Positions 1-39,874 of a DNA stretch of 39,874 nucleotides are shown here, one piece after another. The DNA lies in contig NZ_JAAHHG010000009.1 in assembly GCF_010692555.1 (NCBI RefSeq), positions 1-39,874 on the forward strand. Reading direction: 5' to 3'. The DNA comes from Okeania sp. SIO3B5 (GTDB lineage: Bacteria > Cyanobacteriota > Cyanobacteriia > Cyanobacteriales > Microcoleaceae). The notes below the pieces were generated by a model. It was given only the letters and a program-made list of their open reading frames with translations, did no database searches and was not told the origin of the DNA. Position 1 is the stretch's first letter, and each line of letters starts with the position of its first letter. The position numbers and the translations under genes were made by a program.

Positions 1-729
1 TTTGAGACAAAATTGTCTTGATTCCTATTTAATTTGTGGGCAATAAATATAATTGATAATAACAATTAATACTAACTGTTGACGACAAATATTCAATGAT
101 TTTATCTCTCCTACTATAATATAGCGCTGTGCGCAGGCAACAGGCAACAGACAACAGCTCCGGAAGGGGGAATTAAAAACCGTTTGCGCAGCATCTCCGT
201 TTGAATAGTATAAGACTTTTAGCTATGGGACAGTTCTTGTCATTTGTACATAAGCCAGTGCACATTGCTATAGTAGTTTGAATTTAGGTTGAGTGGACTT
301 GAATAATTTTAGAATCTTAAAATTTTTTTCCTTTAAATCCTCCTATTTTCTATTTTCAAACCACCTATACTAAAAATTACTTAAATTTACACAAGGTTAA
401 AAATTTAACAATTGTTTATATTGTTAGATGAATCAGTTATTTAGATGTCAGGGATATATCTACCAGTCTATTCACCGCTCTAGTAGACATTTCCTGATAT
501 AATTTGTATCAATAATGATGTTTTTCCTAGTTTTATATCTGTGTATTCCTTATTGTGAGAAGATTACACATGAAGATGCCCTACGATAGTCAAAAAACTG
601 ATAATATTTTAGCACTCTCAAATCTTAGTGTCAAAAATTGGCCATAAATCTGAAATAAATTGTTACTTTAATTAAATAACCAATTAATTAAACTTAATAT
701 ATTGTAATATTGAAGTGCAGTTTTGTTCT

Positions 730-823
730 CAGGACTTACGCATGAGGTACGAAAACTGGGATTTGAAATTGCTTCCGGTATAGGTCGCTACAGACGAAAA
801 TAGTTTGTAGTGGGTAAGTCTGA
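730..823. repeat. AGGACTTACGCA inverted-repeat element, copy 1
   Basis: It begins CAGGACTTACGCA and ends GTGGGTAAGTCTGA, a diverged reverse complement of the start. It has no coding content. It belongs to the same family as the copies near 1113, 3272, 7064, 7366, 10488 and 29051. It looks like a MITE or small dyad repeat. Confidence 0.6.
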
Positions 824-926
824 ATTCTATTTCCTACTTTTTCAGTAATTTCGCTTTCAAAAATCTTTAAGGTAAGCACCCTGGGGGAATATATTCAATA
901 ATGGATAATTGATAATGGATAATTGA

Positions 927-1026
927 TAATTACCTCTCCCTAAAAGGAAGAGGATTGAATAAAAGGAAAATATTTTCTTATTTCTCCACGGCGAGTGAGA
1001 GGCTTTAAACCTTAATTATTCGGTAA
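927..1026 (-). repeat. Dispersed spacer repeat (H), inverted copy
   Basis: On the minus strand this reads TTTACCGAATAATTAAGG, then GGTTTAAAGCCTC, then a short purine-rich hairpin and AGAGGTAATTATC. The same order of blocks recurs near 1210, 15346 and 18846. It is non-coding. Confidence 0.55.
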
Positions 1027-1112
1027 AATTATGCTTACTTCATACAAGATACTACAAATATAGTATGCTCCACTATAGTATAGATTAGTGACTCTTAATT
1101 TACTGGACATGA

Positions 1113-1205
1113 TCAGGACTTACGCATAAACACTATTGGTAGGGTGTGTTAGCGGTAGCGTAACTGAGCGACACCCTATATCTATTGTCAATGGGTAAGT
1201 CCTGA
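1113..1205. repeat. AGGACTTACGCA inverted-repeat element, copy 2
   Basis: It starts CAGGACTTACGCATAAAC and ends ATGGGTAAGTCCTG. Between the ends lies the frequently repeated module GTAGGGTGTGTTAGCGG, which reappears near 14907 and 29078. The near-identical architecture at 29051-29136 shows a mobile or recently copied unit. Confidence 0.7.
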
Positions 1206-1209
1206 TGAT

Positions 1210-1343
1210 ATTACCGAATTATTAATTATTAATTATTAATAATTAAATAATTTTGGTTTAAAGCCTTCCCTTTTAAGGGGAAAAAAAAAGAAATAATATC
1301 TCCTTATATTCAATTCCGTAACGGTTTTAACCAGAGGTAATTA
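1210..1343 (+). repeat. Dispersed spacer repeat (H), direct copy
   Basis: Shares with 15346-15546 and 18846-19016 the ordered blocks TTACCGAATTATTAATT, GGTTTAAAGCC, a CCTTTTAAGGGG-like dyad, TTATATTCAATTCCGTAA and GGTTTTAACCAGAGGTAATTA. Copies differ in length because of small internal insertions. Non-coding; both edges run into heptamer repeats. Confidence 0.6.
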
Positions 1344-1520
1344 TCAATTATCCATTATCAATTATCAATTAATGAAAGCACTTTTTAGGATAATGAGGTA
1401 CAGTTTTAAGGCTAATCTCTTTTTCCGTACTCCCTACTCCCTAAAGTCCTAAAATTTTGTACCTCATCAACTCCAAAACTGCTGTAATGCCGAATACCTG
1501 TGTCTAGCAAATACTGCTTT

Positions 1521-1913
1521 TCAAACTACTGCAATACAGTCAATTTCTACAAGTACATCTTTGGGCAAGCGAGCAACTTCAACACAGGCACGGGCAGGGG
1601 CATTTTCGGGGTCGAAGTATTTACCGTAAATGGCGTTGACAGTGGCAAAATCGTTCATATCTTTGAGGAAGACGGTTGTTTTGACAACACTTGACCAAGT
1701 GGCACCTGCTTCGGTGAGTATAGCTTCTAGGTTTGCCATAACTTGTTCTGTTTGTTTGCTTACATCGTCGGTGTAGACTATTTGATTGGTTTTAGTGTCG
1801 ATCGCTATTTGACCTGAGACGAAAATCATTTGACCTGTGGCAGCGATCGCTTGATTATATGGGCCAACTGGTTCGGGAGCTTTGTCAGTTTTAATTATTT
1901 TACGGGTTGTCAT
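1521..1913 (-). CDS. ridA: RidA family enamine/imine deaminase
   Basis: This 130-residue protein has the usual RidA/YjgF/UK114 length. Family landmarks are visible: GPYNQAI near residues 17-23, FVSGQIAID near 31-39, and the C-terminal ACVEVARLPKDVLVEID, which carries the arginine just before it (PARACVE) expected in the active cleft. The family hydrolyses reactive enamines/imines made by PLP enzymes, in the cytoplasm. The start is the only in-frame ATG ahead of the conserved core; no clear ribosome-binding site precedes it. It is flanked by repeat-filled spacers, so it is probably a single-gene unit. Function within the Mo/nif context is not indicated. Confidence 0.93.
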   Translation of the reverse strand: MTTRKIIKTDKAPEPVGPYNQAIAATGQMIFVSGQIAIDTKTNQIVYTDDVSKQTEQVMANLEAILTEAGATWSSVVKTTVFLKDMNDFATVNAIYGKYFDPENAPARACVEVARLPKDVLVEIDCIAVV

Positions 1914-2066
1914 ATTTTGTTTTTGTTGCTAGTTGGTTATGGTTTGGTGTTGGTGGCTGATAATTTTCAACCTGATACACTTTACCATTTGAGATTATTG
2001 CATAAGTAAAGTCTATTTTTTCAACTTTAATGTAGCTACTGGACTGTTTCAACTAAAATGATGCAA

Positions 2067-2177
2067 TAGACATCTCCAGAAAAGAGGGAACAGGGAACAG
2101 GGAACAGGGAACAGGGAAGAATAATTGATAATTTATGGGTAAGAATTGATTTTATTTTTGATTTTTGGAGATGTCTA
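2067..2177. repeat. TAGACATCTCC inverted-repeat element with GAACAGG heptamers
   Basis: It begins TAGACATCTCCAGAAAA and ends TTTTTGGAGATGTCTA, so the ends are inverted copies. Inside, GAACAGG is repeated about four times, followed by TTGATAATT-type sequence. A half copy lies at 3228-3271 and another near 13815. The rest of the 1914-2337 spacer holds a small dyad cluster (2190-2300) and no gene. Confidence 0.65.
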
Positions 2178-2337
2178 ATAGGAAATCTACTAGAGATTGC
2201 TTTCCTACGGAATGCTACGCAAACACTATCGTTTGCTATCGCAAAGCTGCGCTTTTCATGTCCGTGACAGCGGAAACGCTTCGGAAAATTCTAACGCACT
2301 ACTTTAGATGGAACAGTCCACTACTGCAATAATCTTG

Positions 2338-2520
2338 TTATTCTTCATCTATTTTCTGACCACAATGGGGACAAATTATGGATTTTTTATTTTGATTTGA
2401 AGCTCGTTTTTTTTCTATTTCTTCAGTAAAACCAGAAGCAACTATACCTGCGGGTAAAGCAAATATACCAACTCCTATTAATGCAACGATCGCCCCTAAA
2501 AATCTACCTACAGGAGTAAT
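2338..2520 (-). pseudogene. C-terminal remnant of a voltage-gated ion-channel protein
   Basis: The minus-strand frame reads ITPVGRFLGAIVALIGVG, then IFALPAGIVASGFTEEIE, and ends ICPHCGQKIDEE. TP-x-G-(K/R)-x-x-G followed by a hydrophobic helix and ALPAGI-ASGF-EEI is the classic S6 segment after the pore of bacterial Kv/Kch-type channels. The pore and the S1-S5 helices are missing: the frame is open right up to the MITE end at 2517, which cuts the gene. The CPHCG tail is a small zinc-knuckle-like extension. No start codon remains, so this is a gene fragment. Confidence 0.7.
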
Positions 2521-2826
2521 ATCATGTCCGGTTGAACAGTGATAAATAAATAACTACGGAGGAGTCAGTCCTCAGGAGTCAGGAGTCAGGAGTAAAGAGG
2601 GAAGAAAGAAGAAGAACTGGAGTTGAAGGAGAAAGTTTTTTTATAACTAATTATCCGGACATGATATTATAAATAAATAACGACTTAGGAGTCAGGAGTC
2701 AGGAGTCAGGAGTCAACCCACCCCTCGCCCCTCCCCCTCCCAGGAGGGGAAGACTGAAGTTGGAAGAAGAATAACTGGAGTTGAAGGAGACAGTTTTTTA
2801 TCACTAATTATCCGGACATGATATTA
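2517..2826. mobile_element. MITE family A (TIR with CATGTCCGG), composite copy
   Basis: The left terminus is TAATATCATGTCCGG. Right termini (CCGGACATGATATTA) occur twice, ending at 2669 and 2826, so the right half is duplicated in tandem. The interior contains AGGAGTC heptamer runs and a repeated GAAGAATAACTGGAGTTG-like block. It carries no transposase. Insertion at a TA is suggested by the terminal TA/ATA bases. The element separates the ion-channel remnant from a CHAT-protein remnant. Confidence 0.75.
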
Positions 2827-2829
2827 CAG

Positions 2830-2949
2830 AATAATGATCCAGACCATACCACAGCCGAAGCATTACGTCAAGCCCAGATTAGTTTGATACAGAGTGAGAA
2901 TAATCATCCTTATTATTGGTCGCCGTTTTTGTTAATTAGGGTTTGCTGA
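2830..2949 (+). pseudogene. C-terminal remnant of a CHAT-domain protein
   Basis: The frame reads TTAEALRQAQISLIQ, then NNHPYYWSPFLLIR and a stop. ALRQAQ-x-x-L followed by HPYYW-(A/S)-PF-x-LI is the characteristic end of CHAT (caspase-like, TPR-associated) proteins, which are abundant in filamentous cyanobacteria. The upstream protease-like core is absent, cut by the MITE ending at 2826. The last residues are supplied by the following inverted-repeat element, which starts at about 2934. It has no start codon and is not functional. Confidence 0.65.
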
Positions 2950-3233
2950 ATAAATATCAAAGCATTGACTGATATTGGTTTCAGCCTTTTTTGGTCTCAA
3001 AAAGTATCAGCTTTTTGGTGGCAAGAGCTGCATAAAGCTAGTATTTTCAGACGATTATGGCAGAAAAATCACTCTTACAATTTTTCTGACTACCTCCTCT
3101 ATAACTCCCCTAGCTCCTGAATTGCAGGATTGCTGTTTGCGTTTGCGTAGCATCCCGTAGGGAAGCATGACAAACGGAAATTCTGACTCCTACCCTCACA
3201 CATAAGACTTTTTCAGCAAACCCTAATTAGACA
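2934..3233. mobile_element. Inverted-repeat element with GGGTTTGCTGAA ends
   Basis: It opens TTAATTAGGGTTTGCTGAA and closes TTCAGCAAACCCTAATTAG, near-perfect inverted ends over about 18 bases. Similar ends occur on cyanobacterial DDE insertion sequences. The 300-bp interior encodes no transposase, so it is a deleted, non-autonomous copy. It is inserted in the last codons of the CHAT remnant. Confidence 0.6.
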
Positions 3234-3271
3234 TCTCCAAAAATCAAAAATAAAATTAATTCTCACACAGA

Positions 3272-3487
3272 ACAGGACTTACGCAAAGGCACTATATATG
3301 GATTGCTGCTCAGTTACGCTAGCGCTAACACACCCTACTGGATCGTTTCATCTCTAAAACTGTGCATTAGCTTTTAACTTGAAAATTCTTACTTTTGAAT
3401 GCATGAATGCATGACTTTTGAATTGAATCTAATGCACCATTTAAGGTGTGTCAGTCCACTACCAATAGCGTTCATGCGTAAGTCCTA
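3272..3487. repeat. AGGACTTACGCA inverted-repeat element, copy 3
   Basis: It begins AGGACTTACGCAAAGG and ends TTCATGCGTAAGTCCT. It is longer than its relatives because of an internal inverted pair around 3350-3450 (TGTGCATTAGCTTTT and GAATCTAATGCACCA). It ends 8 bp from the modBC stop codon, so it may affect transcript termination of that gene. Confidence 0.65.
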
Positions 3488-3494
3488 ACTGGTA

Positions 3495-5411
3495 TTATTT
3501 GATTGTATTTTTGCTTTGACGTTTCACCAACACCATATCTTGGGAGTCTTGCAGATGCCAGTTAACATTTGATTGAGATGGAGTACCCTCTAGTAATAAC
3601 AAACGGAATGGATCTAAACAAACCTGCCAAGGAAAAGAACGATTTTTAATTTGATTCCATTTTTCCTTAAATACTTCTGCTTGCAAATCATAGTCAAAAG
3701 CATTTCTTGCAGGTCGATATAATTTCAAATATAAAGTCATCCGATGTTGAGTTTCGCTGGTTGCTGCTAACCAACAGGGAAAAGTATTAGGTTGGTTTGC
3801 TTCCTCCGTAAAAGTAATCTGGTGAGCGCGAATACCAACGTGAGAAAAATGTTCTGGAATGGGTTCGAGAATATCAAGACTGCATCCCCACTCAACAGCT
3901 TCTACTTTACGATCATCAATAATTACTGCTTGAGAAAAGTTCTTACAACCAGTTAACTGAGCAACTCTTACACTGGTAGAATATTCAAAAATGTCATGTT
4001 TGACACCGTGAGTCAGAATAATTCCGTCATCGACAACCAAGAGATTTTGGCAAATTCGGTAAGCTTCCTCTAAGTTGTGAGTCACCAATAAAGTCACTCC
4101 TTGATAATTTTCTAGGGTGGCAATAACCAATGTTTCAATCTGATGGCGCAGGTGGGTATCTAATGCGGAAAAAGCTTCATCCAACAACAAAGCATCGGGT
4201 TGACTTGCTAATGCTCGTGCTAAAGCTACCCGTTGTTGCTGGCCTCCGGAAAGTTCTGCTGGATATCGTTTGCCATATCCTGGTAACTGTACTGCGGATA
4301 GATAAGCTTCCACTTGTTGTTTAATCTCTGTGGACGATAAACCTTTGGGCAAACCAAAAGCAATATTTTTAGCTACAGTCATGTGGGGGAAGAGAGCATA
4401 ATTTTGAAATAGATAACCAATACGGCGATCGCGACTGGGCAAATTAATTTTCTGTTGCGAATCAAATAATACTCGCCCATTTAAAACAATTCGTCCTCTT
4501 GTGGGAGTTTCTAAACCAGCAACGCAACGTAAAATCATACTTTTACCAGCACCAGATCCTCCTAATAACCCCAATGGTTTGTTATTAGCATTGAAACAAA
4601 CATCCAAAAGAAACCCAGGCAATTTTTTCTGGATATCTACTAATAGATTTTGTGAGTTTGTGTGGGAGTTTAGTCTCAACGGTTGTGTTTTGACTACGGG
4701 TACAGAACGCACATCTACAATTTGCTTTTCTGTTTTTTTTGCCCTACGTTTTTTGATTTTAGATTCTGACCAATAGTTGACACCAGTTATTACCCCTAAA
4801 GATATGGCTAAAATTACTAATACCCAGGCAAACGCTTCATTCATATTCCCACTTTCGGAAGCGAAGAAAATAGCTATCGGAATAGTTTCTGTTTTCCCAG
4901 GAATGCTACCTGCCAACATTAAAGTAGCGCCAAATTCACCGAGCGATCGGGCAAAAGCTAATAATGTCCCGGCAATAATTCCTGGTTTTGCCAAGGGTAA
5001 CAAAATTCGCCAAAATACAGTCCATTCAGAAGCACCTAAAGTTCTAGCACAAGCAAGGAGACTGGTGTCAATTTGAGTAAAAGCTGCCAATGATGTTTTG
5101 TACATTAGGGGAAATGAGACAACGGTGGCTGCTATTACGGTGGCAGGCCAGGTAAAAATTAATGTTATCCCCAGAGATGAGAGAATATGGCCGAGGGGGC
5201 CGTTTCTACCAAATAATAGTAGTAATAGAAAACCTGTTACGGTTGGAGGCAATACTAGGGGAGATGTTAAGATGGCGTCAATTATCCCTTTGCCTTTACC
5301 GCGATATCCGAGCATCCAACGTGCTGCTGTGATGCCCAGGAAAAAGGTGATTACTGTAGTGACTGCTGCAGTTTTTAAAGATATCCAAGCGGGAGATAGT
5401 TCAAAGTTCAT
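3495..5411 (-). CDS. modBC: ModBC fusion: molybdate ABC permease fused to ATPase
   Basis: One 638-residue chain joins two parts of the high-affinity molybdate importer. Residues 1-225 are a ModB permease with several membrane helices and the ATPase-contacting loop ARTLGASEWTVFWRILLP. A basic linker (KIKKRRAKK) leads to ModC: Walker A GGSGAGKS at about 284-291, signature LSGGQQQRVALARALA near 386, Walker B LLLDEAFSALD near 407, switch His in LLVTHNLEEA. The tail after about residue 490 fits a ModC accessory (TOBE-like) region. ModB-ModC fusions are known in cyanobacteria. The binding protein modA is 8.6 kb away, with oppositely oriented genes between, so the transporter genes are not one operon. 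Specificity for Mo over W is inferred from family resemblance and from nearby modA and Mo-storage genes. Confidence 0.93.
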   Translation of the reverse strand: MNFELSPAWISLKTAAVTTVITFFLGITAARWMLGYRGKGKGIIDAILTSPLVLPPTVTGFLLLLLFGRNGPLGHILSSLGITLIFTWPATVIAATVVSFPLMYKTSLAAFTQIDTSLLACARTLGASEWTVFWRILLPLAKPGIIAGTLLAFARSLGEFGATLMLAGSIPGKTETIPIAIFFASESGNMNEAFAWVLVILAISLGVITGVNYWSESKIKKRRAKKTEKQIVDVRSVPVVKTQPLRLNSHTNSQNLLVDIQKKLPGFLLDVCFNANNKPLGLLGGSGAGKSMILRCVAGLETPTRGRIVLNGRVLFDSQQKINLPSRDRRIGYLFQNYALFPHMTVAKNIAFGLPKGLSSTEIKQQVEAYLSAVQLPGYGKRYPAELSGGQQQRVALARALASQPDALLLDEAFSALDTHLRHQIETLVIATLENYQGVTLLVTHNLEEAYRICQNLLVVDDGIILTHGVKHDIFEYSTSVRVAQLTGCKNFSQAVIIDDRKVEAVEWGCSLDILEPIPEHFSHVGIRAHQITFTEEANQPNTFPCWLAATSETQHRMTLYLKLYRPARNAFDYDLQAEVFKEKWNQIKNRSFPWQVCLDPFRLLLLEGTPSQSNVNWHLQDSQDMVLVKRQSKNTIK

Positions 5412-5610
5412 GGTTGATGTTAAGAGAAAAAATTAGGTTGGGTTTGGGTAAAAAATTGTAGGGACAGTTTCAGGTCAAAAGTGTTAGTAGTTGTTAATTT
5501 ACCCATACCTAATTTATGCAGTAGTTTTCTGTTCATCAAGAACTATCCTATAGCAGAGAACAGGGAACACCGGAGCAGGGAACAGTGGCAAAAGCTTTTC
5601 TCTGTCTTAG

Positions 5611-5868
5611 GTCATATCATGTTCGGTTAAATACTTATATCATGTCCGGATAATTAGTGATAAAAAACTTTCTCCTTCTTTTCTTCTTTCTTCCCTCCTG
5701 AATTCAGAATTCAGAATTCAGAATTCTGAGTGTTTATTTATAACTGTTCAACCGGACATGATATTATACTTTGGCAGAGGGAAGGCAGCTATGCTGCTAT
5801 GCTGAAGGAAGAGAGCAAAGTTTGAAGTGAAGAGGTTTTTTATAACTAATCATCCGAAGATGATATTA
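5611..5868. mobile_element. MITE family A, composite copy upstream of modBC
   Basis: Partial and full left ends (TCATATCATGTTCGG near 5612; TATATCATGTCCGG near 5637) and right ends (ACCGGACATGATATTA ending at 5766; CATCCGAAGATGATATTA ending about 5868) show two nested or tandem copies. The interior has GAATTCA heptamers and a block GGAAGGCAGCTATGCTG that also occurs in the copy at 20235. The 5412-6214 spacer contains this element, an inverted-repeat element at 6095-6203 and no gene. Confidence 0.7.
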
Positions 5869-6094
5869 TTTCGTTCTTACAAGAGAGAGAAAATTGTCAC
5901 AGATGAACAATACGAAAGTAACTCTTGTGTTATAATTTTTTTAATTATCCCGATAAAAATCAAAAAAACGAACCCGTCTCTACCATTGCAACATTTTAGA
6001 TGTGTCACGGCAGTAGATTAGGTTCTGATCAAAACTTGAGACTAAGATAAGGGAGCGATCGCATAAGCTTGCTCCCATACTGAAATGGGCTTCC

Positions 6095-6203
6095 ATTACA
6101 GCGCTTTTCAAATTGATGAACCACATCGTCATAACCAAAACCCAGTAGGGACGTTGCATGCAACGTCCCTACTGTGGTCTACTGAAATGAAAACCGCTGT
6201 AAT
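6095..6203. mobile_element. Inverted-repeat element C (ATTACAGC ends), copy 1
   Basis: Left end ATTACAGCGCTTTTCAAATT continues into GATGAACCACATCGTCATAA. The right end is GGTCTACTGAAATGAAAACC followed by GCTGTAAT. The copy at 16233-16404 has the same two arms in opposite orientation around a different core, so this is a transposable or invertible family. The core here is the dyad GACGTTGCATGCAACGTC. Confidence 0.7.
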
Positions 6204-6214
6204 GTTTTCTAGAA

Positions 6215-7006
6215 TTAGACAGAATCAGGATCTACCCCTAACTCTTTTAGTTTAGCCGCCAGACGTTCAGCACGTTGCTGTTCTTGTTCAGCACGTTGAC
6301 GTTCTTGTTCAGCACGTTGCTGTTCTTGTTCAGCACGTTGACGTTCTTGTTCAGCTACTTCTCCTGGCAATAATACCAAGTTTCCTTCAGAGTCATAAAA
6401 TCGTAACCACACTGCCGACTCTCGCAGAATAGTTCCTTCCCAAGTACCTAACCATAGCCCTAACCTCTGGCACCACAACCATCCCCGATCATTCCGCTGT
6501 AACTCCTGATATTGATGATTTACCAGATGCCATCCCTGTAATGAGTTCTTGTCAAATGGATTAAAGATAAAATAATTTGGGGTGCGGAATGTTTGTTCGT
6601 AAATATCCTTTTTACTGCCAATGTCTACACTAGCAGTTGAAGGAGAAGTAAGTTCAACTATCGCATCTGGATAACGACCTGCTTCTTCCCAAACTACCCA
6701 TCCTTGACGATCTGTATTGTCTTCAACATTCAAGACCACAAAGAAATCAGGGCCTTTGAAATCGCGATTTCTCGCTTGAATGCTACTGTAATAAATAAAC
6801 ATATTGCCACCGACAAAAAAGTCGCTGCGGTCTGACCAATGTTGATACAACGAATCAATCAGAAGATTCATGGCAATACGGTGACGTTTGCTTTCCAAGA
6901 GTTCTCCATCATCAAAGATTAAGTCTGTAGGTGGCATGGGTGGTTCCCAGTCGGGAGTTACTTCGGTGAGTAACTCGTCGGTTTTGGGAGATGTTTCTGT
7001 TGTCAT
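6215..7006 (-). CDS. Uma2 family (DUF820) restriction-endonuclease-like protein
   Basis: The 263-residue protein follows the Uma2 layout: KGPDFFVVLNVED (acidic catalytic segment), DAIVELTSPSTASVDIGSKKDIYEQ with the E-x-x-S and later lysine typical of the PD-(D/E)XK fold, and YFIFNP. Its tail from about residue 215 is a highly charged coiled coil made of repeated EQERQRAEQEQQRA units, ending KLKELGVDPDSV, a common cyanobacterial ending. These genes occur in dozens of copies in filamentous cyanobacteria and their role is not established. The start is supported by GGAGGGG about 8 bases upstream of the ATG. The repeat DNA encoding the coiled coil is likely prone to length change. Confidence 0.9.
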   Translation of the reverse strand: MTTETSPKTDELLTEVTPDWEPPMPPTDLIFDDGELLESKRHRIAMNLLIDSLYQHWSDRSDFFVGGNMFIYYSSIQARNRDFKGPDFFVVLNVEDNTDRQGWVVWEEAGRYPDAIVELTSPSTASVDIGSKKDIYEQTFRTPNYFIFNPFDKNSLQGWHLVNHQYQELQRNDRGWLWCQRLGLWLGTWEGTILRESAVWLRFYDSEGNLVLLPGEVAEQERQRAEQEQQRAEQERQRAEQEQQRAERLAAKLKELGVDPDSV

Positions 7007-7063
7007 TATTCGCCCCCTCCGGTTGTATTTTCATTATTTAGAATAGTATAGATTAAAAAATCA

Positions 7064-7120
7064 GGACTTACGCACGTCAAACCAAGAGAACTGGTTTCTT
7101 GTTTAGGTACGCAAGTCCTG
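7064..7120. repeat. AGGACTTACGCA inverted-repeat element, short copy
   Basis: It opens CAGGACTTACGCACG and closes GTACGCAAGTCCTGG, with an inner inverted pair around ACCAAGAGAACTGGTTTCTTG. It is the smallest family member in this window, lying directly upstream of the Uma2 gene. Confidence 0.65.
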
Positions 7121-7131
7121 GAAATGATTTT

Positions 7132-7349
7132 TTTGGCGTTGCTGAATTGAAGTATGAATGCGCGATTTTTTGGTTCTGGTAAAGCCCCCGCGCATCCCCC
7201 ATTCAACAAAAAGCGAAGCATCTTCTGGCTTCCCCCGATCCTGCGGGGGACGGGAGGGGGATAAAAAAGGGGGACTTTTAGAGTTTTATTCCCCCCACGC
7301 ATTGGGGGGTTAGGGGGGCTTGCATCATACCCAGAATCAGCAACGCCAT
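7132..7349. mobile_element. Inverted-repeat element with GGCGTTGCTGA ends
   Basis: The left end TTGGCGTTGCTGAATTG and right end GAATCAGCAACGCCA are inverted copies extending about 25 bases with mismatches. The interior holds C- and G-rich tracts (CCCCCGATCCTGCGGGGG and similar) that can fold. There is no transposase. Together with flanking AGGACTTACGCA elements (7064-7120 and 7366-7436) it fills the 7007-7444 spacer. Confidence 0.65.
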
Positions 7350-7365
7350 TTTTTTTAGGCTTTTT

Positions 7366-7436
7366 AGGACTTACACAGAAACTGGGTTATGATACGAAAT
7401 TTTGTAATTTGAAAAATAATTGGGTGCATAAGTCCT
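7366..7436. repeat. AGGACTTACGCA-type inverted-repeat element, diverged copy
   Basis: It runs from AGGACTTACACAGAAAC to GGGTGCATAAGTCCTGA and ends just downstream of the mosA-like stop codon. Confidence 0.5.
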
Positions 7437-7444
7437 GATTTTTT

Positions 7445-8275
7445 TTAGCGATGAACAATAGTTCCTACGTGTTCACCATTTACTGCCGCAATAATATTAT
7501 CTGGGTCAAGACCATTAACAATCTGAACCTGGCTTATTTGTCGGGAATAATCAAGTAAATCTAACAAAATGCGTTCAAATGGTAAGCTAGCAAAATCACC
7601 TTTTCTCACTTCCTCTGTGGAAATTTCTGAGATAAAGTTTGCATCTTTATTGATATTAGGATCTTGATCGTAAAGTCCATTTACATCTTTAACCAAAGTT
7701 ACACTTTGACACCCAAAACATTCTGCCAATAAAAATGCACCAGAGTCGCTACCATGAGGAGGAATGCGTCCAATAGCAGGAGGATGTTCCCATAATGAAT
7801 ATGGAGGAACTCCTGTAAAAATCACTCCAGGAACACTACGAATAAATAGGGGTAAAAGATGTCCGAAAACTTCTGGAGGAATGGCAACTACCCCGTATGG
7901 AGCTAACAATGCACCGAGAACGTGGGCATTCCCCAAAGCATCTGCTTGAGCTAGTTCTGCTAATACACCAGAAGGCATTCCCAGGTCTAAACCTATGGAG
8001 AAGACATGGCGAGTTCTAGCGCCTCCTCCTGTGCCAATAATTAGCTTTTTTGACTCTAACAAAGTTCCTAATGCGTCACGGACGGGATAAGTAGCACTTC
8101 GTCCTTTATCAAGAATGGAACGCCCTCCTATTTTGACTACATAAGTATCAGGAAGCATCCGAATAACTGGTGCTTCAGTTGATTTTTGTACCTCTTTGTC
8201 GAGTAAGCTTTCTCGCATTAACAGGGAGTCAAGATGATGTCGGCGATCGCCATTGCCTTCTAATGCAGTTGTCAT
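7445..8275 (-). CDS. mosA: MosA-like molybdenum storage protein subunit
   Basis: The 276-residue protein belongs to the amino-acid-kinase (UMP-kinase-like) fold: VVKIGGRS at 46-53, GTGGGARTRH at 81-90, KDVNGLYDQDP at 196-206 and the ending NGEHVGTIVHR. Within that fold it resembles the Azotobacter vinelandii molybdenum storage protein rather than UMP kinase: HVFSIGLDLG at 90-99, TGVPPYSLW at 154-162, RIPPHGSDSGAFLLA at 170-184. The Azotobacter protein is an alpha3-beta3 hexamer that packs molybdate into polyoxomolybdate clusters at the expense of ATP. HVFSIGLDLG and SGAFLLA look closest to the alpha subunit as I recall it. The segment IPPHGSDSG has Gly where the partner gene keeps Arg. It lies downstream of the mosB-like gene on the same strand, with a 199-bp repeat-filled spacer. 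The alternative, a divergent UMP kinase, seems unlikely. Confidence 0.85.
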   Translation of the reverse strand: MTTALEGNGDRRHHLDSLLMRESLLDKEVQKSTEAPVIRMLPDTYVVKIGGRSILDKGRSATYPVRDALGTLLESKKLIIGTGGGARTRHVFSIGLDLGMPSGVLAELAQADALGNAHVLGALLAPYGVVAIPPEVFGHLLPLFIRSVPGVIFTGVPPYSLWEHPPAIGRIPPHGSDSGAFLLAECFGCQSVTLVKDVNGLYDQDPNINKDANFISEISTEEVRKGDFASLPFERILLDLLDYSRQISQVQIVNGLDPDNIIAAVNGEHVGTIVHR

Positions 8276-8285
8276 AATAATTACC

Positions 8286-8474
8286 TATGTTCAGTTATCA
8301 GTTATCAGTCATCAATCATCAGTCATAGCACTTGGCATTTAGATACCTGAGATTGCTCAATAGTCAAACTTAGCCAAAGATTACTTTTAACTTTTGACTT
8401 TTAACTTCTATTATTACTTTTGACTTTTATTGACTTTTGACTTTTGACTTTTGAATTTTGAATTTTAACTTCTA
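8286..8474. repeat. Heptamer-rich spacer between the two Mo-storage genes
   Basis: The spacer contains CAGTTAT/CAGTCAT runs at about 8290-8326 and a long array of ACTTTTG heptamers at about 8390-8470 (ACTTTTGACTTTTGACTT). Such short tandem repeats are typical of cyanobacterial intergenic DNA. They separate two genes that would be expected to be translated at matched levels. Confidence 0.7.
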
Positions 8475-9314
8475 TCAGTTATCAGCATAAATTTCTGTGC
8501 CGATATCTTCACCATTAAGAGCGCGAGTTAAGTTGCCTTTTACCAATCCATTAATGATGCGAATAGAACGGCGGTTCTTAGCAATTTCCATGAAGTCTAA
8601 CACAGGACGTTCTACCACCACATCTTGTAAGTCTAACTCTTTTAATTCCTTCACAGAAATTCTTTTGATAAACTTAGCACTGGGATCTTTTTTCGGATCA
8701 GCAGTATATAACCCTTCCTCATCTTTGATGAAAATCATTGATTTTGCACCAAAAACTTCACTAACTAAATAGGAACCAGTATCAGTTCTATGGGGAGGAA
8801 TACGACCAATTTTAGGATTTTCATGCCAAAATGTATAGGGAGGCATTCCAAAGAAAATCACAGCTCCTCTTTCTTTTAAATAGTGTGCCATTTGCCCAAA
8901 CTGCACTGGTTCAATAAAAGGAATACCATGCTTTGCTAGCAGATAATAAAGTATCCGAGCGTTCTGCATACTCACAAAAGTTCCTAATACACTTAAAACT
9001 CCTGTAGGTAGTCCTAAATCTACTCCCACACTGTAAGCATGACGAGCGCGAGTACCTCCACCCGTACCAAGAATCATTTCATGGCTGCCTAAATTTTCGG
9101 CTATTTCTTCTATTAAAGGAAATACAGCAGCTTTACCTCTATCTATAAAGCTTTGTCCGCCAATTTTCAATACATTTGCACTGGGTAAAATCTTAATCGG
9201 TGCTTCTTTTTCTGTTTCAGATAAAACTTGTTGGTTACTGAGGGAACCTGTTACTAAAGATTTACCTAATTCCGAAAGTAATTGACTGTCTTTGATTGGA
9301 GTTTGCAAATTCAT
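8475..9314 (-). CDS. mosB: MosB-like molybdenum storage protein subunit
   Basis: The 279-residue protein has the same amino-acid-kinase architecture as its neighbour: VLKIGGQSFIDRGKAAVFPL at 48-67, GTGGGTRARHAYS at 83-95, LAKHGIPF near 126-133, FFGMPPYTFW at 154-163, RIPPHRTDTGSYL at 171-183, FIKDEEGLYTADP near 195-207 and INGLVKGNLTRALNGEDIGT near the end. These strings match, segment by segment, my recollection of the Azotobacter vinelandii MosB (beta) subunit (KIGGQSVIDRGRAAVYPL, GTGAGTRARH, GMPPYKLW, VNGLVPGNLTRALAGEHVGT). A heterohexamer with the MosA-like product is therefore expected. The two paralogues share the fold but are clearly different subunits. The gene is first in the pair; a promoter probably lies in 9315-9600. 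Confidence 0.88.
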   Translation of the reverse strand: MNLQTPIKDSQLLSELGKSLVTGSLSNQQVLSETEKEAPIKILPSANVLKIGGQSFIDRGKAAVFPLIEEIAENLGSHEMILGTGGGTRARHAYSVGVDLGLPTGVLSVLGTFVSMQNARILYYLLAKHGIPFIEPVQFGQMAHYLKERGAVIFFGMPPYTFWHENPKIGRIPPHRTDTGSYLVSEVFGAKSMIFIKDEEGLYTADPKKDPSAKFIKRISVKELKELDLQDVVVERPVLDFMEIAKNRRSIRIINGLVKGNLTRALNGEDIGTEIYADN

Positions 9315-9354
9315 AAGTGTTCAGTAATTGAGATTTAATTTTTTAGTGTTTGAT

Positions 9355-9621
9355 TTATTGTTTAGGAGGAATAAAAAAGCCTTCAAGGATGTAAGCTTCT
9401 TCTGATTCAATGGAGTTTTCTAAGCTATTAAATTTAGTTTTTGCCCAAATTTCTAATTCTGTGAGAACAGATTCTTTAACGGCTATTGGCGGATTAATTC
9501 CAGCTAATCCTGCTTTTTGCTGCCAGCTCTCAATAGATTGTTTCGGGGTATTATTTACTTGCCAACTACTAACTTTAATAGGTTCAATTTTTAATGAATA
9601 AGGAAAGTCTATTACAAGCTC
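9355..9621 (-). pseudogene. Open frame without start codon upstream of mosB-like gene
   Basis: The minus strand is open for 88 codons and reads protein-like (for example KVSSWQVNNTPKQSIESWQQ, then a segment ending AKTKFNSLENSIESEEAYI, stop after IPPKQ). It contains no ATG, GTG or TTG in frame, and a TAA closes it at 9622. Composition resembles the neighbouring coding genes, so I read it as the 3' remainder of a lost gene, or as a gene using a rare start (ATT at KIEPIK). Its 5' end overlaps the start of the plus-strand orphan at 9594. I do not recognise the family. Confidence 0.35.
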
Positions 9622-9926
9622 TTAATGCTGCCATAGCAAAATATAAAGATGAGCCTACAGCAAGAGTTGTTTTTGGTCTGGCAAAACAGGTTTGGCAAAT
9701 TGATTGGACTGTTGCTCCCTTTGATATCCTTAACCACTATCTTGAGTTTGATATCTCTTACTTTTATCGGTTTATGTCAATGGATATCGGGGATGAAGCT
9801 GAAGAACAACAGTTACTTAAAGATTGGATAGATACCAGACATGCTTTAGACAAAGAAGGTAAGAGACGACTACCTCAGTTAGCAGATGAACTAAATCAGT
9901 TACGAGTTGCAGCAAGAAACGCCTAA
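9594..9926 (+). CDS. Hypothetical 110-residue protein
   Basis: Not recognised. It is an acidic, helical-looking, cysteine-free soluble protein with a tryptophan/aromatic middle (QVWQIDWTVAPFDILNHYLE, then FDISYFYRFMSMDIGDEAEE) and a charged C-terminus rich in Leu/Arg/Glu (RRLPQLADELNQLRVAARNA). The ATG at 9594 is the first in frame. It is divergently oriented from the mosBA-like pair, with 279 bp between starts. A good terminator follows, so it is likely its own transcript. Confidence 0.6.
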   Translation: MNKESLLQALNAAIAKYKDEPTARVVFGLAKQVWQIDWTVAPFDILNHYLEFDISYFYRFMSMDIGDEAEEQQLLKDWIDTRHALDKEGKRRLPQLADELNQLRVAARNA

Positions 9927-9951
9927 TTATATTGATTATATTAAATAAAGG

Positions 9952-9992
9952 GGGGATTAATGATTTTTATTTGCAATCATAATCCCCTTCTT
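9952..9992 (+). terminator. Rho-independent terminator after the 110-aa gene
   Basis: GGGGATTAATGATT pairs with AATCATAATCCCC (one bulged base) across a short T-rich loop and is followed by TTCTTT. It sits 26 bp past the stop codon of the hypothetical gene. Confidence 0.6.
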
Positions 9993-10118
9993 TATCAATT
10001 ATCAGTTATTAATTTTTTTGAGAGCAATTCACTTTCAAACTCTGTATTGTTAAATATTGATTATTTTCTCTCTGAAGTATTCTAGTTAAATCCTCTATCT
10101 AAATTTTATATAAACTTG

Positions 10119-10466
10119 ATGTCAGTCTTAGGAAAAGTCCTTTTTTTCTACACAATTTCCAATTCCTTTATGGTAATGGCTTGGTATTTACATTTAAAAT
10201 ACTTGAATAATCATCCTTGGTATGTTGCTTCAGTATTAAGTTGGTGTATTGCTTTCTTTGAATATTCACTTCTTATCCCTGCCAACCGGATTGGTTATCC
10301 TGAACTTGGCTTATCAAAATTGCAAATTATACAGATAGGAATGTCCTTAATTGCTTTTATTCCTTTTAGTTTCTTTGTGATGCAAGAACCTATAAAAAAA
10401 GATTATATTTTGGCTTCTATTTGTTTATTAGGAGCGGTTTATTTTATCTTTCGTAATGTTCGTTAA
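10119..10466 (+). CDS. DUF486 / small DMT-superfamily membrane protein
   Basis: The 115-residue protein is almost entirely hydrophobic, with four predicted membrane helices (about 3-20, 30-50, 64-85, 92-110). The strings MAWYLHLKYLNN, LSWCIAFFEYSLLIPANRIGY and LQIIQIGMSL correspond to the conserved DUF486 pattern (AWY-HLK, SW-IAFFEY--PANR-GY, QLKI-QE). The family is related to small multidrug-resistance/DMT transporters; its substrate is unknown. A TTG codon lies directly before the ATG at 10119; I take the ATG. It has no obvious functional link to the molybdenum genes. Confidence 0.85.
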   Translation: MSVLGKVLFFYTISNSFMVMAWYLHLKYLNNHPWYVASVLSWCIAFFEYSLLIPANRIGYPELGLSKLQIIQIGMSLIAFIPFSFFVMQEPIKKDYILASICLLGAVYFIFRNVR

Positions 10467-10487
10467 AAGATAGAGAAAAATCATAAT

Positions 10488-10581
10488 CAGGACTTACGCA
10501 GAACTGCCATATCTAGTAGGGGCGAATGGCTATTAACCCTCTACAGGTAGCGTTTTATCCACAAGTTTGCGTAAGCCCTGA
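10488..10581. repeat. AGGACTTACGCA inverted-repeat element
   Basis: It runs from CAGGACTTACGCAGAAC to GTTTGCGTAAGCCCTGA. The core is GTAGGGGCGAATGGC-type sequence common in spacers of this genome. It lies between the DUF486 gene and the oxidase leader. Confidence 0.65.
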
Positions 10582-10591
10582 TAATCATAAA

Positions 10592-10724
10592 AAATTGTTA
10601 AGTTAATTCCTTAATTTTCACAAATAAAGGCTAATATGACAGAGCGTAAAACTTTGCAATAAATTGTTAAGTTAATTCCTTAATTTCCACAAATAAAGGC
10701 TAATATGACAGAGTGTAGAACTTT
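10592..10724 (+). repeat. 69-bp tandem duplication in the oxidase gene leader
   Basis: A unit starting AAATTGTTAAGTTAATTCC and containing CACAAATAAAGGCTAATATG is present twice head-to-tail (copy 1 from 10592, copy 2 from 10661) with only a few substitutions over about 64 bp. The second copy ends about 50 bp before the oxidase start. It may duplicate a promoter or regulatory site. Confidence 0.85.
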
Positions 10725-10773
10725 AGTAAAACTGTTTTACCCGATAGAACTGTATAAATAGTCTTTAAAGGAA

Positions 10774-12684
10774 ATGATCGAGCCAAATCATCAACAAAAA
10801 GCCTGGGAAAACCCAGAACAAGATACCCAAAAATTAGGGATAAGTAGACGAGTATTTTTAGGAACTGGAATGACTGCTGCTGCTGCTGCCTTCATTCTGC
10901 CTCGTGAAGCGATCGCCAAATCAATCTCTAAAGTTCCATCCTTTACTCTTCCTGAACCTACGCCCTTTTGTTACCCTGATTTTTCCAATCCTACAGACTT
11001 CACAGGAAATGAATTGTGTGTAGGAGAAGGTCAATTAACTCTTCCACAAAATCTGAAAAAGGACTATACTATTGATGTGCGCATTTATAACGATTTAATA
11101 CCTGGACCGACTTTTAGGCGCAATCCAGGGGAAAAGATTGAATTCACATTGATCAATAACCTACCTCCTAACAAGGTGGATAAGGAAACCTGCGACACGT
11201 TGCAACACCAAAATAAACCTGCGTGCTTCAATACCACAACTATGCACTTTCATGGATTGCACGTTTCCCCAAAAAGTAAAAGAGGTGCTGACAACAAAAT
11301 ACTTTTTTCTTCTGATGATGTCTTCGCAGAAGTTGGCCCCGAGGGTCAAACAAATAAATATTGCGTTGCCATTCCTGAATTCCACGCCCCTGGAACTCAC
11401 TGGTATCATTCCCACCGCCACGGTTCGACCGCAATTCAAGCTGCTAATGGCATGGCCGGGGCAATTATTATTCCAGAACCCACAGAAGAGAGAAAATTAG
11501 GGGTAACAGACGAGAATGATAAAATCTGGTTGATTCAGGAAATTCTGGATGTTTCTGATCCAGAAAAGTTCTATACAGCGCGAGGGGACAATACTACAAA
11601 AGTACAATTCCTAGTCAATGGAGAGTACCAACCTACCTTAACTATAGACAATCCTAATACCCTACAAAGGTGGCGGTTTATCAATGCCACGGGAACTCCT
11701 CGCGGACTGATGACTCTTAAGTTATACAAATGTACTGACACAGACGACACCAATACTAAGTGTGACACCTCAAAGTTAGAAGATATGTATCTAATTGCGG
11801 TTGATGGCATTTCTTTCTATGGTAAACCTCCTCAAAAAGTTGGTGCGGATGGTGTGGGTGCTTATAAAGACGGTTGGGAATTGGCCCCAGGAAATAGGGC
11901 TGATTTTCTCGTTAATTTGCCAGCAGGTCTTTATAAAATCGTTAAAGATAATTATCAGAGTGCAAATGTAGGCGCATCGCGGAGAACAACACAAGTGTTA
12001 GCCTACGTCAAAGTTAACGAAGGAACTGATGCCGAAGAAACAATCCCAGAGTGCATTGAGGGGGAATTTCCTTGTTATCTCAGACCTATTGAAGATCAGG
12101 AAATTAAGGTCAGTGGAAAAGGTTCTTTGAATGACCCACAATACGTTAGTTTTGCCGTTAACACTCAAACAAATCCAAGAAAGTACCTTATTGATGGAGA
12201 ACAATACCCTCAAGGAGAGGACTATAATGTGACTCTTGGTACTGCTGAACAATGGGTCTTATCAAATCCAGATTGTACTAACACCAGTAAGCCCTGCAGT
12301 ACAGAAGTAGATCCCGAAGGACTAAAATTAAAAGCAAGATCTCCTCATCCCTTCCACATTCATGTCAATCCCTTTCAAGTAGAGGGTGATAAGATTGATC
12401 CAGATGGAGATGATGAGCCTTCAAATTGGCGTTGGTGGGATACAATTGCTGTTAATCCAGCTAGCAGTGATTGTCCGAATGGAACCAATCTCACCATTCG
12501 TCACCGGTTCTTAGATTTCGATGGAGAATTTGTCCTACACTGCCATATTCTGATTCATGAAGACCAAGGGATGATGACAAATGTCATAGTTAATGGAGAC
12601 GGTGCTGCTCCTTGTGTTATTCTCCCTACCCCTGATTCTTGCCCTTACCCTGCCGCTTCTCCCTGCCCCGAAAACACTGACTGA
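10774..12684 (+). CDS. Tat-exported multicopper oxidase
   Basis: The 636-residue protein begins with a twin-arginine signal (ISRRVFLGTGM at 23-33, then a hydrophobic alanine-rich stretch ending around EAIAKS), so it should be exported folded. All four copper motifs are present in order: HFHGLHV near 157, HWYHSHRHG near 208, HPFHIHVNPF near 525 and HCHILIHEDQGMM near 588. The last includes the type-1 copper Cys and an axial Met. Three cupredoxin domains are implied. Such enzymes oxidise phenolics, bilirubin-like pigments, or Mn(II), Fe(II) or Cu(I) while reducing O2 to water; the substrate cannot be chosen from sequence alone. Several insertions rich in Asp/Thr/Cys (CTDTDDTNTKCDTS) lie between domains. 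AAAGGA precedes the ATG closely. It is a single-gene unit with a terminator at 12731. Confidence 0.93.
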   Translation: MIEPNHQQKAWENPEQDTQKLGISRRVFLGTGMTAAAAAFILPREAIAKSISKVPSFTLPEPTPFCYPDFSNPTDFTGNELCVGEGQLTLPQNLKKDYTIDVRIYNDLIPGPTFRRNPGEKIEFTLINNLPPNKVDKETCDTLQHQNKPACFNTTTMHFHGLHVSPKSKRGADNKILFSSDDVFAEVGPEGQTNKYCVAIPEFHAPGTHWYHSHRHGSTAIQAANGMAGAIIIPEPTEERKLGVTDENDKIWLIQEILDVSDPEKFYTARGDNTTKVQFLVNGEYQPTLTIDNPNTLQRWRFINATGTPRGLMTLKLYKCTDTDDTNTKCDTSKLEDMYLIAVDGISFYGKPPQKVGADGVGAYKDGWELAPGNRADFLVNLPAGLYKIVKDNYQSANVGASRRTTQVLAYVKVNEGTDAEETIPECIEGEFPCYLRPIEDQEIKVSGKGSLNDPQYVSFAVNTQTNPRKYLIDGEQYPQGEDYNVTLGTAEQWVLSNPDCTNTSKPCSTEVDPEGLKLKARSPHPFHIHVNPFQVEGDKIDPDGDDEPSNWRWWDTIAVNPASSDCPNGTNLTIRHRFLDFDGEFVLHCHILIHEDQGMMTNVIVNGDGAAPCVILPTPDSCPYPAASPCPENTD

Positions 12685-12730
12685 AACTTACAGTGTGGTA
12701 GCTAAATTTTTCGTAATTTAGCCATCCAAG

Positions 12731-12762
12731 AGACAGTGAGCTATAATGTTTCACTGTCTTTT
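12731..12762 (+). terminator. Rho-independent terminator of the oxidase gene
   Basis: AGACAGTGA and TCACTGTCT form a perfect 9-bp stem around a loop of about 11 bases, followed by a short T run. It is located 46 bp after the oxidase stop. Confidence 0.75.
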
Positions 12763-12770
12763 CAACTATT

Positions 12771-12910
12771 AGACTTGTCGCTAAATAGATGGAAAAAATC
12801 GCTAAAACTCAAGCAGAGCAATAATTACAAGATCTTTCAAGAACCTAATAGCTGTAATCTTTACATATCAAGGGTTTTCAGGATTTTTTAAGTTATAAAG
12901 CGACAAGTCT
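12771..12910. mobile_element. Inverted-repeat element with AGACTTGTCGCT ends
   Basis: The ends are AGACTTGTCGCT and AGCGACAAGTCT, flanked by TAT/TTA bases. The 140-bp interior is non-coding. It is most simply a MITE. The remaining 12911-13054 spacer holds a CCCCCTTTTAGGGGG dyad and a GATAACT heptamer run ending just before the next gene. Confidence 0.6.
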
Positions 12911-13054
12911 ATTATACTTAAGTGTGAAAAAATAATCTAATGACCGAAAAATAGGGTCAATAGCCCCCTTTTAGGGGGATAAAAGAAATAAACTTCAGTA
13001 TTTCAAGCCTCCCTATTCCATTGAGGTGCTGATAACTGATAACTGATAACTGAA

Positions 13055-13759
13055 ATGACTAGACTTATTTTAAAACAATTCCTTTTAATAGCGATCGCTA
13101 CTTTAGTTTCTTTAACGGTTATTCTGAAAGGGGCGATCGCTCAAGAAATTCAAACGATTATTCCGAATCAAGATAATACCATCATTGAAAGTGCCACGGG
13201 TGTCCTCAGTAATGATCAAGGGCCAATATTATTTGTCGGACGAACGAACCAACCCCAAGATAGTATCAGACGAGGGGTAATTTCTTTTGATATTGCTAAC
13301 GAGATTCCCAGAGGTTCTAAAATTACTTCTGTCACCCTACAATTAACACTCGAAAAAACTCCAGGTGGCGCTCAATCTATTGAATTACATCGACTGCTGA
13401 AAAACTGGGGAGAAGGAAATTCTTTTCATCCAGGAGGTAGGGGCGATCGCTCAACTGAAGGAGATGCTACTTGGATTCATAGTTTCTATAATACTCAATT
13501 CTGGTCAAATCCAGGAGGGGATTTTTCCGAGAGGGTTAGTGCGGTGACAACTGTGGGAGATGAAGGAGTTTATACTTGGGAATCTACTTCAGAAATGGTT
13601 ACCGATCTACAACAATGGTTAGATAATCCTGATGATAATTTTGGTTGGTTACTGTTAGGAAATGAAACTGTTTCAAGGACAGTAAAAGGGTTTGCTAGTT
13701 CGGAAAATCCAGAAGCATCAGCGCAACCACAGTTGAGAGTTACTTATGTTGAAAAGTAG
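13055..13759 (+). CDS. Secreted DNRLRE domain protein
   Basis: This 234-residue protein has a Sec signal peptide (MTRLILKQFLLIAIATLVSL, cleavage after AIAQ near residue 30). The mature part reads as a single DNRLRE-type beta-sandwich: NQDNTIIES, a glycine/arginine segment, RRGVISFDIANEIPRGSKI, ITSVTLQLTLEK, LHRLLKNWGEG, ATWIHSFY, W-x-NPGGDF and a final LRVTYVEK. The domain occurs in exported, often cell-surface or carbohydrate-associated proteins; no catalytic motif is visible. The gene contains four HIP1 octamers in or near it and is preceded by GATAACTGATAACTG heptamers rather than a clear ribosome-binding site. Confidence 0.8.
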   Translation: MTRLILKQFLLIAIATLVSLTVILKGAIAQEIQTIIPNQDNTIIESATGVLSNDQGPILFVGRTNQPQDSIRRGVISFDIANEIPRGSKITSVTLQLTLEKTPGGAQSIELHRLLKNWGEGNSFHPGGRGDRSTEGDATWIHSFYNTQFWSNPGGDFSERVSAVTTVGDEGVYTWESTSEMVTDLQQWLDNPDDNFGWLLLGNETVSRTVKGFASSENPEASAQPQLRVTYVEK

Positions 13760-13781
13760 TAGAAGCGATCGCATAAATTGT

Positions 13782-14042
13782 TATATCAAATCCGGTTAAA
13801 TAACCTCACAATCAATAGACATCTCCAGAAAAGAGGGAGTAGGGAGTAGGGGAAAGAATCAATTATCGCACAGAAATCATCAATTATTTCCCCAGTTTCC
13901 TACTCCTTATATAGAATCCGGTTATACAGTATATATTTATAATTCTATCCACACTTTCTCGCCTTCAATCTCTCAACCTCCCCTTTTCCCCACACTTCCC
14001 ACCCCCAAATATATGATAAGCATTCAACCGGATTTGATATTA
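13782..14042. mobile_element. MITE family B (TIR with CAAATCCGG) overlapping the modA stop
   Basis: The left end TATATCAAATCCGGTT and right end CAACCGGATTTGATATTA are inverted copies. The ends match family A except that CATGTCC is replaced by CAAATCC, and both arms carry the same change. The interior includes part of the TAGACATCTCC element and pyrimidine-rich sequence. The last three bases (TTA, 14040-14042) are the modA stop codon on the opposite strand. Confidence 0.75.
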
Positions 14043-14855
14043 CTCTCTCTTTTCTAGTGTAATAAAACCATATTTTTCAAACACAGTTTTTGCCTCTGGA
14101 GTAAACATAAATTCTTCTAATTGTTTAGCTGCTTCAATATTTTTACTATCTTTAATTACTGCAATGGGATAAACTACTGGTGTATGAGATTTTTCCGGTG
14201 CATTAGCAACTATTTTTACTGTGTTTGAAGCGTTAGTATCTGTACGATAAACAATGCCAGCATCAACATTTCCTGTGGCGACATAATTAAGTACTTGACG
14301 CACATTTTTAGCAAAAACTATTTTCGGTTCAACAGTCTCATAAATACCTAAAGAAGTTAAGACTTCTTTGCCATATTTTCCTGCGGGAGAGGTTTCTGGT
14401 TCGCCAATGGATATGTTTTTAATAGTGTCTTTTGTTAAGTCTTGAAATGTGTTAACTGCAGCGGTATTTTCTGTAGGAACTATTAACACCATTTGATTTT
14501 TCAGGAGGTTGCGACGGCTTTCATCTATTATTAGACCTTTTTCTTGCAAAATATTAATATGGGAAGGAGATGCGGATATAAATAAATCTACTGGTGCTCC
14601 TTGTTCAATTTGTTGTCGTAAAGAACCAGAAGAAGATAAGTTTAAAGTTAAAGAAGTATTAGTATTTTTTTGCTCATAAATAGGCTCTATCTCTTCCATT
14701 GCATCTTTGAGGCTAGTTGCTGCTGAAACTGTTAAATTTATTGTTGAAGCGGTAGACTCAGAAGATGAATTATCCCTAGTTTGGCTACAACTAATTGTTA
14801 ATAAATAAGAAAGTATGGCCATACAAATTAAGACCAGAATTCGATTTTTTTTCAT
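14040..14855 (-). CDS. modA: ModA, periplasmic molybdate-binding lipoprotein
   Basis: The 271-residue protein starts at the ATG at 14855, which has GGAG about 10 bases upstream; a TTG five codons earlier is less likely. Residues 1-25 form a lipoprotein signal with the lipobox ending LTISC. The mature protein has ModA landmarks: LTVSAATSLKDAMEEI, LNLSSSGSLRQQIEQGAPVD, LFISAS, MVLIVPTEN, SIGEPETSPAGKYGKEVL and DAGIVYRTD. The Ser residues near the first two motifs are expected oxyanion ligands. It delivers molybdate (or tungstate) to the ModBC permease. It is separated from modBC by the storage-protein genes and several unrelated plus-strand genes. The C-terminus runs to the edge of a MITE that supplies the stop codon. 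Confidence 0.93.
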   Translation of the reverse strand: MKKNRILVLICMAILSYLLTISCSQTRDNSSSESTASTINLTVSAATSLKDAMEEIEPIYEQKNTNTSLTLNLSSSGSLRQQIEQGAPVDLFISASPSHINILQEKGLIIDESRRNLLKNQMVLIVPTENTAAVNTFQDLTKDTIKNISIGEPETSPAGKYGKEVLTSLGIYETVEPKIVFAKNVRQVLNYVATGNVDAGIVYRTDTNASNTVKIVANAPEKSHTPVVYPIAVIKDSKNIEAAKQLEEFMFTPEAKTVFEKYGFITLEKRE

Positions 14856-14864
14856 ATCTATATA

Positions 14865-15055
14865 CTCCAATTTTTAATTTTTATCAAAAGTAAGTGTCAG
14901 TCTAGTAGGGTGTGTTAGCGGTAGCGTAACGCACCGTCTTCACGGAAGTATAACCAACTCCACAGATTAGCTGATAATCAATTATATTATGTCGTGCGTT
15001 ACGGCTAACGCCTAACGCACCCTACAAAAGCTCCAATTTTTAATTTTTATCAAAA
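14865..15055. repeat. Duplicated 25-bp modA leader flanking a repeat
   Basis: CTCCAATTTTTAATTTTTAT followed by CAAAA occurs at 14865-14889 and again exactly at 15031-15055. The 141 bp between them contain the GTAGGGTGTGTTAGCGG / CGCACCCTAC inverted repeat. The first copy includes the modA ribosome-binding site, so an insertion with long flanking duplication is the simplest reading. The remainder to 15345 shows only small dyads and no gene. Confidence 0.75.
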
Positions 15056-15345
15056 TTATTAATATTGTAGAGGTTTTTTGTTAATTTTGTCGGAGTAAAT
15101 AAATTAAAATTTGGATATAGATATGAAAATTAGCGCTCTTATGGTAGGGGTTAACGGCCGTTAACCCCTACATCGCTGTTAACCACTACAAACGATGTAT
15201 AATTTCGTCTTTTGTGTAAGTCTGGTAAATAAAATTATAGGCAGGAAAAATAATTTTTCTTCCCGACTCCCGACTCCCTACTCCATATAAATTACCCTCC
15301 TATAATCTTAAATAAAAACTACAGGAGGGCAAAATATCAGATAAT

Positions 15346-15546
15346 TTACCGAATAATTAATAATTAAATAATTCTGGTTTAAAGCCTCCCTTTTTAAGGG
15401 AAAAAAAGCGGTCGTTTTGCTCCGCAACATATAAAGCGGAGCGGCTCTGTCAAGAGCTAGTCTCCTCGCCATATCCAATCGAACAAGAGAAGAAATAATA
15501 TTGCCTTATATTCAATTCCGTAAAGGTTTTAACCAGAGGTAATTAT
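15346..15546 (+). repeat. Dispersed spacer repeat (H) downstream of fdxH
   Basis: It has the same ordered blocks as 1210-1343 and 18846-19016. It is interrupted by a 60-bp GC-richer insert (GCGGTCGTTTTGCTCCGC and a second dyad). It is followed by AATTATT heptamers to about 15590, ending next to the fdxH stop. Confidence 0.6.
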
Positions 15547-15607
15547 TAATTATTAATTATTAATTATTAATTATTAATTATCCATTATCAATTAATGAAC
15601 CGTGGTA

Positions 15608-15946
<339 letters not shown>

Positions 15947-16068
15947 TTAGTTGTTCTTTAAGTCTCAAAAGACTTTATTAAAAAGCATTCAGCACTTCAG
16001 CAATCAGCGGTCAGCTTTGCGCGTTTGCAAAGCATTCCGGAACAGAAAGGGAATGAGCAATCCCTCTT

Positions 16069-16236
16069 TATATCAAATCCGTTTAATTCGGTATAAAAAA
16101 ATATTCCATCTTCACCCAGAGCGGAAAGAATTCTGACTTCTCTTCCCTTCTAAATTCTGAATTCTGGATTCTGAATTCTGAATTCTGAATTCTGATTCAC
16201 TATCTTATTACACCGATGCTACCGGATTTGATATTA
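16069..16236. mobile_element. MITE family B (TIR with CAAATCCG), copy 2
   Basis: The left end is TATATCAAATCCGTTT and the right end GATGCTACCGGATTTGATATTA (shown in two arms). The interior ends with a CTGAATT heptamer array (16155-16195). It abuts inverted-repeat element C at 16233, the two sharing a few terminal bases. Confidence 0.65.
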
Positions 16237-16404
16237 CAGCAGTTTTCATTTCAGTAGACAACAGTAGGGGCAAATGACATTTGCTAACGCAAAGCTCTGC
16301 TTTATATGTCGCGGAGCGTTAACGGAGTTATGCGACAGCAAAACGCCCTTACAGAGTGTTGGTTATGACGATGTGGTTTATCAACCTCAAAAGTGCTGTA
16401 AAAT
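16233..16404. mobile_element. Inverted-repeat element C, copy 2
   Basis: Left arm ATTACAGCAGTTTTCATTTC plus AGTAGAC; right arm GGTTATGACGATGTGGTT then CAAAAGTGCTGTAAA. The arms equal those of the 6095-6203 copy, with a different core containing ATTTGCTAACGCAAAG dyads. The rest of 15926-16531 is a GCTGATA heptamer run (16490-16525) and remnants; there is no gene. Confidence 0.65.
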
Positions 16405-16531
16405 TCAACCAAAAACAAGAAGTCGGGGATTTAAATCCAAGCTTTTCCTAACGGAATGCTGCGCAAACAGATACCTAATCAAATTTTTAGGCTGATAGCT
16501 GATAGCTGATAGCTAATAGCTGAAGTGCTAG

Positions 16532-16882
16532 TTAACTACAAGGTACTCCAGTTGGGGTGCATCCTCCTGCTTGGAAAGATTTTCCACAACTACAAGTTTC
16601 TGTGGCGTTGGGATTAATAAACTTTAAACCGCTTTCAGTTAAACCTTCAATGTAGTCAACTACAACTCCTTCTAGTAAAGGCGCACTTTTTGGGTCAATA
16701 AAAATCTGCAAGTTATCTTTGTGTAGTAGCAAGTCATCTGCTTTCGGAGCATTGGCAATATTTAAGGCATACTCATAACCACTGCAACCACCATCCACAA
16801 CAGAAATGCGGATGCCTTGATTTGATTCCTTCAGGAATTTGGTAAGTTGAGAAGCGGCTTTTTCTGTTAAACTTATAGTCAT
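16532..16882 (-). CDS. hesB: HesB, A-type iron-sulfur carrier
   Basis: The 116-residue HesB/IscA/ErpA-family protein has the three conserved cysteines: GGCSGYEY near residue 33 and CSCGKSF near 97-99. An extra C-terminal cysteine pair (GGCTPTGVPCS) is a feature I associate with nif-linked HesB proteins. The family carries Fe-S clusters or iron to apo-targets. It lies between fdxH and hesA as in other cyanobacterial nif clusters. Unusually, 600 bp of mobile DNA separate it from hesA. No clear ribosome-binding site precedes the ATG. Confidence 0.92.
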   Translation of the reverse strand: MTISLTEKAASQLTKFLKESNQGIRISVVDGGCSGYEYALNIANAPKADDLLLHKDNLQIFIDPKSAPLLEGVVVDYIEGLTESGLKFINPNATETCSCGKSFQAGGCTPTGVPCS

Positions 16883-17121
16883 AATTTTGAAGACAAATAA
16901 TTTTAGACTTACCGATAATTACCCAGATAGGCGACACCCGCCTGTTGTCTGGCCTCAGCAATGGACTTAGGAAATTACTGGAACGGTGCGATCGCGCTTT
17001 ACAGAACTGTCTGAGACTAAGCTAGTAGAAATATTGCACCCTGATTTTTGAAATTTCAGTTTCAGTTTCAGCGCGAAAGCATATTGTATAAATATCACCT
17101 TTCCTCGGAATTTCCTATTTT

Positions 17122-17440
17122 TGACACTCTCACCGTTAAATCAGAGATTATAACGGGAGATTCTTGTTTCACAGATTCTTAACTAGGTAACAAATCAAAC
17201 AAGTTAAGTTGTACCCCCGTCAGACCATCTCCACAAGCTTTTTATCGGACGGTGTGCCCCACCGCCATTAGCTCTCTATTTATGATACTGGATTGGTTCG
17301 CTACCGCTCAATTAATTGGCTGGTTGAAATTTATGAGAGGCTGTCTGCATGGGTTTCCCGCGCAGTTTATACGCCCCGTCTCACCGCTATAATTTTTAAT
17401 TTAGCGGAAGTCCTCTCTCAGCATTATCTATAGGCTAAAC
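17122..17440 (-). ncRNA. TnpB guide-RNA-like relic inside the nif cluster
   Basis: On the minus strand this 300-bp stretch ends with the right-end signature of IS605/IS607 omegaRNAs: a block GGCGGTGGGGCACACC, then GCTTGTGGAGATGG, then a terminal hairpin TCTCCCGTTATAA...TTTAACGGTGAGA closing with GTGTCA at 17122. The same order occurs at 33836-34013, 31311-31470 and 36450-36731. No tnpA or tnpB accompanies it. The bases after GTGTCA on the minus strand (17121 to 17102, AAAAATAGGAAATTCC...) would be the guide position. It lies in the hesB-hesA spacer in the same direction as the nif genes, so it may be transcribed with them. Confidence 0.5.
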
Positions 17441-17483
17441 CAAAGATTTAACTATAAACTGTTCGCAGTGATAACTTCTATGG

Positions 17484-18266
17484 TTAAATTTTTACCACTT
17501 CCTCCTCAGCTTTTAACTCTTTGCTGAGGGAACCACAAACTGGACAGTCTGGATCGTGGTAAGGGCGAAGTTTAGAGAATTCCATGGCATCCAAATCCAT
17601 TGTCAGCAGTTGTGACCACAAGGGTTTACTAAATCCTGTAATCTGTTTGATTGCTTCTGAAGCTGCTAGACAAGCTAGTGTTCCAGAAACTACACCCAAG
17701 ACTCCAAACCCACGTCGGTCCCATTCTGGTTTTTCTGGGAAGAGACAAGACAAACAGGGAGTTTTACCAGGAACTATGGTAGTTAAATAAGCTTCCATGC
17801 TATTCATAGCAGCTTCCACCATTGGTTTGCGCCAACGTACACAGGCAGCATTAAGTAAATTCCGTTCGTCAAAGTTGTGAGCGCAGTCGAGGGCAATATC
17901 TGCCGACTGTACTAATGTGTCTGCATTTTCAGCAGTGACATATTCAGGTACAGCTTCGATTTCAACATCTGGGTTAATGGCAGATAGAGTTTCTTTAGCT
18001 TTGTCTACTCGCAGTTTACCCACCCAATCATCTGTCATCAAGATTTGACGATTCATGTCATCAAGGCGTAGTTCCCCACCTCTGACTAATATCAGCTTCC
18101 CGACACCTGCTACTGCTAAATACAGTGCTACTGTGCCACCCAACCCACCAACTCCATTTACCACTGCTGTAGTTGATTTGAGTCGTTGTTGTGCTTCTTT
18201 ACCAAAACCGGGAAGCATGATTTGGCGACTATAACGTTCTAATTCTTTGGGTGTGAGGTCGGACAA
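17484..18266 (-). CDS. hesA: HesA, ThiF/MoeB-like adenylyltransferase
   Basis: This 260-residue E1-like protein contains RYSRQIMLPGFGKEAQQ near 12-28, the nucleotide-binding glycine loop VNGVGGLGGTVALYLA near 35-50, and the zinc cysteines CLSCLFP near 168-174 and CPVCGSL near 241-247. Family members adenylate the C-terminus of a small sulfur carrier. HesA is required for, or stimulates, cyanobacterial nitrogen fixation, probably in metallocluster sulfur or molybdenum handling. The start is a TTG at 18266 preceded by AAGGAG at suitable spacing; no ATG is available before the conserved core. It begins 13 bp after nifW, so the two are cotranscribed. Confidence 0.9.
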   Translation of the reverse strand: MSDLTPKELERYSRQIMLPGFGKEAQQRLKSTTAVVNGVGGLGGTVALYLAVAGVGKLILVRGGELRLDDMNRQILMTDDWVGKLRVDKAKETLSAINPDVEIEAVPEYVTAENADTLVQSADIALDCAHNFDERNLLNAACVRWRKPMVEAAMNSMEAYLTTIVPGKTPCLSCLFPEKPEWDRRGFGVLGVVSGTLACLAASEAIKQITGFSKPLWSQLLTMDLDAMEFSKLRPYHDPDCPVCGSLSKELKAEEEVVKI

Positions 18267-18279
18267 ATTTTTTTGCTCC

Positions 18280-18591
18280 TTACTCAGCAGTTATTTCTGT
18301 TAATTTAACCACGTCGTTATGTTCTTTTTGGAATACTGGAAATACTTTTTGTTCTTGAGCGTTAGATGTCAAGAAAGTTTGATAAGCTGACTCTAATGCT
18401 GTTTTATATTCTGTCAATTTTTCAGCTTCTGCCAGTTCTTTTTTTTCGTCAACTTCTGCAATTGCTACAGAAAACATTTTTAATATATGGAGGCGATTTA
18501 CGTTGACTGCTGTTTGGTCGTAGGGAATGTCAAAAAAGCTGAGGAAGTCTTCTGCATCTACGAGCTTTTGGAAATCTGTTAATGTCTTCAT
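18280..18591 (-). CDS. nifW: NifW, nitrogenase-stabilising protein
   Basis: The 103-residue acidic protein matches NifW in size and layout: LTDFQKLVDAEDFLSFFDIP at 4-23, a helix with VNRLHILKMFS near 31-41, and a lysine/glutamate-rich C-terminal half ending KHNDVVKLT-like. NifW associates with MoFe protein and is thought to protect it from oxygen damage. It is followed closely by hesA. The 500-bp spacer to the upstream DUF269 gene is occupied by a dispersed repeat, so nifW may need its own promoter. Confidence 0.9.
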   Translation of the reverse strand: MKTLTDFQKLVDAEDFLSFFDIPYDQTAVNVNRLHILKMFSVAIAEVDEKKELAEAEKLTEYKTALESAYQTFLTSNAQEQKVFPVFQKEHNDVVKLTEITAE

Positions 18592-18845
18592 TTGATGAAC
18601 CCTAAATTAATTAGATAAAGTAGTGCCGCTACGCGGAAATTAAAAGTCAAAATTCAAAAGTATTGATTTGTAATTGCTTGAGGATTTTGTAACTGGTCAG
18701 TTATTTCCGCAATCCTACAGTAGTGGCTTTTTCTATTTGTTAGTATAGGTACAAATCTTCTTTTTTTCGCCTACTTTCAATTTTTTTTAATATTTGTGTG
18801 CAAAAAAAAATACTACTGTTTTAGGAAGAGAGGTTGTTAGATATT

Positions 18846-19016
18846 TACTGAAGAATTAATAATTAATAATTAAATAATTATGGTTTAAAGCCTCCCCTTT
18901 TAAGGGGGAAAAAAGCGGTTGAGGGATGGCGAGGTCCCCTCGCCATATCCAATCAACCAAGAGAAGAAATAATATTTCCTTATATTCAATCAAGAATGGT
19001 TTTAACCAGAGATAAT
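18846..19016 (+). repeat. Dispersed spacer repeat (H) between nifW and the DUF269 gene
   Basis: It carries AATTAAATAATTATGG, GGTTTAAAGCCTCCCCTTTT, a short inserted dyad (GGGATGGCGAGG...CCTCGCCATATCC), TTATATTCAATC and GGTTTTAACCAGAGATAAT. It is the fourth copy in this window and lies inside the nif gene series. The rest of the spacer is AT-rich, with no gene. Confidence 0.6.
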
Positions 19017-19093
19017 TATCAATTATCAATTATCAATTTCTGAAAAAATATGGTTCTAACTTTCCTCTCTAAATATTTAGAAAAAATTACTGC

Positions 19094-19567
19094 TTACAGC
19101 TTGCAAACTTCCTTATACTTTTTGACTAATTCAATGCCTGCTCGGCTCATTCTTTCTCCTTCATCTTCTAATTTTTCTAGAGAAGTAAACCCAAAACGTT
19201 GAGCATCCCGTAAAGTTCTAGAAACTACCAAAAGACGACCACAAAATACAAGTGCCCAACCAAATCCTTCATGGTTGATACTAATAACTACTTGCATGAT
19301 TTGATTGGTTTCTAATTCAATGCAAGTTGCTATTGCATTGTAGAATAACTTAATCCGAGCTAAAGTCATCGGATTAACTTCTTCTTCTGTGGAAATTTGG
19401 CGTTTTTCTTGCTTACTAACAATATAAGGCTTGATAATTAATTCAGGAGACCAAGACTTATAAACTCCATAAGAGTCTTGAGCTTGAACTGCTCTAATTA
19501 ATTCCTTAATAAAAGGAGCGGAATAAATGTCGGTTGTTGTTGTTGTTGTTTCTGTTTGAACAGTCAT
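19094..19567 (-). CDS. NifX-associated protein (DUF269)
   Basis: This 157-residue protein is the DUF269 family member that follows nifX in nearly all cyanobacterial nif clusters. Visible landmarks are APFIKELIRAVQAQDSYGVY, the Trp-Ser-Pro-Glu-Leu segment, and GFGWALVFCGRLLVVSRTLR toward the C-terminus. The function is not settled; by location it acts in FeMo-cofactor trafficking. I choose the ATG at 19567, which has AGAGGTG upstream, over a TTG six codons earlier that lies within nifX. A run of eight threonines near the N-terminus (from a TTGTTG repeat) is unusual. It is translationally linked to nifX. Confidence 0.88.
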   Translation of the reverse strand: MTVQTETTTTTTDIYSAPFIKELIRAVQAQDSYGVYKSWSPELIIKPYIVSKQEKRQISTEEEVNPMTLARIKLFYNAIATCIELETNQIMQVVISINHEGFGWALVFCGRLLVVSRTLRDAQRFGFTSLEKLEDEGERMSRAGIELVKKYKEVCKL

Positions 19568-19571
19568 AGTT

Positions 19572-19991
19572 TTACACCTCTTCAAGTACAGCTTCTAAGT
19601 CAGATTCAGAAGTTTTTTGTAAAGCTTTTCTGAGCCAGGGGGGAGGACTACCTTTTAAAGTTTCCACCAACCTGTCCAGAAGATCGGTAATTTTGTCTTC
19701 TGGAGATTTTGATTTCATTGGGGTCACTTTTTTGTTGATTAAACGACCTGCTGCAGGACCACCAATTTCTAGTACATAAACTATTGTGCAGTCGAGCAAA
19801 GCTTCAACTTTGGCGTGTAGTTTATCTAGTTTTTCTTGTTTACTAGCATCTTGATTGAGATTACCAGCAAAAACGAGTGGCTCTAGAGCTTCGTATCCTC
19901 GATCGTCAACTTCATACAATGCCATTTGTTTGGCAGAGCCAAAGTGACCATTTATATGAATCAAATCACTGGTTGCAAATGCAACTTTCAT
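19572..19991 (-). CDS. nifX: NifX, FeMo-co precursor carrier
   Basis: The 139-residue protein is of the NifX/NifB-C-terminal/NafY fold: MKVAFATSDLIHINGHFGSA at the start, YEVDDRGYE, and a middle segment with CTIVYVLEIGGPAAGRLI, including the Gly-Pro-Ala-Ala motif. NifX binds NifB-co and the VK-cluster and shuttles them to and from NifEN. An ideal AGGAGGA lies about 9 bases before the ATG. The stop codon is 4 bases before the DUF269 ATG, so the pair is coupled. It is separated from nifEN by 415 bp containing a MITE. Confidence 0.92.
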   Translation of the reverse strand: MKVAFATSDLIHINGHFGSAKQMALYEVDDRGYEALEPLVFAGNLNQDASKQEKLDKLHAKVEALLDCTIVYVLEIGGPAAGRLINKKVTPMKSKSPEDKITDLLDRLVETLKGSPPPWLRKALQKTSESDLEAVLEEV

Positions 19992-20234
19992 TGTTATTTT
20001 CCTCCTGGTTTTAATGTACCGAATAACTAATAGTTAAAAGCCATTAGTTATTGATAACAAACTTGTCTTTTAATCGCAGACAAAAATAAACGCTAAGATG
20101 AGGACAGATTCAATTTTGTAGCGGATTTTTCTTTGGTTTAACTATTAATTAAACCCGCCTCTGATTATCAAATATTTGTTTATTTATATCTGACTATTTA
20201 TTAGGTCGCAGATTTTAGTTAACAGAAGTGTATC

Positions 20235-20358
20235 TAATATCATGTCCGGTTGAATAATTAGACTTTGGTGGAAGGAAGGCAGCTATGCTGGAGGCAGAAG
20301 GTTTTCTCTCATTGTCACCTTAATTCTATACACAAACGATGCTACCGGACATGATATA
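20235..20358. mobile_element. MITE family A, compact copy between nifEN and nifX
   Basis: It runs from TAATATCATGTCCGGTTG to GATGCTACCGGACATGATA, 124 bp. It contains GACTTTGGTGGAAGGAAGGC, GAGGCAGAAGGTTTTCTC and GTCACCTTAATTCTATACAC. Because it is short and complete, it serves as the reference copy: the same blocks, with a 280-bp insert, are found at 30199-30604 next to truncated nifU. A run of CCTAAAACCTACCA repeats (20360-20403) follows. Confidence 0.8.
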
Positions 20359-20406
20359 AAACCTAAAACCTACCACCTAAAACCTACCACCTAAAACCTA
20401 CCACCT

Positions 20407-23211
20407 TCATCGTGACAATAATGAATAATCATTGGTGTGAATTTTTGATTCCTCTTGCTCTAAGAAAATATTACCAATGTCAAATAATAAATTCATTGTA
20501 CCACGATAACCCACATTACAACATTGACCATTACCAAGGCGATCGTGAATTGGCATTCCCATGCGATATAGAGCAAGACCTAATTTCTCAGATATCAGTT
20601 TACCATGAGAATTGGTAATCAATAAATCTGAACCTGCGGCTACTTCCTCCAAGTCTCCCAAGTCACCAATAATTACATTTTCTGTAGGCAATTTTTCCAA
20701 TAAAGGCGATCGCGTAGTTGTGACAGCCACTTTAATATTTGCCCCCATTTCCCGCAAAAACCAACTTGTTGTCCAAAGTAAATCTGGTTCCAGAGCAATA
20801 GAAATCTGTTTATGACCAAAATAGAAGTGAGTATCCAGCATCGCATCTTGTAACTGCCGACGTTGACGCTGATATTTTTGAGGTACTTCGCAACCCTTAT
20901 CTAAATGAGGATCTGTACGAGAAACAATTAGCTGAGACAATTTTAATATGAAACTGTCTACAGCACCCAAACCAGTCAACCGAGGGAACACTTGATATTG
21001 AGTACCAAATTTTTCCTGCAAAATATTAGCTGCATTTCTCAGACTTTCCCCAATAACCAGAGTAAAACTTGACTGACTCAGGTTACGAAGTTCTTCTATG
21101 GTGGTTCCACCAGAACTTGTCGCGCTATAATTATCATCAACCAGATGTCCGTCCAGAGACTGAGATAAGTCAGGTACAACTATTGGTATTAAGCTAAAAG
21201 ATTCCACAATATCTCGAACTTCCTGCACATCTCCAGGAGCAAGACAACTACCCGCTAAAATTGTTACGAAAGGCTTTTTAGTTTCAGTAGGAATGGGTTC
21301 GCCATAATCATAAGCTACTATACGTTCAACAGTAGCAGCAAAACCATCCTGAGCCGAACCCTTATAATCTGGACTAGAAACATTTAATATAGGCAATTCA
21401 TCTAACTCTGGATGCTCTTCCCTAAACTTCTTGAGAATACGCTCCACATCATCGCCCCTGGTTTCAGTTAAACCAGTGCTCAACAAACCAATAACTTCTG
21501 GTTTTGACTTCTCAACTTGGTTGAGAATAGCTGTCTCTATATTATCCTCTCCTCCCAAAATAGTCGTCACTTCAGTCATGGCAGTAGTAGACAGAGGAAT
21601 AGCTTCCTGGAAGTGATTCACCAACAATACCTTGGCAAAAGCAGTACAACCTTGAGTCCCGTGGAACAGTGGCATCATGCCTTTAATTCCTAAGTAAGCT
21701 AAGGAAGCACCTAGAGGTTGACTCAATTTCAAAGGATTTGTGGATAAGGATTTTTTGGGAAAGCTAACTGTTGCAGGTGGAATATTAGTCAGACTTGGTA
21801 AAGTTTCTACTGCTAAAACATCATCTATCTGACATTCCCCTAACCAAGGCACAGGTTGTCGCACTTGTTCCCAAACTGGACTATGGAGTGCTTCATCTAA
21901 TTCCTTTGCCATTTCGATAGTGCCGTGATATCCAGCGTAGGGATGATGGCGTTCTTGGTTAATGTGCAAAAACGGAATTCTCGCTTTCAGGGCGGTATAT
22001 TGGTTACGGCCACCTGCGATGAGCATATCAGCTTTTGTGTCAGCAATGACTTTCAGCAGAATTTCGGCATTGCCCTTTTCTAGCAAAATACCATCTTTGC
22101 CGAGCAATTGTTTGATTTTTGCTTTGTCTTCTTCAGTACTTTTCTTTGTGCTAGTGGCGACCACATCCATACCTAAATCTTGAGCCGCCGAAATAATAGA
22201 CCAACTTTTAACCCCACCCGTGTAGAGTACAACTCTTTTACCTTTGAGACGTTGGCGATAAGGTTCTAATATTTCTTGGAGAATGGCTGTTTCTTCGGCA
22301 ATGAGCTTTTCCGTGCGTTCTTGTAGGTCAGCATCTCCAATTTTTGCAGCAATATTTCTGAGGCAGTTGTTAATATCGGCAACACCATAAAAAGATTCTT
22401 CAATATAAGGAATGCCGTATTTCTCCTCCATTTTCCGTGCCATATTGATCATTGCTTTGGAGCAGATCATCACGTTGAGTTTGGCACGATGGGCGTAACA
22501 AATTTCTTTGTAGGTAGCATCTCCGGTGATTTTTGACAATACCCGAATGCCTAGTTTTTCAAACAGGGGTAACATTGCCCACATTTCACCCGCAATATTA
22601 TATTCGCCGATGAGGTTAATATCGTAGGGTGTGGTAAATTCTGGCTCGGAAGTTCCAACTACATGGTCTAATAATGCTTCGGCACTAACTCGGTTACCTA
22701 AATTTTTACTACCAATGAAACCAGGAGAGTTCACAGGAATGACCGGAAGCTCTAATTTTTTGGTGGCGACTTTACAAACCGTTTCTAGGTCATCTCCAAT
22801 TAGAGAAGTAACGCAAGTAGCGTAGACAAATACCGCTGGAGGTTGATAACGTTTCTTTAGTTCGGCGATCGCCTTTAGTAATTTTTTCTCACCACCCATG
22901 ATAATGTCATTTTCACCCATGTCAGTGGTGAAACCCATTTTGTAGAGATGAGCTTCAGAAGAAAGACTGCCACGAGTTCCCCAGGAGTTACCAGAACAAC
23001 CTAAAGGCCCATGAACTAAGTGAGCTGCATCTGTAATGGGAACCAGAGCAATGCTCGCTCCATCAAAAGCACAACCTCCTTGAGCTGCTCCTGGTGTTGC
23101 TTGTTGTTGACAGCCTTTTTGTTTTTTATCTCCATTTTTGTGTTTGTGGTTGTGTTCGCAACCAGGCTCATTCATCAGTTCGGCAACTTTGCCTGGGGTC
23201 ATCATAGCCAT
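20407..23211 (-). CDS. nifEN: NifEN fusion, FeMo-cofactor scaffold
   Basis: A single 934-residue frame encodes NifE followed by NifN. The NifE part (1 to about 450) has GGCAFDGASIALVP, GPLGCSGNSW and ATCVTSLIGDD, the cysteine positions of the P-cluster-like [4Fe-4S] site. The NifN part (about 480-934) begins KLSQPLGASLAYLGIKG and carries FHGTQGCTAFAKV. NifEN is the alpha2-beta2 scaffold on which NifB-co is converted to FeMo-co with Mo and homocitrate. The two genes are separate in most diazotrophs; fused nifEN is known in some cyanobacterial clusters. The N-terminus has a Cys/His/Lys-rich stretch (CEHNHKHKNGDKKQKGC) that could bind metal. The linker from about 443 to 485 contains no stop, so the fusion is real rather than a read-through. 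Confidence 0.94.
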   Translation of the reverse strand: MAMMTPGKVAELMNEPGCEHNHKHKNGDKKQKGCQQQATPGAAQGGCAFDGASIALVPITDAAHLVHGPLGCSGNSWGTRGSLSSEAHLYKMGFTTDMGENDIIMGGEKKLLKAIAELKKRYQPPAVFVYATCVTSLIGDDLETVCKVATKKLELPVIPVNSPGFIGSKNLGNRVSAEALLDHVVGTSEPEFTTPYDINLIGEYNIAGEMWAMLPLFEKLGIRVLSKITGDATYKEICYAHRAKLNVMICSKAMINMARKMEEKYGIPYIEESFYGVADINNCLRNIAAKIGDADLQERTEKLIAEETAILQEILEPYRQRLKGKRVVLYTGGVKSWSIISAAQDLGMDVVATSTKKSTEEDKAKIKQLLGKDGILLEKGNAEILLKVIADTKADMLIAGGRNQYTALKARIPFLHINQERHHPYAGYHGTIEMAKELDEALHSPVWEQVRQPVPWLGECQIDDVLAVETLPSLTNIPPATVSFPKKSLSTNPLKLSQPLGASLAYLGIKGMMPLFHGTQGCTAFAKVLLVNHFQEAIPLSTTAMTEVTTILGGEDNIETAILNQVEKSKPEVIGLLSTGLTETRGDDVERILKKFREEHPELDELPILNVSSPDYKGSAQDGFAATVERIVAYDYGEPIPTETKKPFVTILAGSCLAPGDVQEVRDIVESFSLIPIVVPDLSQSLDGHLVDDNYSATSSGGTTIEELRNLSQSSFTLVIGESLRNAANILQEKFGTQYQVFPRLTGLGAVDSFILKLSQLIVSRTDPHLDKGCEVPQKYQRQRRQLQDAMLDTHFYFGHKQISIALEPDLLWTTSWFLREMGANIKVAVTTTRSPLLEKLPTENVIIGDLGDLEEVAAGSDLLITNSHGKLISEKLGLALYRMGMPIHDRLGNGQCCNVGYRGTMNLLFDIGNIFLEQEESKIHTNDYSLLSR

Positions 23212-23412
23212 GTTATTAAGTCTCTATTATTAACTACTATGGGGCGGGGATCGGGAGTAGGGGAGTGGGGGAGTAGGGGAGTGAGGGAGTGGGAGAGATT
23301 AGAGTATTTTTCAACCTTTTTCTCCTATTGCCTCTATCTCACTTCCAGCTCCTGACTCAAAAATTTAGTCAAGGCAAAGATACCAAATTTATTCTATAGA
23401 GAATCTAATCTT

Positions 23413-23717
23413 AGGATGACAAATTTTTGTTATTATTTAGGATGACAAATTTTTATTATTATTTTTGTATAGAAGTTATCATTTTGTAGGTTGGGTTGAG
23501 GCGCTCACACAGATTATGGCACGGATGCACAGATGAGGTGAAGGATAGCGATATCCCCATCGACTGTAACCGTTAGCGCCAGCTTATCCTTAGGATAAAC
23601 CCAACATAGCGGGTTTGTAAAGATAATGTTTGTAAGTGTCGAGTTTGTTGTTGGGTTGCGCTGGCGCTTAACCCAACCTACTAATCTTAAAGAATGACAA
23701 ATTTTTGTTATTATTTT
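23413..23717. repeat. GATGACAAATTTTTGTTATT repeats around an inverted-repeat element
   Basis: Two tandem copies of the unit (23413-23438 and 23439-23464) and a third near 23691-23717 flank an element with ends GTAGGTTGGGTTGAGGCGC and GCGCTTAACCCAACCTAC (23486-23681). This is what would be left by an insertion between directly repeated units. The rest of the 23212-23761 spacer is GGGAGTA-type heptamers. No gene is present. Confidence 0.65.
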
Positions 23718-23761
23718 GTTTGTATAAAAATTGGAGCCGATCGCTGTTCAATTTCCATCAC

Positions 23762-24409
23762 TCATTGCTCAATATTGGCACCCATAATTTTGGCAATTTG
23801 TTTGAGAATACTTAAAACATCATATAACTGATTCCTGCGAGGTAGTAGTAGATAAAAAACATTAGACAAATCATATTGGGGAACATCTGCCGTCAACATT
23901 TTAACAAACATAAACTCATCCCCGCTACCAATCATACCATAGACAGGACGTTCGGGATTGGGGTTTGCCATCATGTAAGTCATTAGTTGAGGTAAAGCCA
24001 CTGAAAAACCAATAGTAGATTTAGACTCAATCAGGAGAACCCAAAGTTGTTGTGCAATAACTAAAGTATCAATTCGACCGCGTAAAATTTCATCCTTGTC
24101 TTCTACTTCTACTTCAACACTTGCTTCAGTAGTGAGGTAGAAAGGTTCATCATATAAACCTGCTAAAGCAAGTAAAGGTCCGATTAGTAATTGATTAATC
24201 ACACCTTCTGTAAGAGGACTTCGTTTTCTATGACGTAAAAATCGTCCTTGAATTTGGTCTAGTTTCTCTTTTTCTTCAGCAGTTAGCTCAGGTAAGTCTT
24301 GTTGCCATTCCGGAAAGAAGAGGTCATTATCTGTAGGAGATAACTTAAACCTTTGCTCAAGGTCACCTAGAGTAGAGATAGTTTTGGAAATGGGGTAAGT
24401 TTGAATCAT
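23762..24409 (-). CDS. PD-(D/E)XK nuclease-like protein in the nif cluster
   Basis: The 215-residue protein resembles the cyanobacterial proteins often labelled type I restriction endonuclease subunit R. A catalytic pattern is visible: E in TTEASVEVEVED, D in RGRIDTLVIA (about 112) and LIESKS (about 126-131), giving an E/D-x(n)-E-x-K core. The sequence FFPEWQQDLPELTAEEK and the R-K-R-S stretch are typical of this subfamily. No methylase or specificity partner is adjacent, so a restriction role is doubtful. It sits between nifK and nifEN on the same strand and is not a nitrogen-fixation gene in any system I know. Its ends are bounded by repeat-rich spacers, suggesting insertion. Some relatives are transposon-linked or orphan nucleases. 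Confidence 0.75.
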   Translation of the reverse strand: MIQTYPISKTISTLGDLEQRFKLSPTDNDLFFPEWQQDLPELTAEEKEKLDQIQGRFLRHRKRSPLTEGVINQLLIGPLLALAGLYDEPFYLTTEASVEVEVEDKDEILRGRIDTLVIAQQLWVLLIESKSTIGFSVALPQLMTYMMANPNPERPVYGMIGSGDEFMFVKMLTADVPQYDLSNVFYLLLPRRNQLYDVLSILKQIAKIMGANIEQ

Positions 24410-24661
24410 ATAGGAATATGGAACAGGTACAGGACTGTAGTTCCAGGATAACTTATCCCTTATGAGCTGTCAAAACAATTGTAGGGACAAACTGCCATTT
24501 GCCCCTACAAAAACTTAAGTTCAGTAGGGTTTGTTACACTTCGCTAACACACCCTACAAGATGGCTAATAATCTGTCTCAGATACCCTGCCTAATCCGTA
24601 TATCCGTGCCATAATCTGTGTGAGCCATTCGCCCCTACAAAAACTATATGGTTAATATGGA

Positions 24662-26200
24662 TTAACGAATCAAGTCAAAAGATGTATCGTTAACACCTAA
24701 TTCCATGCTACCACGGTCTAACTCATCCAGAATAGTATTAACGATCCAGTTGAGTAGATTGAATGCGCCCTTATATCCTAAGATAGAATAACGGTGCTGG
24801 TGGTGGCGATCGAAGATAGGATAGCCGATACGTACTAATGGAGTACCAGTATCACGTTGGAGGAACTTACCATAGGAGTTACCAATCAACAAGTCAACTG
24901 GCTCAGTATCCAACAGTGAACGTAGGTGCCATAAGTCCTTACCGATCCAAACTGTAGCTTCTTGGCCGTTGGGATCGTTAGCTAACAATGCTTTAGCTTC
25001 TTCTTCAAAACCAGCAACGTTACCATTAGTAACAACAACGTGAACTGGCTGCATACCTAACTCTAGAGTGAAGTTCAACAAGCCCAATACATGGTCAGGA
25101 TCGCCGTAGATAGCAATGCGCTTACCGTGTAACCAAGCTTGAGAGTCAGTAATAGCATCAACTGCACGACCACGCTCAATTTCTAACTCTTCAGGAATAG
25201 CCTTACCAGTTAATTCAGACAATCCCATTAAGAACTCATCAGTACCACGGATACCGATAGGACGATAAGTAACTGTAGTTTGACCGCCTTCTTTCTCTAG
25301 GTACTCTAGAGTCTTAGGAGTGGAATATTTCTGGAATGAGATAGTAGCTTTAGCATTGATGGAATCAGCACCTTCTGCCAGAGTTGTACCACCGTTGTAC
25401 ATCTTGAATTCACCCAAGTTAGGAGAATCAAAGCTCTCAGCATTGTCAGCTAAAATGGTGTTAGGAACATCCATCAAAGATAGAATATTCTTCAAATCCC
25501 GGATGTTGCCAATGTAAGGATCGAAACCAGGGATGAAGTTGATTTTACCGTTAGTAACTCCCTTCTTCTTACCTTCAGTCAGAGCTACCAAAATACCCTT
25601 GAGCATATTGTCATAGCCTGTGATGTGAGAACCAACAAAGCTAGGAGTATGAGCAAAAGGAACTGGGAAATCTTGAGGAACTGCACCTTGATTCTTGGAG
25701 GTAGTAATGAATGAACCTAAGTCATCTCCAATTACCTCTGCCATACAAGTTGTGCAAAGAGCAATCATTTTTGGCTTGTACAAAGCATAAGAGTTTGCCA
25801 AACCATCAGTCATGTTCTTGAGACCACCGAATACCGCAGCATCTTCAGTCATAGAAGAGGAAACTGCTTGGAATGGCTCTTTGTAGTTACGAGTTAAGTG
25901 GGAGCGGAAGTAAGCAACACAACCTTGAGAACCATGTACAAAAGGTAGAGTGCCTTCAAAACCTGCTGCTGCAAAGATTGCACCTAGAGGCTGACAAGCT
26001 TTAGCAGGGTTGATAGTTAGAGCTTCGCGAGCAAAGTTCTTTTCGCGATATTCCCAAGTCTTTGTCCACTCACTAACTTTTTTTACTTCTTCCTTGGAAG
26101 GACCGCCTTCAAATTCTCTCTTCCGCTCGAACATTTCTTGGTATTCTGGTTCTTGGAAGAGTTGAAAGTGGTCTTTGATTTTGTCTACGTTCTGACTCAT
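24662..26200 (-). CDS. nifK: NifK, MoFe protein beta subunit
   Basis: The 512-residue protein is full length for NifK. P-cluster ligand regions are present: [19 protein letters not shown] near 67, [16 protein letters not shown] near 95 and [15 protein letters not shown] near 153. The serine adjacent to the P-cluster ([13 protein letters not shown]) is also visible. It pairs with NifD in the alpha2-beta2 dinitrogenase. GAGGA lies about 9 bases before the ATG. The nifD-nifK spacer is 230 bp, longer than usual for these cotranslated genes. Confidence 0.97.
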
Positions 26201-26430
26201 GGTGTTTATCCTCTATGGTATTGTTCAGAAGGAAGAAGGAAGAAGGAAGAAGGAAGAAGAATCTCAACCACAACTTCTAACTCCCAATTCCTAGTTAAAT
26301 CTTTGTTTGTGTATTGGGAATGCCGTAGTGATGGCATTACCACATTTCCTAATAAATTTACAGCAGATTCCACTTTGGTGAGGTACACTCACGCGGGCAA
26401 GATGCCCGCACTGGAAACTTCTGACTTCTA
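26201..26430. repeat. Repeat-bearing nifD-nifK spacer
   Basis: The spacer contains GAAGGAA-type heptamers at 26229-26258 and a perfect hairpin GCGGGCAAGATGCCCGC near 26394-26410. A close relative (GCGAGCAAGATGCTCGC) is found near 38774. Such a stable hairpin between nifD and nifK may reduce read-through or set the stoichiometry. No gene is present. Confidence 0.65.
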
Positions 26431-27885
26431 CTAACTAGCTTGCTTCCAAGGAGCCTTGATTAGGTTCCAAGTTGGGCTGTTGAGAGCTAGATCCATGTCA
26501 CGAGCGAAGATAGCGAATCCATCATAACCGTGATAAGGACCAGAATAATCCCAGGAGTGCATTTGACGGAATGGCATACCCATTTTCTGGAATACATACT
26601 TCTCTTTAATTCCAGAAGCAATTAAATCTGGCTTTAATTTCTTAGCGAATTCCTCGAACTCATATCCACTAACGTCATCATAGATAAGAGTACCTTCTTT
26701 AGCATACTCAGCAGTACGCTTGTAGTCATCACCGTGACCGAACTCATAACCAGTACCGATAACTTCCATTCCTAAATCGTCGAAAGCAGGGATAACGTGA
26801 CGTGGACGTAGACCGCCAACCATCATCATTACTTTCTTACCTTCTAAACGAGGACGATACTTAGCAATTACTGCATCAGCTTGTGCTTGATACCTGGCGA
26901 TTACTTTCTCTGTGTTTTCTTTGATAGTATCGTCGAAGTAAGAAGCAATTTTCCGTAGAGACTTAGCAATTTGAGTAGGACCAAAGAAGTTGAACTCAGT
27001 CCAAGGTATACCATACTCTTCTTCCATGTAACGGCAGATGTAGTTCATGGAACGATAACAGTGGATGAGGTTTAAATTCACCCTAGGAGCCATGAATACT
27101 TCGTTGTAAGTACCGTCACCTGTTGCTTGGCTAACTACTCTTAGACCGATTTCATCTAATAATAGACGAGAACTCCAACCGTCACCACCGATGTTGTAGT
27201 CAGCGATTAAGGATACGTCATAAGGAGTGGTTTCAAAACCGATCTCTTCGTTAGTTATTTCAGCGGAAGGCTCGTATACCCAGTCACGCACTGTGTCGTT
27301 AGCAATGTGGTGACCTAATGACTGAGAAACTCCACGGAAACCTTCGCAACGTACTGGAACAACTGGCTTATTGAGTTCTTTAGCAGCTTTTCTAGCTACT
27401 GCTTCGATGTCATCACCAATTAGACCTACTGGGCACTCAGATTCAATTGTGATACCAGCATTGAGTGGGAATAAGTCTTCGATTTCTTTCATGATTTTGG
27501 CGAGTTTTTTGTCTCCACCAAAAACGATGTCTCTTTCTTGGAAATCGGAAGTGAATTGCATTGTACCAAAGGTATCAACACCAGTTACACCGTTGTAGTA
27601 GTTACGACGACCTGCCCAGGAGTAGTAACCGCAACCAACAGGACCGTGACTTATGTGAACCATGTCCTTAACAGGACCCCAAACCACCCCTTTTGCTCCA
27701 GCAAATGCACAACCACGAGTTGTCATTACACCAGGAACTGATTTTACGTTAGACTTAACGCCACAGTCAGATCCTTCTTCTAAAACATTAAGGTGCTTTT
27801 TCCGTCTTTTAGCAGCTTTCTCAGGATAAGCTTCTAAGACTTCTTGAATTAACTGTTTGTTCTGTTCGATTTTTTCGGATGTCAT
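26431..27885 (-). CDS. nifD: NifD, MoFe protein alpha subunit
   Basis: The 484-residue protein has the FeMo-co ligands: Cys in [20 protein letters not shown] and His in [17 protein letters not shown] near the C-terminus. The P-cluster cysteines are in [26 protein letters not shown] and [11 protein letters not shown]. The frame is continuous, with no nifD excision element of the heterocyst-forming type. AAGGAG precedes the ATG by about 10 bases. As the catalytic subunit of Mo-nitrogenase, its cofactor consumes the Mo handled by ModABC and, presumably, the Mos-like proteins. Confidence 0.98.
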
Positions 27886-28093
27886 GTTACATATCTCCTT
27901 TCGGAATATTTGAAGATTTTAGTGTTTTAGTTTTGAATTAGTGAGGGCAGGTATTCTTTGATAACTTCGTGTCTGAAAAACCTGCCCCTACATTAATGAT
28001 TAATACAAAACTCGCCACTCAATACTTATCTTTATAAGATAGGGTGCGTTTTACACACCCCATTATTTCGGTCTAAGACTTACTTGAGTTTAC

Positions 28094-29473
<1,380 letters not shown>

Positions 29474-30208
29474 TTAAACTGCTTCTTCTACTACAAGACT
29501 TTCGCTTACTCGTTCTTTTAATGTAGCTTCGATCGCTCCTTTTAGTGTCGCCATTGCACTATTACAGGAACCACAAGCTCCTTTTAGTGTGACTAGCACG
29601 CGATCGCCATCTACATCGAACAGTTCAACATCTCCTCCATCTGCCACGAGAACAGGTCTCACTTCTTGTTCTAATACTTGTTGAATTAATGTAATTTTTT
29701 GTAGATTTGTTAGTTTGCTGGCTGGTTTTGTAGTTGTAGGAGTTTGTTGTACTGTTGGTTCTGGCGTTTCGTAAACCGATGCGATTAGATCGTCAATATC
29801 TGCCAGACAAGAACCACAACCACCACCTGCCTTCACATAGTTTGTTACTTCTTCCGCTGTTTTGAGGTTGTTTTCCCGAATTACTCGCTTAATTTTGTTT
29901 TCGGTAATTGCAAAACAACTACAAACTAATGCTCCTTCGTCGTCTTCTTCGTGAACTTCTACTTCAATACCTTTATACTTAAATATTGCTGCTTCTAATG
30001 CTTCCTCTCCCATGACCGAACAGTGCATTTTTTCTTCTGGCAGCCCTCCCAGGTATCCCGCGATATCCTGGTTTTTAATCTTCATAGCTTCGTCTATGGT
30101 TTTGCCTTTGAGCATTGCTGTCAGAGCAGAAGATGAAGCGATCGCACTAGCACAGCCAAAGGTTTGAAATTTTGCATCTAATATTTCATTAGTAGTGTCC
30201 AGTAGCAT
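29474..30208 (-). pseudogene. nifU: NifU lacking its N-terminal ~45 residues
   Basis: The frame matches NifU from TTNEILDAKFQTFGCASAIA onward: the later IscU-domain cysteines (FGCASA, MHCSVMG), the central [2Fe-2S] ligands (CSCFA and GGGCGSC), and the C-terminal Nfu domain with GACGSCNSAMATLKG. Missing is the start of the IscU-like domain, including the first scaffold cysteine (the S-x-x-CGDAL region), which is needed for transient cluster assembly. Upstream of about 30208 the sequence is not NifU but the end of a family A MITE (GTCACC-TTTATTTTATACAC, then GATGCTAC-GGAC). The frame can start at an ATG at 30208 (MLLDTTNEIL) and extends further upstream only through MITE sequence. It is at best a truncated protein with Nfu and 2Fe domains. 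Alternatively the junction is an assembly artefact. Confidence 0.85.
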
Positions 30209-30604
30209 CGGAGCGTGTATAAAATAAAGGTGACACTCTTGAGAAAACCTTCTGCCTCCCCCCCCCCTTTCAAAGCTATGCTTTATAAACATCTTTCTTA
30301 ACATAAAAATTGACAAAATAGATAAATTATGTTTAAGACTTTAAAAGCCTTTTTCTAGAGAGAAAATGTATTTAAAAGTACATTAATTTTGATAAATTAA
30401 GTAATTTTATTTAGATGCTATGACTATTTCTCCCTTCTCTCCTGCTCCCCTTCTCCCCTGCTCTCCGTGTCCCCGTGTCTCCCCGTCTCCGTGTCCCCAT
30501 TTCTGAGGAGTTCCTTATAAGGGATAGCTTTCAAAGGGGGGTAGGGGGGATGCCTCCTGCCTTCGGACAACCATTGTCTAATTATTCAACCGGACATGAT
30601 ATTA
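30199..30604. mobile_element. MITE family A, enlarged copy at the nifU/rplS junction
   Basis: On the minus strand it starts with TAATATCATGTCCGGTTG and AATAATTAGAC, and later has GGAGGCAGAAGGTTTTCTC, GTGTCACCTTTATTTTATAC and GATGCTACTGGAC, the same blocks as the compact copy at 20235-20358. A 280-bp AT-rich insert with purine-rich G-tracts and a C10 run lies in the middle. The terminal ATGATATTA is missing on the nifU side, where the element joins nifU codons directly. The element ends 61 bp before the rplS start. Confidence 0.75.
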
Positions 30605-30665
30605 GTGCTTGCTTTGCTCATAATCATTGATATATACTTATTGATTGTGAGTTTTAAAGAATATT

Positions 30666-31049
30666 ATGACAGCCCAAGAAATAATTCGCTCAATTGAAAC
30701 CGAGGAAATAGAAAACCTCAAACAAGGCTCGAAAAAGAAATTACCTCAAATCTATGTAGGTGACACTGTCAAAGTAGGGGTCAAAATTATAGAAGGAGGA
30801 AAAGAAAGAGTCCAGCCCTACGAAGGTACTGTAATTTCCATGCGCAATGGAGGTATCAATGAAACTATTACAGTTCGCCGTGTTTTCCAAGGTGTAGGAG
30901 TAGAAAGGGTATTTTTGCTTCATTCTCCTAGGATTGCTAGTATAAAATTAATCCGTCGAGGTAAAGTGCGTAGAGCTAAACTCTACTACTTGAGAAAGCG
31001 TATTGGTAAGGCCACCCGTGTTAAACAAAGATTCGATCGTCCTTTATAG
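30666..31049 (+). CDS. rplS: Ribosomal protein L19
   Basis: The 127-residue L19 is complete: [53 protein letters not shown] split across 50-85, HSPRI and [20 protein letters not shown] short N-terminal extension ([19 protein letters not shown]) is typical for cyanobacterial L19. It binds 23S rRNA at the subunit interface. Its upstream region is only 61 bp of normal sequence before the MITE, so its promoter may lie partly within the element. In many cyanobacteria rplS precedes trnW-secE, as here. Confidence 0.97.
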
Positions 31050-31100
31050 TTTCCAACTTGAATGAATGTGGGAGAACGTCACGATGGTTTAACAAATTAT

Positions 31101-31130
31101 TTGAAACTTGATGAAAAGTTATGTTATACT
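31101..31130 (+). promoter_or_regulatory. Putative sigma70 promoter for trnW
   Basis: TTGAAA and TATACT are separated by 18 bases, 45 bp upstream of the tRNA gene. A GAGGTC...GACCTC hairpin (31141-31169) lies between promoter and tRNA. A GGGAGAACGTCAC string just before it (31070-31082) is identical to the right ends of the IS607-type elements and may be an insertion scar. Confidence 0.55.
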
Positions 31131-31175
31131 AAACTAAGAAGAGGTCATTAAGGTTTAATCCAAGACCTCAACTAT

Positions 31176-31248
31176 GCGCTCTTAGTTCAGTTGGTAGAAC
31201 GCAGGTCTCCAAAACCTGATGTCGGGGGTTCGAGTCCTCCAGGGCGCG
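31176..31248 (+). tRNA. trnW: tRNA-Trp (anticodon CCA)
   Basis: The 73-nt cloverleaf has acceptor stem GCGCTCT/AGGGCGC (one G-T pair), discriminator G, D-loop with GTTCAGTTGGTAGAAC, anticodon stem CAGGT/ACCTG with loop CTCCAAA (anticodon CCA at 31209-31211), and T-arm GGGGGTTCGAGTCCTCC. The 3' CCA is not encoded. Its position before secE is the conserved cyanobacterial arrangement, normally cotranscribed with secE-nusG. Here 2.7 kb of mobile DNA separate them. Confidence 0.97.
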
Positions 31249-31310
31249 CTTAATCCTTAAAATTAATAAAGTTACTTTTTGATATTGTAGATATAAAAAT
31301 TTCTACCCAA

Positions 31311-31470
31311 GTGACATACTCCCACGCTAACCCCAAAGGTATAGCGTGGGCTTCTCGCTTCATAGTCCTGCCATTGCGTGAGACTCCACGAGCTTTAAGG
31401 ACGGAATGCCCCGCCGCCCTTTTTGCAAATAAAAAAGCTGCTCACCTAGCGCCACAATAAGATTTTACAT
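31311..31470 (-). ncRNA. TnpB guide-RNA-like relic 1 near trnW (minus strand)
   Basis: Read on the minus strand: CTAGGTGAGCAGC, GGGCGGCGGGGCATTCC, AGCTCGTGGAGTCTCACG, GAAGCGAGAAGCCCACGC, a GCGTGGG hairpin arm and GAGTATGTCAC ending at 31311. This is the standard 3' scaffold of IS605-type omegaRNA. No tnpB frame remains beside it. The bases immediately after GTCAC (31310 downward, TTGGGTAGAAATTTTTA...) would be the guide. Confidence 0.6.
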
Positions 31471-31586
31471 TCCCAACAAATTACTAGGATTTCTGGGTAT
31501 TAACCCCTAATCTTATTTGATTTTCATGGTTCATCACTGGCGGTTGTTAACTCAAACCAGCTTGAGTCTATCATAGCATAAAATTT

Positions 31587-31621
31587 GTAAATTAATGGGA
31601 CATCGAGTCCCATTAATTTAC
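31587..31621. repeat. Perfect 15-bp inverted repeat with 5-nt loop
   Basis: GTAAATTAATGGGAC and GTCCCATTAATTTAC surround ATCGA with no mismatch. There is no T-tract terminator on either side. It lies between two omegaRNA-like right ends and may be an IS end hairpin recognised by a transposase. Confidence 0.8.
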
Positions 31622-31622
31622 C

Positions 31623-31680
31623 GTCGATTCATCTCACACCAAGTTTTCAATTATGGTGTGAGGCTTCTCGAAGCTCTAGC
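31623..31680 (-). ncRNA. TnpB guide-RNA-like terminal hairpin relic 2 (minus strand)
   Basis: On the minus strand GAGAAGCCTCACACC pairs with GGTGTGAG and is followed by ATGAATCGAC. The GAAGCC + hairpin + terminal C layout copies the last part of the neighbouring relic, with a different hairpin sequence. Only the 3' portion is recognisable. Confidence 0.4.
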
Positions 31681-31828
31681 TAAAATGTAACTCTGGGCCT
31701 GCTTTTATAATCTCTGATTTAACGGGAAGGCGGGCTGTTACCTGCAAAAAAACTTATCTCTACAGTAAAGTAACAAGAATTATGCTATAATTAACCTCAT
31801 CAGGAGCTGATTGCTAGTATCAATAAAA

Positions 31829-31908
31829 TAGGGTAGGCTGTACCCGAATTTACGCTTGTGGACTTGAAGAGATCGGCCTCCCAGGTTGAAGCAAGAAGCA
31901 AACATCAC
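31829..31908 (+). repeat. Partial omegaRNA-like segment (duplicate of 36973-37050)
   Basis: AGGGTAGGCTGTACCCGAAT, TTACGCTTGTGGACT, CCTCCCAGGTTGAAGCAAG and AAGCAAACATC are nearly identical to the segment at 36973-37050. The CTTGTGGA and GAAGCAAGAAGC strings match the 3' half of the guide-RNA scaffold. In both places it is followed about 70-100 bp later by GGAATTGT-TAGGTATTGTACAGCAG. Confidence 0.65.
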
Positions 31909-32165
31909 CCACCCCCATCCCCTCCTGGGAGGGGAGCTAGAGGGGTGGGTCAGGTTTTACGGAGTTTTGCTGGAATTGTATAGGTATTGTACAGCAGTAG
32001 CTGTAATACACACCTGATTGCAGAACCGAGAAAACTCAAGTTCTGAGGTTCAACTGGTGAAGTCCTAGTAATTTCCGATTTGTCGGTAAAGTCTTGAAGG
32101 TTAAACAACAGCATAATATTTGTTAACTATTGCTCACTAAGGCTCATTGATGCTAACATGGCAAT

Positions 32166-32759
32166 ATGCCATACGTGCCATTAAGAAAAGCAGTCGAAAA
32201 ATTAGGACTGCACCCAAACACATTGAGGCGATATGCAGACCAAGGGCAAATCGAGACAATCAAGACGAAAGCAGGGCAAAGACTCTTCAACGTCGAATCC
32301 TATATTATGGGAGCAACTCAGTCTGCCCTTGTTTGCTACTGCCGAGTCAGCAGCAACAAACAAAAAGACGACCTGCAAAGACAAGTCGCCTATATGCAAT
32401 CCCTCTACCCAAAAGCAGAAATCATCCGAGACATCGGAAGCGGACTCAACTTCAATAGGATTGGTTTGCGTTCCTTATTGGACAGACTTATGCAAGGAGA
32501 TCAGCTCGAAATTGTTGTTGCCTGTCGCGACCGACTCACCCGATTCGGATTTGAACTTATCGAATACATGGTCGAACAAAACGGTGGAAAAATCGTGGTT
32601 CTCGACCAATCTGAACATTGTCCCGAATCAGAACTCGTGCAAGATATACTCGCCATCATCCACCTCTTCTCTTGTCGCCTCCACGGATTGCGAAAGTACG
32701 GTGACAAAATCAAAAAAGATCAGGATTTATCTCAATGCAGAACAGAGAAGAAAAGTTAG
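32166..32759 (+). CDS. tnpA: IS607 TnpA serine recombinase
   Basis: The 197-residue protein has a MerR-like helix-turn-helix (PLRKAVEKLGLHPNTLRRYA, then DQGQIETIKTKAGQRLF) followed by a small serine-resolvase domain: VCYCRVSSNKQKDDLQRQ with the catalytic Ser in RVSS near residue 64, a GSGLNFNRIGL loop, and ACRDRLTRFGFELIEYM. The order HTH-then-catalytic is the IS607 hallmark. It has no frameshift and appears intact. It catalyses insertion and excision with little target specificity. The tnpB frame begins inside its last 59 bases. Confidence 0.92.
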   Translation: MPYVPLRKAVEKLGLHPNTLRRYADQGQIETIKTKAGQRLFNVESYIMGATQSALVCYCRVSSNKQKDDLQRQVAYMQSLYPKAEIIRDIGSGLNFNRIGLRSLLDRLMQGDQLEIVVACRDRLTRFGFELIEYMVEQNGGKIVVLDQSEHCPESELVQDILAIIHLFSCRLHGLRKYGDKIKKDQDLSQCRTEKKS

Positions 32760-33830
32760 GCAGTGGATAGGAACGGCTCGTTTTGTTTATAACAAAACAG
32801 TGGAATATTTGCAACAGGAAGGAACAAAAGCCAATTGGAAGAAGATTAAAGGAGGAATCTTAAAGAGTTTACCGGATTGGTCAAAGTCCATTCCGTTTCA
32901 AATCAAATCCATAGCCATTCGAGATGCTTGTATTGCAGTGAGGGAAGCCAAGAAAAAGTACAAAGATACGGGAGAAATCCACTCATGTCAAATTTAGGTC
33001 GAGGAAGAAACCCGTTCAATCTTGTTACATTCCAAGTTCTGCGGTGACTGAAATTGGAATATATCGGACAATTTTAGGACAGATAAACTATGCCGAAAAT
33101 CTTCCCAAAGAACACGGAGATTGTCGAATAGTCGTTCATCAAGGATGTTATTATCTTTGTCTGTCAATAGAAGAGCGACCCGAAAAAACCGAGAATCAAG
33201 GTAGTGTGGTGGCCCTCGACCCCGGAGTCCGAAACTTCCTCACATTCTTTTCGGAAGATAGTTATGGCTGGATTGGTTCTGAGGATATCGGAAGGATTCA
33301 GCGCTTGTGCTATCACCTAGATGATTTGATTTCTCGTTCGACAAAAGCCAAGTCGAAAAAGAAACAGCGAATGAGAAAAGCAGCGAATCGAATCCGTTTA
33401 AAAATCCGCCATTTAGTTGATGAATTACATCATAAAGTAGCCAGATTTTTAGTGGATAATTTCGATGTGATTTTGCTGCCCAATGCATGAAGTTTCTCAG
33501 ATGGTTCTCAAATCTTCACGCAAGATAAGAGCAAAATCTGTAAGACAAATGCTGTCATGGTCTCATTACCGTTTTGAATGTTTCTTGAAGCATAAAGCTA
33601 TTGAAGCCGGAAAAATGGTAATAGAAGTGAATGAGGCATACACGAGCAAAACCATTTCGTGGACTGGAGAAATCATTCCCAATTTAGGTGGTCGAAAAGT
33701 TATCAAAGGAAGTAATGGTTTAAAGATGGATCGAGACTTAAATGGCGCACGGGGAATTTTTCTCCGTGCTTTGGTAGATACGCCCTCTCTGAGAAATTGT
33801 CTTTCGGAGTGCATTGTTAGCTTTAGTTAG
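32701..33830 (+). pseudogene. tnpB: IS607 TnpB with two frameshifts
   Basis: The gene begins at a GTG at 32701 (TKSKKIRIYLNAEQRRKVRQ). It goes out of frame near 32985, resumes as HVKFRSRKKPVQSCYIPSSA and AVTEIGIYRTILGQ, breaks again at 33483 (ILLPN then HEVSQMVLKSSRK) and ends at 33830. RuvC residues survive: Asp in VVALDPGVRNFLTFF, Glu in VIEVNEAYTSKT and Asp in MDRDLNGARGIFLRAL. The zinc-ribbon cysteines normally around SKTCSxCG and CxxCG are absent (SKTISWTGEI, KVIKGSNGL). TnpB is an RNA-guided DNA nuclease. This copy cannot be made as one chain without frameshift correction. Confidence 0.85.
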
Positions 33831-33835
33831 CAAAA

Positions 33836-34013
33836 TAGTATCGGTAGGCTAGGTGAGTACAGAGCTGGACAGTAGAAAACGGCGGTGGGTTTCATCGTTA
33901 ACTGCCTGTGGAAATTAAGAGGATGCTCAACCTGGGAAGCAAGAAGCCCTTTTCCGTTAGGGAGGGAAGCCCTGGTTATAGCGTTAGCTTAACTAGGGAG
34001 AACGTCACAACTT
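33836..34013 (+). ncRNA. omegaRNA-like scaffold at the IS607 right end
   Basis: Downstream of tnpB the blocks CTAGGTGAGTACAGAGCTGG, GGCGGTGGGTTTCATCG, CTGTGGA, CCTGGGAAGCAAGAAGCCC and a GTTAGGGAGGGAAGCCC hairpin lead to GGGAGAACGTCAC. This is where TnpB guide RNAs are encoded. The guide would be the adjoining AACTTAGGGAGATAATTTAT, which is the secE leader. Confidence 0.65.
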
Positions 34014-34029
34014 AGGGAGATAATTTATT

Positions 34030-34254
34030 GTGGCCAAAAAAGAGGAAGCTAGAGTACAAGAAAACAAGGAAAGTTTCCAACTTCTAGCTTTTTTCAAAGA
34101 AACAAAAGAAGAACTAGATAAAGTAGTATGGCCAAGCAGAGAGCAGCTCATTAGTGAGTCCGTTGCTGTACTGTTAATGGTTATTCTATCGGCAACAATC
34201 ATTTATCTAGTAGATGAGTTTTTTAGTTGGGCAGCTGGGGTGGTGTTTGGATGA
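34030..34254 (+). CDS. secE: SecE, preprotein translocase subunit
   Basis: The 74-residue SecE is a single-span type with a charged cytoplasmic N-terminus, the conserved amphipathic helix FFKETKEELDKVVWPSREQL and one transmembrane helix (SVAVLLMVILSATIIYLVD). The start is GTG at 34030, with AGGGAG upstream. The stop overlaps the nusG start (ATGA). The omegaRNA-like right end is only 17 bp before the start, so the original secE promoter has been displaced. Confidence 0.95.
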   Translation: MAKKEEARVQENKESFQLLAFFKETKEELDKVVWPSREQLISESVAVLLMVILSATIIYLVDEFFSWAAGVVFG

Positions 34255-34925
34255 CATTATATCCAGAAGAAACACAAGATACAACGCAATCAAACCAAGC
34301 AGAAGAAAAATCCAGAGAGTTTCTCAAAGGAGAATTAAGGTGGTATGCAGTACAAGTTGCCTCTGGTTGCGAAAAACGAGTTAAGACTAATTTAACCCAG
34401 CGTATTCAAACTCTTGATGTTACAGATAAAATATTTAAAATAGAAATACCTCATATACCCGCAGTTAAGCTTCGTAAAGATGGCAGTCGCCAACATAGTG
34501 ATGAAAAAGTTTTTCCTGGCTATGTATTAGTACAAATGAGGCTAAATTGGCAAGAGGAACAAAAAAAATGGACAATTGATGACGAAGCATGGCAGGTTGT
34601 CAAAAGTACCCCACATGTGATTAACTTTGTAGGGGCTGAACAAAAGCGTCGCTATGGAAGAGGTCGTGGTCATGTTAAGCCGTTACCACTGAGTCCTTCA
34701 GAAGTAGAAAGAGTCTTTAAACGAGCTCAAGAGCAAGAGCCAATGCTCAAGGTAACAGTGGCAGAAGGAGATCATATTGTAGTTCTCTCAGGGCCATTTA
34801 AAGAGTTTGAAGGTGATGTAATTGAAGTAAGTCCAGAAAGAGGTAAATTGAAAGCGCTATTATCCATTTTTGGACGAGATACGCCAGTAGAATTAGAATT
34901 TAATCAGGTAGAAAAGCATAAATAA
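34251..34925 (+). CDS. nusG: NusG, transcription elongation/antitermination factor
   Basis: The 224-residue protein has the N-terminal NGN domain ([19 protein letters not shown], then [10 protein letters not shown] and [13 protein letters not shown]) and the KOW domain ([39 protein letters not shown]). I use the ATG at 34251, which overlaps the secE stop, in preference to an upstream TTG. NusG binds the RNA polymerase clamp and links it to ribosomes or antitermination. Its stop overlaps the rplK ATG. Confidence 0.96.
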
Positions 34926-35350
34926 TGGCAAAAAAAGTTGTGGCGCTGATCAAGTTGGCTATTACGGCGGGAAAGGCTAACCCTTCTCCGCCTATAGGTC
35001 CTGCTTTAGGTCAGCATGGTGTGAATATTATGGCGTTTTGTAAAGAGTATAACGCCAAAACTGCAGACCAAGCTGGTACAGTAGTTCCAGTAGAAATCTC
35101 GGTTTATGAAGACCGTAGTTTTACTTTTGTTCTGAAAACCCCTCCTGCAGCAGTCTTAATTAAAAAAGCAGCAGGTGTAGAACGTGGTTCAAGTGAACCA
35201 AATCGTACAAAGGTAGGCTCAATTACACAAGCTCAATTGCAAGAAATAGCCCAAACAAAAATGCCGGACCTCAATGCCAATGACATTGAAGCTGCGATGA
35301 AAATTGTAGCAGGCACAGCGAGAAATATGGGTATTACGATCGCTGATTGA
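34925..35350 (+). CDS. rplK: Ribosomal protein L11
   Basis: The 141-residue L11 is complete: [56 protein letters not shown] and [20 protein letters not shown]. It binds the GTPase-associated region of 23S rRNA together with L10/L12. The ATG overlaps the nusG stop by one base, so translation is coupled. Confidence 0.97.
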
Positions 35351-35465
35351 TTCGATTAATTAATCCAGTACCAAAATATCTACATTCTCAAGTAGAAATA
35401 GAAGCAAAAGTAAATTGATATTAGGGGGAGAAGCAGAGCTTCGCTAAGTACCCCAGGAGAATAAA

Positions 35466-36182
35466 ATGCCAAAAAAAGTCTCTCGTAGATTACAAGAACT
35501 GAGAAAAAAAGTAGAAGAGCGACCTTATGAACCTAACGAGGCACTTCAACTTTTAAAAGAAACAGCTACAGCAAAATTCCCAGAAGCAGCAGAAGCTCAT
35601 ATTCGCTTAGGGATCGACCCGAAGTATACAGATCAACAGCTACGAACTACAGTAGCTCTACCCAAAGGAACTGGCCAAACAGTCCGAATTGCAGTAATTG
35701 CCAAAGGTGAAAAAGTTAACGAAGCTCTGGCCGCAGGAGCAGACTTAGCTGGTTCAGAGGAGCTAATTGAAGAAATTAGCAAAGGGATGATGGATTTTGA
35801 TACGTTGATCGCTACACCTGATGTGATGCCTAAAGTAGCCAAACTAGGACGTTTACTAGGACCGAGAGGTTTGATGCCATCTCCTAAAGGCGGTACTGTA
35901 ACTGTCAATCTGGCACAAGCTATTGACGAATTTAAGGCAGGTAAGTTAGAATTTAGAGCTGACCGGACAGGTATAGTTCATGTTATGTTTGGTAAGGCTT
36001 CTTTTTCTGCAGAAGATTTACTGATCAATTTAAAGGCTTTACAAGATTGTATTGACCGCAACCGTCCTTCTGGTGCAAAAGGTCGCTATTGGCGTAGTAT
36101 ATTTGTATCAGCAACAATGGGACCATCAATTCAAATTGAAGTTAGCGCCCTGCGGGATCTAAAATTAGCAGAAGAAGGTTAA
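35466..36182 (+). CDS. rplA: Ribosomal protein L1
   Basis: The 238-residue L1 has [20 protein letters not shown]-like early sequence, [40 protein letters not shown] and a C-terminal [13 protein letters not shown]. It binds the L1 stalk of 23S rRNA and can repress its own operon. An AGGAGAATAAA ribosome-binding site precedes the ATG. The 115-bp upstream gap contains GGGGGAGAAGC...GCTTCGC..CCCC, a hairpin that might be the autoregulatory site, though I cannot show that. Confidence 0.97.
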
Positions 36183-36276
36183 TCTAAATTAAGTAAGCGG
36201 TCAGGTTTCAGCCGATTTTTTTTGAGATGCCTTCGTTTGCGGAGCATTCAGAAACAGAAAGGAGATTTTAATTCGT

Positions 36277-36390
36277 ATGACGGCCATCCAGCAGATTGAA
36301 AACCAGGTATTTTTACCCAACTTTGACGTCGGCAAGGGGTCTCCCGTTATACGAATGTTAACGGGAGGGGAATTGCCGACCAACAAATAA
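36277..36390 (+). CDS. Possible 37-residue small ORF after rplA
   Basis: An ATG with AAAGGAG about 10 bases upstream opens a 37-codon frame, MTAIQQIENQVFLPNFDVGK continuing to a TAA. It is unrecognised. Its 3' half overlaps a TCTCCCGTTATA...TTAACGGGAGGGGA hairpin like the guide-RNA terminal hairpin at 17122, so the frame may be accidental. It lies 94 bp after rplA. Confidence 0.25.
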   Translation: MTAIQQIENQVFLPNFDVGKGSPVIRMLTGGELPTNK

Positions 36391-36449
36391 ACCGCGTAGC
36401 GTCCACTTAGTTTCTTGCATTGTGTACTTTTTTGTGTTATTAGTGATTA

Positions 36450-36731
36450 TATCAGGAGTAGCGGTAATACGCACCTGATAACACCACATAGAAAACAAAT
36501 AGCGAGTATGGGGTTCAATTGGTGAAGTTAAGCGTCAACCCGTGAAAAGGTAAAACTCTTGAGGGAACGTATCGGAGTACAGAATTGTTTAGTACAAAAG
36601 GCGGTGGGTCTCATCGTCTATGTCTGTGGAGGGCTCGCGTGGTTGCACTCCCTTTGAAACAGAAAGCCCGCGTCCGTGAGGTGGGGAAGCCTACATCATA
36701 ATCTTTGATTTGATGCAGGAGAACGTCACAG
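36450..36731 (+). mobile_element. Internally deleted IS607 derivative carrying an omegaRNA-like scaffold
   Basis: The left part matches the IS607 left region (GGTAATACGCACCTGATAAC, GGTTCAATTGGTGAAGT). It passes directly into the right-end scaffold: GGAGTACAGAATTG, GGCGGTGGGTCTCATCG, GTCTGTGGAGGGC, AGAAAGCCCGCGTCC, GGTGGGGAAGCC and GGAGAACGTCAC (36719-36730). tnpA and tnpB are completely deleted. The guide position is then AGCAATAAAGCTGATGGC, next to the rplJ leader. Confidence 0.65.
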
Positions 36732-36802
36732 CAATAAAGCTGATGGCTGATAGCTAGTTAAATTAAGATTTCTCAAGCTAAAAAAATCAAAATTAAAGAG
36801 CT

Positions 36803-36850
36803 GAAGACAGCAGGTGCTAATAGCTTAATTTCCTGCCGAGGTTCAAGGAT
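36803..36850 (+). promoter_or_regulatory. L10 leader (ribosomal protein L10 binding site)
   Basis: GAAGACAGCAGGTGCTAATA, then GCTTAATTTCCTGCCGAGG, matches the conserved core of the L10 leader upstream of rplJ-rplL in bacteria: the GCAGG/CCTGC stem with flanking AGAC. Binding of L10-L12 is expected to repress the rplJ-rplL transcript. It lies 360 bp before rplJ, unusually far, because a repeat has been inserted downstream. Confidence 0.75.
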
Positions 36851-36928
36851 TAACAATTCAAAAACAGGTATAAGGGATTTTTTTAGAAATCTCTAATAAA
36901 TTATTTGTTTTGGATTCATAATTCTTTG

Positions 36929-36961
36929 CCCTGGCAGATAGTATAGTCCGCCAGGGTTTTT
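36929..36961 (+). terminator. Attenuator-type terminator after the L10 leader
   Basis: CCCTGGC and GCCAGGG form a perfect stem, with loop AGATAGTATAGTCC, followed by TTTTT. Position between the L10 leader and rplJ is that of the attenuator controlling rplJ-rplL. It could also be a plain intercistronic terminator. Confidence 0.75.
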
Positions 36962-36972
36962 GGTTTGTTAAG

Positions 36973-37140
36973 TAGGGTAGGCTGTACCCGAATTTACGCT
37001 TGTGAACTGGAAGAGGGCGACCTCCCAGGTTGAAGCAAGAAGCAAACATCTCTGACTGGCATTATGAGATTTTATCTAGTGAGTGCCGGAATTGTGTAGG
37101 TATTGTACAGCAGGTGATGTAGCGCTACGCGCAAGTCAGA
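36973..37140 (+). repeat. Partial omegaRNA-like/IS607 left-end repeat before rplJ
   Basis: The block 36973-37050 is almost identical to 31829-31908. The following GGAATTGTGTAGGTATTG and TACAGCAG equals the segment near 31971-31998. It ends in an AGTCAGA heptamer run (37134-37152). It is inserted between the attenuator and rplJ, 60 bp before the rplJ start. Confidence 0.65.
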
Positions 37141-37211
37141 AGTCAGAAGTAATACCTGACTCAGTTTGAGGATTTATAAACGTCCTAATCTATTTTTGTA
37201 CTGCTATAAAT

Positions 37212-37784
37212 ATGGGCAAAACGAAGGAACAAAAACAAGAGATGTTGGCAGACATCAAGCAAAACTTGAGTGAAAGTCAGCTTGCACTTGTAATTGATTA
37301 TCACGGACTATCCGTGGCAGAAATTACAGATCTGCGTAGACGACTACTGCCTACTGGTAGCTCTTGCACTGTAGCTAAAAATACTCTGATAGGATTAGCA
37401 GTTAAAGAAGATGCCAACTGGCAACCTATGGAACAGTTGTTGGCCGGATCTAATGCTTTCCTATTCCTGAAAGATGATATCGGCGGTGCTATCAAAGCGT
37501 ACCAAGAATTCCAAAAAACCACCAAAAAAACAGAATTTAAGGGTGGTGTGATGGAAGGGCGACTGCTGGATCAAGACCAGGTTAAAGCGATCGCCGATCT
37601 ACCATCTAAGGAAGAGTTGCTTGCTAAAGTGGCTGGTGCTCTCAACAGTATAGCGACTAAGTTGGCTGTTGGTCTAAATGCTGTACCTACCCAGCTTGCA
37701 ACTGGTATTAATGAGGTTCCAGCTTCTGTAAATAGAGCTATTAAAGCAATCTCAGAAAAAGAACAACAAGGCGATGGTGCCTAA
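37212..37784 (+). CDS. rplJ: Ribosomal protein L10
   Basis: The 190-residue protein has MGKTKEQKQEMLADIKQNLS, VIDYHGLSVAEITDLRRRL, CTVAKNTLIGLAVKE and a C-terminal helix that anchors L12 dimers. It has the slightly extended C-terminus seen in cyanobacteria. L10 forms the ribosomal stalk base and is the translational repressor of its own operon. Leader and attenuator are visible upstream. Confidence 0.97.
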   Translation: MGKTKEQKQEMLADIKQNLSESQLALVIDYHGLSVAEITDLRRRLLPTGSSCTVAKNTLIGLAVKEDANWQPMEQLLAGSNAFLFLKDDIGGAIKAYQEFQKTTKKTEFKGGVMEGRLLDQDQVKAIADLPSKEELLAKVAGALNSIATKLAVGLNAVPTQLATGINEVPASVNRAIKAISEKEQQGDGA

Positions 37785-37928
37785 CACAAACAACATGAAT
37801 TTTTGACTAATATCCTATCAGTTTTATTATGAGAATAATTCCAGTAATTTAACTATATTAAAGGTCATAAAAAGTCAAAGTTCTAGCAAAAAAATAACTA
37901 CAAACTAACAAAAAATAGGAGATTACTA

Positions 37929-38333
37929 ATGTCTGCAAAAACCGATGAAATTCTAGAACAACTTAAGTCTCTTTCTTTGCTTGAAGCATCTGAATTAGTT
38001 TCACAAATAGAAGAAGCTTTTGGTGTTAGTGCTGCTGCTCCTGCTGGTGGCATGATGATGCCTATGGGTATGCCTGGTGCTGGAGGAGCTGCTGCTCCTG
38101 CTGAAGAAGTTGAAGAACAGACAGAATTTGATGCAATTCTTGAAGAGTTTCCTTCAGATAAGAAAATTGCTATTCTTAAAGTGGTTCGTGCCATTACAGG
38201 TTTAGGTCTGAAAGAAGCAAAAGAGTTGGTAGAATCTGTACCTAAGCCAATTAAAGAAGGTATTGCTAAGGAAGCTGCTGAAGATATTAAGAAGCAATTA
38301 GAAGAAGCAGGAGCTAAAGTTACAGTTAAATAG
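37929..38333 (+). CDS. rplL: Ribosomal protein L7/L12
   Basis: The 134-residue protein has the N-terminal dimer domain ([20 protein letters not shown]), a Gly/Ala/Met-rich hinge ([20 protein letters not shown], more methionines than usual) and the C-terminal factor-binding domain ([27 protein letters not shown]). It binds elongation factors on the ribosome stalk. AATAGGAG lies before the ATG. Confidence 0.97.
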
Positions 38334-38342
38334 TTATAGGTT

Positions 38343-38468
38343 ATGGCAAAAGATAGAAAACCGATAGCAAAAGATAAAATCTTAATTAGTTCTGAGTTGA
38401 ATAATTTTGTCATGCTTGGTTTATATATTTTGCTGGTTATAGCTATCACTAATGAAGAAAAAAATTAG
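38343..38468 (+). CDS. Possible 41-residue single-span membrane protein
   Basis: The frame starts 9 bp after rplL: a basic N-terminus (MAKDRKPIAKDK), one hydrophobic helix (FVMLGLYILLVIAI) and a short charged tail. It resembles the many uncharacterised one-helix proteins of cyanobacteria. The ribosome-binding site (ATAGG, 2 bases from ATG) is poorly spaced. It lies before the rplL terminator, so it would be on the same transcript. Confidence 0.35.
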   Translation: MAKDRKPIAKDKILISSELNNFVMLGLYILLVIAITNEEKN

Positions 38469-38594
38469 ATAAATTTCTCTACATAGTAGTAGCAGGATAA
38501 GGTGAGAAAATATCACAAGCTTAAAACTCAGAAAAGCCAGATTTTTCCTTCTTGCTTATGCTATAAACTGAGAGATTATTTTGAGGTAATTTTT

Positions 38595-38630
38595 AACAGC
38601 TTGTAGTTGGATACAGGCTGTTTTATTTTT
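38595..38630 (+). terminator. Rho-independent terminator of the rplJ-rplL transcript
   Basis: AACAGCTTGTA pairs with TACAGGCTGTT (one G-T) around GTTGGA and is followed by TTATTTTT. The remaining spacer to 39023 contains the GCGAGCAAGATGCTCGC hairpin (38774-38790) and a GACCGAAAAATTGGGTC dyad; there is no gene. Confidence 0.85.
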
Positions 38631-39023
38631 GACTTTGCTAGACTTGAAGAAAGGAGAAATAGGGAAAAAATTTTTTTGGTTTGTCTTTTTCTTTTGGGTT
38701 TATAAAAGTTGCCACTATAGTTAGGACATTGGGTCATTTCAGTTATCAGTTGTAATTATGATGATTCATAACGCGAGCAAGATGCTCGCACTAATTTTCC
38801 TAATGGAACTTACACAAAATAGAAGTAGAAAATAGGCTCAAATATAGACAGGAAGAGTCTTTTACATCAAAAAGGCATAAATCCTCAATTACCAAGGGTT
38901 CTAGCCATTTTTAGGTCATTGACCGAAAAATTGGGTCTCAAGCCTCGCCTTTCAAGGGCGACTTTTTAGTTGCTAAATGTTTCAATAAATATGTTACAAT
39001 ACTATTAATTTAAATATCAGACT

Positions 39024-39874
39024 ATGAAAGCTAGATTTAAGTATCGTATATATCCAACACCGGGACAAAAGCATCGATTAGCAAAGCTATTTGGTTGTGT
39101 TTGCTGGCGCAACACTTCGTGAACGTGTTGTTTGGAATGATAGTCTAGCTTGCTGCCTGTGAAAAATACAAACTAGGAAAAAATCAACCCACTAATTCTG
39201 AACTACAAAAACTCTTTATTACTCAAGCAAAAAAGACTGAAGATAGAGAGTGGCTTAAAGAAGTTTCTAACATACCATTGCAGCAATCTTTGAATGATTT
39301 AAACCAAGGTTATCAAAACTTTTTTAAATCAATAAAAGGCCAGAGAAAAGGTAAGCCTGTTAAACCTCCTAAATTCATGCATTAGAAAGTCATGCGCAAC
39401 TGCTAGATTTACAAGGGGAGGTTTTAAAGTTGGTCAACATAAAGTTTATTTAGCTAAGATTGGAAAACTCAAGATAGTTTCGCCCGTGAAAGTTACCTGC
39501 TCCTCCATCATCAGTAACTATTATCAAGGACTCAGCTAATAGATATTTCTTAAGTTTTGTAGTAGAAACTTGTGCTAAAACCTTGCCTCATACTGATAAT
39601 TCAGTGGGGATAGACTTAGGCATAAAAACTTTTGCTACATTTAGCGATGGTACGAAGGTTGACGCTCCTAAACCATTGAAAAAACGGATTAAAAAGTAGC
39701 CTCTTGCCTCCTCCGGAGGAGCTGCGCTAACAGAGGAGCTGCGCTAACGAAAGTTAAGTAAATCATTATCAAAAAAAACCTTTGGGTCTAAACGATATGA
39801 AAAAGCTAGATTGAGAGTAGCTAAACTTCATGCCAAACTCAAAGATACTAGGACAGATTTTCTGCATAAATTAT
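39024..39874 (+). pseudogene. tnpB: Decayed IS605-type tnpB, running off the right edge
   Basis: It starts MKARFKYRIYPTPGQKHRLA. A 22-bp insertion near 39098-39121 breaks the frame, which resumes as RVVWNDSLA. Further out-of-frame sections read KYKLGKNQPTNSELQKLF-like, CATARFTRGGFKVGQHK and YFLSFVVETCAKTLPHTDN, then SVGIDLGIKTFATFSDGTK with the first RuvC Asp. A 52-bp insertion with GGAGCTGCGCTAAC repeats interrupts it near 39700. Several stops and shifts exclude function. The C-terminal half and guide-RNA end lie outside the window. Confidence 0.85.

Follow-up and report, generated by a model that had tools for sequence, protein, structure and literature searches.

The window (the whole 39,874-nucleotide stretch of Okeania sp. 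SIO3B5 DNA analyzed here) carries two adjacent genes, g1 and g2, related to the subunits of the molybdenum storage protein (MoSto), together with genes for molybdate transport and for nitrogenase. The features are as follows.

3495 to 5411, minus strand: ModB-ModC fusion, molybdate permease plus ATPase (TIGR02141 modB)
6215 to 7006, minus strand: Uma2-family protein (PF05685), probably a bystander
7445 to 8275, minus strand: g2, MosA-orthologous subunit of the window-type MoSto pair, 276 aa
8475 to 9314, minus strand: g1, MosB-orthologous subunit of the window-type MoSto pair, 279 aa
9370 to 9600, minus strand: 3′ remnant of a SAM methyltransferase gene (88% identity, query residues 189-265)
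9594 to 9926, plus strand: 110-aa protein, with a homologue near the pair in 10/10 cyanobacterial loci (among the best 80)
10116 to 10466, plus strand: DMT_6 membrane protein (PF04342), probably a bystander
10774 to 12684, plus strand: multicopper oxidase (Pfam Cu-oxidase_2/3)
13055 to 13759, plus strand: DNRLRE-domain protein (NF033679), probably a bystander
14040 to 14870, minus strand: ModA, molybdate-binding protein (TIGR01256, 215.9 bits, cut-off 62.5)
16532 to 30187, minus strand: nif block, with HesB/IscA-like, HesA/MoeB-like, NifW, NifX-associated, NifX, NifEN, NifK, NifD, NifH and NifU

The ModB half of the fusion scores 252.3 bits, over the TIGR02141 cut-off of 182.6, whereas the ModC half, at 183 bits, falls short of the modC cut-off (285). 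We call the transporter ModABC on the strength of ModA and ModB, both over curated cut-offs. For ModA, an alternative ATG start at 14855 is possible. A sequence-only reading of this DNA had placed the pair between ModBC and ModA, and so it lies, but four plus-strand genes (9594-13759) part g1 from modA.

Window positions 9371-9599 align to the 3′ end of an intact methyltransferase gene. That gene is intact upstream of g1 in the Okeania and Trichodesmium relatives, and its 3′ end alone is left in the window. A second methyltransferase copy in the same genome was considered and rejected; the next matches are 23-28% identical. At E 0.001 the 110-aa protein matches nothing in Pfam or NCBIfam, and its homologue at locus L006 has no Pfam match. 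None of the 3 Rfam matches in the six sources searched is a Moco riboswitch or any other riboswitch.

A separate branch of the MoSto family

Two adjacent ORFs are indeed found where the sequence-only reading had them (7445-8275 and 8475-9314); the minus strand carries both. The four MoSto motifs that it quoted for both genes are real and all four occur in g1, but none of them occurs in g2, where the counterparts read GTGGGARTRH, GVPPYSLW, RIPPHGSDSG and NGLDPDNIIAAV. The top PDB matches of g1 are A. vinelandii MoSto beta (277 bits) and then alpha (185 bits), with the best UMP kinase at 44.5; those of g2 are beta (240 bits) and then alpha (200 bits), with the best UMP kinase at 28.6. By identity, g1 is at 51% to A. 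vinelandii MosB and 39% to MosA, and g2 is at 42% to MosA and 46% to MosB. Single-chain AF2 models (pLDDT 81.3 for g1, 84.8 for g2) find MoSto beta as their best Foldseek match (E 8e-31 and 8e-28, respectively, vs. 2e-13 and 1e-12 for the best UMPK), so that among solved folds MoSto is the closest to both chains, over other amino-acid kinases.

A scan for relatives returned 314 related loci. The side-by-side order of the pair is kept, with two matches and g1 first, in 77/80 loci. Both genes are under purifying selection, with dN/dS between 0.04 and 0.23 against four relatives (dS is saturated for L009). In what follows, residue counts are for "typical" sequences, that is, 69 of the 75 g2 rows and 73 of the 79 g1 rows, leaving aside L070, L074, L076, L081, L088 and L089. 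The KIGG nucleotide-site lysine is kept in 69/69 typical g2 rows, and in all 79/79 g1 rows.

In a tree without outgroups, g1 groups with MosB and g2 with MosA, the split being supported at 100/100. This is the separate clustering that the sequence-only reading had proposed as a check, and the opposite outcome that it had named, both genes grouping with PyrH UMP kinases, is not seen. The clean split comes from a tree in which 27 of the 86 rows were dropped, namely 5 outgroups and both genes of eleven loci (L012, L027, L034, L055, L058, L068, L070, L074, L081, L088, L089). With UMP kinases as the outgroup (67 of the 86 rows), the MosA side forms no single clade, the join of MosA and g2-type sequences being unresolved at the root, and the divergent pairs L088 and L089 have their g2 on the MosB side. 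Two other topologies were rejected: g1-type and g2-type sequences as one clade, as independent duplication would have it (p-AU 4.6e-5), and g2-type sequences with MosB (p-AU 7e-6), as expected if both genes were MosB-derived, to which their raw scores are nearer.

Thus the pair has what defines the broad MoSto family: adjacent subunits, one orthologous to MosA and the other to MosB. Classic MosA and MosB stand apart in the trees from the window-type sequences, whose own groups are strongly supported; the pair belongs to a separate branch of that family, and a widespread one. The best 80 of the 314 loci span at least 12 bacterial phyla (phyla taken from record titles), which does not fit the expectation that the storage protein is mainly proteobacterial. 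Closer to the window the distribution is patchy: the pair is present in Okeania and in one metagenome-assembled genome named Trichodesmium (L008), in all 4/61 genomes of the family.

Metal-site residues and gene neighborhood

In A. vinelandii MoSto, Glu-alpha129 and His-alpha156 are the covalent ligands of the Mo8 cluster (PMC8154434, PMC4504029), and His-alpha140 is the ligand on the three-fold axis (PMC8154434). Where MosA has Glu129, His140 and His156, g2 has P133, F144 and S160. The three MosA ligands are replaced in 69/69 typical g2 rows, although other residues of the same loops are near-invariant; an equivalent of His-alpha140 occurs in 0/69 typical g2 and 0/73 typical g1 rows. The comparison of polyoxomolybdate-site residues, also proposed by the sequence-only reading, therefore comes out negative for the window-type branch, and because these cluster-binding residues are absent, polyoxomolybdate storage in the Azotobacter style is not simply transferable to it. 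The branch has conserved residues of its own, H139 and H164 in g2 (near-invariant) and E135 in g1. Since they fall in the same loops, the conserved Glu of g1 and the two His of g2 are likely replacement ligands, by position only.

Among the best 80 of the 314 loci, 71 are of the window type, and in 39/71 of these the pair has modA or modB at a distance of 10 kb or less. The linkage holds in 33/57 window-type loci with 5 kb or more on one side. No modA or modB is within reach in 32/71, and 24 of these extend 5 kb or more to one side. Chance would give roughly 1/71, on the assumption that the loci are independent and that 4.5 Mb hold 1-3 mod operons. A methyltransferase gene is directly upstream of g1 in 36/66 window-type loci with room. 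Directly downstream of the pair we find an ABC-2 ATPase in 15/63 window-type loci by a strict count, used in place of a looser one (48/80) that is inflated by ModC-like proteins, and a multicopper oxidase in 7/63 (within 10 kb, 19/71). All four of these neighbor counts are partly circular, because the models derive from members of these very loci; representatives of the models were checked with Pfam or NCBIfam.

The recurrence of the methyltransferase, the ABC-2 transporter and the multicopper oxidase is not explained by storage alone. It speaks for a reading in which g1 and g2 are enzymes of the amino-acid-kinase fold that do not store Mo but work in a Mo-linked biosynthetic cassette that makes or modifies a metal-binding small molecule or cofactor; the loss of the Azotobacter ligands would fit such enzymes as well. 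Yet the orthologs of g1 and g2 are the subunits of a storage protein, and neither gene reaches the cut-off of any NCBIfam kinase model. In the window itself only a truncated methyltransferase is left, and in 30/66 loci, Bradyrhizobium included, the pair is kept with no methyltransferase adjacent, although at L059 g2 is split. We regard this reading as improbable.

A possible link to nitrogenase

The window holds nifH, nifD, nifK, a nifEN fusion, nifX and nifW. It does not hold the complete nif set that had been claimed for it: nifB lies on a different contig (C49), nothing in the window corresponds to the nifS region of the Okeania SIO1I7 cluster, and NifU lacks its N-terminus, starting at position 49 of the 290 of its model.

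How far does this neighborhood extend to other carriers? In Okeania SIO1I7 the nif block lies beside the pair on the same contig, at about 21 kb. In Okeania SIO3I5, the 19.5 kb from g1 upstream to the contig end show no homology to nif or modA, and nifH lies on a different contig; a mere contig break as the cause of this separation is thus ruled out on the upstream side. In genome G143 nif is 1.5 Mb away from the pair. Overall, nifH is over its cut-off in 12/80 carrier genomes and was not found in 68/80, many of which are metagenome-assembled genomes of untold completeness. Neither co-occurrence nor adjacency with nif is conserved among the relatives as it would be for a locus dedicated to nitrogenase. 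The repeated linkage is to molybdate uptake, and a pair near uptake genes is commoner than one in a genome with nitrogenase.

Among cyanobacteria, nifH is present in 9/12 carriers of a window-type pair, vs. 59/386 genomes in a draw from the phylum (Fisher 9e-6), or in 9/14 once the two divergent pairs, in G016 and G050, are added (Fisher 6e-5), both tests treating related carriers as independent. Because of this excess, it stays plausible that the pair serves nitrogenase in Okeania sp. SIO3B5.

The same excess, the orthology to both MoSto subunits, and the joint presence of nif, modA and modBC in the window are what can be said for a MoSto of the Azotobacter type, one with the known mode of polyoxomolybdate storage and in the service of the adjacent nitrogenase. 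We regard this reading, too, as improbable. Its covalent and three-fold-axis ligands are missing from every typical g2, the window-type groups stand apart from classic MosA and MosB, and the association with nif is not conserved.

A cargo consisting mainly of tungstate, or of any such oxyanion, rather than of molybdate seems very unlikely. The divergent pairs L109 and L110 do adjoin genes for TupB-like permeases, L109 also a TupA-like gene, and A. vinelandii MoSto stores W too (PMC6448029, PMC4504029). But these Tup-like matches are below curated cut-offs, the genes linked to the pair are mod-like in 39/71 loci, and the transporter in the window is of the ModABC type, over the cut-offs for ModA and ModB. 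Finally, that the pair are ordinary PyrH UMP kinases can be dismissed, despite Pfam AA_kinase matches, the public annotation of classic MosB genes on Azospirillum plasmids as uridine (monophosphate) kinase, and an SIO3B5 assembly without any other PyrH, since g1 scores 62.7 bits vs. a cut-off of 158 for the archaeal model and 30.5 vs. 243.9 for the bacterial one (g2 lower still), both genes fall outside the kinases in the trees, and 7/8 cyanobacterial carriers, all but this assembly, have a separate PyrH over the cut-off of its own model.

A probable second type of storage protein, compared with known systems

In the preferred reading, which we consider probable, the pair specifies a Mo storage protein of a second type, g1 supplying its beta-type subunit and g2 its alpha-type one. 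In favor of it are the orthology to both MoSto subunits, the fold of the single-chain models, the kept gene order, the KIGG lysine, the purifying selection, the recurrent mod linkage and the separate PyrH of most cyanobacterial carriers examined; against it are the lost MosA ligands, the 32/71 loci with no modA or modB in reach, and the recurrent neighbors that storage leaves unexplained. ModABC would import molybdate, and an (alpha-beta)3 cage would take it up at the expense of ATP. Inside the cage, Mo (or W) would be kept as oxo-clusters by a chemistry unlike that of Azotobacter MoSto; because the known ligands are absent, the clusters would have to be held differently. The stored Mo would then be released to Mo enzymes, for a role in general Mo homeostasis, which in this cyanobacterium probably includes nitrogenase.

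A bolder version is tentative, and we would put it at somewhat under even: a second, bacteria-wide, ATP-driven metal-oxide cage, with a shifted beta-Glu/alpha-His site and a cassette of methyltransferase and ABC-2 or copper-oxidase genes, that is also, in those marine diazotrophic cyanobacteria that carry it, the missing Mo store behind high Mo quotas in the field. For chemists, such a cage would be a natural one with other ligands. MoSto has been called rare (PMC3627308) and said to have no known homologues in databases (PMC6448029). Here it appears as one branch of a family found in at least 12 phyla (best 80 of 314), mostly in genomes without detected nifH, and this breadth would turn Mo storage from something special to nitrogenase into an element of general Mo homeostasis. 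Field Trichodesmium is Mo-rich, and the reviews consulted know of no protein that stores Mo in marine cyanobacteria; the pair is therefore a testable candidate. Among open-access titles and the starts of abstracts, we found no description of a cyanobacterial MoSto or of the wide family.

The closest known system is the Azotobacter-type MoSto, a closed (alpha-beta)3 cage that holds up to about 100 Mo, is loaded in an ATP-dependent way and releases Mo in a pH-dependent way. The window-type pair is like A. vinelandii MosA/MosB (PDB 2ogx, 4f6t, 4ndo, 6gu5) in its two orthologous subunits, in its fold and in the KIGG lysine, which is the lysine changed in the A. vinelandii Kb42S variant (PDB 6ris). 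It differs in that Glu129, His130, His140, His156, His157 and His158 are replaced in the window-type branch. For the A. vinelandii protein, ATP is needed for loading, and Mo is donated to FeMo-co synthesis in vitro (PMC6448029).

Classic MosAB genes (on Azospirillum plasmids, as the second pair of Bradyrhizobium centrolobii, in Pseudonocardia and in some metagenome-assembled genomes) are homologous pairs too, and in Azospirillum the beta-type gene comes before the alpha-type gene, as in the window-type pair. The B. centrolobii genome carries both a window-type and a classic pair. The classic proteins are at 64-89% to MosB and 59-79% to MosA, and unlike the window-type branch they largely keep the MosA ligands (Glu129 in 6/8, His140 in 8/8 and His156 in 7/8 rows, the L080 alpha gene being missing from this set, below the length or score filter). 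At the classic loci L078, L080, L082, L083 and L085, we found no methyltransferase, and mod genes at 2/5.

With the UMP kinases (PyrH), the pair has the amino-acid-kinase fold in common, but it scores far lower on the UMP kinase models. Mop (molbindin) proteins are small and unrelated to MoSto. Mop is named as the Mo store of some freshwater and coastal cyanobacteria, and it binds molybdate itself, without clusters (PMC3627308).

Family identity of the gene pair

The two adjacent genes that the sequence-only reading assigned to the molybdenum storage protein (MoSto) are present, both on the minus strand, and their kinship to MoSto is borne out and strengthened by PDB matches, trees and models. 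We call the MosB-related gene g1 and the MosA-related gene g2. Their setting is as follows.

7445-8275, minus: g2, 276 aa, adjoining g1
8475-9314, minus: g1, 279 aa
9370-9600, minus: methyltransferase 3′ remnant, aligned to the whole gene preceding g1 in relatives
9594-9926, plus: 110-aa protein, between g1 and modA
Between g1 and modA, plus: DMT_6 protein
Between g1 and modA, plus: multicopper oxidase
Between g1 and modA, plus: DNRLRE protein
Between g2 and the ModB-ModC fusion: Uma2 protein
14040-14870: ModA
Beyond modA: nifW, X, EN, K, D, H and a shortened nifU
32147-33830, plus: fragmented IS605/OrfB-like transposon genes, amid ribosomal protein genes

All four MoSto motifs quoted in that reading for both genes are present in g1; g2 carries divergent forms only. 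For both genes, the sole strong matches among PDB sequences are to MoSto: g1 scores 277 bits to MosB, 185 to MosA and 44.5 to the best UMP kinase, and g2 scores 240, 200 and 28.6 bits, respectively (the reference MosA sequence equals PDB 6gu5_A at 275/275 residues). AlphaFold models built on alignments of 42 sequences for g1 (pLDDT 81.3) and 45 for g2 (pLDDT 84.8) have MoSto as their top match, with E-values of 8e-31 and 8e-28 vs. 2e-13 and 1e-12 for the best UMP kinase. Purifying selection acts on both genes (dN/dS 0.04-0.23). The window's own assembly yielded no PyrH UMP kinase, while 7/7 other cyanobacterial genomes examined have it; its lack is probably an assembly gap.

By identity to MosA and MosB, the relatives are of two kinds. 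Classic, Azotobacter-like pairs have 64-89% identity to MosB and 59-79% to MosA, and are found in Azospirillum plasmids, Pseudonocardia, some actinobacterial and proteobacterial MAGs, and as a second pair in Bradyrhizobium centrolobii. Identity in window-type pairs, those of the window's own branch, is mostly 49-60% for g1 against MosB; for g2 it is about 40-51% against MosB and 36-47% against MosA. The B. centrolobii genome (G441) holds both kinds (L098 and L101), and this co-occurrence suggests that they are not interchangeable. In two Azospirillum plasmid loci (L104, L105), the annotation calls the classic MosB genes uridine (monophosphate) kinase, beside a "molybdenum storage protein subunit alpha".

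As the check proposed in the sequence-only reading would have it, a tree of the family groups g1-type proteins with MosB and g2-type proteins with MosA, a split with support 100/100 (59 sequences, no outgroup, 27 of 86 rows dropped). Forcing g1-type and g2-type into one clade is 69.5 log units worse (p-AU 4.6e-5), and grouping g2-type with MosB is also rejected (p-AU 7e-6). Thus, the alpha/beta duplication predates the divergence of classic and window-type pairs, and the window pair is, by sequence, orthologous to MosA and MosB subunit by subunit. UMP kinases fall outside the MoSto kin in both trees that include an outgroup. In the first of these, g2-type joins MosA with support 94 and g1-type joins MosB with 96, the four genes of the divergent loci L088 and L089 being left out of both groups. 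In the second, the MosB side has 88/76 and includes the g2 of L088 and L089, and the MosA side does not come out as a single clade. Cyanobacterial window-type members cluster together for either subunit (99 in the first of these trees; 100/91 and 100/100 in the second).

Distribution and recurrent neighbours

Scanning genomes gave 314 related loci, of which the best 80 were retained. The record titles of these 80 point to at least 12 bacterial phyla, plus one micrarchaeon, although single phylum labels may be wrong because many are MAGs. Two family members, g1 first, are seen in 77/80; L028 and L072 stop at a contig edge, and L073 shows one member. In a Bradyrhizobium locus (L059), g2 is split into two overlapping frames. 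Among cyanobacteria, a pair is carried by 4/386 genomes in a draw from the phylum (two of them, G016 and G050, with very divergent pairs), 4/61 in the family, and 2/5 within the own genus code.

Of the 66 window-type loci with enough sequence ahead of g1, 36 have a SAM methyltransferase gene immediately upstream of it on the same strand (≤700 bp). Each of the 10 cyanobacterial loci among the best 80 carries one at some position in the locus. Three representatives gave no NCBIfam model over cut-off. The gene is whole in Okeania (L006, L007) and Trichodesmium (L008); only about the last 77 codons are left in the window, where a 7-base overlap links them to the 110-aa gene, and this truncation may reflect either a genuine deletion or a join made in assembly. 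The 110-aa protein has no Pfam or NCBIfam match, and a homologue lies near the pair in those same 10/10 cyanobacterial loci; in another cyanobacterial carrier, G143, the region extracted around the pair yielded none. Directly downstream of g2 we find an ABC-2 ATPase in 15/63 loci and a multicopper oxidase in 7/63. A multicopper oxidase stands ≤40 bp from the pair in six proteobacterial loci (L023, L024, L035, L038, L044, L054), CueO-like in L023 and L044 but under the CueO model cut-off; such neighbours make a copper-molybdenum link possible.

Molybdate uptake and nitrogenase

In 39/71 window-type loci, modA or modB is ≤10 kb away (33/57 of those having ≥5 kb on one side), against a rough chance expectation of about 1/71. 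Among the best 80 loci, 7 of the 10 cyanobacterial ones are so linked. A Methylomonas locus (L048) reads methyltransferase, g1, g2, ABC-2 ATPase, ABC-2 permease, modA, modB, modC. The very divergent MoSto-like pairs of G016 and G050 (L109, L110) adjoin TupB-like genes, with a TupA-like gene also near L109; Tup-specific models score there under curated cut-offs.

A reading of the locus as dedicated to nitrogenase is unsupported. Over cut-off, nifH occurs in 12/80 carrier genomes of the best 80 loci (7/10 cyanobacteria, 4 Bradyrhizobium, 1 Methylococcaceae), although some misses may be incomplete MAGs. Among cyanobacteria, nifH is over-represented in carriers: 9/12 have it, own genome and G143 included, or 9/14 adding G016 and G050, vs. 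59/386 in the phylum draw, relatives not being independent. The nif neighbourhood is shared patchily. Okeania SIO1I7 has it on the same contig, about 21 kb from the pair; Okeania SIO3I5 has no nif or modA homology in the 19.5 kb upstream of g1 up to the contig end, and its nifH is on another contig; in G143 nif is 1.5 Mb away. At about 30187 in the window, NifU is missing its N-terminal portion; similarity with the SIO1I7 nif cluster breaks off at this point, and rplS follows. The break is either a rearrangement or a chimeric assembly join. Another contig (C49), whose end lies in the nifS region, holds the own nifB.

The metal site and a proposed working

According to PMC8154434 and PMC4504029, the A. 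vinelandii Mo8 cluster has Glu-alpha129 and His-alpha156 as ligands, and three His-alpha140 bind the W3 cluster. Classic MosA proteins (n=8) have Glu129 in 6, His140 in 8 and His156 in 7. Setting aside six divergent loci (L070, L074, L076, L081, L088, L089), none of 69 typical g2 proteins has Glu129, His140, His156, or any His at 156-158, so that the transfer of Azotobacter polyoxomolybdate chemistry made in the sequence-only reading is unsupported. The corresponding residues are Pro (69/69) at 129, Phe (68) or Ile (1) at 140, and Ser (63) or Ala (6) at 156. The same two stretches carry His at MosA-135 (69/69; window H139) and MosA-160 (67/69; window H164), and typical g1 has Glu at MosA-129 (73/73; window E135); judged from position, these replacements may contact metal. 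The subunit-distinguishing residues are kept: MosA-like His114 and Arg17 in 69/69 typical g2, and MosB-like Gln49 and Glu192 in 99-100% of g1. The g2 of the six divergent loci also lack all three ligands, and Pseudonocardia L082 has the Azotobacter set only in part; the set therefore seems to have been acquired later, within a single branch.

We propose that ModABC would import molybdate, that a g1-g2 cage would be loaded with it at the expense of ATP, that Mo might then be held as oxo-clusters in a pocket with a different ligand set, and that it would be given up as needed to Mo enzymes, with nitrogenase probably among them in this organism. Two reviews, in the portions available (PMC3440940, PMC3627308), name no Mo store for marine diazotrophic cyanobacteria; the pair is a candidate for one. 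The interest of window-type MoSto is that it is widespread and, compared with the A. vinelandii protein, different at the known metal site.
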